The notes beneath the pieces are model-generated. The model saw only the letters and a program-made list of their open reading frames with translations, was not told the origin of the DNA and did not search any database. From Tomitella biformata AHU 1821 (GTDB taxonomy: Bacteria; Actinomycetota; Actinomycetes; Mycobacteriales; Mycobacteriaceae), in contig NZ_BAVQ01000088.1 in NCBI RefSeq assembly GCF_000524475.1, positions 1 to 50,571 of the forward strand: a stretch of 50,571 nt of DNA, given 5' to 3'. The position numbers and the translations under genes were made by a program. This document shows positions 1-50,571 of this stretch, one piece after another; position 1 is the first letter of the stretch; each line of letters begins with the position of its first letter.

Positions 1-199
1 CACCAGACCTCTCCCACCTTCGACCCTAGCGGGCCGTCGAGCTGGGAAAACCCAACACCAAAACGATATAAGCCCGAATAATGCGAGCAGCGCCACCGCC
101 AGTGGCACCATCGGATCCTCTGGGTTGGAGGAGTGCCCCCGACCTACGGCTACGCCGGTATAGATGCTCGGCGAGGTCGGGGGATGGGACAATAGCGGC

Positions 200-538
200 A
201 TGAATAAGACGTCAATCGAAGCCCTCGTGCGTGAACTACGTGCCAAGTCCGACGCCACTGGTAAGAAAGTCGTGTCCGCTACCGTGTATGGGGGCAACGA
301 GAAGTCACTGCGACAGACACTGATCGTCATTGCCGCGGGTGGGGAACTTGGCGAGTATGGCAGCCCCAAAGAAGCCACCATATATGTGCTTTCCGGACGG
401 ATCACTCTGGAAGCGGCATCAGAGTCAGAATCATGGCGCGGCCGCGTCGGCACACTACTTGTGATGCCCCCCGGGCGATGCAAGATCACAGCCGACGAGG
501 ACGCAGCGCTCCTCGTGACGGTCTCCGTACGCCGCTGA
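200..538 (+). CDS. Cupin-domain protein, small
   Basis: A 112-residue protein with the look of a single cupin barrel. The central part (roughly residues 45-105) alternates short beta-like stretches with Gly/Pro turns, including G-x-L-G-E-Y-G and L-S-G-R, followed by V-M-P-P-G-R, which resemble cupin motifs 1 and 2. The canonical metal-binding histidines are missing, so it may not be a metal enzyme. I chose the ATG at 200 because the family-like start M-N-K-T-S follows it; the frame also opens at 164 without a better ribosome site. It stands alone and is probably a small regulatory or stress-associated cupin. Function is unknown. Confidence 0.6.
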   Translation: MNKTSIEALVRELRAKSDATGKKVVSATVYGGNEKSLRQTLIVIAAGGELGEYGSPKEATIYVLSGRITLEAASESESWRGRVGTLLVMPPGRCKITADEDAALLVTVSVRR

Positions 539-654
539 TCAGCCTTGCCTGCATGGCTACCATCAACCCACTGTAAATAAGCTGCGACGAGATTTTCCGC
601 GGTGCCGGGGGGTTGGCGAAGCGTGAGGCGGTGCGGCGTCCGAAGACGGCAAAA

Positions 655-689
655 TGTCAACACGACCCCGGCCCGGGATAGTGTTGACA
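655..689. promoter_or_regulatory. 35-bp concentric palindrome upstream of the ferredoxin gene
   Basis: TGTCAACAC (655-663) and GTGTTGACA (681-689) form a perfect 9-bp inverted repeat. The spacer contains a second perfect repeat, CCCGG-C-CCGGG (667-677), with the same centre at base 672. The right arm contains a consensus -35 hexamer TTGACA (684-689). This could be a repressor operator, a cruciform or an RNA hairpin; the protein is unknown. The ferredoxin start codon lies 75 bases downstream. Confidence 0.5.
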
Positions 690-763
690 AGGCACACCAG
701 ATGATGTGTGGGTACGGGCAGCCGGGCCCTGCGAGGGCCACGAGGGATTGGAGGCTCACGCCA

Positions 764-1099
764 ATGACTTACGTGATCGCCGAGCCGTGTGTGGATGTGT
801 TGGATCGATCGTGCGTCGAGGAATGTCCTGTCGACTGCATCTATGAGGGCTCACGGATGCTCTACATACAACCGGACGAGTGCATCGATTGCGGCGCATG
901 CGAGCCCGTATGCCCGGTCGAGGCCATCTCTTACGAGGATGACGTTCCTGACAGGTGGGTCAGCTATATCAGCGCCAATGCCGCATTTTTCGAGGTGCTC
1001 GGTTCACCCGGCGGGGCTGGCGTGCTCGGCACCACCGACCACGACCCGGAGTGGATCAAAGCTCTTCCACCGATGGGTGCTGTTACAAAGTTGAGTTGA
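764..1099 (+). CDS. fdxA: 7Fe ferredoxin, FdxA-like
   Basis: A 111-residue low-potential electron carrier. The N-terminal cluster site has cysteines in C-V-D-V ... C-V-E-E-C-P-V-D-C, and the second has C-I-D-C-G-A-C-E-P-V-C-P, together the usual 3Fe-4S plus 4Fe-4S arrangement of actinobacterial FdxA/FdxC. The open frame extends upstream to 602, but the ATG at 764 sits 9 bases after GGAGG (750-754) and gives the normal family length and N-terminus. A strong palindrome lies upstream. Such ferredoxins often feed oxygenases and P450s or are induced under low oxygen in mycobacteria; the partner here is not shown. Family call is firm, exact role is not. Confidence 0.85.
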   Translation: MTYVIAEPCVDVLDRSCVEECPVDCIYEGSRMLYIQPDECIDCGACEPVCPVEAISYEDDVPDRWVSYISANAAFFEVLGSPGGAGVLGTTDHDPEWIKALPPMGAVTKLS

Positions 1100-1285
1100 G
1101 CGGCGAGGAATCCAGCCATGCGACGTAGTTCTGCACCCTCGCCAGGTGCTCTCTGACGGTCTCAAAGGTCCGGCTGATGATCACCGCATCAAGGTTCGGT
1201 GACCGTGGGCAACCGCCTGGCCTTGTTGTTTTCGGTGTCAGCGCATTGCCTCCATTGTCAAGCCCCGAGTTTTGTGGACGATCTG

Positions 1286-1560
1286 TTAGTTGGTTTTAGT
1301 GAGTAGTTCGGCCGGGTTGGTCAAGGCGTGCAGCGCCTCGTATTCGGCGGGTGGGACGTGTCCGATCTCGCCATGAAGACGCCGATTATTGAACCAGTCG
1401 ACGTACTCGGCAACGGCGATCTCGACATCGTCGATGCCGCGCCAGGCGCCCTGGTGGCGGATCAGCTCGGCCTTGACCAACGAGTTGTACGCCTCCGCCA
1501 GAGCATTATCGTATGAGTCTCCCTTGGACCCGACGGAGGCGACGGCAGCGGCTACGATCG
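1286..1560 (-). mobile_element. IS3-family transposase (OrfB) remnant, C-terminal end
   Basis: The last ~90 codons encode the end of an IS3-type DDE integrase: G-D-S-Y-D-N-A-L-A-E-A, K-A-E-L-I, then Y-V-D-W-F-N-N-R-R-L-H and a normal stop. The catalytic glutamate region is retained, but the N-terminal half including the first two acidic residues is missing. The open frame continues upstream to 1735, but that extra sequence is antisense to a G6PDH remnant rather than transposase. A likely element end with GTCAAGCCCCGAGTTTTGTG lies around 1258-1277. It is a dead fragment, probably linked to the decay of the neighbouring zwf-like gene. Confidence 0.8.
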
Positions 1561-1577
1561 ATTCAGGATGACGGTGT

Positions 1578-2150
1578 TGCGTCGACCGGTTGAATCCGTC
1601 TGACCGCGCGGGCGCGCTTGTCGACATGATCCAATCGCACCTGCTGGAGGTGGTGTCGTTGGTTGCGATGGAGCCGCCCTCCCGGATCACAGGCCGAGAG
1701 TTGCGCGACGCCAAATCGGCGGTGCTGCGGGCCACCCACCGGTGGGGTGACGATCCGACGACGGCGACCCGGCATGGGCGCTAGACTGCTGGCACGGTGA
1801 TTGCAGCATGTCGAATTATCTGGACGAGCAAGGCATTGGGTAAGAGCCGCAAGCACATCGTCGTCAACTTCGCCGATGTGCGCCACCTGCGCGAGGGGCT
1901 CACCGGCGGCAACGGCCCTGACCGGTTGACCATCGGGCTCTGTCCTGACGTCACGGAATTACACCTGACGACGAACACCACGGAGGACCCATTTACGCTC
2001 GAGCAGTCGAGGTTCGCCACCGAACCGCGCCATTCCGAGCTCGACGCCTACAGCGAGGTGCTTGCGGCGATCCTCGATGGGGAATCGATGCTCTCGGCCC
2101 GTGGGGACGCCGCCGAAGAGTGTGGGGGTTTGCGACCCGACCCGGGCTGA
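1578..2150 (+). pseudogene. Glucose-6-phosphate dehydrogenase pseudogene, C-terminal half
   Basis: Two same-frame blocks match the C-terminal half of Zwf-type glucose-6-phosphate 1-dehydrogenase. The first (about 1596-1780) carries the M-I-Q-S-H-L-L-E-V-V and A-M-E-P-P block. The second (about 1827-2135) carries S-K-A-L-G, F-A-D-V-R-H-L, D-P-F-T-L-E-Q and R-G-D-A-A-E-E-C. An in-frame TAG at 1782-1784 replaces a tyrosine usually found there, and the segment that normally precedes the S-G-K-A-L-G block is deleted. The extreme C-terminus leaves the family in a way that suggests a frameshift after E-E-C. The N-terminal half is gone, replaced by IS3 sequence. Not functional; recognised from family knowledge. 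Confidence 0.8.
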
Positions 2151-2249
2151 CCGGTAGTGGCCCCGAGATTTTCGCAAACGCACGTTGTCCGGAGCGGGTG
2201 ACCGGAGGCTACGCGGTGCCCGAGCTGGCACCGGAAACTGATCGTCGTC

Positions 2250-2837
2250 ATGTCGACGGATGAGGCCAAGGACGCATACAGTGCGCGCGCGAGAGAAGTT
2301 ACAGAAATGCTCGGCGTGCAGGTTTCCGCCGCGGACCCGAACCGCGCCGTCATCGAGCCGTGGGCTGACACGGTCAAGGGCCGAATTCTGGACGTGGGCT
2401 CGGGCACCGGTCGCTGGGCTGGTCACCTCGCCGGTCTCGGCCACAGTATCGACGGGCTGGAGCCCGTCGATCAACTTGTAGATATCGCCCGCAAGTCCCA
2501 CCCTGCAGTGCTATTCCGGCTCGGCGCAATTGCCGACCTCGCCGATTCGGATGACCGCTGGGCGGGCATCCTTGCCTGGTACTCGCTCATCCATCTGGGG
2601 CCCGACGAGCTTCCGAACGCACTCGCAACCCTCCGCTCGGTGCTCGAAGACGACGGCACCATGCTCATGTCCTTCTTCTCGGGCCCGCGCCTCGAACCGT
2701 TCGATCACCCGGTGGCCACCGCATACCGATGGCCGATGCCGGACATGGCCCGCGCCTTGGGCCAAGCAGGGCTCGAGGTGATTGGCGAACGCTGGGACGG
2801 GTTGACGCCCCACGCAATCATGCTGGTACGCGTTTAG
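2250..2837 (+). CDS. Class I SAM-dependent methyltransferase
   Basis: A 195-residue Rossmann-fold methyltransferase. Motif I is clear: [11 protein letters not shown] at about residues 46-56, followed by the acidic loop D-G-L-E-P-V that would hold the ribose, an L-A-D-S-D-D segment, and the post-motif region [12 protein letters not shown] typical of methyltransf_11/25 proteins. Length fits a complete domain. No strong ribosome site precedes the ATG at 2250; the N-terminal Y-S-A-R-A-R-E pattern is normal for the family. It stands alone between pseudogenes, so the substrate cannot be inferred. Confidence 0.8.
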
Positions 2838-3116
2838 CGCCGACGTGACCGCGGTCAGAGCGGCGGCGCCATCGCGGGTGAGCGTTGCGAAGTGGCGCCT
2901 GTCGGGGATGGAGATGGTCGTCGGCCGAGACTGTAACACCGCGTCCTTCGAGCTGCGCGGCAGCAGAATCTGCAGTGTGGCGGGATCGATTCGCGACCGG
3001 CCTGCAGTGTCGCTGCGGCGGTCACCCAATGACGCACCTGATCGGTGTGTTGGAGCAGTTGCGCGCGTTCGGCCCGGTTCACAGGTGATCAGTGGCAGTC
3101 GTGCCTGCAATCCGAT

Positions 3117-3566
3117 TCACGACGGCTCGGTCGGCGCACTTTCGGTTTCGGGCCCGAAGACGAAGCGGCGCCCGGAGACCTCGGTGAGGTCGATCGCGAT
3201 GATCTCCGCCTTCCAGGTCGTCACCCAGGGGCGCAGTTTGAGCTCATCGACTATCGCGATCTCGGCCGAGTCGCTCACGATGCGGGCATGTCCGTAGGCG
3301 ATGACGCTGGTGGCACCTTCTTTCGAGACTTCATCGACTTCGAAGGCGACCCGCTTATGCGCGGCGGCGGTGAACAACTTGTTGCCCGGGGCGGAGCGGA
3401 TGTAGAGGGTGCCTGACTGCCCGCGTCCGTCGCGCCAGGCGTAATTCACCGGAACGATGTGCGGTTCATCAGCGAGCACCATGGCGAGTCGGCCGAAGCG
3501 GTGGGCGGCTAGAAATGCGGCCGCGTCCGGTTGGGAAAGTTCGGCCACAGCAGCATCAGAAGGCAT
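3117..3566 (-). CDS. Pyridoxamine 5'-phosphate oxidase-like FMN-binding protein
   Basis: A 149-residue split-barrel flavoprotein-like protein. The N-terminal A-A-H-R-F-G-R-L-A, followed by P-H-I-V-P-V-N-Y, is characteristic of small actinobacterial PPOX-like proteins that bind FMN or F420. Y-I-R-S-A-P-G-N-K and V-A-F-E-V-D-E follow at normal spacing. The start ATG at 3566 gives the expected family N-terminus. Several mycobacterial relatives are stress- or dormancy-associated, but nothing here proves regulation or substrate. The 279 bases between this gene and the methyltransferase contain no gene I can support. Confidence 0.8.
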   Translation of the reverse strand: MPSDAAVAELSQPDAAAFLAAHRFGRLAMVLADEPHIVPVNYAWRDGRGQSGTLYIRSAPGNKLFTAAAHKRVAFEVDEVSKEGATSVIAYGHARIVSDSAEIAIVDELKLRPWVTTWKAEIIAIDLTEVSGRRFVFGPETESAPTEPS

Positions 3567-3620
3567 GGCCTGAGATTAGCAGTCACTAAGTGGTCGCGGT
3601 TGTAAGTTCGTCGGGGGTGC

Positions 3621-3769
3621 TCATGCCGCGGTGTCGACTACGAGGTTGTCATCGAGGGTGTGCTGGTCGAGCCGGGCCAGGAACTCCGCCAGGCCGGTGG
3701 TGCTGAACTTCCATTTGAACGGACGAGCAGCAGCGTTGTAATGATCCTCGAATAGGGCAAACTGCTTGG
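3621..3769 (-). mobile_element. IS630-family transposase remnant, C-terminal tail
   Basis: About 48 codons ending at a normal stop encode F-E-D-H-Y-N-A-A-A-R-P-F-K-W-K-F-S and L-A-E-F-L-A-R-L-D-Q-H, the typical last segment of IS630-type DDE transposases after the third catalytic residue. The rest of the element is absent; upstream sequence on this strand is antisense to the HsdR remnant. The break at about 3770 marks the junction of the two fragments. Confidence 0.65.
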
Positions 3770-4440
3770 CCGCCCCGGCACGTCCGGCAACCCGCCCAGC
3801 GGCGGCTACAACGCGGCCTACCTGTGGGAACAAGTGTGGGAACGCGAGGCGTGGGTGGACCTGATCGGCAACTTCATCCACATCGAGGGCGACCGGTTCT
3901 TTTGCCCGCTTCCAACAGTGGCACGCGGTCGGCTCGATCCTCGCCGCCACCTACATGGACGGCACCGGCGTCGACCGGCTGATCATGCACTCGCCCGGCT
4001 CGGGCAAGTCCAATACCATCGCCTGGTCCGCGCACTCGCTGTCCCGGTTGTACGACGCCGCTGATCAGCCGATCTTGGACAAGGTTGTGGTGGTCACCGA
4101 CCGGCGGGTCCTGGACAAACAACCCCAAGATACCGTCGCCGGGCTCGACCACACTCCGGGCACGATCGTGCGAGTGGACCAGCACTCCAGCCAACTCAAG
4201 GACGCGCTGGAAGGCAATGCCGCCTGCATCATCATCACCACCCTGCAGAAGTTCCCCGAGGTGGCGAAGGCCGCCGCGAAGGGACGCTGCTGACGGTGAG
4301 ACGAAGGGCGTGGCCGGGCGGAAACTCGCCATGATCATCGACGAGGCGCACTCCTCGACCACCGGCGACGCCGTCAAGCAACTGAAGAACGGATGACGCG
4401 CTGTTGGAGTCGGCGCGCAACCGCGGCAAGCAAAAGAACC
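3770..4440 (+). pseudogene. Type I restriction endonuclease HsdR pseudogene fragment
   Basis: The sequence encodes an internal HsdR piece split over several frames. First comes G-N-P-P-S-G-G-Y-N-A-A-Y-L-W-E-Q-V-W (about 3790-3840). A frame change near 3898 gives F-A-R-F-Q-Q-W-H-A-V and the helicase Walker A region H-S-P-G-S-G-K-S-N-T-I-A-W (about 3985-4025), followed by V-V-V-T-D-R-R-V-L-D. A second frame change near 4290 gives the DEAH-type box I-I-D-E-A-H-S-S-T-T-G (about 4330-4365), and a third near 4393 leads to D-D-A-L-L-E-S-A-R-N-R-G-K. Both ends are missing and no hsdM or hsdS is nearby. It is the remnant of a type I restriction system. Confidence 0.8.
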
Positions 4441-4623
4441 GACCCTCCCCAGGCCGGCCGCCCCAAACACTGACAGGCAATTCATATCAAAGACGGGTTT
4501 TTCGTACGCGTCCTTGTTAGCGTCTGTAGTCAACGCCACTCGGCGTCGCGCCCTCCTAAGATACAAGCTTTCACGCCCGTGGGCCGTAGCCGTTCGCGCT
4601 GGTACTCGGCTGAAAGGGCTCTC

Positions 4624-7600
4624 ATGAATTCATCGATGAACAGCGCGCTGACCGATACGCTGATCAGTACCCGGAGGTTCTTCCGCAAGAACGAATCGGT
4701 GGCTTCTGACGGGCGCACGCTGCTCAAACTCGGTGGCCGTTCCGGCGATGCGTTCTACCGGGACCGCTGGAGCCACGACAAGGTGGTTCGGTCCACCCAC
4801 GGCGTGAACTGCACCGGCTCCTGCTCGTGGCACGTCTACGTCAAAGACGGCATCATCACCTGGGAGACCCAAGCCGTCGACTACCCCAGCACGGGGCCAG
4901 ACAAGCCCGAGTACGAGCCGCGCGGGTGCCCTCGCGGCGCATCTTTCTCCTGGTACACGTATTCGCCCACCCGCACCCGATACCCATATATCCGCGGCGT
5001 CCTGCTCGAGATGTACCGCGAGGCCAAAGCTCGACTAGGTGACCCGGTGCTCGCCTGGGCCGACATCACCGAGGACCCAGAACGCTCGACACGTTACAAG
5101 CGGGCCCGCGGGAAGGGCGGCCTAGTCCGCGCGAGCTGGGACGAGGCCATCGAGATCGTCGCCGCGGCGCATGTGCACACCATCCGCAAGTGGGGGCCGG
5201 ACCGCGTCGCCGGGTTCTCCCCCATCCCCGCCATGTCGATGGTCTCCCACGCCTCCGGCGCGCGCTTCGTCAACCTGATCGGCGGCTCGATGCTGAGCTT
5301 CTACGACTGGTACGCGGACATGCCGGTCGCTTCTCCGCAGGTCTTCGGTGACCAGACCGACGTGCCGGAGTCCGGAGATTGGTGGGACTCGACGTACTTG
5401 ATGATTTGGGGCACCAACGTCCCCGTCACCCGGACCCCCGACGCGCACTGGATGATCGAGGCCCGCTACCGCGGGCAGAAGGTCATCGTCGTCTCCCCCG
5501 ACTTCGCCGACTCCACCAAATTCGCCGACGAATGGATGCCCGCCCGGCCAGGCACCGACGGCGCCCTGGCGATGGCCATGGGGCACGTGATCCTCAAGGA
5601 ATTTTACGTCGACCGCGAGACGCCCTACTTCACCAACTACGTCAAGCAGTTCACCGACCTCCCGTTCCTCGTCACACTGGATGAGGCACTTGACGCCAAC
5701 GGCGAGCGAACCCACACGGCAGGCAAGTTCCTCACCGCCTCCGACCTGGACGGCGAGATCGATCCCGAGATCGAGAACCCCGCCTTCAAGACCGTATTGG
5801 TCGACACCGCCACCAACCAGCTGCGTGTGCCTCCAGGCACCCTGGGCCACCGCTACGGCGAGACCGGCGAGGGGCACTGGAACCTCGACCTCGGCGACAT
5901 CGACCCGAAGCTCTCCCTGCTCGACGGCGCCGACGAGGCGGTCACCGTAGACCTGCCCCGCTTTGACGCTGGTCAGGGAAATATGGGCGTCGTCCGCCGC
6001 GGGGTGCCGGCCCGCCGAGTCGCGGGCCGGCTGGTCACCACGGTGTTCGACCTCTTGCTGGCGCAGTACGGTGTCGGCCGCCCCGGCCTGCCCGGCGAAT
6101 GGGCCAGCGGGTACGACGACGCAACCTCCCCCAACACGCCCGCCTGGCAGGCCCCGATCACCGGGGTCACCGCCGAGGCCGCCGAGCGGATCGGCAGGGA
6201 GTTCGCGCAAAACGCCTCCGACTCGCACGGGCGATCCATGATCTTGATGGGCGCCGGCACCAACCACTGGTTCCACTCCGACACGACCTACCGCACGTTC
6301 CTGACCATGACCACGATCACCGGCTGTCAGGGCGTCAATGGCGGCGGCTGGGCCCACTACGTCGGCCAGGAGAAGGTGCGCCCGCTGACGGGTTACAACC
6401 AGCTGGCCAACGGACTGGACTGGCTGCGCCCACCGCGCAACATGGTGCAGACCGCCTACTGGTATCTGCACACCGACCAGTTCCGATACGACCAGTTCGG
6501 CGCCGACACCCTGACCGCCCAGACCGGTAGCGGGCAACTCGCCGGCAAGACCACCGCCGATGTCATCGCGCAATCCGCGAGGCTGGGCTGGATGCCCTCC
6601 TACCCCACCTTCGACCGGAACCCACTCGTGATCGGCGCGCAGGCGCGGGAGGCGGGCAAGCCGGCCAAGGATTATGTGGTCGAGGAGCTCAAGGCGGGCA
6701 GGCTGAACTTCGCCGCCGAGGACCCCGACGCGCCAGAGAACTTTCCCCGCGTGTTGTCGCTGTGGCGCAGCAACCTGTTCGGCTCCTCGGCCAAGGGCAA
6801 CGAGTACTTCCTCAACCACCTCCTCGGCACCTCGCACACCATCAGCGCGAAGGAGACCGCCGAACAGTTCCGGCCCAAGGAGGTCAAGTGGCATGATGAG
6901 GCGCCCATCGGCAAGCTCGACCTGTTGACCACCCTCGACTTCCGCATGACCAGCTCGACCCTGCTCTCGGACATCGTTCTACCGGCCGCCACGTGGTACG
7001 AGAAGTACGACCTCTCGACCACCGACATGCACCCGTTCGTGAACTCGTTCAATCCGGCGGTGTCCCCGCCCTGGCAATCGCGCACCGACTGGGACGCCTG
7101 GCAGCAGATTTCCCAGGTATTCAGCACGCTCGCCGCCCGCCACCTCGGCAAGCAGACTGACGTCGTCGCCGTGCCCCTGACCCATGACACCCCCGACGCC
7201 ATGGCCTCGCCGCACGGCCGGGTCCGGGACTGGAAGTACGGGGAGTGCGAGCCTGAGCCCGGCGTCACGATGCCAAAGATCGTCGAAGTCGAACGCGACT
7301 ACACCGCCATCTCCGACATGATGCGCTCCATCGGCCCGCTCATGGACACCCTGGGCGCGACCACCAAGGGCGTCACCTTCGACGTGGGCAAGGAGATCGA
7401 GCACCTCAAGATCAAGAACGGCGTCGTCCGCGGCGGAATTGCCGACGGCCGACCCGACATCCGCCGGGACATCCAAGCCTGCGAGATGATCCTGACGCTT
7501 TCGGGCACCACCAATGGCCGGCTCGCCACCCAGGGTTTCAAGACGCTGGAGAAACGCACCGGGACTCTGCTGCATGATTTGGCGGCCGAACACGAGGGCC

Positions 7601-8343
7601 ACCGCGTCACCTTCGCCGACACCCAGAACGGCCCCGCCCCGGTGATCACCTCGCCGGAATGGTCCGGCTCCGAGGCCGGCGGACGCCGCTACTCGCCCTT
7701 CACCATCAACGTCGAGCGGCTGAAACCGTGGCACACGCTGACCGGACGCCAGCATTTCTACCTCGACCACGACTGGATGATCGAGCTTGGCGAGGGCCTG
7801 CCGATCTTCCGGCCGCCACTGGACATGACCGCGCTCTTCGATGAGCCCGCCATCGGCGACACGCCCGACAGCGGAACCCCCAACCGCGGCATCTCGGTGC
7901 GCTATCTCACCCCGCACAACAAGTGGTCGATCCACTCAGAATACCAGGACAACCTGTTCATGCTGTCGCTGTTCCGCGGCGGCCCCGGCATCTGGATGAG
8001 CCCGCAGGACGCCGCAAAGATCGGCGTCAAGGACAACGAGTGGATCGAGGCGGTCAACCGCAACGGGGCGACAACTGCCCGCGCCATCGTCTCGCATCGG
8101 ATGCCGGAGGGGACGGTGTTCATGTACCACTCCCAGGACCGGCTCATCGACATGCCGATCTCCGAAACCACCAACCAGCGCGGCGGCAACCACAACTCGC
8201 TGACCCGCCTGATGATCAAGCCCACCCACATGATCGGCGGTTACGCCCAGCAAACCTACGCGTTCAACTACATGGGCCCCACCGGCAATCAGCGCGACGA
8301 GGTCACCGTGATCCGCCGCCGCAATCAGGAGGTGCAGTACTGA
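4624..8343 (+). CDS. narG: Respiratory nitrate reductase alpha subunit NarG
   Basis: A 1239-residue molybdenum bis-MGD catalytic subunit that reduces nitrate to nitrite at the cytoplasmic face of the membrane. The N-terminal H-G-V-N-C-T-G-S-C-S-W segment provides the His and Cys ligands of the FS0 cluster. F-Y-D-W-Y-A-D-M-P contains the expected Mo-ligand aspartate, and the end carries the N-Q-R-D-E-V-T-V-I-R-R-R tail of NarG. The frame opens at 4579, but the ATG at 4624 follows an AAAGGG site and gives family length. It is the first gene of narGHJI; its stop overlaps the narH start (TGATG). No narK or nitrate-responsive regulator is in the window. The promoter should lie within 4441-4623, where I see no confident FNR-like site. 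Confidence 0.97.
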   Translation: MNSSMNSALTDTLISTRRFFRKNESVASDGRTLLKLGGRSGDAFYRDRWSHDKVVRSTHGVNCTGSCSWHVYVKDGIITWETQAVDYPSTGPDKPEYEPRGCPRGASFSWYTYSPTRTRYPYIRGVLLEMYREAKARLGDPVLAWADITEDPERSTRYKRARGKGGLVRASWDEAIEIVAAAHVHTIRKWGPDRVAGFSPIPAMSMVSHASGARFVNLIGGSMLSFYDWYADMPVASPQVFGDQTDVPESGDWWDSTYLMIWGTNVPVTRTPDAHWMIEARYRGQKVIVVSPDFADSTKFADEWMPARPGTDGALAMAMGHVILKEFYVDRETPYFTNYVKQFTDLPFLVTLDEALDANGERTHTAGKFLTASDLDGEIDPEIENPAFKTVLVDTATNQLRVPPGTLGHRYGETGEGHWNLDLGDIDPKLSLLDGADEAVTVDLPRFDAGQGNMGVVRRGVPARRVAGRLVTTVFDLLLAQYGVGRPGLPGEWASGYDDATSPNTPAWQAPITGVTAEAAERIGREFAQNASDSHGRSMILMGAGTNHWFHSDTTYRTFLTMTTITGCQGVNGGGWAHYVGQEKVRPLTGYNQLANGLDWLRPPRNMVQTAYWYLHTDQFRYDQFGADTLTAQTGSGQLAGKTTADVIAQSARLGWMPSYPTFDRNPLVIGAQAREAGKPAKDYVVEELKAGRLNFAAEDPDAPENFPRVLSLWRSNLFGSSAKGNEYFLNHLLGTSHTISAKETAEQFRPKEVKWHDEAPIGKLDLLTTLDFRMTSSTLLSDIVLPAATWYEKYDLSTTDMHPFVNSFNPAVSPPWQSRTDWDAWQQISQVFSTLAARHLGKQTDVVAVPLTHDTPDAMASPHGRVRDWKYGECEPEPGVTMPKIVEVERDYTAISDMMRSIGPLMDTLGATTKGVTFDVGKEIEHLKIKNGVVRGGIADGRPDIRRDIQACEMILTLSGTTNGRLATQGFKTLEKRTGTLLHDLAAEHEGHRVTFADTQNGPAPVITSPEWSGSEAGGRRYSPFTINVERLKPWHTLTGRQHFYLDHDWMIELGEGLPIFRPPLDMTALFDEPAIGDTPDSGTPNRGISVRYLTPHNKWSIHSEYQDNLFMLSLFRGGPGIWMSPQDAAKIGVKDNEWIEAVNRNGATTARAIVSHRMPEGTVFMYHSQDRLIDMPISETTNQRGGNHNSLTRLMIKPTHMIGGYAQQTYAFNYMGPTGNQRDEVTVIRRRNQEVQY

Positions 8344-9977
8344 TGCGGATCATGGCGCAGATGGCGATGGTGATGAACCTCGACAAGTGCATCGGGTGCC
8401 ACACCTGCTCGGTCACGTGCAAGCAGGTATGGACCAACCGCTCCGGGGCCGAGCACGTGTGGTTCAACAATGTCGAGACCCGCCCCGGCCAGGGCTACCC
8501 CCGCACCTACGAGGACCAGGAGCGCTGGAAGGGCGGCTGGACCCTGAACAAGAAAGGCCGCCTCAAGCTGAAGGCGGGCGGCCGCTTCCGGAACCTCGTC
8601 ACGATCTTCTCGAACCCCAACCTGCCCGGGTTCGAGGACTACTACGAACCGTGGACCTACGACTACGAGAACCTGACCACCGCCCCCGCCCAGGAGCATA
8701 TGCCAGTCGCCCGCCCGAAATCGCTGCTCACCGGCGAGGACACGAAGGTGACCTGGTCCTCGAACTGGGACGACAACCTCGCTGGGTCCGTGGAGAACAG
8801 CCACAACGATCCGATCCTCAAGCAGGTGGGCGACAAGATCAAGTTCGAGTACGAGCAGTCCTTCATGTTCTACCTGCCCCGAATCTGCGAGCACTGCCTC
8901 AACCCGTCCTGCGTCGCCTCCTGCCCCACCGGCGCGATCTACAAGCGGCAAGAGGACGGCATCGTGCTCGTCGACCAGGACCGCTGCCGCGGCTGGCGCC
9001 AGTGCGTGAGTGGTTGCCCGTACAAGAAGATGTACTTCAACCACAAGACCGGCAAGGTCGAGAAGTGCACGTTCTGCTATCCGCGCATCGAGATCGGTCA
9101 GCCCACGGTCTGCTCCGAGACGTGTGTCGGGCGATTGCGCTACCTCGGATTGATGCTCTACGACGCCGACGCGGTGCTCGAGGCCGCCTCCACCGAGGAC
9201 GACCACGACCTCTACGAGGCCCAGCGGAGCGTCTTTCTGGATCCGAACGACCCAGAGGTCGTCAAGGCCGCGCAAGAGGCGGACATCCCCGACGACTGGA
9301 TCGAGCACGCGCAGCGTTCACCCATCTGGGCGTTGATCAACACGTACAAGGTGGCGCTGCCGCTGCATCCGGAATACCGAACCATGCCGATGGTCTGGTA
9401 CATCCCGCCCCTGTCCCCTGTCGTCGACGCTGTCAGCGAGACCGGCCAGGACGGCGAGGCCCAGAACAACCTGTTCGCGGCCATCGACAGACTCCGGATC
9501 CCGATCGAGTACCTCGCGGGCCTGTTCACCGCTGGCGATACCGCTGTGGTGGACGGGGTGCTGCGCAAACTGGCGGCGATGCGTTCCTTCATGCGGGACA
9601 TCAATATGGGCTGGGAGACGGACGAATCGATTCCCGCGGCGGTCGGGATGACCGGCCAGGAAATGATCGACATGTACCGCCTGCTCGCGATCGCAAAATA
9701 CGATGAGCGATATGTGATCCCGCCGGCGCACTACGAGGATGCCCACAAGCTGGAGAACACGGCCACCGAGTGCTCGCTCGATGTGGACGGCGGCCCGGGG
9801 ATGGGCGGGATGGGCAGTCCAGAACCAGTCAGCTCGATCGCCGCTGATCCCGGCACTGGCAGTGCTGGTGGTGTCGACCGGCCCGAGGGCGTCCGGATCA
9901 ATCTGCTCAACTGGAGCGGGCAGGGCACTCCCGAGGGCCTTTTTCCGGACCAGCACGAGAATGGTTCGAGCTCATGA
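8343..9977 (+). CDS. narH: Respiratory nitrate reductase beta subunit NarH
   Basis: A 544-residue iron-sulfur subunit carrying electrons from NarI to NarG. Four cysteine groups are visible: C-I-G-C-H-T-C-S-V-T-C near residue 16, C-E-H-C-L-N-P-S-C-V-A-S-C-P, C-R-G-W-R-Q-C-V-S-G-C-P, and C-T-F-C-Y-P-R. The tryptophan in C-R-G-W is the known NarH substitution that makes the 3Fe-4S centre. The ATG at 8343 shares its A with the narG stop, so translation is probably coupled; the longer upstream frame is a shadow of narG. The ~50-residue C-terminal tail is Gly/Ser-rich. It overlaps narJ by ATGA. Confidence 0.97.
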   Translation: MRIMAQMAMVMNLDKCIGCHTCSVTCKQVWTNRSGAEHVWFNNVETRPGQGYPRTYEDQERWKGGWTLNKKGRLKLKAGGRFRNLVTIFSNPNLPGFEDYYEPWTYDYENLTTAPAQEHMPVARPKSLLTGEDTKVTWSSNWDDNLAGSVENSHNDPILKQVGDKIKFEYEQSFMFYLPRICEHCLNPSCVASCPTGAIYKRQEDGIVLVDQDRCRGWRQCVSGCPYKKMYFNHKTGKVEKCTFCYPRIEIGQPTVCSETCVGRLRYLGLMLYDADAVLEAASTEDDHDLYEAQRSVFLDPNDPEVVKAAQEADIPDDWIEHAQRSPIWALINTYKVALPLHPEYRTMPMVWYIPPLSPVVDAVSETGQDGEAQNNLFAAIDRLRIPIEYLAGLFTAGDTAVVDGVLRKLAAMRSFMRDINMGWETDESIPAAVGMTGQEMIDMYRLLAIAKYDERYVIPPAHYEDAHKLENTATECSLDVDGGPGMGGMGSPEPVSSIAADPGTGSAGGVDRPEGVRINLLNWSGQGTPEGLFPDQHENGSSS

Positions 9978-10630
9978 CGCCCCGGGTGCCCAAACTCAGG
10001 TTCACGCCGGACGAGCTCACTCGCACCTGGCAGGCCGCGTCGATTCTGCTGGACTACCCCGACGAGCAGCTAGTCTCTCGTCTCGACCTTCTGGCCGAGG
10101 TGGCCGCCAGTCTGCCCGCCAAAATTGGTCGCGGGCTGCAGGAGACCATCGAGAAGCTCCGATCCCAGCCTCCGCTCACCTCGCAGGCTAACTACGTGGA
10201 GACCTTTGACACCCGCAGACGGGGCTGTCTGTTTCTGACCTACTTCTCCAGTGGCGATACCCGCAAGCGCGGCTTGGCACTGCTCCGCATCAAGCAGGTC
10301 TACACCCGGGCGGGGCTGGTGCTCACCGATGACCAGTTGCCGGACCACCTGTGCGTCGTGCTCGAGTTCGCCGCGACCACCGACCAGGCAGCTGGCCTGA
10401 AGATGATCCTCGACAATCGCGCGGGCCTGGAGTTGCTGCGGTTGCACCTTGCGGAGACCGGGTCGCCGTGGTGGGGCGCGGTGGAGGCGGTGTGCGCCAC
10501 GCTGCCTGCGCTCAAGGGGAAGGACCACGAGGCCATCAAAATTCTCGCCGCAGAGGGGCCGGCGGACGAGCAGGTGGGCCTGAACCCCTACGGCGCCCCT
10601 GATCTTCTACCGATGCCCGGAGGATCGTGA
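9974..10630 (+). CDS. narJ: Nitrate reductase assembly chaperone NarJ
   Basis: A 218-residue TorD/DmsD-fold chaperone that inserts the molybdenum cofactor into NarG and is not part of the final enzyme. The central Y-V-E-T-F-D-T-R-R-R-G-C-L-F-L-T-Y motif and the nearby G-D-T-R-K-R-G are strongly conserved in NarJ, as is the D-Q-L-P-D-H-L segment. It begins at an ATGA overlap with narH and ends at a TGATG overlap with narI. Length is normal for actinobacterial NarJ. Confidence 0.95.
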   Translation: MTPRVPKLRFTPDELTRTWQAASILLDYPDEQLVSRLDLLAEVAASLPAKIGRGLQETIEKLRSQPPLTSQANYVETFDTRRRGCLFLTYFSSGDTRKRGLALLRIKQVYTRAGLVLTDDQLPDHLCVVLEFAATTDQAAGLKMILDNRAGLELLRLHLAETGSPWWGAVEAVCATLPALKGKDHEAIKILAAEGPADEQVGLNPYGAPDLLPMPGGS

Positions 10631-11379
10631 TGTCGGACCTATCTGTCGCGGACGTGTTCTTGTGGCTTATTTTGCCCTACGTATGCCTGACGATCTTTGT
10701 GCTCGGGCATATCTGGCGGTACCGGTATGACAAGTTCGGCTGGACCTCCCGATCGAGCCAGATGTATGAGAGCCGTATTCTTCGCTGGGCGAACCCGATG
10801 TTCCACTTCGGCATCCTGGCGGTCGTCGTTGGGCATGTGATGGGCCTCGGCGTCCCCCAGAGCTGGACCGACGCCATCGGAATCTCGGAGGGCCTCTACC
10901 ACTTCTTTGCCGTCTCGCTCGGCATCGTGGCGGGGGTGTTCACCATCGTCGGCCTCATCGGCCTGCTCTATCGCCGGCGCTTCACCAAGGCTGTGCTGGG
11001 CGCGACCACGTCAATGGACAAGATCATGTACCTCGCGCTCGCCGTGACTATCCTTGCCGGCCTGGTCAACACCGGGGCGGCCACTGTCAGCACCTATAAT
11101 TATCGCGAGGGCGTCTCGATCTGGTTCCGCAGCATCTTCTACTTCGTCCCACAGCCGGACATGATGGTCGGCGCTCCGATCAACTTCCAGATTCATGCGG
11201 TAGCCGGAATTCTGCTGTTCGCCCTGTGGCCGTTCACCCGCCTGGTGCATGTCTTCACAGCGCCGCTCAATTATCTGTTCCGCCCCTACATTCTCTATCG
11301 CGGACGCGATGACCACGAGGGATCGCGTGCGCGCCGCCGCGGCTGGGACAAGGTGGACACCATCCCGCGCCGCCGGTAG
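10630..11379 (+). CDS. narI: Respiratory nitrate reductase gamma subunit NarI
   Basis: A 249-residue membrane cytochrome b that oxidises quinol and passes electrons to NarH. Five hydrophobic segments can be seen, starting with F-L-W-L-I-L-P-Y-V-C-L. Histidines in G-H-I-W-R-Y, M-F-H-F-G-I-L, V-V-G-H-V and near the end (I-H-A-V and R-L-V-H-V-F) fit the two b-heme sites. A GTG at 10627 is possible, but the ATG at 10630 is 6 bases after GGAGG and overlaps the narJ stop. It closes the nar operon; the next gene begins only 39 bases later on the same strand. Confidence 0.95.
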   Translation: MSDLSVADVFLWLILPYVCLTIFVLGHIWRYRYDKFGWTSRSSQMYESRILRWANPMFHFGILAVVVGHVMGLGVPQSWTDAIGISEGLYHFFAVSLGIVAGVFTIVGLIGLLYRRRFTKAVLGATTSMDKIMYLALAVTILAGLVNTGAATVSTYNYREGVSIWFRSIFYFVPQPDMMVGAPINFQIHAVAGILLFALWPFTRLVHVFTAPLNYLFRPYILYRGRDDHEGSRARRRGWDKVDTIPRRR

Positions 11380-11418
11380 CCGGCCGCAGACGTCAGCTCG
11401 TTAGAAGGAGCATTAGCA

Positions 11419-12219
11419 GTGATGCCAGTCGCACATCAGAAAGCATCCGCACAGCCACCACAGCCACCACAGCCAGCTAACACGCCGCCGCATCCCCCGG
11501 GCTCGGTCATGGTCACGCTGCGCATCGCCCGGTTCAACCCCGAGGACGATAAGGGCGCGTATTGGGACACCTTCGAGGTGCCCACGCTGCCCACCGATCG
11601 CCTCCTGAACCTACTGCTCTACGCCAAGGGCTACCTCGACGGCACACTCACGTTCCGCCGCTCCTGCGCACACGGCGTCTGCGGATCCGACGCGATGCGC
11701 GTCAACGGCCTCAACCGGCTGGCCTGCAAGCTCCTGATGAAGGACATGCTCCCCAAGGATGGCAAGCCGGTCACCATCACTGTCGAGCCACTCAAGGCCC
11801 TGCCTGTGCTCAAGGACCTCGTCGTGGACATGGAGCCGTTCTTCGACGCCCACCGTGCGATCAAGCCCTACCTGATCAACTCGGGCCACGAGCCCACGCG
11901 CGAGCGGATCCAGTCGGCACATGACCGGGCCCGCTTTGACGACACCACCAAGTGCATCCTGTGCGCGTGCTGCACCAGCTCGTGCCCCGTGTACTGGAAC
12001 GAGGGCAGCTACTTCGGCCCCGCGGCGTTCGTCAACGCGCACCGGTTCATCTTCGACAGCCGCGACGAGGGTGCCGCCGAGCGTCTCGATATCCTCAATG
12101 ACGTCGATGGCGTGTGGCGCTGCCGAACCACCTTCAACTGCACCGAGTCGTGCCCGCGCGGAATCAAGATCACCCAGGCGATCGCCGAGGTCAAACGCGC
12201 TCTGCTGTTCGCCCGCTAG
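11419..12219 (+). CDS. sdhB: Succinate dehydrogenase/fumarate reductase iron-sulfur subunit
   Basis: A 266-residue SdhB/FrdB-type protein. The N-terminal 2Fe-2S site is C-A-H-G-V-C-G-S-D ... L-A-C, with the aspartate also seen in E. coli SdhB. The C-terminal half has C-I-L-C-A-C-C-T-S-S-C-P (4Fe-4S) and C-R-T-T-F-N-C-T-E-S-C-P-R-G-I (3Fe-4S). The start is either GTG 11419 or ATG 11422; AGAAGGAG ends 8 bases before the GTG. No flavoprotein or membrane-anchor gene follows, so partners must be encoded elsewhere unless it works with another flavoprotein. Its position 39 bases after narI suggests co-expression with nitrate respiration, which is unusual. A run of P-P-Q near the N-terminus looks like a disordered extension. 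Confidence 0.92.
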   Translation: MMPVAHQKASAQPPQPPQPANTPPHPPGSVMVTLRIARFNPEDDKGAYWDTFEVPTLPTDRLLNLLLYAKGYLDGTLTFRRSCAHGVCGSDAMRVNGLNRLACKLLMKDMLPKDGKPVTITVEPLKALPVLKDLVVDMEPFFDAHRAIKPYLINSGHEPTRERIQSAHDRARFDDTTKCILCACCTSSCPVYWNEGSYFGPAAFVNAHRFIFDSRDEGAAERLDILNDVDGVWRCRTTFNCTESCPRGIKITQAIAEVKRALLFAR

Positions 12220-12375
12220 ACCTGATCGCGTCTTCAGAACGCACCATCGGGGCGGTCAACCACGGTCTCGGCCGAGCCCTACGGTGCCCGTGCACTGGCG
12301 CACCTAGAGCGTCCTTTCCAGATCACGCGCCCGGAGCCTCGTCAGGGCCGGCGTTATTGGCCAGTGGCGGCGGCG

Positions 12376-13857
12376 CTACTGACCGGCGGATGCGGCGACG
12401 CCGGCGCGGCGGCCGAAGAACGTGCCGTCGCCGAGCGAGGTGCCGCTGATGTAGCCCTGCGAGTGCAGGCCCGACGTGGCGCGGCCGGCCGCGAAGAGCC
12501 CGGGGATCGGGCCGCCGTCGAGGTCCAGGACGTGGCCGTCGACGGTGGTCCACAGGCCGCCGGTCGAGAACACCTCCGCCCCGCCGCCGCCGGTCCCCCC
12601 GTCGCCGTACTCCGGCGGGGCCATCCCCCGCCGGACGTCGATCGCGGCGAACGGCGACTGCAGCGGTCGCAGCCACCGCGAGGACTTGTGGAAGTAGGGG
12701 TCCTGGCCCTCGGCCGCGAAGCGGTTGTACTCGCCGACGGTGGTCTGCAGCGCCCCCTCTGGCATCCCGATCTCAAGCTCGAGCTCCGCGAGCGTCTCCG
12801 CGACGAAGTGCGGTTGCACGCCCCAGCGTTCGTCCTCCGGGACCTCCTCGTATGCCTGCTCGTCGAGGATGACCCACACCTTCAGGTTGTGCTTGTTGAG
12901 CGCGGCCACGCCGACCAGGCCCGGGTAGACGTCCTCGTTGATGAAGCGCTGGCCGACGCTGTCGACGATCATGCCGCGCACCATCATTCCCGGCACCAGG
13001 GAGATGCCGACCTGGGCGCCGGCCATGTTCTTGACCGCCGCGCCGACGGCCTGCGCCATCACGATGCCGCGGCCGTCGTCGCCGCCGTCGCTGTTGACGC
13101 CCAGGCCCACCAACCGCGGGGCGTGCTGCGCGAGCATGTCCTTGTTGTCGGCGAAGCCGCCGGTCGTGATGATCACGCCGCGCCGGGCGCGGTAGGCGAC
13201 AGTGTCGTTGAAGTGCCGTGCGACGACGCCGACGACCCGGCCGTCCTCGACTATCAGGCGCAGCGCGGTGGTGTCGGTGTGGACGGCGGCTGAGGTCTTG
13301 TCGACGGCCTCGCTGAGCGCAGCCATGAGGACCTTCCCGCCGAAGCCGTCCGACGTGACTCGATGCCCGCGCGGCGCCGGCTCGGCAATCTCGTTGAACG
13401 GATACGAGTTCTCCCCCATCCACATCAGGCCGTCGTCGGTGGGCGGCACCCATGTCGGGGAATCCCACAGCGAGGGCTTGAACGGCACGTCGTGGTCGAC
13501 GAGCCACTGGTAGTGCGCGCGGCTGTCGCGGCTGTAGAGGCCCACCTTCTCCTCGTCTGCGCCCGGGCCGAGCGCGGCGAGGAGGAACTTCTCCATGGCC
13601 TCGGCGGTGTCGTCGAAGCCGCACGCTTCCTGGATCGGGGTGCCGCCGCCGAGGTATACCTCGCCGCCCGAGAGGGCCGACGATCCGCCGCCGCCGCTCT
13701 GCCGTTCGAGGAGGATGACGTCGGACCCCGCCTCGACGGCGTCGAGTGCGGAGGCTGCTCCGGCGCAGCCGTAGCCGATGATCAGGACGTCCGTCTCATG
13801 GTCGTAGGTGGTGATCTCTGCGGCGTCGATCGGCGTGATGGGTACGCGTGGGCTCAT
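12376..13857 (-). CDS. FAD-dependent 3-ketosteroid dehydrogenase-like flavoprotein (KstD/Kst4D type)
   Basis: A 493-residue member of the fumarate reductase/3-ketosteroid dehydrogenase flavoprotein family. The FAD-binding N-terminus is D-V-L-I-I-G-Y-G-C-A-G-A-A-S-A with a glutamate in L-L-E-R about 20 residues later and a Gly/Ser-rich loop after it. The C-terminal FAD segment is G-L-F-A-A-G-R ... G-Y-I-S-G-T-S-L-G-D-G-T-F-F-G. From memory this ending resembles the 3-oxo-5alpha-steroid delta4-dehydrogenase branch more than classical KstD, which has Y-P-G-P-G there, so a delta4(5alpha) reaction is possible but unproven. The ATG at 13857 follows AGGAG. It is last in a minus-strand set after the SDR and SRPBCC genes. 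Confidence 0.75.
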   Translation of the reverse strand: MSPRVPITPIDAAEITTYDHETDVLIIGYGCAGAASALDAVEAGSDVILLERQSGGGGSSALSGGEVYLGGGTPIQEACGFDDTAEAMEKFLLAALGPGADEEKVGLYSRDSRAHYQWLVDHDVPFKPSLWDSPTWVPPTDDGLMWMGENSYPFNEIAEPAPRGHRVTSDGFGGKVLMAALSEAVDKTSAAVHTDTTALRLIVEDGRVVGVVARHFNDTVAYRARRGVIITTGGFADNKDMLAQHAPRLVGLGVNSDGGDDGRGIVMAQAVGAAVKNMAGAQVGISLVPGMMVRGMIVDSVGQRFINEDVYPGLVGVAALNKHNLKVWVILDEQAYEEVPEDERWGVQPHFVAETLAELELEIGMPEGALQTTVGEYNRFAAEGQDPYFHKSSRWLRPLQSPFAAIDVRRGMAPPEYGDGGTGGGGAEVFSTGGLWTTVDGHVLDLDGGPIPGLFAAGRATSGLHSQGYISGTSLGDGTFFGRRAGVAASAGQ

Positions 13858-13996
13858 AGGGTGCTCCTGGTCTCAAAACACTGGCGAGAGTTGCTTCACA
13901 CACGTTAGGGATCTGCCGCGATATCGCGAGAGCGGCTGCCGCGGAGCGGGAAAGAAGATTTCGGTGGTGGGGTGAGTCGGCACCGCGGGATCGCGG

Positions 13997-14488
13997 CTAC
14001 GACGCCTCGATGATCTGCTTGATCGCCTTCAGCGTCGTGGGTATCCCGGCCAGCGCGTCCTCGCGCCGCACCTCGAGCTGAGCGTCCGCGTCTTCTCCGA
14101 ACAGCTTCTCGAACAGTGTGAAGCCGGCAGGCTCGACGGCCCAAGATTCAGTCAGCGACGTGCCGTTTCCGTCGGGCGTGATGGCGTATGACCAGCGGAC
14201 CGCGTTGCCGGCGACCATCCAGGCGAACTCGGCGGGCTCCTCGGCCGCCACCACCTGCGACTGGGTTTCCCAGGACCGGCCGCCAGCCTCGTTTCGGCCG
14301 TGGAACCAGGCGCCCACCTCAGGGCGGGTCGCCGGCTCCTTCCACCAGCCCGCGCGGCAGACGGGACTCCACTCGCCGGTGCGCTCGACATCGGTCACGA
14401 CGTCCCACACCTGCTGAGGGGAGGCGTCGATATAGATCGACTCCGAGTGGGCGAAGCGAAGATTGTGTGCTGCTTGATTCGTTGTCAT
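13997..14488 (-). CDS. SRPBCC-family (START-like) protein
   Basis: A 163-residue START/polyketide-cyclase fold protein. The N-terminal S-I-Y-I-D-A-S-P-Q-Q-V-W-D-V-V-T-D strand-helix start is the usual signature of the family, and W-S-Y-A-I-T-P-D-G and the long C-terminal helix complete the fold. These proteins bind hydrophobic ligands; in a steroid cluster a ligand-carrier or accessory role is plausible but not shown. It starts 26 bases after the SDR gene stop and lies 139 bases before the flavoprotein, on the same strand, so the three are probably one transcript. Confidence 0.75.
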   Translation of the reverse strand: MTTNQAAHNLRFAHSESIYIDASPQQVWDVVTDVERTGEWSPVCRAGWWKEPATRPEVGAWFHGRNEAGGRSWETQSQVVAAEEPAEFAWMVAGNAVRWSYAITPDGNGTSLTESWAVEPAGFTLFEKLFGEDADAQLEVRREDALAGIPTTLKAIKQIIEAS

Positions 14489-14514
14489 GGCGCCTTACTG
14501 GGTGGGTTGTCTGG

Positions 14515-15195
14515 CTACCGCGGGTTCGGCCGCAGCACGATCTCCGTCGGGTGCGCGTCGAGCGGGGTGCGCACGGCATTGCCCACAGCCTGCGCCACGG
14601 TCACGGGCGAGAGGAAATCGTGGGGGTCGTACACCCCGCCCTCCGAGGCGACGATGGCTTCCTGCATCGGGGTGGCGATCCGCCCGGGGTGCACGGACGT
14701 CACCCGCAGGGTCGGCTCCTCCTGACGGAGCGCGTCGCCGAAGGCCCGCAGGGCGAACTTGCTCGCGGCATAGGACCCCCAGCCGGGGTTCGCGCGTAGG
14801 CCCGCGCCGGAATTGATCAGCACCACATGGCCTTTGGCGAGGCGCAGCGCGGGGAGGAGCAGCCGGGTCAGCTCCACCACGGCGAACAGGTTGACCTCCA
14901 TCGACGTGCGCCACTGGCCCAGGTCGGTGTCGGCGGTGGTGCCGAGCTCGCAGAAGCCGGCGTTGTGCACCAGCACGTCGAGGCGGTCGATGCGGGCGCA
15001 GGCCTGCGCGACCGCCTCGTGATCGGTCAGGTCCACCGGCCACGGAGCGGCGCCGAGCAGGCCCACCGACAGCGCGGCCAGCGCCTGCTGGTCGCGGCCG
15101 CCAAGTAGCACGTGGTGGTCGACGGCCAGATCCCGGCTGATCGCCGCGCCGAGCCCGCCGCTGGCGCCGGTCACGAGAGCTCGCAATTTCGTCAT
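14515..15195 (-). CDS. Short-chain dehydrogenase/reductase
   Basis: A 226-residue classical SDR. Cofactor motif T-G-A-S-G-G-L-G is at residues 9-16, N-A-G at 78-80, and the catalytic triad is Ser129, Tyr142 and Lys146 (Y-A-A-S-K). G-G-R-D after the second beta strand suggests NADP(H) preference. The frame extends far upstream as antisense to hsaA, but the ATG at 15195 gives the normal N-terminus. It would oxidise or reduce a hydroxyl/keto group, plausibly on a steroid ring or side chain given its neighbours. It is divergent from hsaA across a 108-bp region holding an IclR-type site. Confidence 0.85.
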   Translation of the reverse strand: MTKLRALVTGASGGLGAAISRDLAVDHHVLLGGRDQQALAALSVGLLGAAPWPVDLTDHEAVAQACARIDRLDVLVHNAGFCELGTTADTDLGQWRTSMEVNLFAVVELTRLLLPALRLAKGHVVLINSGAGLRANPGWGSYAASKFALRAFGDALRQEEPTLRVTSVHPGRIATPMQEAIVASEGGVYDPHDFLSPVTVAQAVGNAVRTPLDAHPTEIVLRPNPR

Positions 15196-15217
15196 GGTCC
15201 GAGGATAGGACGATCTT

Positions 15218-15234
15218 CTCCCGGTACGTGGGAG
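15218..15234. promoter_or_regulatory. Candidate IclR operator, site A (SDR/hsaA divergent region)
   Basis: CTCCC-N7-GGGAG, extending outward to a perfect 7-bp repeat TTCTCCC-N7-GGGAGAA (15216-15236). The same 17-bp architecture occurs at three other promoters of this cluster. It sits midway between the SDR start (15195) and the hsaA start (15304), so it could control both directions. Confidence 0.65.
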
Positions 15235-15303
15235 AACTTGTTCCTGCCGGGGACCGCGTCGGCGATTCTTGCGGAAAGGTATCCGATGGCGAGGAGTGGG
15301 TTG

Positions 15304-16485
15304 ATGGCGAACAAGGTTCTGGAGATCATCCGGGCGAACGCGGACGAGCTGCACGGCGAGGGGGCGAAGGCCGAGAAGCTGGGCAAGCTCACCGACCGCA
15401 CGGTGGAGATCATGCAGGAGGCGCAGACGATGCGCATGTTCCAGCCCGCCGAGTACGGCGGCCTCGAGTCCCGCCCGCGCGAGTTCGCGGAGGCCGTCAT
15501 GGAGCTCGCCGCGCTCGACCCCGCCGCCGGCTGGGTGATGGGCGTCGTCGGTGTGCACCCGTGGCAGCTCGCCTACAACGACCCGCGCGTGCGCGAGGAG
15601 GTCTGGGGCGAGGACAGCAGCATCTGGATGGCGTCGCCCTACATGCCGGGCGGGCTGGCCGTGCCGGTCGAGGGCGGCTACCAGTTCAGTGGGAAGTGGA
15701 GCTTCTCCTCCGGCACGGACCATTGCAAGTGGGTGTTCCTCGGCGGATTCCTCGCGAACGCCGACGGCACCATGGCGATGCCGCCGAAGATGGTCCACGT
15801 GATCATCCCGCGCAGCGAGTACGAGATCATCGAGGACTCCTGGGACGTCGTCGGCCTGCGCGGCACCGGCAGCAAGGACCTCGTCATCAAGGACACCTTC
15901 ATCCCCGAGTACCGGCTGATGACCTGGGACGACGTGGTTGAGGGTGTCGGCCAGGAGCGCTCCGGACGCACCGAGACGCTGTATAAGATGCCGTGGTCCA
16001 ACATGTTCCCGCTGGGCATCACCGCCGCCACCATCGGCATCTGTGAGGGCCTGCTCAAGCTGGCCAACGACTACCAGGCGGAGCGCATCGACGCGACCGG
16101 CCCGGCCCCCAGGGACGACCCGTACACGATGTACGAGATCGGCGAGGCCGCCGCAGACCTGCGCGCCGCCCGCGCGGAGCTGCTGGCCAACTCGGACTAC
16201 TTCTGGGACCTGACGGAGCGCGGCGAGAAGGCGGACTTCGAGCAGCGCGCCCAGGGCCGCGCCACCCAGGTGCGGGCCGCCTGGCGCGCCGTCCGCGCCG
16301 CGAACGAGATCTACGCCCGCTGCGGCGGCGGTGCGCTGCGCATGGACAAGCCGATGCAGCGCTACTGGCGCGACGCGCAGGCCGGGTTGCACCACGCCAT
16401 CCACGCGCCGGGGACCGTCTACCATGCGAGCGCACTCAGCACTCTCGGCGCGGACCCCAAGGGCCCGCTCCGCATGATGATCTAG
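15304..16485 (+). CDS. hsaA: HsaA-like flavin-dependent monooxygenase, oxygenase component
   Basis: A 393-residue acyl-CoA-dehydrogenase-fold monooxygenase of the HsaA group. The characterised enzyme hydroxylates the phenolic A ring of 3-HSA at C4, using reduced flavin from HsaB. Visible marks are the helical N-terminus, F-Q-P-A-E-Y-G-G-L, W-S-F-S-S-G-T-D-H-C-K-W in the flavin/substrate region, and G-L-R-G-T-G-S-K-D. Length equals HsaA. Start at ATG 15304 after GAGGAG (8 bases); ATG 15286 after GGAAAGG is an alternative adding six residues. hsaC follows after 31 bases. Substrate specificity could differ from the cholesterol-pathway enzyme. Confidence 0.85.
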   Translation: MANKVLEIIRANADELHGEGAKAEKLGKLTDRTVEIMQEAQTMRMFQPAEYGGLESRPREFAEAVMELAALDPAAGWVMGVVGVHPWQLAYNDPRVREEVWGEDSSIWMASPYMPGGLAVPVEGGYQFSGKWSFSSGTDHCKWVFLGGFLANADGTMAMPPKMVHVIIPRSEYEIIEDSWDVVGLRGTGSKDLVIKDTFIPEYRLMTWDDVVEGVGQERSGRTETLYKMPWSNMFPLGITAATIGICEGLLKLANDYQAERIDATGPAPRDDPYTMYEIGEAAADLRAARAELLANSDYFWDLTERGEKADFEQRAQGRATQVRAAWRAVRAANEIYARCGGGALRMDKPMQRYWRDAQAGLHHAIHAPGTVYHASALSTLGADPKGPLRMMI

Positions 16486-16516
16486 CACCGACCACCCGAT
16501 CTAGAAGGAGAGCACC

Positions 16517-17422
16517 ATGTCCGACATCAAGGCCCTCGGCTACATCGAGGTGCAGACCCACGAGCTCGAGCGCTGGCGCACGCTGGCCTTCGACATCCTC
16601 GGCTTCGCGAAGGGCTCCGGGCCCGACGAGGACGCGCTCTACCTGCGCATGGACGAGCGCGCGTCGCGCATCATCGTCCGCGCGGGCGAGACCGACCACG
16701 TGTCCACCGTCGGCTGGGAGGTGCGTGACCAGGCCGGGCTCGACCGTGTCCGCGCGGCCGTCGTCGCCGCCGGTGTAGAGGTGCGGGACCTGACCCTGGC
16801 GGAGGCCGACGGCCGACGCGTGGAGGCGGCGATCGCGTTCAGCGACCCCGCCGGCACCAACATCGAGGTCTTCCACGGCGCGATCCTGGACCACAGCCCC
16901 GTCGTCACCCCGTTCGGCGCGCAGTTCGTCACCGGCGCGCAGGGCCTCGGCCACGTCGTGATCCCGGTGCCGGACATCGGCGGCGCGCACGCGTTCTACG
17001 AGGACGTGCTCGGCTTCCTGCCGCGCGGCGCGTTCCGCCTGCCCACGCCGGCGGAGTACGGCCCCATGCGCATCCGCTTCATGGGCGTCAACGAGCGGCA
17101 CCACAGCCTCGCGATGATGCCCTCGCCGAAGACCGGCCCGGGCCTGATCCACGTGATGGTCGAGGTGACCACCCTGGACGCCGTCGGGCAGGCCCAGGAC
17201 CGAGTGCTGAAGGAGGGCCTCTCGCTCTCCTCCACCCTGGGCCGGCACACCAACGACAAGATGGTCTCGTTCTACGTCCGCGCGCCGGGCGGCTGGGACA
17301 TCGAGTTCGGCTGCGAGGGCATGCTTGTCGACGAGGCGCACTACACCGCCGAGGAGATCACCGCGGACAGCTACTGGGGCCACGACTGGTCCGGCTCTGA
17401 GCCCCTGGCCGTGATGCTCTAG
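16517..17422 (+). CDS. hsaC: HsaC-like extradiol ring-cleavage dioxygenase
   Basis: A 301-residue two-domain vicinal-oxygen-chelate extradiol dioxygenase, the same size as HsaC and BphC. The expected iron ligands are His146 (G-L-G-H-V), His212 (L-I-H-V-M-V) and Glu263 (W-D-I-E-F-G). The second-shell catalytic residues align as His196, His244 and Tyr253. It should open a catechol-type ring meta to the hydroxyls, which fits the product of the preceding HsaA-like enzyme. An AGAAGGAG site precedes the ATG by 6 bases. A terminator hairpin follows. The next step in the known pathway, hydrolase HsaD, is not adjacent. Confidence 0.88.
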   Translation: MSDIKALGYIEVQTHELERWRTLAFDILGFAKGSGPDEDALYLRMDERASRIIVRAGETDHVSTVGWEVRDQAGLDRVRAAVVAAGVEVRDLTLAEADGRRVEAAIAFSDPAGTNIEVFHGAILDHSPVVTPFGAQFVTGAQGLGHVVIPVPDIGGAHAFYEDVLGFLPRGAFRLPTPAEYGPMRIRFMGVNERHHSLAMMPSPKTGPGLIHVMVEVTTLDAVGQAQDRVLKEGLSLSSTLGRHTNDKMVSFYVRAPGGWDIEFGCEGMLVDEAHYTAEEITADSYWGHDWSGSEPLAVML

Positions 17423-17453
17423 CCGCGGTGGGAGCCAGCTGAACAATCACTCC

Positions 17454-17493
17454 GATGGGCGGGGGCGGCCGATGACGGCCGTCCCCGCCCATC
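17454..17493 (+). terminator. Terminator hairpin after hsaC
   Basis: GATGGGCGGGG (17454-17464) pairs with CCCCGCCCATC (17483-17493); the inner stem continues with a GU pair, a CG pair and GGCC/GGCC, closing a 6-base loop. The 17-bp stem is very stable. The 3' side has only a short pyrimidine-rich tail rather than a clean T run. Confidence 0.7.
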
Positions 17494-17532
17494 GCTCTTC
17501 TCAGGCCTCTGTGTTGCGCGGAGTCTCAAAAC

Positions 17533-17549
17533 TTCCCAGCTGACGGGAG
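17533..17549. promoter_or_regulatory. Candidate IclR operator, site B (kshA)
   Basis: TTCCC-N7-GGGAG, 80 bases before the kshA start, in the 136 bases between the hsaC terminator and kshA. It has the same spacing and arms as the sites at 15218, 19602 and 19684. Confidence 0.6.
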
Positions 17550-17629
17550 GAAGGTCTTGTGGATTCCCAGATTTCCTCGACCATGAGTGATCTGAGCCAC
17601 AATATGCACTGGAGTGAATGGAGCGCGGG

Positions 17630-18787
17630 ATGACGATCAGCAACGAGCAGTCGGCCGAGGACGAGGTCCGCTTGATTGATAGGGGCGAGGACCCCACCCG
17701 CTATGCGCGGGGTTGGCATTGTCTGGGCCTGTTGGACACCTTCCGTGACGGCACGCCGCACGCGATCGAGGCCTTCGGCGGCAAGCTCGTCATCTGGCAG
17801 GACTCCACGGGCGAGCTGAACGTCCTGGACTCGTACTGCCGGCACATGGGCGGGGACCTCTCGCAGGGCTCCGTCAAGGGCGATGAGATCGCGTGCCCGT
17901 TCCATGACTGGCGCTGGGGCGGCGACGGCAAGTGCAAGGACATCCCGTACGCGAAGCGGGTGCCGATGCGGGCGCGGACGCAGGCGTGGGAGACGTTGGA
18001 GCGCAACGGCCAGCTGTATGTCTGGAATGACCCGGAGGGCAACCCGCCCTCGCCTGAGGTGACGATCCCGGAGATTGCGGGCTACGGCACCGACGAGTGG
18101 ACAGATTGGTCCTGGAACAGCCTCGTTGTCGAGGGCTCGAACTGCCGCGAGATTGTCGACAACGTCGTGGACATGGCGCACTTCTACTACGTCCACTTCG
18201 CGTTCCCGCGGTACTTCAAGAACATCTTCGAGGGGCATGTCGCCACGCAGCACATGAACTCCACGCCGCGGGGGGATATCGACTCCGGCACCAACTATGA
18301 CGACCCGAACAGCAAGTTGCGATCGGAGGCGTCGTACTTCGGCCCGTCGTACATGATCGACTGGCTCTGGTCGTACGCGCAGGGGATGACCATCGAGACC
18401 GTCCTGATCAACTGCCACTACCCGATCGCGCCGAACAAGTTCGTGCTGCAGTACGGCGCGATGGTCAAGAAGCCGCAGGGCATGTCCGACGAGGCGGCCC
18501 AGGCGATGGCGAAGCAGTTCGGCGACGGCGTCAAGATCGGCTTCGAGCAGGACGTCGAGATCTGGAAGAACAAGACCCGCATCGACAACCCGCTGCTGAC
18601 CGAGGAGGACGGTCCCGTCTACCAGCTGCGCCGCTGGTACGAGCAGTTCTACGTGGACGTCGAGGACATCACCGACGACATGGTCCGCCGCTTCGAGTAC
18701 GAGGTGGACACCACCAAGGCCAACGAGTACTGGGAGGAAGAAGTGGTGCAGAACCTGGCGCGGATGTCCGCCGAGGCGGAGCTCTAG
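17630..18787 (+). CDS. kshA: 3-ketosteroid 9alpha-hydroxylase oxygenase, KshA-like
   Basis: A 385-residue Rieske non-heme iron oxygenase very similar over its length to rhodococcal and mycobacterial KshA, which hydroxylates C9 of 3-ketosteroids and so opens ring B together with delta1-dehydrogenation. Rieske ligands: Cys70, His72 (Y-C-R-H-M-G) and Cys89, His92 (C-P-F-H-D-W). Mononuclear iron site: Asn178, His184, His189 (N-V-V-D-M-A-H-F-Y-Y-V-H) and Asp308. ATG 17630 has GGAG 6 bases upstream; ATG 17618 is an alternative. No KshB reductase is in the window. The 3' end overlaps the convergent iclR gene by 4 bases. Confidence 0.93.
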   Translation: MTISNEQSAEDEVRLIDRGEDPTRYARGWHCLGLLDTFRDGTPHAIEAFGGKLVIWQDSTGELNVLDSYCRHMGGDLSQGSVKGDEIACPFHDWRWGGDGKCKDIPYAKRVPMRARTQAWETLERNGQLYVWNDPEGNPPSPEVTIPEIAGYGTDEWTDWSWNSLVVEGSNCREIVDNVVDMAHFYYVHFAFPRYFKNIFEGHVATQHMNSTPRGDIDSGTNYDDPNSKLRSEASYFGPSYMIDWLWSYAQGMTIETVLINCHYPIAPNKFVLQYGAMVKKPQGMSDEAAQAMAKQFGDGVKIGFEQDVEIWKNKTRIDNPLLTEEDGPVYQLRRWYEQFYVDVEDITDDMVRRFEYEVDTTKANEYWEEEVVQNLARMSAEAEL

Positions 18788-19566
18788 CCGCCCGCCATCG
18801 GGTTGCGACCGGCGGTGCGGGTGATGTCGGCGGCGACCTCCCGCACCGCTGCCGCGATCGCCCGGTGGAGTTTGTCGACCGGGGCACAGACCGAGATCGC
18901 CGCGGTGGTGGTGTGGCCGTCGCTGGTGCTCGCCCGGCCGGCCAGCACCGGGGCCGCGATACAGCCGATGCCGACCAGGCTCTCCCCCCGGTCGTAGGCG
19001 ATGCCCTCGGCCCGCACCCGCGCGATCTCGACGCGCAGGGCGTCTCGGTCGGTCACCGTCAGGGGCGTCCCCGGCTTGAGGTTGGCGAACGCGGCGGAGT
19101 CGAGCAGCTCCGGCGGCTCGGCGGCGAGCAGCACCTTGCCGAGGGCGGTCCGATGCGCGGGCCGGCGGGCCCCGATCCGGGTGGTGAGGGCGCTGCCGAA
19201 GGGGCTCGACCCGATCCGCTCCCAGTAGACGGCATCGGCGCCGTCGAGGTAGGCCATGTGCACCACGTACCCAGTCCGAAGCTGTAGCTCGTTCAGGCGC
19301 GGGTAGGCGATGCGGTGGAACCAGTGGTTGCGCACCCCCTCGGAGCCGAGCTCGAAGATTCGCACGCCAAGCTCATAACGAGTGCCCACCCGCAGCAGCC
19401 ACCGCTTTTGGACCATGCGGGAGAGCAGCCGGTGCGCGGTGGACCGGGGGATATCGGTGATCCGGACAACCTCGGACAATGTCAGGAAGCCGTGCTCCTC
19501 CAGGGCATCGAAGATCAGGTCGACGCGGTCCAAGGTCGACTGGGCGTCCTGTGCCGGCTCCGTCAC
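18784..19566 (-). CDS. IclR-family transcriptional regulator
   Basis: A 260-residue regulator with an N-terminal winged helix (about residues 10-75: L-T-L-S-E-V-V-R-I-T-D-I-P-R-S-T-A-H-R-L-L) and a C-terminal ligand-binding domain with the H-R-T-A-L-G-K segment and a conserved cysteine in G-I-G-C-I-A-A-P-V. The frame opens with a TTG at 19572, but GTG 19566 is better placed, 6 bases after GGAGG. It is the only regulator inside the steroid cluster, and repeated TTCCC-N7-GGGAA-type sites lie before it and before three neighbouring promoters. Whether it activates or represses is not visible. Confidence 0.85.
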   Translation of the reverse strand: MTEPAQDAQSTLDRVDLIFDALEEHGFLTLSEVVRITDIPRSTAHRLLSRMVQKRWLLRVGTRYELGVRIFELGSEGVRNHWFHRIAYPRLNELQLRTGYVVHMAYLDGADAVYWERIGSSPFGSALTTRIGARRPAHRTALGKVLLAAEPPELLDSAAFANLKPGTPLTVTDRDALRVEIARVRAEGIAYDRGESLVGIGCIAAPVLAGRASTSDGHTTTAAISVCAPVDKLHRAIAAAVREVAADITRTAGRNPMAGG

Positions 19567-19601
19567 GATCAACCTCCAGGTGGCGAGTCACCCCGTGTGG
19601 C

Positions 19602-19618
19602 TTCCCTCTGGTGGGGAA
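19602..19618. promoter_or_regulatory. Candidate IclR operator, site C (iclR autoregulation)
   Basis: TTCCC-N7-GGGAA, a perfect 5-bp-arm inverted repeat, 36 bases upstream of the iclR start codon. It is the most symmetric of the four copies and suggests autoregulation. Confidence 0.6.
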
Positions 19619-19683
19619 CATACCTGTCTCCTGGGCCGGATGTGCCGCAGCCTGTGATCCACCCCCGCGCCCGGCGACGCCCC

Positions 19684-19700
19684 TTCCCATCGACCGGGAG
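19684..19700. promoter_or_regulatory. Candidate IclR operator, site D (ketosteroid isomerase-like operon)
   Basis: TTCCC-N7-GGGAG, 68 bases before the start of the isomerase-like gene and on the other side of the divergent region from site C. Same arm sequence and spacing as sites A-C. Confidence 0.6.
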
Positions 19701-19767
19701 GGGGCCTGCGCGATGGGTGGTCCGGACCTTAGCGTTGACAGATAGTCCCCAGCATTAGGAGTTTTCG

Positions 19768-20139
19768 ATGGCCGCAGCCGAGCAGATTCGCGACACCGTT
19801 GTGCAGTACCTCAAGGCGGTGGCCAGCGGCGACGCGGCGGCCGTCGCGTCGCTCTACGCCGAGGACGGCACGCTCGAGGACCCCGTGGGCACGCCCCCGC
19901 GCGCGGGCCGGGCCGCGATCACCGAGTTCTACGGCGGGCTCGCGGGCGCCGAGATCGCCACCGAGCTGCTGACGCTCCGCGTCGGCGGCGACACCGCGGC
20001 GTTCCACTTCCGCGTCACCACCAAGGCGGGCGACAAAAGCTACATCGTGGAGCCCATCGACGTGATGACCTTCAACGAGGCCGGCGAGATCCTCAGCATG
20101 CGCGCTGTGTGGTCCCCCGCCGACATGAAGGTTAGCTGA
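19768..20139 (+). CDS. Ketosteroid isomerase-like (SnoaL/NTF2-fold) protein
   Basis: A 123-residue NTF2-fold protein close in size to steroid delta5-isomerases, which move the C5-C6 double bond of 3-ketosteroids to C4-C5. Visible features are the helical N-terminus with Y-L-K-A-V-A-S-G-D, then L-Y-A-E-D-G-T-L-E-D-P-V-G-T-P-P with an acidic residue at the usual place, and the C-terminal V-M-T-F-N-E-A-G-E-I and M-R-A-V-W-S-P-A-D-M. An AGGAG site precedes the ATG. It opens a three-gene operon with a small protein and the HsaB-like reductase. Other SnoaL-like activities remain possible. Confidence 0.8.
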   Translation: MAAAEQIRDTVVQYLKAVASGDAAAVASLYAEDGTLEDPVGTPPRAGRAAITEFYGGLAGAEIATELLTLRVGGDTAAFHFRVTTKAGDKSYIVEPIDVMTFNEAGEILSMRAVWSPADMKVS

Positions 20140-20146
20140 TCCGATC

Positions 20147-20401
20147 ATGCAACCCATCGACTGCAGGCTGTGCGGCAACACCGTCCTGGTGGAGAAGTAC
20201 AGCAACCAGCACACATCCATCCAGTGGCTCGAGGCGTCGGCGACCAGTTGCCAGCGGTTCGCGGAGCGGCTGGCCCGTGGTGACCGGCTTGGGACGGACG
20301 AGTCCTGCTCCGCGCTCAATGCCAGCATCGACGGCGCCGCGGCGGCCGGCGAGATCGACCTCTCACTGCGGAGTTATCCGACACCTGGGAAGCTGGGCTA
20401 A
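20147..20401 (+). CDS. Small conserved-looking protein with an N-terminal CxxC
   Basis: An 84-residue protein that I do not recognise as a named family. It has C-R-L-C near residue 6 and two further cysteines near residues 35 and 53, which could bind a metal, an iron-sulfur cluster or a disulfide. Aromatic residues follow in Q-H-T-S-I-Q-W-L. It starts 7 bases after the isomerase-like gene, and its TAA stop overlaps the hsaB ATG (TAATG), so it is translated with them. A role as an accessory or electron-transfer protein is only a guess from context. Confidence 0.7.
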   Translation: MQPIDCRLCGNTVLVEKYSNQHTSIQWLEASATSCQRFAERLARGDRLGTDESCSALNASIDGAAAAGEIDLSLRSYPTPGKLG

Positions 20402-20895
20402 TGCCGATCGAATCTGAAGTCCTGCGCAGCGTGCTGGGTAATTTCTGCACGGGCGTCACCGTCATCACCGCATTTGACGGTGACCAGCCCTACGGCTTCG
20501 CCTGCCAGTCGGTGACCTCGCTGTCGCTGGAGCCGCCATTCGTCTCGTTCTGCCCGGCGAAGACCTCCAGCAGCTGGCCGAAGATGCGCCAGGCCGGCAA
20601 GATCTGCATCAACGTGCTCTCCGAGGATCAGCTGGACGTGTGCCAGCGGTTCGCCTCCCGCGGCGGCAACAAGTTCGAGGGGGCCCAGTGGGAGCACGGC
20701 GCCAACGGCGCGCCCTCGCTGGCGGGCTCCCTGGCCCGGATCGAGGCGGACGTCGAGGTTGAGCATGAGGCGGGCGACCACACCATCGTCATCGCCCGCG
20801 TCACCCATCTCGAGGTGCACCGGGAGGTGCCGCCGCTGCTGTTCTTCCGCGGCAAGTTCGGCAGCTTCGTGCCCGCGCAGCCGGCCGGGGTGTAG
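20401..20895 (+). CDS. hsaB: HsaB-like flavin reductase
   Basis: A 164-residue flavin reductase of the HpaC/HsaB family, which supplies reduced FMN to the HsaA-type oxygenase. Family marks are F-C-T-G-V-T-V-I-T-A near the start, C-Q-S-V-T-S-L-S-L-E-P-P, and F-F-R-G-K-F-G near the end. It is separated from hsaA by 4 kb and lies in another transcript, but both promoters share the IclR-type site. Its stop abuts the convergent peptidase-like gene. Confidence 0.85.
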   Translation: MPIESEVLRSVLGNFCTGVTVITAFDGDQPYGFACQSVTSLSLEPPFVSFCPAKTSSSWPKMRQAGKICINVLSEDQLDVCQRFASRGGNKFEGAQWEHGANGAPSLAGSLARIEADVEVEHEAGDHTIVIARVTHLEVHREVPPLLFFRGKFGSFVPAQPAGV

Positions 20896-21390
20896 TCAGC
20901 CGATCTCGACCCCGCCGGCTAAATACGTCGCACGCAGCACGAACGCGGCCTCGAGCCCGATGATCTCGCCGACCAGCGTCAGGTAACGGTCGACAAACGC
21001 CCCGCCGTGGGCTGGCCCAGCACCCTCGACGCCGAGGTGGTGGGCCAGCTCATGGAGCACCACCAGCTCCCGCAGCGCCCAGCGCCCGTCCCTGTCGACG
21101 GGGACCGCGATGGTGTCATTGACATAGTGCGCGGCCGTGTTGCCCGCGCGCGGTCGCACCGTCACCGGCACCGCGGCCCGGGGCCACGCCGCGATGACCC
21201 AGCGCAGGGCCAGGACCCGGTCGCAGTAGCCCTGCACCGACGCCACCGAGCCGAATTTGCGCTCCACCGGCAACGTCACGGTGGAGCCGTGCACCTCGAG
21301 GGTCCGCAGGCCGCGCTCCTCGGCGCGGTCGAACATGGTGCGCACCAGGGACTCCGCGTCGTAGACGGCGCCCCGCTGGCCGTCCCTCAC
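20896..21390 (-). CDS. Zinc-metallopeptidase-like protein (TIGR04338-type)
   Basis: A 164-residue protein with a clear H-E-L-A-H-H-L zinc-binding motif near residue 112 and G-G-A-F-V shortly after. This fits the small actinobacterial putative metallohydrolase family often encoded next to DUF2786 proteins. It overlaps the upstream DUF2786 gene by 4 bases, so the two are made together. The biochemical role is unknown, and its link to the steroid genes is probably only positional. Confidence 0.75.
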   Translation of the reverse strand: MRDGQRGAVYDAESLVRTMFDRAEERGLRTLEVHGSTVTLPVERKFGSVASVQGYCDRVLALRWVIAAWPRAAVPVTVRPRAGNTAAHYVNDTIAVPVDRDGRWALRELVVLHELAHHLGVEGAGPAHGGAFVDRYLTLVGEIIGLEAAFVLRATYLAGGVEIG

Positions 21391-22211
21391 GACTCCAGCT
21401 GTCCCCTCGGCCCGCCGAGCTCCGGGAGCTGCCCCAGCCGCGCGGACCGCGCGGCGCGGTCCCCCGCTCGTCGCGCATGGGAGGAGTGGCCGGCCCCGGC
21501 CCGCGCGCCGCCGCGCCAGGTGCCCCGCGCCTGGGAGTTCGACGAGTAGTAGTCCTTGAGTTCAATCTCCTTGTTGCGCAACACCAATGCGGTCTCCGAG
21601 GAAGTCGCGGGAGACGCGTCGATGGCGGCCTGCTCCGTCTCCTGCTTGGTCTCGGACAGCCTTCTGCCGATCCGCGCCGCATAGGCCGTCTGGAAGTTCA
21701 GCCGCGCGGTCACGCCCGCCACGGGCTTGCGGACCTGCGTGCTGATCCGTTGGCGCCCGCGCCGCTCGACGACGGTGCGCACGGTCATCTCGTCCCTGTA
21801 CGCGCCGGAGCGGATGTACGCGTCGGAGTCCCGCACCATCTGGAACAGCAGGCTCGAGTACAGCGCCTCGCACACATCGATGTCGCCGGCGAAGCCGTAG
21901 GCGTAGATGACCGCGGAGGTCTGGGTGATGTCGCACTGCACGTCGTTGGCGGTGGCGATCGCCAGGAACAGCTGCGCGTAGGTGCGCAGCCCGCGCTTGC
22001 CGGCCTCGCCGATGGTGATGAGCCGCTGCGTGGGTGTCGCGCGTTTCTCGGCGGAGGCCGTGTGCGCGCGGGCCACGGCGAGGTCGATCGCGGCGCCGGT
22101 GGCCAGGCGCTGGGCGGCCGTCATGAAGGCCTCGCCCTCGTGCGGGTTGTCCGTGGACTCCGCCTGGCGCAGCAGTGCTCCGATGCGGGTTAGCGTCTTG
22201 TCTGGACTCAC
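21387..22211 (-). CDS. DUF2786-domain protein
   Basis: A 274-residue protein with the DUF2786 N-terminal helix pair (about residues 6-45: L-T-R-I-G-A-L-L-R-Q-A-E-S-T-D-N-P-H-E-G-E-A-F). The middle is helical with G-F-A-G-D-I-D-V-C-E-A-L-Y, and the C-terminus is Arg/Gly/Ala-rich and probably disordered. The start is a GTG without an obvious ribosome site. It is translationally coupled to the downstream H-E-x-x-H protein; this pairing is common in mycobacteria-like genomes. Function unknown. Confidence 0.75.
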   Translation of the reverse strand: MSPDKTLTRIGALLRQAESTDNPHEGEAFMTAAQRLATGAAIDLAVARAHTASAEKRATPTQRLITIGEAGKRGLRTYAQLFLAIATANDVQCDITQTSAVIYAYGFAGDIDVCEALYSSLLFQMVRDSDAYIRSGAYRDEMTVRTVVERRGRQRISTQVRKPVAGVTARLNFQTAYAARIGRRLSETKQETEQAAIDASPATSSETALVLRNKEIELKDYYSSNSQARGTWRGGARAGAGHSSHARRAGDRAARSARLGQLPELGGPRGQLES

Positions 22212-22242
22212 CGCCGCAGGTTACCGCGAGGGTCAGACAAAC

Positions 22243-22800
22243 TCAGACAACGCAGGTGGCCCAGGCGCGGGCGATCACGGTCCCGTCCGGAAGCTCACAG
22301 GTCAGCGCCACGTCGGCCAGGTTCTCACCGTCGCGGGTGTAGCGCTGCAGCTCCCGCTCCGAGCACGCGGCCCGGGCGGTGCCGGCCAGGGGCACGGCGA
22401 TGCGGACGCGGAAGCGCCGTAGCGACTCGGACCCGTGCGCGGCGGCCACATGGGCGGCCAGCAGGTCTGCGCCGCGGACCTCGTCGACCGACTCGACCGC
22501 CCGCGCCAGCACCGTCGTGGGCGCCTGCAGGTTCGGGTGCACGGCTGCGGCGGCGTTGGTCCAGCCCTCCGCGAGCAACCGGCCGTGCTGGTCGAGGATC
22601 TGCGTGAGCAGCGAGCCGGCGTCGCCGTCCCGGGGGCTCTCGGAGGTCGAGCGGGTGAACACCGTCGCGCCGGGGGCGGGCAGCGGGGCGAAGAAGTGGA
22701 AGTCCTGCTCGGCGGCATCCCCGTCGAGAATCCACGGGTTGGGCTGGCCGGCGTCGAGGGCGCGGGCACACAGATCGCGCGTCGCGAGAATCTGGGACAT
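22243..22800 (-). CDS. Hypothetical protein, possible hotdog fold
   Basis: A 185-residue protein without a family I can name firmly. The stretch F-T-R-S-T-S-E-S-P and the C-terminal D-V-A-L-T-C-E-L-P-D-G-T-V-I-A-R-A-W-A resemble the strands of MaoC-like/hotdog dehydratases or thioesterases, but no catalytic motif is visible. The ATG at 22800 follows AGGAG (6 bases); the frame extends further upstream without a better site. It lies 97 bases downstream of the VOC gene on the same strand and may belong to the TetR-controlled set. Confidence 0.6.
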   Translation of the reverse strand: MSQILATRDLCARALDAGQPNPWILDGDAAEQDFHFFAPLPAPGATVFTRSTSESPRDGDAGSLLTQILDQHGRLLAEGWTNAAAAVHPNLQAPTTVLARAVESVDEVRGADLLAAHVAAAHGSESLRRFRVRIAVPLAGTARAACSERELQRYTRDGENLADVALTCELPDGTVIARAWATCVV

Positions 22801-22897
22801 GGGGACTCCTACCTGGCCCCCCGCGGGCCGAGAGGTCGTGATCGACGTTATAGGCGACCAGACCCACCGGCGGCGCTGTTCCCGGTGCGTGGAACTG

Positions 22898-23467
22898 CTA
22901 CGCGGTGGGGGCGGGTACCCGGCGGTCGGCCGCGGTCTTCGGTGTGACGGCGACATCCGCGTCAGTGAACTCGCGCATCCAGCAGGCGAATTCGAGGAGG
23001 ATGCCGTCGGGGTCCTGGAAATAGAAGGAGCGCACGTAGACATCGGAGTTCATCTCCGTCGCCACCTGGGTCTCACTCTCGTCGTGGTTGACGATCGGGC
23101 CGACACGCACGCCGGCGTCCTTGAGCTTCTGGCGGTACTCGGTGAACTTGTCCGCGGGCACGTTGAAGGCGACGTGATTGAGGGAGGACACCGCGCTGGA
23201 CCACTCGCCGAAGCCGGGCTGGGCGACGGGCGCGGAGATGCCGGGGATGCCGTCTGGGGCCTCGGGGAACCAGAAGAAGGCCAGGGAATCGCCGTTGCCG
23301 GCGTCGAAGAAGAAGTGCTGTCCCGAGTCGAAGGGCAGGTCCAGGGTCTTGAGCAGTGGCATGCCGAGGACGCCGGAATAGAAGTCCACGGTGCGCTGCA
23401 TATCGGAGCAGACCAGTGCCACGTGGCTGAACCCGCTCATCTCAAACTTGGCATTCTTCGTCGCCAT
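22898..23467 (-). CDS. VOC-family protein (glyoxalase/dioxygenase superfamily)
   Basis: A 189-residue protein with two VOC beta-alpha-beta repeats. Possible metal ligands are the histidine in F-S-H-V-A-L near residue 14, the histidine in L-N-H-V-A-F about residue 97, and the glutamate in I-L-L-E-F-A about residue 157. The pattern fits a single-module lyase, isomerase or dioxygenase rather than the two-domain HsaC type. It is divergent from tetR, and a TetR-type operator (23521-23543) lies in its promoter. A role in the TetR-controlled pathway is therefore likely, but the reaction is unknown. Confidence 0.78.
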   Translation of the reverse strand: MATKNAKFEMSGFSHVALVCSDMQRTVDFYSGVLGMPLLKTLDLPFDSGQHFFFDAGNGDSLAFFWFPEAPDGIPGISAPVAQPGFGEWSSAVSSLNHVAFNVPADKFTEYRQKLKDAGVRVGPIVNHDESETQVATEMNSDVYVRSFYFQDPDGILLEFACWMREFTDADVAVTPKTAADRRVPAPTA

Positions 23468-23520
23468 TGTGTCCCCTCTGATTGTGGTCTCGCGCCGGCA
23501 GGCAGCTGCCCCGGCACACT

Positions 23521-23543
23521 AATCTGATACTAACATCAGATTC
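23521..23543. promoter_or_regulatory. Candidate TetR operator, site 1 (VOC promoter)
   Basis: AATCTGAT-N6-ATCAGATT is a perfect 8-bp inverted repeat (23521-23542). Its right half with the next base gives TCAGATTC, the arm shared by sites 3 and 4; site 2 has a close variant. It is about 54 bases upstream of the VOC start. Confidence 0.65.
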
Positions 23544-23596
23544 AGGTGTAGTCTAGGTGCAATTAGTAGATTCGCCTGACCGGCGGATCCAAGGGT

Positions 23597-23614
23597 GAAT
23601 CCGATGTTAGATTT
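23597..23614. promoter_or_regulatory. Candidate TetR operator, site 2 (tetR autoregulation)
   Basis: GAATCCGA-TG-TTAGATTT, an imperfect copy of GAATCTGA-N2-TCAGATTC, 50 bases before the tetR start codon. It fits autoregulation by the TetR protein encoded next to it. Confidence 0.55.
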
Positions 23615-23663
23615 GAGTAATCTCAGTTCGACTCCGCCACAGCGGAACTCAGGAGGAGTGAAT

Positions 23664-24272
23664 ATGACCGGGCGTCGCACCACGATTCGGGGACGTGAGA
23701 CCAAGGCCGCGTTCGAGGCAGCCGCGCGCAAGGTGATCGCGGAGAAGGGCTTTCTGAATATGACCGTCGCGGACATCGCCCGCGAGAGCGGCCGGTCGGC
23801 GGCGTCGTTCTACAACTACTACGACTCCAAGGAGGACCTCCTGGCGCACTGGGCCGGCGAGTTCCGGGCGGACGCGCGCACCCGCGGCGCCGGGGCCTTC
23901 GAGCGCGGGCTGTCCAACCGGGACCGGGTCTCGCTCGGGGCCCGCGCCCACGTGGAGACTTATCGCGACCACCTGGCCGAGATGGTCGGAGTATTCCAGC
24001 TGGCGATGGTCAACGCGGACTTCGCCAAATACTGGCAGGAGCTGTGCGAGGAGGCGATCTCCGGCATTGCGGCCATGATCACCCGGGCGCAGTCCGATGG
24101 GTTCTGCCCGGGCGTCGACCCGTGGCAGTCGGCGACCGCGATCGTCGCGATGCTCAACCACTACTGCTACGAGCACTACTCAGCCGGAGGCGTGGCGAAC
24201 GGGGTGGGCGACGAAGAGGTGATCGCCACCGTCACGGAGATCTGGTTCCGCGCCGTCTACTGGAAGGTCTGA
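23664..24272 (+). CDS. TetR-family transcriptional regulator
   Basis: A 202-residue TetR protein. The N-terminal domain (about residues 10-60) has the helix-turn-helix M-T-V-A-D-I-A-R-E-S-G-R-S-A-A-S-F-Y-N-Y-Y, and the rest is a helical ligand-binding domain. The open frame starts at 23595, but the ATG at 23664 is 7 bases after AGGAGG and leaves the operator outside the gene. It is divergent from the VOC gene. Sites of one palindromic type occur before this gene, the VOC gene, the alpha/beta hydrolase and the ABC operon, so it probably represses all four units. Its effector may be a pathway intermediate. Confidence 0.88.
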   Translation: MTGRRTTIRGRETKAAFEAAARKVIAEKGFLNMTVADIARESGRSAASFYNYYDSKEDLLAHWAGEFRADARTRGAGAFERGLSNRDRVSLGARAHVETYRDHLAEMVGVFQLAMVNADFAKYWQELCEEAISGIAAMITRAQSDGFCPGVDPWQSATAIVAMLNHYCYEHYSAGGVANGVGDEEVIATVTEIWFRAVYWKV

Positions 24273-24307
24273 CGCGGGATCTAGACACCCGACGTCGCCA
24301 GTGATAG

Positions 24308-24325
24308 GAATATGACGTCAGATTC
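24308..24325. promoter_or_regulatory. Candidate TetR operator, site 3 (alpha/beta hydrolase)
   Basis: GAATATGA-CG-TCAGATTC, one mismatch from a perfect 18-bp palindrome, 23 bases before the hydrolase GTG. It is placed where bound protein would block transcription start. Confidence 0.65.
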
Positions 24326-24348
24326 AGTTCTCACCTAGGAGACTCCCC

Positions 24349-25461
24349 GTGGCCATTCAGCGCACCTTCGTAGGCCTGCCCTCGCCAGCTCTGGGACGCG
24401 CCGGTGCCGGCGGCCATCCCTGCCAGGGCGTCTACTACGAGCCGACGGGCAAGAAGCCGAAGGTCGCGGTGATCGCCACGCACTACAATATCGACTTCTC
24501 CGAGCACTACATCGCGACCTACCTGGTCGAGCGCGGCATCGCCTTCCTCGGCTGGAACACCCGCTTCCGCGGCGACGAGGCGCACTTCCTCCTGGACCAC
24601 GCGCTGGTGGACATCGGCGTCGGCGTGCGGTGGCTCAAGGAGGAGGCGGGCGTGGACACCGTCATCCTGCTGGGCAACTCCGGCGGCGGCTCGCTGATGT
24701 CGGCATATCAGTCCCAGGCGCTCGAGCCCAACGTCACGCCCCTGGAGGGCATGCGGCCGGCGAAGGGGCTCGAGGACCTGCTGCCCGGCGACGGCTATAT
24801 CTCCACCGCCGCGCACCTGGGCCGGCCCGACGTGCTGACTGCCTGGAGCGACGGCGCCGTGCTCGACGAGGCGGACCCGTTCGACACCGACCCCACACTG
24901 GACCTGTTCAACCCGGACAATGGCCCGTCCTACGGCGCGGAGTTCCTCGTCCGCTATCGGCAAGCGCAGGTGGACCGCAACCACCGGATCACCCGCTGGG
25001 TCAAGGCCGAGCTGGTGCGGGCGCGCGAGGCGGGACACTACGACCGCTTTTTTGCCTTCAACCGGGCCTGGGCGGACCCGCGCATGGTCGACCCGACGAT
25101 CGAGCCCACCCGCCGCGAGCCGAACCTCTGCTACGCCGGCGTGCCCGAGCGGGCGAACAAGTCGATCTTCAGCATCGCCGGCTCCTGCACCCTGCGGACC
25201 TGGCTGGGGCTGTGGAGCCTCGAGGACTCGCAGACGCGGGCCCTGCCCCACCTGGCGCGCATCACCCAGCCCGCGCTGGTCATCAACGGCGATGCGGACA
25301 CCGGCGTCTTCCCCAGCGACGCGCAAGGTTTCTATGATGGCTTGGCCTCGACAGACAAGGAACTACACGAGGTCCACGCCGACCACTACTTCCTCCTGCC
25401 CGGCGCGCGCGATCTGCAGGCGGACATGATCACGGAGTGGATCGACAAGCGCTTCGGCTGA
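24349..25461 (+). CDS. Alpha/beta-fold hydrolase
   Basis: A 370-residue alpha/beta hydrolase, longer than the simple esterase core. The nucleophile elbow is G-N-S-G-G with Ser111, the acid is likely the aspartate in I-N-G-D-A-D-T-G-V-F, and the base is in H-A-D-H-Y-F near residue 344. T-H-Y-N near residue 44 may form the oxyanion side. A large insert between strands 5 and 8 probably forms a lid. The GTG start at 24349 follows AGGAGA. The D-2-hydroxyacid dehydrogenase gene follows after 35 bases. It does not look like the ring-fission hydrolase HsaD. Ester or C-C bond hydrolysis are both possible. Confidence 0.8.
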   Translation: MAIQRTFVGLPSPALGRAGAGGHPCQGVYYEPTGKKPKVAVIATHYNIDFSEHYIATYLVERGIAFLGWNTRFRGDEAHFLLDHALVDIGVGVRWLKEEAGVDTVILLGNSGGGSLMSAYQSQALEPNVTPLEGMRPAKGLEDLLPGDGYISTAAHLGRPDVLTAWSDGAVLDEADPFDTDPTLDLFNPDNGPSYGAEFLVRYRQAQVDRNHRITRWVKAELVRAREAGHYDRFFAFNRAWADPRMVDPTIEPTRREPNLCYAGVPERANKSIFSIAGSCTLRTWLGLWSLEDSQTRALPHLARITQPALVINGDADTGVFPSDAQGFYDGLASTDKELHEVHADHYFLLPGARDLQADMITEWIDKRFG

Positions 25462-25496
25462 CGCGGCACGCCCAACCAGGCGAGGAGTCCAGCCTG

Positions 25497-26465
25497 ATGG
25501 CAAGCCGCACAGAGAACGACGCTCCCCTGCGCGTCCTCCTGCACTTCGACGCGTCCGAGGCGCTGGCCCAGCGGCTCGCCCCGCGCTGGGCGGGTCTGGA
25601 CGTGCGGCTGTGCGCCGAGAACGACGAGGCGCGGTTCGCGGCGCTGCTGCCCGAGACCGACGTGCTCTGGCATGTGCTGCGGCCGATCACGGCCCGCGAC
25701 ATGTCCCAGGCGTCGAATCTCAAACTGATCCAGAAGCTGGGCTCGGGCGTGAACACCATCGACCTTGAGCACGCGCGGACCAACGGCATCGCGGTCTCCA
25801 ACATGGTGGGAGCTAACGCGCCGGCCGTCGCGGAGTCCGCGCTGGCGCTGATCCTCGCGACGCTGCGCCGCACGGTGGCCCTCGACCGCGCCACGCGGGC
25901 CGGCCGGGGCTGGCCCATCGACACGTCCCTGGCGGAGTCGGTGGGCGAGATTCGCGGCAAGACGGTGGGCCTGCTCGGCCACGGCGTGATCGCCCAGGTG
26001 CTCGAGCGGCCCCTGGTGGCGCTCGGCGCGCGGGTGCTGCACCACACGCGCAGCGGCGACGCGTCGAACCCGGACTGGCGGCCACTCGACGAGCTGCTGG
26101 GGGAGTCCGACATCGGGTCCCTGCACCTGCCACTCACCGACGGCACCACGAACCTCCTGGATGCGCGCCGCCTCGCGCTGCTGCGACCCGGGGCGATCGT
26201 GGTGAACACCGCGCGCGGGGGCATCATCGACGAGCACGCGCTGGCGGCGGCACTGGTCGCGGGCCGCCTCGGCGGCGCCGGGCTGGACACCTTCGAGGAC
26301 GAGCCGATCGGCACCGACAACCCGCTCCTGGACCTGGACTCGGTGGTGCTCTCCCCCCATGTGGCGTGGCTGACGGCGGAGACGATGGAGCGCTGCGTCG
26401 ACCTGGCGGCGGCGAACTGCCACCGGCTGGCAGCGGGCGCGCCGCTCGCCAATCTGATTATTTAG
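25497..26465 (+). CDS. D-2-hydroxyacid dehydrogenase family protein
   Basis: A 322-residue NAD(P)-dependent 2-hydroxyacid dehydrogenase. The Rossmann motif is G-L-L-G-H-G-V-I-A (about residues 158-166, last glycine replaced by alanine). The catalytic residues Arg240 (N-T-A-R-G-G), Glu269 (E-D-E-P) and His288 (S-P-H-V-A-W) are present. H-T-R-S after the second strand lacks the usual aspartate, which hints at NADP use. Start ATG 25497 follows AGGAG. It is co-transcribed with the hydrolase and would interconvert a 2-keto and a D-2-hydroxy acid, which fits with the tartrate dehydratase-like and PanE-like enzymes of the next operon. Confidence 0.85.
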   Translation: MASRTENDAPLRVLLHFDASEALAQRLAPRWAGLDVRLCAENDEARFAALLPETDVLWHVLRPITARDMSQASNLKLIQKLGSGVNTIDLEHARTNGIAVSNMVGANAPAVAESALALILATLRRTVALDRATRAGRGWPIDTSLAESVGEIRGKTVGLLGHGVIAQVLERPLVALGARVLHHTRSGDASNPDWRPLDELLGESDIGSLHLPLTDGTTNLLDARRLALLRPGAIVVNTARGGIIDEHALAAALVAGRLGGAGLDTFEDEPIGTDNPLLDLDSVVLSPHVAWLTAETMERCVDLAAANCHRLAAGAPLANLII

Positions 26466-26489
26466 GAACTGCAGCACCGTTTTTTCTGA

Positions 26490-26524
26490 AAACCGGCAGG
26501 TTGGCGCATGTCTCCCGCCGGTTT
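26490..26524 (+). terminator. Possible hairpin after the hydroxyacid dehydrogenase gene
   Basis: AAACCGGC (26490-26497) and GCCGGTTT (26517-26524) form a perfect 8-bp stem with a 19-base loop, 24 bases after the stop. No T run follows; a T run lies on the 5' side instead. It may be a weak terminator. Confidence 0.3.
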
Positions 26525-26567
26525 CCGCTCCATTGGTGGGCGGGCTAGTCCCGCGAGGGCGAATTGC

Positions 26568-26597
26568 TTGACAGCGAGCTGCGTCACATACTATAAC
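26568..26597 (+). promoter_or_regulatory. Sigma70-like promoter of the ABC-importer operon
   Basis: TTGACA (26568-26573), an 18-base spacer, then TATAAC (26592-26597). It is the clearest consensus promoter in the window. The operator at 26599-26616 begins one base after the -10 element, so a bound TetR protein would cover the start site. Confidence 0.75.
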
Positions 26598-26598
26598 T

Positions 26599-26616
26599 AA
26601 ACCTGAAGTCAGATTC
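26599..26616. promoter_or_regulatory. Candidate TetR operator, site 4 (ABC-importer operon)
   Basis: AAACCTGA-AG-TCAGATTC matches the GAATCTGA-N2-TCAGATTC pattern with an identical right arm and six of eight bases in the left arm. It directly follows the -10 box, a classical repression position. Confidence 0.65.
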
Positions 26617-26656
26617 GTATTAGTGACGCGATGACGCAGACGAGTGGAGACAAGCA

Positions 26657-28177
26657 ATGAGACGATCGAAATTCTTCACCAGGGCAGCCCTCGGGGCCAC
26701 CGCCCTGATCGCGCTGGGCGGCGTCGCCGCCTGCGGCTCGTCGAGCACGGGAGCGAGCGCGGGCAGCCTCACGGCAGGCACCCTGGTCGACGTCCAGAGC
26801 TTCGACCCGGCGGTGAACCCCGGCCAGGGGCAGCGGGTCTTCCTCGACCCGGTGTACGACTCGCTGCTGCGCACCGACAGCGCCGGCGCGGTCATCCCGG
26901 GCCTGGCCACGGATTACACCCTGACGCCCACCGCGATGGAGCTGACGCTGCAGGAGAACCGCACGTTCAGCGATGGCGCGGCGCTCGACGGCGAGGCGGT
27001 CAAGGCCAATATCGAGAACCGCAAGGGCAAGGCCGGCCCCGCCGGCTCCGCGCTGGCCACCGTCACCGATGTCACCGTCACCTCCCCCACCGAGGTGACC
27101 ATCAACCTGAGCGCGCCGTCCCCGGCGCTGCCGATCACGCTGACCGACGTCGCGGGCCTGATGGTCTCCCCCGCCTCGCTCGACGACCCGGACCTCGGCA
27201 CCACGCCCGTCGGCTCCGGACCGTATGTGCTGGACACGGCGTCGTCCAACAATGGCGTCTCCTACGTCTACACGCCGAATGAGAGCTACCCGGACAAGAC
27301 TGACCAGCAGCTCGAGCGCATCGAGATCCGCGTCCTCACCGATGACGCCGCCCGCGCCAGCGCGCTGCGCTCGGGCCAGATCGACCTGGCCCAGATCGCG
27401 AAGAGCCAGATCGACGCAGTCGAGTCCGGCGGCCTCGAGGTCGCCGAGTTCCCCGGCAACCACTGGATGCTCCAGTTCACCGACCTCGACGGGACCAAGT
27501 CCCCGGCCCTGGCCAATGAGAAGATCCGCCAGGCCATCGGCTACGCCATCGACGGCCAGCAGATCGTCGACGCCAACTTCTTCGGCTACGGCACCGCCAC
27601 CCACCAGGTGTTCGACAGCACCAGCCAGTTCCACGTGGAGGGCCTCGAGGGCTCCTACGACTACAACCCGGACAAGGCGCGCCAGCTGGTCGAGGAGTCC
27701 GGCATCGCGAACCCCAGCTTCACGGTCCCCGCGTTCGGGCCCATCAAGCAGGTCACCGAGTCCGTCCAGGGCTTCCTCCGGGAGGTCGGTATCGAGATGA
27801 GTATCGAGCTGGTCCAGCCGGGCACGCTCGATAAGGAGAATCGCGAGACCAACTTCACGGCCATCATCACGCCGATCAAGCAGGTGCACCCGGAGCAGCT
27901 CTACACCGACCGGCTGGCGCCGCAGGGCCCGCAGAACCCGTTCCACGTGGCGCACCCGGACATCGACCAGAAGCACGCGGCGGCACTGGCCGCGGCGGAC
28001 GGCCCCGAGCGTGACGCCGCCTACCAGGACATGCTCGCCGGCGTGAACCAGCAGGCGCTGTGGATCGACGTGCTCACCGACTCCAGCGTCGTAGGCTGGA
28101 ACAAGAATGTCCAGGGCGTCGAGATGACGGTCGGCTGGGTCATGGGGCCCACCTTCCGCGGCGTCAGCGTCAGCTAA
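26657..28177 (+). CDS. ABC transporter substrate-binding lipoprotein (DppA/OppA family)
   Basis: A 506-residue extracytoplasmic binding protein of the SBP_bac_5 (peptide/nickel/opine) family. The signal peptide ends in the lipobox V-A-A-C with Cys26 as the lipid-anchored residue, followed by a Ser/Gly-rich linker. Family marks are the S-F-D-P-A region near residue 46, D-P-V-Y-D-S-L-L, the mature-fold core and R-Q-A-I-G-Y-A-I-D near residue 295. These proteins carry oligopeptides but also sugars, opines and hydroxy acids, so the ligand is not implied. It is the first gene of a long operon, just after the promoter and operator; its stop overlaps the permease start (TAATG). Confidence 0.9.
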   Translation: MRRSKFFTRAALGATALIALGGVAACGSSSTGASAGSLTAGTLVDVQSFDPAVNPGQGQRVFLDPVYDSLLRTDSAGAVIPGLATDYTLTPTAMELTLQENRTFSDGAALDGEAVKANIENRKGKAGPAGSALATVTDVTVTSPTEVTINLSAPSPALPITLTDVAGLMVSPASLDDPDLGTTPVGSGPYVLDTASSNNGVSYVYTPNESYPDKTDQQLERIEIRVLTDDAARASALRSGQIDLAQIAKSQIDAVESGGLEVAEFPGNHWMLQFTDLDGTKSPALANEKIRQAIGYAIDGQQIVDANFFGYGTATHQVFDSTSQFHVEGLEGSYDYNPDKARQLVEESGIANPSFTVPAFGPIKQVTESVQGFLREVGIEMSIELVQPGTLDKENRETNFTAIITPIKQVHPEQLYTDRLAPQGPQNPFHVAHPDIDQKHAAALAAADGPERDAAYQDMLAGVNQQALWIDVLTDSSVVGWNKNVQGVEMTVGWVMGPTFRGVSVS

Positions 28178-29121
28178 TGCTCAAACTACTCGGAACGCGG
28201 ATTGTGGCGCTCGTCCCGATCCTGCTGATGATCAGCATCGTCAGCGTCGCGCTGACCACGTTGATCCCCGGCGATGCTGCCGAGGGCATCGCCGGGGCGT
28301 CGGCCACCCCGGAGCAGATCGCGCAGGTCCGCGCGGAGATGGGCCTGGACCAGGGGCTGGTCACGCAGTACTGGAACTGGCTGACGGACGCGGCGCGCGG
28401 CGACTTTGGCCGCTCGCTGATTGACAAGAGCCAGATCGCGCCGGTGGTCCTCGACAGGCTGTCGGTCACGCTGTCCCTCGCACTGGTGGCGGCGTTGATC
28501 GGGCTGGTCCTCGGCGTCACCGCCGGCACCCTCGCGGCGCTGCGGGCAGGCTCGCTCGCGGACCGCGTGATCACGCTGCTCTCCTCCGTGGCCCTGGCCA
28601 TGCCGGCGTTCTGGCTGGGCCTGATCCTGGTCACGGTGTTCGCACTGAAGCTGGGCTGGTTCCCCGCCACCGGCTATGTGCCCATCACCGACAGCCCCGG
28701 CGAGTGGCTGCGCTCGATCATCCTGCCGGGCTTCGCCCTCGGCCTGGTGGTGACCGCGATGCTGGCCCGGCACGCGCGGGCCTCGATGATCCAGGTCCTC
28801 CAAATGCCGCACATCCGCACCGCCCGGGCCATGGGCCTGCCGGCGCACCGGGTGCTGGGCAAGCACGCGCTCAAGAGCTCCCTGAGCCCGGTGGTGACGA
28901 CGATGGGCTTCCAGTTCGCCTACCTCCTCGGCGGCGCCGTCGTCATCGAGCAGGTCTTCGGCATCCCCGGCATGGGCGATCTGGTCCTGACCGCCGTCAA
29001 CCTGCGGGACATCCCTGTGATCCAGGCGGTCGTGGTTACCACCGGCGTCTGCGTGGCGCTGGCCCAACTCCTCGTCGACATCTCCTATGGCTATCTCAAC
29101 CCGAAGGTGAGGCTGGCATGA
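28177..29121 (+). CDS. ABC transporter permease (DppB type)
   Basis: A 314-residue membrane protein with about six transmembrane segments, the first at residues 7-28. D-F-G-R-S-L follows the periplasmic loop, and the cytoplasmic EAA loop reads R-T-A-R-A-M-G-L-P with downstream H-A-L-K-S-S-L. I-E-Q-V-F-G-I-P-G-M-G-D-L is the conserved DppB ending block. Start ATG 28177 shares a base with the binding-protein stop, and the end overlaps the next gene by ATGA. It forms the channel with the permease half of the following fusion. Confidence 0.93.
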   Translation: MLKLLGTRIVALVPILLMISIVSVALTTLIPGDAAEGIAGASATPEQIAQVRAEMGLDQGLVTQYWNWLTDAARGDFGRSLIDKSQIAPVVLDRLSVTLSLALVAALIGLVLGVTAGTLAALRAGSLADRVITLLSSVALAMPAFWLGLILVTVFALKLGWFPATGYVPITDSPGEWLRSIILPGFALGLVVTAMLARHARASMIQVLQMPHIRTARAMGLPAHRVLGKHALKSSLSPVVTTMGFQFAYLLGGAVVIEQVFGIPGMGDLVLTAVNLRDIPVIQAVVVTTGVCVALAQLLVDISYGYLNPKVRLA

Positions 29122-31118
29122 GCACCGCACTGGGCTCGAACGCGCGGAAGATCCCCGGCCCCTCCCCCGTCAAGACCGGACCGGGGAAGCCAGCCAACCT
29201 GCCCAAGGCCCCGCCGAAGGGTCGATGGGGCAAGGTGCGCCACCGCGTGCTGCGGGACCCCGTCGCCGTTGCGGCGCTCGCCTTCCTCCTGATCATCGTG
29301 GTGTGCGCGATCTTCCCCGGCGTCATCGCGCCGATGGACCCGCTGGCCACAAACCTGCCGAACGCGCTGCAGGGCCCGTCCGGCGAGCACCTGCTGGGCA
29401 CCGACCACCTCGGCCGGGATGTCCTCTCACGCTTGATCTTCGCCAGCCGCATCGCGGTGCTTGCCTCGCTGGAGGCCGCCGGGATCGCGATGCTCATCGG
29501 CATCCCCGTGGGCCTGGTGATCGGCTTTGTCGGCGGGTGGCTGGACAACATCGTGATGCGCATCGTCGACGGCTTCACAGCGCTGCCCGGGCTGATTGTC
29601 GCGATCGCCGTGATCGCGGCCCTCGGGCCCGGCATCCACAACGCCATGTTCGCTGTGGGCCTGGTCTTCTCCACCACCTTCGTCCGCGTCACCCGCGGCG
29701 AGGTGCTCACCGCCCGCCGACAGCAATACGTCGAGGCGGCCGAGGTGATCGGCTCCAAGACCCCGTCGATCCTGGTGCGGCACATCCTGCCGAACATCGT
29801 GGGCCCCATCGCAGTCCAACTCTCCCTGACGCTGGCCGCTGCGCTGCTGGTCGAGGCCGCGCTGTCCTTCCTGGGCCTGTCCGCACAGCCGCCCGACGCC
29901 AGCTGGGGCGTGATGGTCTCGGAGGCCGGCACCCTGATCGGGCGCGACCCCTTCCTGATCTTCCCGCCGGGCATCGCGATCGGCCTGACGGTGCTAAGCC
30001 TGAATGTGCTGGCCGACACGGTGCTGGGCGCGCTGCGCGACGAGCCGATCCACAAGCGCCGCAAGAAGATCCAGCCAGCGGCCCCGGTCGCCATCGAGGT
30101 GACGGCCCGCGACCGCGAGGCTGCGCCAGCCCCCACCCTGCCCACCCCCACTCTTGAGGTCCCCACCTTCGAGATCAGGGGCCTGGACGTGGCGGTCGAG
30201 CGGGACGGACGCACCGTCCCCGTGCTCGAGGACGTGTCCCTGCACGTGCAGCCGGGCGAGACCCTCGGCCTGGTCGGCGAGTCCGGCTCCGGCAAGACCA
30301 TGACGGCGCTCGCCGCGATGGGACTGCTGCCCGGCACCGCCCACATCACCGCCGGCTCGGTACACCTGGACGGCAAGCCCATCTCCGGCCTGGCGACGGC
30401 GGAGCTGAACAAATTTCGCGGCCGCGAGATGGCGATGATCTTCCAGGAGCCCAGCTCCGCGCTGGACCCCGCCTTCACCGTGGGCAACCAGATCATCGAG
30501 GTCCTGCGCCACCACCTGGGCCTGGACAAGAAGACGGCCGTGGAGAAGGCCGAGCACCTGCTCGAGCGCGTCGGCATCCGCGACCCCAAGGCGCGCATGC
30601 GCAGCTACCCGCACGAGCTGTCCGGCGGCATGGCGCAGCGCGTGATGATCGCGCTGGCCATCAGCTGCGACCCCAAACTGCTCATCGCGGACGAGCCGAC
30701 CACGGCCCTCGACGTGACGCTGAAGGTGCAGATCGCGGACCTGCTCGCCGACATCCAGCGCGAGCGCGGCATGTCCATGATCTTCGTGACCCACGAGCTC
30801 GGCATGGTCGCCGAGGTCGCGGACCGGGTCGCCGTGATGTACGCAGGCCAGGTCGTGGAGGAGCAGCCGATCGACGAGCTGATGGGCAACCCCCGCCACC
30901 CGTACACCGCGGCACTGCTCGCCTCCAGCGCCCAGGGCATGCCCCGCGGCCAGGAGCTCTCGATCATCCGCGGCACCGTCCCCTCCCCAGGCCAGCGCCC
31001 CACGGGCTGCTACTTCGCTCCGCGCTGCGATTTCGCCACCGCGGAGTGCGAGAGCGGCGTCCCCGCCATCACCGGGACGGCCGAGCACTCCGTCCGCTGC
31101 CTGCACCCGATCCGCTGA
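29118..31118 (+). CDS. Fused ABC transporter permease-ATPase (DppC-DppD)
   Basis: A 666-residue fusion of two normally separate subunits. Residues ~45-310 are a DppC-type permease (L-L-G-T-D-H-L-G-R-D-V-L-S-R-L, EAA loop with Y-V-E-A-A-E-V-I-G). A Pro/Ala-rich linker lies at ~320-350, and residues ~355-620 are an ATPase: Walker A G-E-S-G-S-G-K-T near 387, signature L-S-G-G-M-A-Q-R near 501, Walker B L-I-A-D-E-P-T-T-A-L-D near 521. The end has the oligopeptide-type cysteine region C-Y-F-A-P-R-C. It overlaps the permease gene upstream and lies 13 bases before the second ATPase. Such fusions occur in actinobacteria. Confidence 0.93.
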   Translation: MSTALGSNARKIPGPSPVKTGPGKPANLPKAPPKGRWGKVRHRVLRDPVAVAALAFLLIIVVCAIFPGVIAPMDPLATNLPNALQGPSGEHLLGTDHLGRDVLSRLIFASRIAVLASLEAAGIAMLIGIPVGLVIGFVGGWLDNIVMRIVDGFTALPGLIVAIAVIAALGPGIHNAMFAVGLVFSTTFVRVTRGEVLTARRQQYVEAAEVIGSKTPSILVRHILPNIVGPIAVQLSLTLAAALLVEAALSFLGLSAQPPDASWGVMVSEAGTLIGRDPFLIFPPGIAIGLTVLSLNVLADTVLGALRDEPIHKRRKKIQPAAPVAIEVTARDREAAPAPTLPTPTLEVPTFEIRGLDVAVERDGRTVPVLEDVSLHVQPGETLGLVGESGSGKTMTALAAMGLLPGTAHITAGSVHLDGKPISGLATAELNKFRGREMAMIFQEPSSALDPAFTVGNQIIEVLRHHLGLDKKTAVEKAEHLLERVGIRDPKARMRSYPHELSGGMAQRVMIALAISCDPKLLIADEPTTALDVTLKVQIADLLADIQRERGMSMIFVTHELGMVAEVADRVAVMYAGQVVEEQPIDELMGNPRHPYTAALLASSAQGMPRGQELSIIRGTVPSPGQRPTGCYFAPRCDFATAECESGVPAITGTAEHSVRCLHPIR

Positions 31119-31131
31119 GGAAGGAAGAGAC

Positions 31132-31971
31132 ATGTCCGCACTGCTGCAGATTGAGAACCTCCGCGTCACCTTCAAGAGCTCAGGACTGTTCCGCAAGACG
31201 GCCCCGTTCGTGGCCGTCGACGATGTGAGCCTGCGCATCGAGCCGGGCCAGACGCTGGGCCTCGTCGGCGAGTCCGGCTCCGGCAAGACGACGGTGGCCC
31301 GCTCGGTCCTGCGCCTGGTGCGCCCCGAGTCTGGCAGTATCAAGTTCCAGGGCACGGAGGTGACGGAGTTCGGCCGCGTGCCCAAGTGGTACCGCAGCAA
31401 GGTCCAGGCGATCTTCCAGGACCCCACGGCCAGCCTGAACCCGTCGTGGACGGTCCGCGACATCGTGGCCGAGCCACTGCGGGTGCACGAGGCCAAGATG
31501 AACTCGGGCGCCATCGAGGCCCGGGTGGCCGAGCTGCTGCAGCTGGTGGGCTTGGACCCGGCGCTGGACCACCAGCGCCCGGCGGCCTTCTCCGGCGGTC
31601 AGCGCCAGCGCATCGGCATCGCCCGGGCCCTGGCCACTGAGCCGGAGCTGATCGTGTGCGACGAGCCGGTGAGCGCCCTCGACGTGTCCACCCAGTCCAC
31701 CATCGTCAACCTGCTCAACCGCGTCCAGCGCGAGACCGGGGTGGCGTACCTGTTCATCGGCCACGACCTCGGGCTGATGCGACACATGAGCGACCGCCTC
31801 GCGGTGATGTACCACGGCAAGCTCGTCGAGGAGGGCCCCGCCGAGCAGGTCTATCAGGACCCGCAGAACGACTACACGCGGCTGCTCCTCGACGCCGCCC
31901 CCAGCTATGACCCCGCCGAGCAGCGACGCAAGCGCGAGATCCGCCGCGCGCTCGCCGCCACGGCGAACTAA
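31132..31971 (+). CDS. ABC transporter ATP-binding protein (DppF type)
   Basis: A 279-residue second ATPase of the importer. Walker A G-E-S-G-S-G-K-T is near residue 46, followed by the Q-loop A-I-F-Q-D-P-T, signature F-S-G-G-Q-R-Q-R near 155, Walker B L-I-V-C-D-E-P-V-S-A-L-D, and H-loop I-G-H-D-L-G. The ATG follows GGAAGGAAG. With the fusion's ATPase half it gives the heterodimeric motor expected for Dpp/Opp systems, so the importer is complete. Confidence 0.93.
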   Translation: MSALLQIENLRVTFKSSGLFRKTAPFVAVDDVSLRIEPGQTLGLVGESGSGKTTVARSVLRLVRPESGSIKFQGTEVTEFGRVPKWYRSKVQAIFQDPTASLNPSWTVRDIVAEPLRVHEAKMNSGAIEARVAELLQLVGLDPALDHQRPAAFSGGQRQRIGIARALATEPELIVCDEPVSALDVSTQSTIVNLLNRVQRETGVAYLFIGHDLGLMRHMSDRLAVMYHGKLVEEGPAEQVYQDPQNDYTRLLLDAAPSYDPAEQRRKREIRRALAATAN

Positions 31972-31991
31972 CCCTCACGAAAGGCAGTCAC

Positions 31992-33554
31992 ATGCTCTCC
32001 TGGGCACATCTCCTGCGCTGGCGCGCCGAGCGGCACCCCGATTTGCTGGCGCTGGCCGACGACCGCGGCCAGCAGCTGACGTACCGCGAGCTGCACGAGG
32101 AGGTCGAGCGCCTCGCCGGCGGCTGGGCCGCGCAGGGCGTGGGGCCCGGCGACGTCGTCGCGATCCTCGCGCGCAACCGCGTCGACTGGATCTCCCACAT
32201 GTATGCGCTCAACCGCGCCGGCGCCATCGCCGCGGCCGTGAACTGGCGGTTGGCACCGCCGGAGCTCGCCGCGCTGCTCGACGTGATGCGGCCCGCCGCC
32301 GTCCTCGCTGACGCCGAGAACCTGGCCCTGCTCAACGCCGCCGCCCCCGGCCTGCCCCGCGTGGTGCTGCGGGCCGCGGGCACCGACGGCCTGATCTCCG
32401 GCCGCGCGTCCGATGATTTCCACGGCCCGGTCCCCGCATGGCCTGCCGGTTCGATGGCGGGCAATAAGCCCTTCGTCCTGCTGCACACCAGCGGCACCAC
32501 CGGCGCGGTGCCCAAGCTCGTCGCCATCTCCAACGCCCGTCTCGTCGCCAGTGGCACCTACCTCAAGCTGGTGGTCCCGGAGGCGCAGGAGGGTGCGCGG
32601 CACCTGCGGGCGATGCCGCTGTTCCACATGGCCGGGCTCGCCAACGTCACCTATCCGCTATTCACCGGCGGCACCACCTACATCCAATCCGCTTTCCGCC
32701 CAAAGGAATTCGTGGACGCGATCGTGGACAAGCAGATCAACTTCACCAACCTCGTGCCCAGCGCCATCGCGATGGTCGTCGAGGAGCTCCGCGGCCGCGA
32801 GACCCCGGCGGACCTGTCCTCGCTGGTGGAGATCGGCTACGGCGCGTCGTCCATCTCCCCGGAGGCTCTGCGCGCGGCCATCGAGGCTCTGGGCTGCCGC
32901 TTCCGCCAGAACTACGGCTCCACCGAGACCGGCGGCTTCCCCATCACCACGCTCGACCCCGCGGACCAGTACCCGGAGTCCCCGCACCTGAACACCGCCG
33001 GCAAGGCCGCCCTGAACTGGGAGGTCCGCATTGTCGACGACAATCTCGAGGACGTGCCCGACGGGGAGCCAGGCGAGCTGATCGTCCGCGGGTCCGAGCC
33101 GTTCGACGGCTACTGGAACAACCCCGCGGAGACGGCGGCGGCCATCGACAAGGACGGCTTCTGGCACATCGGCGACATCGCCGTCCGCGACGCCGACGGC
33201 TACATCACCATCGTCGACCGCAAGAAGGACATGATCGTCTCCGGCGGCGAGAACGTGTACCCGGCCGAGGTCGAGGCTGCGCTGCACCGTCACCCGGACG
33301 TCGCGGAGGCCTCCGTCATCGGCATCCCAGACCCGCGCTGGGGCGAGTCCGTGCACGCGGTCCTGGTGCTGAGGGTGGGCGGGGCTGAGAGCGCCGACGC
33401 CATCAAGGAGTGGAGCCGCGGCCAACTAGCCGGGTTCAAGTGCCCCACCACCGTCGAGTTCCTGGACGAGCTGCCGCGCAACGCCACCGGCAAGATCCTC
33501 AAGCGCACCCTGCGGGAGAAGTTCTGGGCCGACGAGACGCGGGCCGTGTCATGA
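31992..33554 (+). CDS. Acyl-CoA synthetase (AMP-forming, class I adenylate-forming)
   Basis: A 520-residue ANL-superfamily ligase that activates a carboxylic acid via acyl-AMP to acyl-CoA. The P-loop motif is H-T-S-G-T-T-G near residue 166. Y-G-S-T-E-T-G-G is the A5 motif, and I-G-D-I-A-V-R-D-A-D-G-Y plus D-R-K-K-D-M-I-V-S-G-G-E-N-V-Y-P are the hinge region. The catalytic lysine lies in R-N-A-T-G-K-I-L near the end. It lies 20 bases after the ATPase gene and overlaps the sulfatase by ATGA. In this operon it probably activates the imported acid or a breakdown product; chain type cannot be read from the sequence. Confidence 0.9.
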   Translation: MLSWAHLLRWRAERHPDLLALADDRGQQLTYRELHEEVERLAGGWAAQGVGPGDVVAILARNRVDWISHMYALNRAGAIAAAVNWRLAPPELAALLDVMRPAAVLADAENLALLNAAAPGLPRVVLRAAGTDGLISGRASDDFHGPVPAWPAGSMAGNKPFVLLHTSGTTGAVPKLVAISNARLVASGTYLKLVVPEAQEGARHLRAMPLFHMAGLANVTYPLFTGGTTYIQSAFRPKEFVDAIVDKQINFTNLVPSAIAMVVEELRGRETPADLSSLVEIGYGASSISPEALRAAIEALGCRFRQNYGSTETGGFPITTLDPADQYPESPHLNTAGKAALNWEVRIVDDNLEDVPDGEPGELIVRGSEPFDGYWNNPAETAAAIDKDGFWHIGDIAVRDADGYITIVDRKKDMIVSGGENVYPAEVEAALHRHPDVAEASVIGIPDPRWGESVHAVLVLRVGGAESADAIKEWSRGQLAGFKCPTTVEFLDELPRNATGKILKRTLREKFWADETRAVS

Positions 33555-35107
33555 CCCAGCCGAATGTCGTCCTGATCATGGCGGACCAGCTGCGCGCCGA
33601 CCATCTGGGCTTCGGAGGCAACACCGTGGTCCGCACCCCGAATCTGGACTCGATCGCGGAACGCGGTGCCCGTTTCGACCGCGCCTATGTGGCGAACCCG
33701 GTGTGTATGCCGAACCGGTCGAGCCTGCTCACCTCGCGGGTGCCCTCAGCCCATGGCACCCGTTATAACGGGATCGCTCTGGACCCGGATGCCAACACGT
33801 TCGTGCGGGCACTGCGCGACGAGGGCTACCGCACGATGCTCGTCGGTAAGGCGCATTTCCAGAACATCGGCCACCAGCCGGAGTTCGCGGCGAAGATGAC
33901 CGCCGACCAGCCCCCGAAGCCCGGCGAGGACCGCCGCCGCGAGGACGGCTGGGATAAGTGGGAGGACATCGAGCGCCACCGCGCGGGCTGGGTCGAGATG
34001 CCCGCCGACTACTACGGTTTCAGCCACACCGAGCTCGCCATCGACCACTCCGACTACTGCGGCGGGCACTATGAGCACTGGCTGTGGGAGCAGGGTTTCG
34101 ACCTGGGCCGCCGCGGCCTGGAACACGCCCGGGACACCGCCACGGACTGGGGGCAGATCTACCAGCCGGACATGCCCGCCGAGGTGTACCCGACTGCCTG
34201 GGTGGGGGCCCGCAGCGCGGCGCTGATCACCGAGGCGGCGCAGGCCGGCGAGCCGTTCTTCCTGCAATGCTCCTTTCCTGACCCGCACCACCCCTTCACC
34301 CCGCCCGGCGATTACTATTCGATGTACGACCCCGCGGACATCGAGCTGCCCGCCACCTTCCACGACCCCCACGAGACGTCGATGCCCCGGATGCGGGCCC
34401 TGCTCCGGCGGCGCGGGGAGCAGGTCGGCGGCGAGATGGCGCCGTTCTCCCCCTCCGAGGAGCAGTACCGGGAGGCGGCGGCCAAGGAGTACGGGGCCAT
34501 CAGCTTCATCGACGACGCGGTCGGGAAAGTCCTTGCCGCGCTGGCGGATAACGACCTGATGGAGAACACGATCGTGATCATCACCAGTGATCACGGCGAC
34601 ATGTTCGGCGACCACGGGATGATGCTCAAGCTCGGCATGCACTACGAGGGCTGTGTGCGGGTGCCGTTGGTCATCGCCGGGCCGGGCATTGAGGCCAGTG
34701 CCAGCGAATCGTTCGCCTCCTCCCTGGACGTGGGCCCTACGGTGCTGGACCTGGCGGGCGTCGAGGGCTACCGGGGCATGCAGGGCGCCAGCCTGCGCGG
34801 CGTGCTCGCGGACCCCGGCGCTACAGTGCGCCAGGCGGTGTACATCGAGGAGGACCAGATGTTCGACGCCTGCCGCGCCGGCCGGCCCCTCCAGATCCGC
34901 ACCGCGATCACCGACCGCGGCCGCATCAGCGTCTTCCACGGCCTGGCGGACGGCGAGCTCTACGACCACGTGGCAGACCCCCTCGAGCTCGAGAACCGTT
35001 GGCACGACGCCGATCACACGCAGTTCAAGGTCGAGATGCTCACCCAGCTGATGCAGTCCCAGTTGGACCACACGGACACCACCCTGCGGCCGACGGCGAT
35101 GGCATGA
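33551..35107 (+). CDS. Cys-type sulfatase (alkaline phosphatase superfamily)
   Basis: A 518-residue sulfatase. The active-site motif C-M-P-N-R starts at Cys52, the residue a formylglycine-generating enzyme would oxidise; no such enzyme is encoded nearby. Metal ligands are expected at Asp12 (M-A-D-Q) and in [10 protein letters not shown] near residue 346. No signal peptide is present, so it acts in the cytoplasm on an imported sulfate ester. It could also be a phosphonate or phosphate esterase of the superfamily. ATG 33551 overlaps the acyl-CoA synthetase stop, and the end overlaps the next gene by ATGA, so all three are tightly coupled. Confidence 0.88.
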
Positions 35108-36522
35108 CGGGGTCCGGCCGCACGCTGGCGCACAAGGTGTGGGACGCCCACGTCGCCGTGCCGGGCGCCGGCGGCGAGCCGGACCTGCTGTACGTGGACC
35201 TGCACCTGCTGCACGAGGTCACCTCCCCGCAGGCCTTCGACGGCCTGCGGGCGGCGGGCCGGCCGGTGCGCCGCCCGGACCTCACGGTGGCGACCGAGGA
35301 CCATAACGTGCCCACACACAGCCTGACCTGGCCCGTCGCCGACCCGGAGAGCCGTGCGCAGCTCAGCGCGCTGCGCGCGAACTGCGCGGAATTCGGTGTG
35401 CCCTGCCACTCGATGGGGCAGGCCGGGCAGGGCATTGTGCACGTGATCGGGCCGGAGCAGGGGCTGAGCCAGCCCGGCATGACCATCGTCTGCGGCGACT
35501 CGCACACTTCCACCCACGGGGCGTTCGGGGCGCTGGCCATCGGCATCGGCAGCAGCGAGGTGGAGCACGTGCTGGCCACCCAGACCCTGCGGCTGGCGCG
35601 GCCCCGGGGCCTGGCCGTCACCGTCAGCGGGGAGCTGCCCGACGGCGCCACCGCGAAGGACCTCGCGCTGGCTGTCATCCGCCAGCTCGGCACCAACGGG
35701 GCCAGCGGCCACATCATCGAGTACCGGGGCTCGGCGATCGCCGCCCTCTCGATGGAGAGCCGAATGACGCTGTGCAACATGAGTATTGAGATGGGAGCCC
35801 GGGCCGGCATGATCGCGCCGGATCAGCGCACCCTCGACTATCTGCGCGGGCGCCCGCACGCCCCGGCCGGCGCGGACTGGGCGGACGCCGTCGAGCAATG
35901 GGCGGCGCTGCGCACGGATCCCGGGGCCCGCTTCGACCGCGAGATCAATCTGGACGCGGCCACCGTCGCCCCGTTCATGTCCTGGGGCACGACCCCGGAC
36001 CAGGTGGCCCCCGTGGACGGCGCCGTGCCGGATCCGAGCCTGATCGCCGACGCGGGCGAGCGGGCGCGGATGGCCGCGGCGCTGGACTATATGGGCTTGG
36101 CGGCGGGCACGCCGATGCGCTCCGTCACCGTCGACACTGTGTTCATCGGCTCCTGCACCAACGGGCGCATCGAGGATCTGCGGGCGGCCGCGGAGGTCCT
36201 GCGGGGCCGCCGGGTCGCCGCAGGCGTGCGGGCGCTGGTGGTGCCCGGCTCCATGGCGGTGCGCAAGCAGGCCGAGCGGGAGGGGCTGGACCAGGTGTTC
36301 ACCGCCGCCGGCTTCGAATGGCGGCTGCCCGGCTGCTCGATGTGCACCGGCATGAACCCGGATCGGCTGGGCCGCGGCGAGCGCAGCGCGTCCACGACCA
36401 ATCGCAACTTCGAGGGTCGCCAGGGCGCGGGCGGGCGCACGCACCTGGTCTCGCCGCCGGTGGCCGCGGCGACCGCGGTGCGCGGGGCCTTCGCCACGCC
36501 GGCCGATCTGGGCCGGCCATGA
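35104..36522 (+). CDS. 3-isopropylmalate dehydratase large subunit-like (LeuC/aconitase family)
   Basis: A 472-residue aconitase-family large subunit of full LeuC length. The 4Fe-4S ligands are the cysteine in F-I-G-S-C-T-N-G-R (about residue 347) and the pair in L-P-G-C-S-M-C (about residues 410 and 413). T-E-D-H-N-V-P-T and [12 protein letters not shown] are also typical. It would hydrate or dehydrate a hydroxy-diacid. No LeuD-type small subunit gene follows, although the family normally needs one; a 13-codon ORF overlaps its stop instead. It is probably not the leucine-pathway enzyme but a catabolic hydratase such as for a substituted malate. Confidence 0.85.
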
Positions 36523-36560
36523 CAATGAATCTGGCCGTGACAACGAAAGTGGAGAAATAG
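36519..36560 (+). CDS. Possible 13-codon ORF coupling leuC-like and enolase-superfamily genes
   Basis: ATG at 36519 overlaps the leuC-like stop (ATGA), and the stop TAG shares a base with the next gene's GTG. The peptide [13 protein letters not shown] has no domain. It fills exactly the position where a leuD small subunit would be expected. It may be a coupling device or the relic of a deleted gene; expression is unproven. Confidence 0.3.
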
Positions 36561-37726
36561 TGAGGATCACCGAAATCCGCGAGGTTGCCGGCCCGCTGGC
36601 CGGGGCGATCTCGAACGCGGTCGTGAGCTTCGACCAGCACAAGGTCTCCCTCGTGGCGATCTTCACCGATGTGGTGCGAGATGGCCGGCCACTGGTGGGC
36701 GTCGCGTTCAACTCGATCGGCCGGCACTCCCAGGGCGGGATCCTGCGGGAGCGGATGATCCCCCGCATCCTGGAAGCGGATCCCGACTCCCTGCTTTCCC
36801 CGGAGACGGGTCTGCTGGACCCGGCGCGGGTCCTCGCCTGCGCGCTCACCGACGAGAAGCCCGGCGGCCACGGTGACCGGGCTGCCGCGGCCAGTGCGAT
36901 CGAGTTGGCCTGCTGGGACCTGCTTGCCAAGTATGGCGACGAGCCTGCCTACGCGACCATCGCCCGCGCCCATGGGCGCGAGCCGGTCTCTGGGGGCGTT
37001 CCGGTCTACGCGGCCGGCGGCTATTACCGCGACGGCGATGACCTCGGTCTGCTGCGCGCCGAGATCGGCGACTTCCTCGACGCCGGCTACTCCGCCGTGA
37101 AGATCAAGATCGGCGGCAAGACCTTGGCGGAGGACATGCTCCGCATCGAGGCGGCGATCGACGTCGCGGGGTCCGGACGCCATCTGGCGGTCGACGCCAA
37201 CGGCCGCTTCGACCGTGCCCAGGCCCTGGCCTATGCGGAGGCGATGGCGTCGTACGGGCTGCGCTGGTACGAGGAGCCCGTGGACCCGCTCGACTACGCC
37301 CTGCACCGCGACCTCGGCGAGATGTACCCCGGCGTGCTCGCGACCGGGGAGAACCTCTTCTCACGTCAGGATGTGGAGAATATGCTCCGCTTCGGCGGCC
37401 TGCGCCCGGACCGCGACATCTTGCAGATGGACGCGGGCCTGAGCTATGGGCTCACCGAGTACGTCAAGATGATCGCGCTGATGGAAGAGCACGGCTTCGA
37501 CCGCACCGCCGCGATGCCGCACGGAGGCCACCTGCTCAACCTGCACATAGTCGTCGGCCTCGGGCTCGGCGGCTGCGAGGCCTACCCCGGTGTGTTCCAG
37601 CCGTTCGGCGGGTACAGCCCGGACTGCGCGATCGGCGAGGGGACGGTCAGCCCGGCGGAGCATCCCGGCTTCGGGCTGGAGGCCAAGGATAACCTCGCCG
37701 CCGAGATCTCGAGGCTGGTCGCTTGA
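36560..37726 (+). CDS. D(-)-tartrate dehydratase-like enolase-superfamily enzyme
   Basis: A 388-residue enolase-superfamily (mandelate racemase subgroup) dehydratase, closely resembling the characterised D-tartrate dehydratase of Bradyrhizobium in length and motifs. The catalytic K-I-K motif gives Lys183, Mg ligands are Asp212, Glu238 and Glu264, and His321 in P-H-G-G-H is the second acid/base. N-E-K-P-G-G-H-G-like sequence (D-E-K-P-G-G-H-G, residues 98-105) is also shared. It should remove water from a 2,3-dihydroxy acid to give a 2-keto acid. Start is GTG 36560. Its product could feed the PanE-like or D-2-hydroxyacid dehydrogenase enzymes. A related substrate with a side chain is possible. 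Confidence 0.85.
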   Translation: MRITEIREVAGPLAGAISNAVVSFDQHKVSLVAIFTDVVRDGRPLVGVAFNSIGRHSQGGILRERMIPRILEADPDSLLSPETGLLDPARVLACALTDEKPGGHGDRAAAASAIELACWDLLAKYGDEPAYATIARAHGREPVSGGVPVYAAGGYYRDGDDLGLLRAEIGDFLDAGYSAVKIKIGGKTLAEDMLRIEAAIDVAGSGRHLAVDANGRFDRAQALAYAEAMASYGLRWYEEPVDPLDYALHRDLGEMYPGVLATGENLFSRQDVENMLRFGGLRPDRDILQMDAGLSYGLTEYVKMIALMEEHGFDRTAAMPHGGHLLNLHIVVGLGLGGCEAYPGVFQPFGGYSPDCAIGEGTVSPAEHPGFGLEAKDNLAAEISRLVA

Positions 37727-37737
37727 GCTCGATAGGC

Positions 37738-38670
37738 ATGAGCCCGATACTGCGGATCGCCGTTGTCGGCTGCGGCGCGATGGGCTCGGTGTATGCCGGC
37801 CGGCTCTCGGCCGCGGGACACATCGTGCTTGTCGTCGACTCCTGGGCCGATCACATGCGGGCCATCGCCCTCTCGGGCCTGAGAGTCGAGGGGCCCGACG
37901 GCACCCTGCTCGCGTCGGTGCGCGCCTTTGAGACGCCGCCCGACGAGGAGGTTGATCTCGTCATCCTCGCCGTCAAGGCCGCCGCGGTGCCCGAGGCCGC
38001 CGCCTCCATCGGCGGGCTGCTCGGCGCGGACACCGTCGTGCTCACCATCCAGAACGGTCTTGGATCGGCGGACGAGGTCGCGAGCAGGGTGGGCGCGGAC
38101 CGGCTCGCCGTCGGCATCGCCAGCGGCTTCGGCGCGGCTCTGCGCGGCCCCGGCCAGGTGCACCACAACGCGATGCGGGCCCTGCGCTTCGGCGCGTATT
38201 CAGATCTCGATCCGGCCGCGGTGGAGCGGGTCGCCGCGGCCTGGCGGGCCGGCGGGTTTGACTGCCAGGCTGTCGACGACATCGCGGCGATGCAGTGGGA
38301 GAAACTGATCTGCAACGCCGCCTACAGCGCCCCATGCGCGCTGACCGGACTCACTGTCGGGGAGGTGCTTTCGCATCCGCAGATGGGCCCGGTGAGCGTG
38401 GCGGCCGGGATCGAGGCCTGGCGGACGGCGACGGCACTTGGCATCGCGATCGACGTGGCGGATCCGGCGGCACTGGTCCGTGAGTTCGGGGCGCAGATGC
38501 CTGCGGCCAAGCCCTCCGCGCTACTGGATCACGAGGCGGGGCGAGTGAGCGAGATCGCCGTCATCAACGGTGCCGTGCCTCGTGCGGCGGCTCGGGTGGG
38601 CCTCGACGTCCCAGTGAACGCCACGCTCACCGCGCTGGCACTGGCCAGGGAGGAGGGGTTCCGGCGCTGA
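37738..38670 (+). CDS. 2-dehydropantoate 2-reductase-like (PanE family) oxidoreductase
   Basis: A 310-residue PanE-family NADP-dependent reductase. G-C-G-A-M-G is the cofactor motif near residue 10, I-Q-N-G-L-G gives the conserved asparagine, W-E-K-L-I-C-N-A the catalytic lysine, and S-E-I-A-V-I-N-G the conserved glutamate. I took ATG 37738; a TTG at 37723 overlapping the previous stop and preceded by GAGG is an alternative giving five more residues. In a catabolic operon it more likely reduces or oxidises a branched 2-keto/2-hydroxy acid than makes pantoate. Confidence 0.85.
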   Translation: MSPILRIAVVGCGAMGSVYAGRLSAAGHIVLVVDSWADHMRAIALSGLRVEGPDGTLLASVRAFETPPDEEVDLVILAVKAAAVPEAAASIGGLLGADTVVLTIQNGLGSADEVASRVGADRLAVGIASGFGAALRGPGQVHHNAMRALRFGAYSDLDPAAVERVAAAWRAGGFDCQAVDDIAAMQWEKLICNAAYSAPCALTGLTVGEVLSHPQMGPVSVAAGIEAWRTATALGIAIDVADPAALVREFGAQMPAAKPSALLDHEAGRVSEIAVINGAVPRAAARVGLDVPVNATLTALALAREEGFRR

Positions 38671-38724
38671 CCGGATCCGGATGAGCTGCGGGTTCACGGC
38701 CATCTATTGAAAGTTACCGTGTCA

Positions 38725-39537
38725 ATGAGTCACACTTACCTGATGCAGCTGGCACATGACATTCGCGGCGAAGGCCCTCCCCTGCTCCTCGTGCACGGCG
38801 TCGTCCATCGCCGCCACGCCTGGGACCCGGTGCTCGACCTGCTCACCCCGCATCGACGGGTGATCACCGTCGACCTGCCCGGCCACGGTGACTCCCCCGA
38901 GATGCCCGCCGGTGCGGATCCCCTGCGTATCGGCCTCGACCTGATGGCGGAGTTCCTCGAGCAGGTCGCGCCCGGCGAGAAGGCGCACGTCGCGGGCAAC
39001 TCGCTCGGCGGCTGGTTCGCCCTCGAGGCGGCCGCCGAGGGCCTGGTCGCGTCGGCCACCGCCATCTCGCCCGCGGGCTTCTTCAGCAACTCCCTGGACC
39101 AGGCGCGGGCGGTCAACACCTTCCGTACGCTGCGCTGGGCCACCCGGAGGCTCGGCGGCAAACGTGACGTGTTGCTGGAGAGCGCCGTCGGCCGCAGCGT
39201 CGGCCTGGGCGTGTTCCTGGCCAAGCCGTGGCGGACCCCCGTGGAGATCGCGAAGATCGACGCCGCCGCGCTGCTGACGAACACGGTGATCGACCGCGGC
39301 CTGAGCGCCGACTTCTCCTTCACGCCGCAGGTAGACCCCGCGATCCCCATCACCGTCGCCTGGGGCCGACGGGATCTGGTGTTGCCAGCCTGGGAGGCGC
39401 GCGGCGTGCGGCGCGTCTTCCCGCAGGCGGAGGTCACCGTCTACCCCGGCCTGGGGCATGTGCCGATGTACGACGATCCCCGCCTCGTCGCGCAGATCCT
39501 GCTCGACGGCAGCGCGAGGGCGGGCGTGCCAAGCTGA
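38725..39537 (+). CDS. Alpha/beta-fold hydrolase
   Basis: A 270-residue alpha/beta hydrolase: oxyanion H-G-V-V-H, nucleophile Ser93 in G-N-S-L-G-G, acid in G-R-R-D-L-V and base in G-L-G-H-V-P. The size and pattern match the esterase/C-C hydrolase group, but its N-terminus is not that of HsaD. The frame opens with a TTG at 38707; ATG 38725 is more likely, though neither has a good ribosome site. It follows the PanE-like gene by 54 bases, so it could be the last operon gene or separately transcribed. A long palindromic hairpin follows. Confidence 0.8.
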   Translation: MSHTYLMQLAHDIRGEGPPLLLVHGVVHRRHAWDPVLDLLTPHRRVITVDLPGHGDSPEMPAGADPLRIGLDLMAEFLEQVAPGEKAHVAGNSLGGWFALEAAAEGLVASATAISPAGFFSNSLDQARAVNTFRTLRWATRRLGGKRDVLLESAVGRSVGLGVFLAKPWRTPVEIAKIDAAALLTNTVIDRGLSADFSFTPQVDPAIPITVAWGRRDLVLPAWEARGVRRVFPQAEVTVYPGLGHVPMYDDPRLVAQILLDGSARAGVPS

Positions 39538-39540
39538 CAA

Positions 39541-39574
39541 CGGCCGCCGCGGATCCGTGGATCCGCGGCGGCCG
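39541..39574. terminator. Bidirectional terminator: 34-bp perfect palindrome
   Basis: Bases 39541-39556 pair perfectly with 39559-39574 (arms of 16 bp, centre GT), with CGGCCGCCGC ... GCGGCGGCCG at the ends. It lies between the stops of two convergent genes, so it probably ends both transcripts, though T runs are weak. Confidence 0.7.
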
Positions 39575-39598
39575 GGCGTCTGTTCAGGGCAGTCGAAC

Positions 39599-40831
39599 TC
39601 AGACGGCGAAGGCGCCGCGGTTGCTCTTGGCCTTGCCCTCCTTGAGCACCAGCAGGATGTTGTCGTTATCGCCCAACAGGCCGGCGTCGAGGCTCGGGTC
39701 GCCCTTGACGACGACCACGTCGGCGATCTTGCCGGCCTCCAGGGTGCCGAGGGTGTCGGCGAGCCCGCACAGCTCGGCCGACGTCCGGGTGCCCGCGGTG
39801 ATGGCCTGCAGCGAGGTCATCCCGCCGAACTTCACCAGCAGGCCCATCTCCTGCAGGTTGGTGCCATGGTCGGGCACCAGGCCGGCATCGGTGCCGAGGG
39901 CGATCTTGATACCCGCCTGCACCGACGCGCGGATCGACTCCTGCGCGATCGCATGCCACTTCTCGCCCTTGGCGACCGCCTGCGGGGTGGCGGTGTCCGC
40001 GCTGAGGGTCTCCAGCAGCGTCGGCACCAGGAACTGGCCGCGCTCGACCATCTCCTTGCGGAGCTCGTCGGTGAGGGCGTAGCCGTGCTCGATGCTGCGA
40101 ACCCCGGCCTTGACTGCGGAGGTGATGCCCGCCAAGCCGATCGCGTGGGCGGCCACCGGGCGGCCACCGTAGTTATGGGCCTCCTCGACCAGCGCGGCGA
40201 CGAGCTCCTCGCGGGCGCCCAGCCAATCCGGGTCATCGCTGGGCGAGCTGACGCCACCGCTGGAGGCCACCTTGATGTGGTCCACGCCCTCGCGCAGCAG
40301 CTCGCGGGCCTCGATCCGGGCCTCGTCGACCGTGTCGACCAGCTTGCCGCCGAGGATCCCGGTGCCGTCGACGCCGGACGGCAGATGGAAGTCGGCGTGC
40401 CCGCCCGTCTGGCTGAGCATCTTATCGGCGACCAGCAGGCGCGGCCCCTCGATCAGGCCGTGCGCGACGGCATCGCGCACGCCCACGTCCACGCCCATCA
40501 TGTCGCGCACGGTGGTGACGCCGGCCTCCACCGTCGCCTTCAGGCGGTCGATCAGCTGGAAGTGGCGGTACGACTCCGGGACCATCGCGGCCATGATCGG
40601 CGACCCCTTGGTGCCGGGCAGCGCGAGGTGGACGTGGACGTCGAAGAATCCGGGGCAGATGGTGTTGCCCTCCACGTCGACCTTGACCGGCTGCTTCGCC
40701 TCGTCGATCTGCGGTGCGCCAGAGGCCGGGCCCGCGTAGGCGATCTTGCCGCCGTCGATCTGGACCACGGCGTCGGATACCGGCTCGCCGCCGTTCCCAT
40801 CGATGAGGCGCGCGTTGTGCAGGACGATCAT
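39599..40831 (-). CDS. Amidohydrolase-family metallohydrolase
   Basis: A 410-residue amidohydrolase. The first metal motif is H-V-H-L (His66, His68). The bridging lysine is probably in H-I-K-V-A-S-S-G-G; later ligands are in A-A-H-A and S-I-E-H-G, and the catalytic aspartate in G-T-D-A-G. The sequence ends with the usual returning beta-sandwich (G-K-I-A-D-V-V-V). The order resembles imidazolonepropionase, Xaa-Pro dipeptidase and N-acyl or ochratoxin-type hydrolases of the same group. The ATG at 40831 follows AAAGGGG. The frame upstream is shadow. It may cleave an amide or lactone; substrate is unknown. Confidence 0.85.
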   Translation of the reverse strand: MIVLHNARLIDGNGGEPVSDAVVQIDGGKIAYAGPASGAPQIDEAKQPVKVDVEGNTICPGFFDVHVHLALPGTKGSPIMAAMVPESYRHFQLIDRLKATVEAGVTTVRDMMGVDVGVRDAVAHGLIEGPRLLVADKMLSQTGGHADFHLPSGVDGTGILGGKLVDTVDEARIEARELLREGVDHIKVASSGGVSSPSDDPDWLGAREELVAALVEEAHNYGGRPVAAHAIGLAGITSAVKAGVRSIEHGYALTDELRKEMVERGQFLVPTLLETLSADTATPQAVAKGEKWHAIAQESIRASVQAGIKIALGTDAGLVPDHGTNLQEMGLLVKFGGMTSLQAITAGTRTSAELCGLADTLGTLEAGKIADVVVVKGDPSLDAGLLGDNDNILLVLKEGKAKSNRGAFAV

Positions 40832-41433
40832 GGTGAACCCCTTTATAAATGAGCGTCGCAGACGGCCGGCGACGGTGACTACTAAGCGTTTCGTTCCCCT
40901 TGGCATCCTAATGGTTCGGCGGCAATGGGATGTGTGTGCTCCGACTTCCCTGGCGCGGTCAACCCCCCAGCCGTCGGGGCTGCGTGGCCCAGGCTGGTCG
41001 GCTGAGTCCACCTTCCCCTGTTCTTATCTAAATAGGACAAACCTGTGTGGCGGGACCGTGACGGCCCATCCTCACGTCGAAATTTCACCACCTCGGCTGG
41101 CGATGCGTGGGGATCGTCGCTGTTGCGGGCGGAAAACCTCAGATACGCAGGATAATCGACCAGTGCGGTCGCGGGTGCCGGGGTTATCGACGCAAGCCCT
41201 ATTCGACGACGTTGTCCCTATAGATAGGGGGGATTCCAGGAAATTCGCGGACGCTTATTATCCGGTGAACGCGTATCGGAGATCGTGGCGTTTTGAGCTT
41301 CGCTAGACTCGGTTGTGGTTTCTTTCCGTGGGCGCAATAGGTATCTAGGCTCATTTAATTTTCGGGATTCCTTAGTCGTCCGCCAGGTTTGAGGCTCAAC
41401 CGTCCCCACTCAACGAAGGTAGCCACCACAAAC
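40832..41433. other. Intergenic region between divergent amidohydrolase and amidase genes
   Basis: About 600 bases with no gene I can support. It is visibly less GC-rich than its neighbours in places and holds promoter-like AT stretches (for example TTATCTAAATAGGACAAAC near 41027). A perfect inverted repeat CCCTAT-AG-ATAGGG lies at 41216-41229 and could be an operator for the amidase gene. Short open frames exist but lack ribosome sites and domain content. Confidence 0.5.
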
Positions 41434-42465
41434 ATGTGCACTCGTGTGATCTGGCCAGATGCCAATGGAGCGGTCCTCGTCGGCCGCAATATGGATTTCC
41501 ACAAGGACCTCGACACCAACTTGTGGACGCAGCCGCGTGGAATCAAGCGCGATGACGGCGTCAAGGGCGAGCTGAGCTGGACCTCGAAGTACGGCAGCGT
41601 CATCGCCAGCGCCTTCGACATGATTTCGGTCGACGGCATCAACGAGGTCGGCATGGCCGGGCACGTGCTCTGGCTTGCCGAGTCCACCTATAGCGACCCC
41701 ACGGAGTCGGGCGTCAAGCTGAGCCAGGCCATCTGGCTGCAGTACTTCCTGGACAACTTCGAGACCGTCGCCGAGGCCGTCGACTGGGTCACGGCGAACG
41801 AGGTCCAGGTCATCCAGATGCCCGATCCCACCGGCGGCAAGCCCCCGGCCATCCACCTGGCCCTGGACGACGCGACCGGCGACTCGGCCATCATCGAGTA
41901 CGTGGACGGCAAGCCGGTGGTCTACCACAGCCGCGACCACCGGGTTATGACAAACTCCCCGACGTTCGACCAGCAGATTGAGCTGGTCAAGCAGTTCGAG
42001 GGCCTCGGCGGCGACCAGCCCTTGCCCGGCTCGACCCTCGCGGCAGACCGCTTCGCCCGGGCCTCCTACTACGTCAACCGGCTGGCCCAGCCGAAGACGC
42101 AGCTCGAGGCCATCGCCGCGATGTTCAGCGTCATCCGCAACGCCGCGCAGCCGTTCCGCATCCCGGATCCCGGCAAGCCCGACGCGTCGCAGACGATCTG
42201 GCAGACCGTCAGCGACCTGACGAACAGGCGCTTCGTCTTCGAGTCGACGACCCGCCCGAACATCGTGTGGGCCGACCTGGCCGACATGGACTTCACCGAG
42301 GGCAGCCCGCAGCTCAAGCTAGACCTGGTCAGCGACCTCACCCTGGTGGACGGGCTCTCCGGCAACGTCACCAAGAAGTTCGAGGACAAGGGCCCGATGA
42401 CCTTCCTGTCCTTCGGCATTCTGGAAGCTCTGGAGAAGGCCGCCGCCGCGCAGGCCAACGCCTGA
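41434..42465 (+). CDS. Linear-amide C-N hydrolase, choloylglycine hydrolase family
   Basis: A 343-residue Ntn-hydrolase. Cys2, right after the initiator methionine, would be the nucleophile; the N-terminus M-C-T-R-V is that of bile salt hydrolases and penicillin V acylases, and G-R-N-M-D-F follows with the conserved Arg and Asp. N-E-V-G-M-A-G-H and later N-S-P are also family-like. No signal peptide is present. It cleaves amide bonds of conjugates such as bile salts, penicillins or N-acyl amino acids/lactones. The frame opens at a TTG in 41389, but ATG 41434 is required for Cys2. A strong terminator follows. Confidence 0.88.
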   Translation: MCTRVIWPDANGAVLVGRNMDFHKDLDTNLWTQPRGIKRDDGVKGELSWTSKYGSVIASAFDMISVDGINEVGMAGHVLWLAESTYSDPTESGVKLSQAIWLQYFLDNFETVAEAVDWVTANEVQVIQMPDPTGGKPPAIHLALDDATGDSAIIEYVDGKPVVYHSRDHRVMTNSPTFDQQIELVKQFEGLGGDQPLPGSTLAADRFARASYYVNRLAQPKTQLEAIAAMFSVIRNAAQPFRIPDPGKPDASQTIWQTVSDLTNRRFVFESTTRPNIVWADLADMDFTEGSPQLKLDLVSDLTLVDGLSGNVTKKFEDKGPMTFLSFGILEALEKAAAAQANA

Positions 42466-42474
42466 CATAGCGCC

Positions 42475-42524
42475 AACGGTCGTCGCGACTCCCTGTGTGT
42501 GGGGCAGCCGCGACGACCGTTTTT
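42475..42524 (+). terminator. Rho-independent terminator after the amidase gene
   Basis: AACGGTCGTCGCG (42475-42487) pairs with CGCGACGACCGTT (42509-42521), followed by T residues. It is a 13-bp perfect stem with a T run, the clearest intrinsic terminator in the window, placed between convergent genes. Confidence 0.9.
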
Positions 42525-42544
42525 GCGTGTTGCGCGGCTGCCGC

Positions 42545-43342
42545 CTAGCTGCGGGCGTCGCGCCAGGCCAGCGCCGCCTGAAGCTCCTCGAAGTCGTAGT
42601 CCGGCCCGCCGGTGTCGACGGTGAACAGGCTGACGCCCTCGGCGGCGAACTCGTCGGCCCGCTCCTCCGCGCTGCGCCCGCCCTCGGGCTTCGGCCATGG
42701 CGCGGAGTGCTCGATGTCTGTCGGATTGCGGCCCACCTCAGCGCAATGGTCAATGAGCGCAGCAGATTTGGTGCGGTAGCTCTCGAGGGACTCGAAGGAG
42801 TGCCAGATATTCGCGTGCTTGGCGACCTGCCGGAGGGTCTTGCGGATCCCGCCGCCGCCGATCAGCACCGGGATCTGGCGCGTCGGGGGCGGGTCCAGCT
42901 TCGGGAGGCGGGCGGCGATGCGGTCCAGGTTCTCACCGAGTAGGCCGATGCGGGAGCCGGCCGTGCCGAACTCGTAGCCGTACTCCTCGTAATCCTTGGC
43001 GAACCAGCCGGCGCCGACGCCCAGGATCAGGCGGCCGCCGCTGATGTGGTCCACGGTGCGCGCCATGTCCGCGACCAGGTCCGGGTTGCGGTAGCCGGTG
43101 GCGGAGACCAGCGCGCCGATCTGGATCCGCGAGGTCTGCTCCGCCCACGCCCCGAGCATCGTCCAGCACTCGAAGTGCGCGCCGTCGGTGTTGCCGTGCT
43201 TGTCCGGGTACAGCGGGTAGAAGTGGTCCCAGTTGAAGGCCGCGTCCACCCCGGCGTCCTCCGCGCGCAGCAGCGCGTCACGGATCAGCTGGTAGTCGGG
43301 CGCGTGCTGGGGCTGCAGTTGCACGCCGATGCGGATGGTCAC
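42545..43342 (-). CDS. LLM-class (F420-dependent type) oxidoreductase
   Basis: A 265-residue luciferase-like monooxygenase-family protein. N-terminal R-I-G-V-Q-L-Q-P-Q-H, then F-N-W-D-H-F-Y-P-L, and G-V-G-A-G-W-F-A-K-D-Y-E-E-Y-G mark the F420-dependent group. The open frame starts at GTG 43348, but GTG 43342 has GAGGAG at a 5-6 base distance and overlaps the MarR stop (GTGA), so coupling supports it. It is co-transcribed with the MarR gene. It probably reduces or oxidises a small substrate with F420; I cannot say which. Confidence 0.82.
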   Translation of the reverse strand: MTIRIGVQLQPQHAPDYQLIRDALLRAEDAGVDAAFNWDHFYPLYPDKHGNTDGAHFECWTMLGAWAEQTSRIQIGALVSATGYRNPDLVADMARTVDHISGGRLILGVGAGWFAKDYEEYGYEFGTAGSRIGLLGENLDRIAARLPKLDPPPTRQIPVLIGGGGIRKTLRQVAKHANIWHSFESLESYRTKSAALIDHCAEVGRNPTDIEHSAPWPKPEGGRSAEERADEFAAEGVSLFTVDTGGPDYDFEELQAALAWRDARS

Positions 43343-43788
43343 TGGCACTCCTCGGTTAGGTGGTCCAGCAGCGAGCGTAGGGCCTCTTGCTCAGTGGCGG
43401 GCAGCACAGCGAAGAATTCGGCGGAGGCGGAACGCTGGGCCGCCCCGATCTGCTTGGCCAGTTCGACGCCCGCAGGGGTCAGTTCCACCTGGACGGCGCG
43501 CCGGTCGGCGGGGTCGGGCTCGCGGCGCACGAGCCCCCCGGCCTCGAGCCCGTCGATCACGTCCGTGCCGGAGCGGGCCTGGATGCGCAGGCGCTCCGCG
43601 AGCTCTCCGGAGCGGAGTGGATGCCCTGCCCGGGCGAGCGCCCGCAGGGCTCTGGCCTGGGACGGGTTGATGCCCATCGGCTCTAGCGCGTGCATCTGGC
43701 GGCGGCGGACCTGGCGAGCGACGGTCATGAAAACGTCGGCCAGGGTGCCGGTGTCTGAGTTCCCTGGGGATCTCTCGGGGGACTGCAC
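43339..43788 (-). CDS. MarR-family transcriptional regulator
   Basis: A 149-residue winged-helix regulator. R-S-G-E-L-A-E-R-L-R-I-Q-A-R-S-G-T-D-V-I-D-G-L-E-A-G-G-L-V is the recognition region in order, followed by the wing R-R-E-P-D-P-A-D-R-R-A-V-Q-V. Start GTG 43788 has GGAGG 7 bases upstream; ATG 43824 would overlap the operator-like palindrome. It is divergent from an ABC exporter and probably represses both. MarR-exporter pairs commonly react to toxic phenolics or drugs. Confidence 0.83.
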   Translation of the reverse strand: MQSPERSPGNSDTGTLADVFMTVARQVRRRQMHALEPMGINPSQARALRALARAGHPLRSGELAERLRIQARSGTDVIDGLEAGGLVRREPDPADRRAVQVELTPAGVELAKQIGAAQRSASAEFFAVLPATEQEALRSLLDHLTEECQ

Positions 43789-43814
43789 GGGAATACCTCC
43801 AGCGGAATGATGTT

Positions 43815-43835
43815 GTAGCCTCATAGTGAGGTTAC
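43815..43835. promoter_or_regulatory. Candidate MarR operator
   Basis: GTAGCCTCA-TAG-TGAGGTTAC is a 21-bp palindrome with one mismatch, in the 76-bp gap between the marR-like and exporter genes. It is the only good palindrome in this region. Confidence 0.65.
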
Positions 43836-43864
43836 CACCGCAATAGCGGAGCAAGGAGGTCCAC

Positions 43865-45730
43865 ATGGGACCCGGAGATATGGGATTCCGCATGGGCGGG
43901 GCTGGCGGCGGGGGCCGTCGCGGCGCCGCCCGCCAGAAGTTCGAGCCGCTCAACGGCGAGGATGCGCTGCCCGCGCCGCCGCGTCGGGTGCTCGCGCTGT
44001 TCACGCCCTATCGACGGATGATCGCCGTCGTCACCGCCGTCATCACCGTCAGCGCGATCATCGCGCTGGCCTCGCCGTTCATGCTGCGCGCGATGCTCGA
44101 CCACGGCATTCCGGACCACAACTTCCCGCTGATCACCTGGCTGGCCGCCGGCATGGTCGCGGTGGCCGTCGCGACGAGCATCCTGGGCGTCGCGCAGACC
44201 TGGTTGTCCAACAAGGTCGGCCAGTCCCTGATGCATGACCTCCGTGTGAGCGTCTACACCCACCTGCAGCGCCAGTCCCTCGGCTTCTTCGCCCGCACCC
44301 GCACCGGCGAGATCCAATCCCGCATCGCCAACGACATCGGCGGCATGCAGTCGGTGGTCACCAACACCGCGACCTCGATCGCACAGAACGCGACCACCGT
44401 CGTCGCCACCGTCTTCGCGCTGTTCTTCCTGAACTGGCAGCTCGCGATCTTCTCCCTCATCATCCTGCCGGTGTTCGTGCGCATCGCCCGCAAGGTCGGC
44501 CAGGAGCGCCGCCGCATCTCGGGCCGGCGCCAACGCCTGCTCTCGGAGTTGTCCGTGCAGATCGAGGAGTCGCTGTCGGTCAGCGGCATCCTGCTGGGCA
44601 AGACCACCGGCGCTGGCAAGGGCCTGACCCGCGAGTTCGAGGCCACCTCCAGCGAGGTGGCCGACGTCGAGCTCGCGTCGATGATGGCCGGCAAGTGGCG
44701 GATGGCGACGATCTCAATCTCGTTTGCCGTGATGCCCGCGCTGGTCTACTGGTTCGCCGGCTTCACCATGTCTCGGGGCGGCGCGATCACCGTTGGCACC
44801 CTCGTGGCCTTCACCACCTTGCAGATGCAGCTCTTCCGCCCGGTGATGCAGCTGCTCAACACGGGCGTGGAGGTGCAGAGCTCCATGGCGCTGTTCGGCC
44901 GCATCTTCCAGTACCAGGACCTGCCCGTGGAGATCACCGACCCCGCGGAGCCGGTCCCGCTCACCCGCGAGGACGTCCGCCGCGACGGCGCCACGCTCAC
45001 GTTCGACGACGTCGGATTCACCTACCCGGGCGCCTCCGCCCCGACGCTCACCGACATCGCGTTGACCGTCCCGGGCGGAACGACGCTGGCACTGGTGGGG
45101 CATACCGGATCCGGCAAGACCACGCTGGGCTACCTCACCGCCCGGCTCTACGACCCCACCCTGGGCGCGGTGCGCATCAACGGCGTCAGCCTGCGTGATC
45201 TGACTCTCGACGCGGTGGCTGATCTGATTGGCGTCGTCTCCCAGGAGACCTACCTGTTCCACGCCACCATCCGCGAGAACCTGCGCTTCACCAAGCCCGA
45301 CGCCACCGATGCCGAGATCGAGGACGCCGCCCGCGTGGCGCAGATCCACGAGTTCATCATGGGCCTCGACGAGGGCTACGACACGCTCGTCGGTGAGCGC
45401 GGCTACCGCTTCTCCGGCGGCGAGAAGCAGCGCATCGCTATCGCGCGGACGGTCCTGCGGAACCCGCCGATCCTCGTGCTCGACGAGGCCACCAGCGCCC
45501 TCGACAACCGCACCGAGTCTGCCGTGCAGCAGGCCCTCGACTCGCTAATGGCCGGGCGCACAACGGTGTTGATCGCGCACCGGCTCTCCACTGTCCGGTC
45601 CGCGGAGCAGATCGCCCTGGTTGATCATGGCCGCATCGTGGAGTTGGGCGATCACCGGACCCTCCTGGCTCAGGATGGCGGCTACGCGGAGCTGGTGCGG
45701 GCCTCCGAGCAGGGCGCGCTGATCTCCTAG
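43865..45730 (+). CDS. ABC exporter, permease-ATPase (multidrug type)
   Basis: A 621-residue half-transporter with a transmembrane domain at about residues 45-330 and an ATPase at about 370-615. Walker A is G-H-T-G-S-G-K-T, signature F-S-G-G-E-K-Q-R (F in place of the usual L), Walker B I-L-V-L-D-E-A-T-S-A-L-D, and the H-loop L-I-A-H-R-L-S-T-V. The N-terminus is Gly/Arg-rich and cytoplasmic. The ATG follows AAGGAGG. It works as a dimer; a single gene here suggests a homodimer. The MarR protein next door is the likely regulator. Substrate is unknown. Confidence 0.88.
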   Translation: MGPGDMGFRMGGAGGGGRRGAARQKFEPLNGEDALPAPPRRVLALFTPYRRMIAVVTAVITVSAIIALASPFMLRAMLDHGIPDHNFPLITWLAAGMVAVAVATSILGVAQTWLSNKVGQSLMHDLRVSVYTHLQRQSLGFFARTRTGEIQSRIANDIGGMQSVVTNTATSIAQNATTVVATVFALFFLNWQLAIFSLIILPVFVRIARKVGQERRRISGRRQRLLSELSVQIEESLSVSGILLGKTTGAGKGLTREFEATSSEVADVELASMMAGKWRMATISISFAVMPALVYWFAGFTMSRGGAITVGTLVAFTTLQMQLFRPVMQLLNTGVEVQSSMALFGRIFQYQDLPVEITDPAEPVPLTREDVRRDGATLTFDDVGFTYPGASAPTLTDIALTVPGGTTLALVGHTGSGKTTLGYLTARLYDPTLGAVRINGVSLRDLTLDAVADLIGVVSQETYLFHATIRENLRFTKPDATDAEIEDAARVAQIHEFIMGLDEGYDTLVGERGYRFSGGEKQRIAIARTVLRNPPILVLDEATSALDNRTESAVQQALDSLMAGRTTVLIAHRLSTVRSAEQIALVDHGRIVELGDHRTLLAQDGGYAELVRASEQGALIS

Positions 45731-45764
45731 CCTGACTTTTCCCGTGATCTGGGCTAACGTGCTG

Positions 45765-45940
45765 GACGCAGACCTCGTTCGGTGAGGCTCCTGTGCGAAT
45801 ACAGGCCACTGGTCTGACGCGTGTCGAGAGACGGCGGCAGGTTAGGACAGGTCCTCCCGGCGTAAGGGTTGACCCCAAGTGGCTTCGGATCCGACATCTC
45901 CACCGTCGGTGAGGATTACGTCGCACAGTGCCAAAGCTCT
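45765..45940 (+). ncRNA. M-box (ykoK) Mg2+ riboswitch
   Basis: The core contains CTCGTTCGGTGAGGCTCCTG, the hallmark GGTGAGGCTCCT of M-boxes, then GGCCACTGG, GTGTCGAGAGAC, GGTTAGGACAGGTC and AAGTGGCTTCGG in the expected order. Such RNAs fold on Mg2+ and switch off downstream Mg2+ transporter or related genes. It is followed ~360 bases later by mgtE, which fits the function. Boundaries are estimated by eye; the conserved core is about 45772-45900. The spurious frame over 45869-46129 is not a gene. Confidence 0.85.
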
Positions 45941-46063
45941 GACGTGGAGGATGACTCGGCCGCTCGACAGCCCTGTCCTGACGAAATCTATCCCCGGTTT
46001 TCGCCCTGCCTAGAAATAGTCGATCGTCCGGCCGGTCCGGACGCGAATGCGGGAGGTGCCGAC

Positions 46064-46129
46064 ATGAGTAGTCGAAGTCATAAATTCAAGGGTGCGGCAG
46101 TATGCCCGCGCCCCACGCTTAGCCACTGA
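46064..46129 (+). CDS. Possible 21-codon leader peptide between M-box and mgtE
   Basis: ATG 46064 is preceded by a strong GGGAGG site at 46051-46056 with a 7-base spacer. The product would be 21 residues, with basic and proline residues near the end and no domain. Its stop is 168 bases before the mgtE ATG. In a Mg2+-controlled leader a short translated ORF could be regulatory, but no expression evidence exists. Confidence 0.35.
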   Translation: MSSRSHKFKGAAVCPRPTLSH

Positions 46130-46297
46130 TCCCAGGCCCCACCCGGCCTGATCTTCCGCTGGCGCCGATCTGCGGCCGATCCATTCCCAATGCCCGTCAC
46201 GGGCTCATCTTGTGCTGCCCAAAATCGTTGGGCTGCAATAGTTTTCTGTGACGGCGTGGATTCGTCATGCGCGCTTGCCCATTCTTGGAGCACCATC

Positions 46298-47659
46298 ATG
46301 AGAACTTCCCACATCATCGTCACCACACCCGAGCGGACGGACAGCCTCTCCGAGCGCCTGCTGCGTGATCCGGCGGCTGACGTCCTCGCGTGGATCGAGG
46401 ACACTCCGGACCCCACGGAGAGGTCCAAGCAGGTCCGGGACCTGGGCCTGGAACAGATTCAGGCGGTAGCCGCCAACAGCTCGCCCACTGTCGTCGCGGC
46501 CCTGCTCGGCGCGGTCGATTTCGGTGCCGCGGCGAGCACGCTGGCCGTGTTGGAGGCCACCACAGTTGCCGGGGCCCTCGAGCACCTGCCAGTCAGCCAC
46601 GGATCGCAGCTCATTCGGCGGCTCCCCGAGGGCCGCGGCGAGCCAGTGCTGGCGGCGATGGGCCAGCGCCACCGTGCGGCGCTGACAACCCTGCTGCGCT
46701 GGCCGGCGGACTCCGCGGCTGCGAGTATGACGCCCTCGCTCCTCACCCTGCCGCACACCACCACTGCCGAGGACGCGGTGAAGATACTGCGCCGCGGCGC
46801 TTCTCAAGCCGAGGCGGCGAAGTACATCTATCTGTTGGACGACGATGGGGCGGTGGTCGGCGTGCTGTCCTTTCGAAATCTGGTGGTGACCGCGCCCTCG
46901 ACCCCGCTATCGGAGATCTCCGAGACGGCGGTGGTCTCGGTGGCCCCGCTCGACGACCAGGTGGAGGCCGTGCGGCTATTGCAGGACCACGACCTGGCCG
47001 CGATCCCCATCATCGAACACGGCGCCCTCCTCGGCGCGGTGACGGCAGACCGCGCAGCCGATATCCAGGAGGACGAGACCACCGAGGACTTCCGCCGGAT
47101 GAGCTCCGCCGGCGGGCTCACCAAGTCCCTGCGCGATGCCAGTGTGCTGGCGCTCTACCGCAGCCGGGTGGTGTGGCTCGTGGTGCTGGTCTTCGGGAAC
47201 GTGTTCTCCGGGGCGGGCATCGCGCACTACGAGGACCTGATCCAGAGCGTGGTCGCGCTGGTGTTCTTCCTCCCGCTGCTGATCGACAGCGGCGGCAACG
47301 CCGGCTCCCAGGCCGCAACGCTGATGGTCCGTGCCCTCGCGACAGGTGATGTGCTGCTGAAGGATTGGCGCAAGTTCCTCGTCAAGGAGATCTCGGTGGC
47401 CCTGCTGCTGGGGTTGAGCATGGCCGTGGCCGTCGCGGTCCTCGGCGTGATCCGGGGCGGGACCGCAGTGGCGGTCGTGGTGGCGCTGACGATGGTCATC
47501 GTGGTGATCGTCGGGTCCGTGATCGGGATGTCGCTGCCATTCCTGCTGACGAAGATGAAGCTTGATCCGGCCAGCGCGAGCGCCCCGCTGATCACCAGCA
47601 TCTGCGATGGGGTCGGCGTGTTGATCTACTTCTTCATCGCCTCGCAGATCCTGCTCTGA
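46298..47659 (+). CDS. mgtE: Magnesium transporter MgtE
   Basis: A 453-residue MgtE-type Mg2+ channel. Residues ~20-130 form the cytoplasmic N domain, ~140-265 hold a CBS pair (V-V-S-V-A-P-L-D-D-Q-V-E-A-V-R-L-L-Q near 215), and the C-terminal ~170 residues form five membrane segments with the pore signature D-S-G-G-N-A-G-S-Q. The open frame begins at 46190 but ATG 46298 has GGAG 7 bases upstream. The 5' leader contains an M-box, so expression should rise when Mg2+ is low. It is convergent with mgtC. Confidence 0.92.
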   Translation: MRTSHIIVTTPERTDSLSERLLRDPAADVLAWIEDTPDPTERSKQVRDLGLEQIQAVAANSSPTVVAALLGAVDFGAAASTLAVLEATTVAGALEHLPVSHGSQLIRRLPEGRGEPVLAAMGQRHRAALTTLLRWPADSAAASMTPSLLTLPHTTTAEDAVKILRRGASQAEAAKYIYLLDDDGAVVGVLSFRNLVVTAPSTPLSEISETAVVSVAPLDDQVEAVRLLQDHDLAAIPIIEHGALLGAVTADRAADIQEDETTEDFRRMSSAGGLTKSLRDASVLALYRSRVVWLVVLVFGNVFSGAGIAHYEDLIQSVVALVFFLPLLIDSGGNAGSQAATLMVRALATGDVLLKDWRKFLVKEISVALLLGLSMAVAVAVLGVIRGGTAVAVVVALTMVIVVIVGSVIGMSLPFLLTKMKLDPASASAPLITSICDGVGVLIYFFIASQILL

Positions 47660-47676
47660 GTGCGCCGGCCAGCCCG

Positions 47677-48402
47677 CTAGTCGCTGTCGAAGAGGGGCTC
47701 GGCGTCGGGTTGGCTCACGCTCCACGCGACGTGTGTGACCAGGGGCTCGAGGCTGAGGCGGCTGACGGCGTCCTCTAGGAGGGCGTCGTCGCGCTCGGTC
47801 GCGGTGAGTTCCGCGAGGACGGTGACTGTGCCTTTTTCGGTTCGGGAGGAGCGGACCGATCGCAGTTGGAACTCGGGCCTGCTGATCGCCTGGACCGTCA
47901 GCCGGCGCACGTGGGGTTCGGCCTCTTTGCGGCAGGTCACCTCGAAAACGTAGTCGGCGGAGGGCATCTCGCGGCCCACGCGTAACGGTTGACGGTCCAT
48001 CACCCGGCTGAGGGGGCGCAGCAGGGTGTTCGCGGCCATGATCGCGACCGTGCCGATGACCGCTGCCCAGTACATGCCGCTGCCGGCGAGCGCGCCGACC
48101 GCGGCCGCGGCCCACAGCGTCGCCGCGGTGTTGATGCCGGTCACCGTGGCACCCTGCTTCATGATCACGCCGGCGCCGAGGAAGCCGATGCCGGAGACGA
48201 TTTGCGCGGCGACGCGGGTGGGGTCCGCATCGGGGCCGTCGAAGCTGTACGCGCCCATGACCACGAAGAGGGCGGAACCGAGGCTCACGAGGGCGTTGGT
48301 GCGCAGGCCCGCCATCCGCGCGCGCCATTGCCGTTCGATGCCGACCATCGCGCCGAGGCCAAGCCCCAGTGCGACGCGGGCGATGATGATCGTGTTGTCC
48401 AT
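47677..48402 (-). CDS. mgtC: MgtC/SapB-family membrane protein
   Basis: A 241-residue MgtC-like protein. The N-terminal half has about four to five membrane segments with the family motifs G-I-E-R-Q-W and G-I-G-F-L-G-A-G-V-I and the T-L-W-A-A-A-A-V-G segment. The C-terminal ~100 residues form a soluble ACT-like domain. ATG 48402 follows AAGGAG; a TTG at 48405 is possible. MgtC proteins help adaptation to low Mg2+ and inhibit the F-ATPase in some bacteria. It is convergent with mgtE, and no M-box is visible upstream of it. Confidence 0.9.
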   Translation of the reverse strand: MDNTIIIARVALGLGLGAMVGIERQWRARMAGLRTNALVSLGSALFVVMGAYSFDGPDADPTRVAAQIVSGIGFLGAGVIMKQGATVTGINTAATLWAAAAVGALAGSGMYWAAVIGTVAIMAANTLLRPLSRVMDRQPLRVGREMPSADYVFEVTCRKEAEPHVRRLTVQAISRPEFQLRSVRSSRTEKGTVTVLAELTATERDDALLEDAVSRLSLEPLVTHVAWSVSQPDAEPLFDSD

Positions 48403-48723
48403 CAATGCTCCTTCGTCTGGGTGGGGATGTCGTCGATCTCGCAGAGGAACCCTGCCATCGCCTGCACGGCGAGGGCCGGGGTGTGGGCGCGTGGTCGGTC
48501 AGCCAGCGTCTAATCGACTCGGCGGCCACCCTCAGTACTGGTTGGACGGGACCGGCGTAGAGCTGGGGACTCGTACATATTAGTCACGTGCTGAATGGCG
48601 TTGAGCGGCCTTGGTGTGTCCAAGGATCGCGCTGGCCCATTATGCGCTGCCGGGAGAGGGCCGCCCTGCGGGGCCAATGCCCATGTCGAGCAGCCATAGG
48701 TTTGTTCGGACCTTCCCGTCCGA
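48403..48723. other. Intergenic region upstream of mgtC and downstream of the HNH gene
   Basis: About 320 bases. On the minus strand it should hold the mgtC promoter (an AT-rich segment near 48575-48585 is a possible -10 area). I see no gene, riboswitch or convincing terminator; the open frames there have no ribosome site. Confidence 0.4.
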
Positions 48724-50388
48724 TCATCGGCGGTCATCGGGTGGCGGGCCGAAATCGTGGAGCTCGCGGAATCGGCGGTTGAGCTCACGCTCACGGCGCC
48801 GCCGCGCATGCTTGTCCGCCGTCCTAGTGCGGGTACGCCGAGGACCGGAACCATTGTTGGGATCGTCAGCCGCCGGGGTAGTCGGTCCCCGTGGCGGCGG
48901 TTTCTGGAACCGCACCGTCCGCAACGCCGGAAACAACATCTCGTTGGTGTGCCCGCGCCCCTCGATCGTGACACCATCCGGGCTGGTCACCGTGACACGG
49001 GTCCGCCCGTCAGCGTCGACGAACTGATCATCAAGCCACTCCCCGAACGTCTTGATCAGATGGTGATAGCGGCATTTGGCGTTGGCACCGCCCGCACTGG
49101 TCTGCCCGCCCGCCGCCGGATCGTCGTGGTTGAACTCATCGACATGGTCAAGATCGCACGCCCAGGCCGGCTTATTGCAACCCGCGAACACACAATAGCC
49201 ATCCCTCGCCCGGATAAACGTGTCTAAAGCGGCAGAGAAACGGTACGGGTCCCCCGGCTGATGGGTGGGGAGCGCCTGCCCCGGCTTCGGGTTCAACGGC
49301 CGGATAATCGCGTCGGGCCGCTGGGCGATAGCCCGGACGTGGTCGGCGGTGATGACGCCATAGCCGTCGAGGAACCCCGGACGCTCCGCGTCCCCACCGC
49401 ACTCAGGTCCGCTGTTGTGTGGTCCGTCGTCGCTGGGACCGTCGTCTCCCGGGCCGTCGTCCGAGCCGTCACCGCCCGGATCCTCACTGCCGGGACCGCC
49501 GTCTGGGCTGTCCTGCGGGCCGCCTTCATCTGGGCCGCCACCGTCATGGCTGTCCCCGCCGAGCGTCCCGTCCTGGCAGATCACATGCACCACAATCCGC
49601 GCATGCAGATCACTCATCCCCGCCCCGCGTGGTGTGGCGGTGCAATCCTCGCGGCCGCATTGGCACACCAGCGGGATGCCTTGGAGGGTGTTCATCGCCG
49701 CGTCGGAGCGGCGGGCGTTCTTCTTGCGCGGATCGTGGGGGCAGATCGCGGCGGCGATGAGCGCCTCGACCGCGGCCATCGCGAGCTGGGCGTCCTCGGC
49801 GGGGGCGGTGATCCCGAGATGCGCCATCCCGTCGGGTCTTGGCCGGACGGTGGCGGTGCGCCGGGCCCGGGCCTGTTCCGCGCGGCGGCGGACGGCGTCC
49901 GGGTCATGCGCGAAGATCGCCCGTTTCGTCAGGTCCCGGAGGCGGCGAGTCGACCCGGGCCCGTTGTCCTGCAGATCTTTGGCGATCTGCTTGTCGACAT
50001 CGGGGGCGCTGGGCCAGCCGTCGACCAGGTCGGTGACCGACACCAGTAGTTGGAACTGGCGTTGGTTGATGATGCCGTCGTAGAGGCAGAGGCCGGTCAG
50101 CGGGATCCGGTGGACCAGGGCGAGCGCCTCGTTGACGAGGGCGTCGGCGTGGGATTTGTCGATGTGGTTGACCGCGCCCAATAGTGCGGAGGAGTTCGCG
50201 AAGTGGTCGAACACTCGGGTGTCGAGCTCGGGCGGCCGGTCCAGGGTGAGGGCGTGGATGCGCTCGATGTCGGTGTAGATCTCCCAGGCCAGGCGGGATT
50301 GGCGGTGGTCGCGGCCGCGGATGTTGTCGATGAGCCCCGCGACAGAGACCGTGTCGGCGGGCGGCAGAGCGGATGATTCCACTGGCAT
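48724..50388 (-). CDS. DUF222 and HNH-endonuclease domain protein
   Basis: A 554-residue protein of the actinobacterial DUF222-HNH type. The first ~270 residues are the helical DUF222 region, followed by a C-Q-C-G-R-E-D-C segment. A Gly/Asp/Pro repeat linker covers roughly residues 280-345, and the C-terminal HNH nuclease has C-V-F-A-G-C, C-D-L-D-H-V and C-R-Y-H-H-L-I-K. The tail is Arg-rich. ATG 50388 has an AGGGGG site 8 bases upstream; GTG 50397 is an alternative. These genes are numerous in corynebacterial-type genomes; many are linked to mobile DNA, but the function is unclear. It ends near the contig edge. Confidence 0.88.
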   Translation of the reverse strand: MPVESSALPPADTVSVAGLIDNIRGRDHRQSRLAWEIYTDIERIHALTLDRPPELDTRVFDHFANSSALLGAVNHIDKSHADALVNEALALVHRIPLTGLCLYDGIINQRQFQLLVSVTDLVDGWPSAPDVDKQIAKDLQDNGPGSTRRLRDLTKRAIFAHDPDAVRRRAEQARARRTATVRPRPDGMAHLGITAPAEDAQLAMAAVEALIAAAICPHDPRKKNARRSDAAMNTLQGIPLVCQCGREDCTATPRGAGMSDLHARIVVHVICQDGTLGGDSHDGGGPDEGGPQDSPDGGPGSEDPGGDGSDDGPGDDGPSDDGPHNSGPECGGDAERPGFLDGYGVITADHVRAIAQRPDAIIRPLNPKPGQALPTHQPGDPYRFSAALDTFIRARDGYCVFAGCNKPAWACDLDHVDEFNHDDPAAGGQTSAGGANAKCRYHHLIKTFGEWLDDQFVDADGRTRVTVTSPDGVTIEGRGHTNEMLFPALRTVRFQKPPPRGPTTPAADDPNNGSGPRRTRTRTADKHARRRRERELNRRFRELHDFGPPPDDRR

Positions 50389-50524
50389 TGTGAGCACCCC
50401 CTGCTATCGAACGAATATCCTAATTTTACCGGACTCGCATCGATTCTCGAGGGAAAAGCGAAAATTTGTTCGGATTGAATTTTCAACAAATCCCAAGATC
50501 AGAGCCGGTTACGTGAAGTTGAGG

Positions 50525-50571
50525 GGTGGGCACGGCGGGGGGCCCCGGGGCCACCCGGGGGGCCCCCCCGC
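50525..50571. other. G/C low-complexity contig end
   Basis: The last ~45 bases are almost only G and C runs, unlike the rest of the window, with repeated GGGG and CCCC blocks. This looks like a low-quality or artefactual contig end rather than coding or regulatory DNA. Confidence 0.6.

Follow-up and report, generated by a model that had tools for sequence, protein, structure and literature searches.

Tomitella biformata and related actinobacteria carry what appears, from sequence, to be a co-regulated set of genes for the uptake and breakdown of a sulfated or esterified compound resembling tartaric acid. In the window, the whole 50,571-nucleotide contig of T. biformata AHU 1821 analyzed here, the set extends from 22898 to 39537 (Table 1) and is probably under the control of its own TetR-family regulator. 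An earlier note on this DNA had proposed a single catabolic unit at 26657..39537, made up of an importer, a CoA ligase, a sulfatase, a lone LeuC, a D-tartrate dehydratase (TarD)-type enzyme and a PanE-type reductase. These genes are real, packed and co-conserved, but the unit was drawn too small: the region 22898-26465, encoding a VOC protein, the TetR regulator, an alpha/beta hydrolase (abH1) and a 2-hydroxyacid dehydrogenase, belongs with the importer genes in one larger set, and the two parts have an operator-like site in common. No description of this gene set was found in the open-access literature, where partial-match results are weak evidence of absence.

Table 1. Genes and operator-like sites of the set, in window coordinates.
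Feature	Coordinates	Strand	Basis or remark
VOC (glyoxalase-superfamily) protein, 189 aa	22898..23467	-	PF00903 1.7e-17
Operator-like palindrome AATCTGATACTAACATCAGATTC	23521..23543	.	VOC/TetR gap
Second operator-like half site, one mismatch	23597..23610	-	
TetR-family regulator	23664..24272	+	PF00440 3.5e-13; relatives adjoin abH1
Operator-like palindrome GAATATGACGTCAGATTC	24308..24325	.	Before abH1
abH1, alpha/beta hydrolase	24349..25461	+	Weak Pfam matches, invariant residues, distribution
D-2-hydroxyacid dehydrogenase family protein	25497..26465	+	PF02826 3.7e-47
Operator-like palindrome AAACCTGAAGTCAGATTC	26599..26616	.	Before importer genes; counterparts in L126, L127, L128
Solute-binding protein, SBP_bac_5	26657..28177	+	PF00496 2.1e-52
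DppB-type permease	28177..29121	+	PF00528 2e-39
OppC-type permease + ABC ATPase fusion, 666 aa	29118..31118	+	PF12911, PF00528, PF00005, PF08352, single ORF
DppF/OppF-type ATPase	31132..31971	+	PF00005 7.5e-33
AMP-forming CoA ligase	31992..33554	+	PF00501 1.1e-71
Cys-type sulfatase	33551..35107	+	PF00884 3.7e-49; CMPNR, GKAHF
Lone LeuC paralogue	35104..36522	+	TIGR00170 700 bits vs cut-off 560
Enolase-superfamily (MR/MLE) dehydratase	36560..37726	+	MR_MLE_C; sister subfamily of D-tartrate dehydratase
PanE/ApbA-family reductase	37738..38670	+	TIGR00745 210 bits vs cut-off 141
abH2, second alpha/beta hydrolase	38743..39537	+	PF12697 2.8e-22

Pfam and NCBIfam searches recovered every gene named in the earlier note, all on the plus strand and closely packed. 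The ten genes from the solute-binding protein to abH2, in the order of Table 1, are separated by -1, -4, 13, 20, -4, -4, 37, 11 and 72 bases, figures that depend on the chosen start codons: the last gap shrinks to 54 bases, the maximum spacing previously claimed, if abH2 starts at 38725. Alternative starts also exist for the TetR gene (GTG, 23658) and for PanE (TTG, 37723).

The grouping exceeds chance, since the same genes recur together in other genomes; a lack of such co-conservation was among the findings that the earlier note had named as refuting its proposal, and on the genome sample compared here the proposal withstood this test. Three genomes of the same family share the block from solute-binding protein to sulfatase (60-81% identity), each time with VOC, TetR and abH1 genes alongside and with the palindrome, and in two of the three it is followed on its 3' side by LeuC. 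Five further genomes have LeuC, the MR/MLE enzyme, PanE, VOC, TetR and abH1 jointly. Nocardioides daejeonensis is one environmental species that carries the core genes. The MR/MLE-PanE pair with VOC, TetR and a hydrolase is more widely spread than the importer block, and among 98 loci scanned, the MR/MLE gene lies directly 5' of PanE in 20 of the 86 with a match of at least 330 columns (two loci, L045 and L169, seemingly come from one genome). Across 251 family genomes, abH1 at 55% identity or more occurs in 34, including all 14 with an MR/MLE enzyme of at least 63% identity (p 4.5e-14, relatedness ignored), and the MR/MLE enzyme itself occurs in 17 of 345 sampled class genomes. The combination varies: the Gordonia clusters lack this LeuC, and G458 has LeuC, sulfatase and importer with no MR/MLE match at 1e-60 anywhere in its genome. 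The 2-hydroxyacid dehydrogenase adjoins abH1 in three loci (L171, L174, L175) and is also present in L127, and no counterpart of abH2 was seen in the loci compared. A hint of bile-acid metabolism from neighboring choloylglycine-hydrolase-family and amidohydrolase genes was dropped, as these have no counterpart near the related clusters.

The operator-like sites suggest how the set may be controlled. The pattern CTGAN{2,8}TCAGATTC occurs four times in the 4.7-Mb genome, twice in this cluster, and its backwards control not at all. The remaining two sites lie by an FMN oxidoreductase gene and inside a DUF1707 ORF, and the genes there are not obvious pathway genes. In hand-chosen stretches, the 18-bp form precedes the importer in four of four clusters with one or two mismatches; a search of 34 related stretches for the strict pattern succeeded in only 13. 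The window holds five motif copies against 1.22 in shuffles, a modest excess that two of 100 shuffles reached.

The transporter resembles Dpp/Opp/Nik-type ABC importers, which likewise consist of an SBP_bac_5 protein, two permeases and two ATPases, but here the second permease is fused to the first ATPase, and the proteins fall below the listed equivalog cut-offs. Matches in L126, L127 and L128 span 96-101% of the fused protein, and the solute-binding protein has, by eye, a lipobox-like N-terminus. Neither it nor the CoA ligase nor the sulfatase reaches any listed curated cut-off in NCBIfam. The CoA ligase has four PDB matches at or below 1e-60, of which the best are a fatty-acyl-CoA synthase (8weu) and a feruloyl-CoA synthetase (8wev). 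As previously claimed, the sulfatase is of the Cys type and appears cytoplasmic, with no signal peptide by eye. Its CxPxR motif and the three FGE-family matches above cut-off in the genome place it, like arylsulfatase and choline-sulfatase, among the type I Cys sulfatases (best PDB match 4upi), but it scores below the cut-offs of both (254 bits where arylsulfatase requires 481, and 229 bits where choline-sulfatase requires 433) and sits next to a CoA ligase and LeuC. At 1e-100, only six of 394 class genomes have it, including its own, the other five at 41-46% identity; stretches from three of these five (one of 7 kb) gave weak ABC ATPase matches and no core genes. Sulfatase and importer look accessory, since both are absent from the 20-kb stretches of five related clusters.

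The MR/MLE enzyme was described in the earlier note as D-tartrate dehydratase-like. It is 49% identical to Bradyrhizobium TarD (Bll6730; PDB 2dw6, 2dw7, 1tzz) and retains the predicted Lys183, Asp212, Glu238, Glu264 and His321 (Lys183 aligns with a residue that is Ala in 2dw6), which are kept in 21 of 21 subfamily rows and 68 of 68 others. However, it falls across a 100/99 branch from characterized TarD, in a tree of 46 rows from which most of the other group was thinned to every third. Its subfamily, mostly paired with PanE unlike TarD, has I53, H27, L325, C339 and D98 in all 21 rows, whereas the 68 other rows have N (62), M (64), Q (63), N (51) and N (60) there. The first four are likely specificity positions, judged by their location to contact the substrate, and none carries the TarD-type residue. 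Plain TarD identity was rejected on these two grounds, the separate clade and the fixed changes; what stands is the shared catalytic machinery, in a distinct and well-supported sister subfamily. Two plasmid-borne relatives, left out of the tree, neighbor TRAP-transporter/fumarase and acid-sugar-kinase genes.

The gene taken previously for a LeuC-like hydratase without LeuD indeed has no LeuD alongside, but it is a true LeuC paralogue, above the leuC cut-off and in a clade of its own. It shares 67% identity with the genome's housekeeping LeuC and keeps the GSCTNG and CSMC motifs, with C351, C411 and C414, which we take to be the Fe-S ligands. Unlike isopropylmalate isomerase, it has neither an adjacent LeuD nor a second stand-alone LeuD (PF00694) in the genome; the only one adjoins the housekeeping leuC on a different contig. 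Apart from a different pair in L045, no LeuD-like match was found in the window or in the searched cluster stretches. Cluster LeuC copies, carried by eight of 16 hand-chosen genomes, form one clade (support 95/95) and differ as a group at 22 positions, including T415 by the Fe-S cysteines. Each of the eight has two LeuC and one stand-alone PF00694 LeuD, so that this LeuD may serve both the housekeeping and the cluster LeuC. A LeuD-looking small ORF in Gordonia was missed by PF00694, and thus a divergent small subunit could escape notice. The plant isopropylmalate isomerase offers the mirror case, with a single large subunit and three small ones (PMC3946710).

How might these proteins work together? 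We tentatively favor, at somewhat less than even confidence, a TetR-controlled catabolic set for an imported sulfated and/or esterified compound that contains a substituted tartrate (a 2,3-dihydroxy-diacid). The order of reactions is inferred wholly from protein families. The Dpp-type importer would take up the compound, the sulfatase would remove sulfate, abH1 would cleave the ester, and the CoA ligase would activate either the acid thus freed or an intermediate formed later. The MR/MLE enzyme would abstract the proton next to the carboxylate and expel the neighboring hydroxyl, giving a 3-substituted oxaloacetate, which PanE (or the 2-hydroxyacid dehydrogenase) could reduce to a 3-substituted malate. 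LeuC, with LeuD borrowed from the cell, could then shift the hydroxyl to yield a 2-substituted malate that, once activated with CoA, would be cleaved by a lyase encoded elsewhere. The net route would be leucine-biosynthesis chemistry in reverse. A candidate catalytic triad in abH1 (S111/D317/H346) is suggested by its invariance in five sequences; PDB searches with abH1 gave weak matches only, mainly C-terminal ones to lipases, and its predicted structures (mean pLDDT 53.6, five sequences) were too poor for use. The proposed end step corresponds to the substituted malyl-CoA cleavage of the citramalyl-CoA/HMG-CoA lyase Rv2498c (PMC6689899), but the window cluster has no such lyase gene. Five PF03328 genes lie elsewhere in the genome, none tied to the cluster, one of them about 6 kb from the operator-pattern site on C107; on the supporting side, RipC/CitE-like and HpaI/GarL-like proteins occur in L027 and L127, both below cut-off. 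Plants make substituted tartrates such as piscidic acid, fukiic acid and isobutyltartrate esters. It is possible, though we regard it as doubtful, that the genes make up a novel catabolic route for these, sulfated or not, in which a new enolase-superfamily activity, the dehydration of 2-alkyl- or 2-aryl-tartrate, supplies a PanE-type reductase and a second, catabolic LeuC working with the cell's LeuD.

Ordinary tartrate could instead enter as a phenolic ester similar to caftaric or chicoric acid, perhaps with sulfate on the phenol: a hydrolase would free a hydroxycinnamate for the CoA ligase, the MR/MLE enzyme would turn tartrate into oxaloacetate, and LeuC and PanE would have side jobs. The feruloyl-CoA synthetase among the ligase matches, the catalytic residues shared with TarD and a tannase/feruloyl-esterase-family match (3.4e-14) after MR/MLE-PanE in Blastococcus (L043) are in keeping with this, but the enzyme's place outside the TarD clade and its polar-to-nonpolar fixed changes are not, and plain tartrate leaves a dedicated LeuC clade jobless; we consider such a substrate unlikely. 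We hold it just as unlikely that separate modules (VOC-TetR-abH1-2-hydroxyacid dehydrogenase; importer-CoA ligase-sulfatase; LeuC-MR/MLE-PanE) merely share a neighborhood, and perhaps one regulator, with no single linear pathway. VOC-TetR-abH1 does occur without MR/MLE-PanE (L170, L171, L174), and MR/MLE-PanE far from abH1 (L027-L031); against this stand the overlapping genes, the operator-like site common to the parts and an association repeated across genomes. The lone LeuC, with its high identity and score, could also be no more than a surplus gene of leucine biosynthesis trapped in the operon, but the separate clade in eight genomes and the group-specific positions speak against this, and we regard it as very improbable.

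The VOC protein raises another prospect, an aromatic substrate, with VOC as a one-domain ring-cleaving dioxygenase, abH1 as the enzyme that hydrolyzes a carbon-carbon bond in the product of ring fission, and the other genes processing diacid pieces. VOC relatives near abH1 homologues are 64-80% identical in most loci, 54-55% in three and 30% in two. The extradiol dioxygenase signature is complete in 14 of 47 VOC rows (some being overlapping copies of one place), with its His kept in 19 more, and a distant abH1 homologue lies directly 3' of a gene annotated as homogentisate 1,2-dioxygenase. Against this idea stand the Asn replacing His in the window, G394 and G420 copies, so that the window protein lacks the signature, and the weak, mixed matches to solved VOC proteins; we consider it quite unlikely. 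H15, H98 and E159 are candidate metal ligands, and structure prediction (mean pLDDT 48.9, three sequences) was too poor for use. The extradiol-like signature of the relatives has no use in the substituted-tartrate model. Even less likely, in our view, is an acid-sugar derivative that the MR/MLE enzyme would convert to a 2-keto-3-deoxy acid for an HpaI/GarL-type aldolase. Many MR/MLE relatives are acid-sugar dehydratases, and in L127 the sulfatase and LeuC genes flank one for an HpaI/GarL-like protein; on the other hand, that protein scores 138 against a cut-off of 369, a search of the L127 genome for MR/MLE at 1e-60 found nothing, and LeuC and a CoA ligase fit such a pathway poorly.

The gene set puts an uncharacterized sister subfamily of D-tartrate dehydratase, and likewise a LeuC lineage without a LeuD of its own, in a specific context that experiments can address. 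The operator-like site offers a direct route to mapping the regulon and finding the inducer. If LeuD is indeed held in common with the cluster LeuC, then a single subunit would take part in both biosynthesis and catabolism within one cell.

Family searches recovered every gene named in the earlier note, from the Dpp-type importer (SBP, DppB, fused permease-ATPase, DppF) to PanE, and in the same order, but the cluster extends beyond the unit drawn there and includes upstream genes (table). With the start codons that we chose, intergenic gaps range from -4 to 72 bases. The fused permease-ATPase is a single open reading frame, and its matches in three relatives span 96-101% of its length. The sulfatase carries the motifs CMPNR and GKAHF, its best solved relative is 4upi, and FGE-family genes are present in the Tomitella biformata genome. 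The second alpha/beta hydrolase (abH2), the amidohydrolase and the choloylglycine-hydrolase-family gene had no counterparts near the related clusters compared.

Features of the cluster and of other loci discussed in the text
Feature	Position	Strand	Assigned by
VOC-superfamily protein	22898-23467, upstream of importer	- (opposite)	
TetR regulator	upstream of importer	same as importer	family search
Alpha/beta hydrolase abH1	24349-25461, upstream of importer	+ (same as importer)	family search
2-hydroxyacid dehydrogenase	upstream of importer	same as importer	family search
Importer	from 26657		
Cluster LeuC	35104-36522	+	
MR/MLE enzyme (enolase superfamily)	36560-37726	+	
PanE	37738-38670	+	
abH2	38743-39537	+	
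Strict-pattern palindromes outside window	G000:C107:47730; G000:C108:76719		
Enolase paralogue, G458	L127:2073-3359		
Aconitase-family protein with small reading frame, Gordonia hankookensis	L045:19351-21146		
DUF3604 protein, gammaproteobacterial MAG	L050:12084-13796		

How widely is this gene set distributed? Sulfatase matches occur in 4 of 151 same-family genomes, its own counted. The other three, G394, G458 and G420, each have a block of importer, CoA ligase and sulfatase genes (60-81% identity), and VOC, TetR and abH1 adjoin it. LeuC lies downstream of this block in G394 and G458; none lies in the stretches fetched from G420, whose second LeuC is located elsewhere, next to its own LeuD-type match. 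The MR/MLE enzyme and PanE are both present in G394 and G420. G458 gave no MR/MLE match genome-wide at 1e-60, and an APH-type protein and an enolase paralogue stand after abH1 in its place. This paralogue, after the APH-family protein, scores above the eno cut-off; compared with 4yws, Ala replaces the His of S-H-R-S-G-E and Asp the Glu of Q-E-F-M, presumably catalytic residues, and because of these substitutions it may be repurposed. In five further genomes (G526, G423, G588, G555, G537), LeuC, MR/MLE enzyme, PanE, VOC, TetR and abH1 are grouped with two different CoA ligases; no window-type importer or sulfatase was found within the 20-kb stretches, one of which has a partial branched-chain-amino-acid-type permease at its edge. 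The MR/MLE enzyme occurs at 63% identity or more in 14 of 251 family genomes, all 14 of which have abH1 at 55% or more, versus 34 of 251 overall (counts that ignore kinship); in four of them (G179, G205, G240, G322) the two genes are on separate contigs. In Nocardioides daejeonensis (Nocardioidaceae), the genes after the MR/MLE-PanE pair encode CoA ligases, a distant sulfatase (29%, motif CMPAR) and a Dpp-type importer. In three other stretches (L176, L177, L178), abH1 paralogues (61-63%) adjoin different Dpp-type importers and CoA ligases, and in the gammaproteobacterial MAG the DUF3604 protein has PanE on one side and abH1 on the other.

Three gaps, between VOC and TetR, before abH1 and before the importer, contain an operator-like palindrome approximating GAATCTGA-N2 to N8-TCAGATTC, a putative site for the cluster's regulator as judged from sequence. 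A 14-base search allowing up to three mismatches gave five matches in the window (two being opposite strands of one site), all within those gaps, against 1.22 expected; this count by itself is only modest, since 2 of 100 shuffles of the window reached at least five. The strict pattern has four sites genome-wide, two of them in the window, with none for the backwards control. Among 34 related stretches, 13 contain it; 52 comparison loci, totalling 935,521 bases and mostly from other genera, gave no match. All four same-family clusters have an 18-bp form ahead of the importer, in stretches that we picked, with one or two mismatches. The N. daejeonensis stretch has, upstream of the binding-protein gene, a strict-pattern site that fits the 18-bp form poorly (four mismatches). 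Of the remaining genomic sites, one is inside a DUF1707 reading frame and the other, on C107, adjoins FMN oxidoreductase, MFS and SDR genes, with a PF03328 gene about 6 kb off.

What might the MR/MLE enzyme act on? Its closest solved relatives are TarD, the characterised Bradyrhizobium D-tartrate dehydratase, and 4kem, which share its catalytic residues but are only 49-50% identical. A 100/99 branch separates the PanE-linked sequences, together with two Burkholderiales plasmid copies without PanE, from TarD and 4kem. Twelve positions (13, 22, 27, 53, 98, 106, 108, 115, 116, 293, 325, 339) are invariant in 21 of 21 rows and differ in at least 75% of the remaining 68, which include some members of the window's own group. 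Positions 27 and 53 lie where we would expect the superfamily's substrate-capping loops, and at 53, 325 and 339 amide side chains give way to Ile, Leu and Cys; these changes suggest a different, less polar substrate. In Comamonas endophytica, a plasmid-borne member of the window's subfamily comes after a tripartite-tricarboxylate binding protein, with aconitase-family, annotated 3-isopropylmalate dehydratase and isocitrate lyase/PEP mutase family genes about 12 kb away.

The cluster LeuC is 67% identical to the housekeeping LeuC of the same genome and scores above the leuC cut-off. It is found in 8 of 16 genomes that we picked, and all eight have two LeuC and one stand-alone LeuD, adjoining the housekeeping LeuC (a PF00694 match in a frame below 300 aa, other matches being in frames of at least 660 aa). 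PF00694 missed a LeuD-looking reading frame in Gordonia, and divergent small subunits could therefore be overlooked; searching the cluster stretches with that frame and Tomitella's own LeuD found no further small subunit. Cluster LeuCs form one side of a 95/95 branch (unrooted tree, 25 rows) and are set apart at 22 positions (at least 7 of 8 versus 15 of 16), among them T415, beside the Fe-S cysteines. The simplest reading is that the cluster LeuC shares the cell's LeuD; possibly it works alone or is inactive. In Gordonia hankookensis, the aconitase-family protein (about 32% to LeuC) lies 8-10 kb from an MR/MLE-PanE pair, beside a small reading frame that matched no Pfam family and by eye resembles a LeuD-type subunit.

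In the proposed chemistry, a substituted tartrate would be converted to a substituted oxaloacetate, then to a 3-substituted malate and on to a 2-substituted malate, which would be activated with CoA and cleaved; abH1, going by its invariant Ser, Asp and His residues, would cleave an ester. Alternatively, VOC and abH1 may serve in ring cleavage: the extradiol signature is fully matched in 14 of 47 VOC rows and its His kept in 19 more, but the copies of the window, G394 and G420 have Asn at that position. The Asn-bearing copies (the latter two in L126 and L128) represent three of the four importer-sulfatase clusters; most relatives have His. In stretches L208/L209, a distant abH1 homologue of Rhodococcus oxybenzonivorans directly follows an annotated homogentisate 1,2-dioxygenase, with styrene genes nearby, and in Diaphorobacter a VOC gene stands ahead of the abH1 homologue. 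For the tartrate-derived route, possible cleavage enzymes are a RipC/CitE-like protein in a stretch of G205 and an HpaI/GarL-like one in that of G458, both under their cut-offs, and five PF03328 members lie elsewhere in the Tomitella biformata genome. The G205 stretch also carries MaoC, acyl-CoA dehydrogenase and biotin-carboxylase/carboxyl-transferase genes, a set resembling a leucine-degradation locus; acyl-CoA dehydrogenase is near MR/MLE enzyme and PanE in all three of G205, G240 and G322. Citramalyl-CoA cleavage of the proposed type is performed by Rv2498c in M. tuberculosis (PMC6689899).

The system is a real and conserved catabolic gene set whose genes probably share regulation, and it includes two enzymes of uncharacterised, dedicated lineages.
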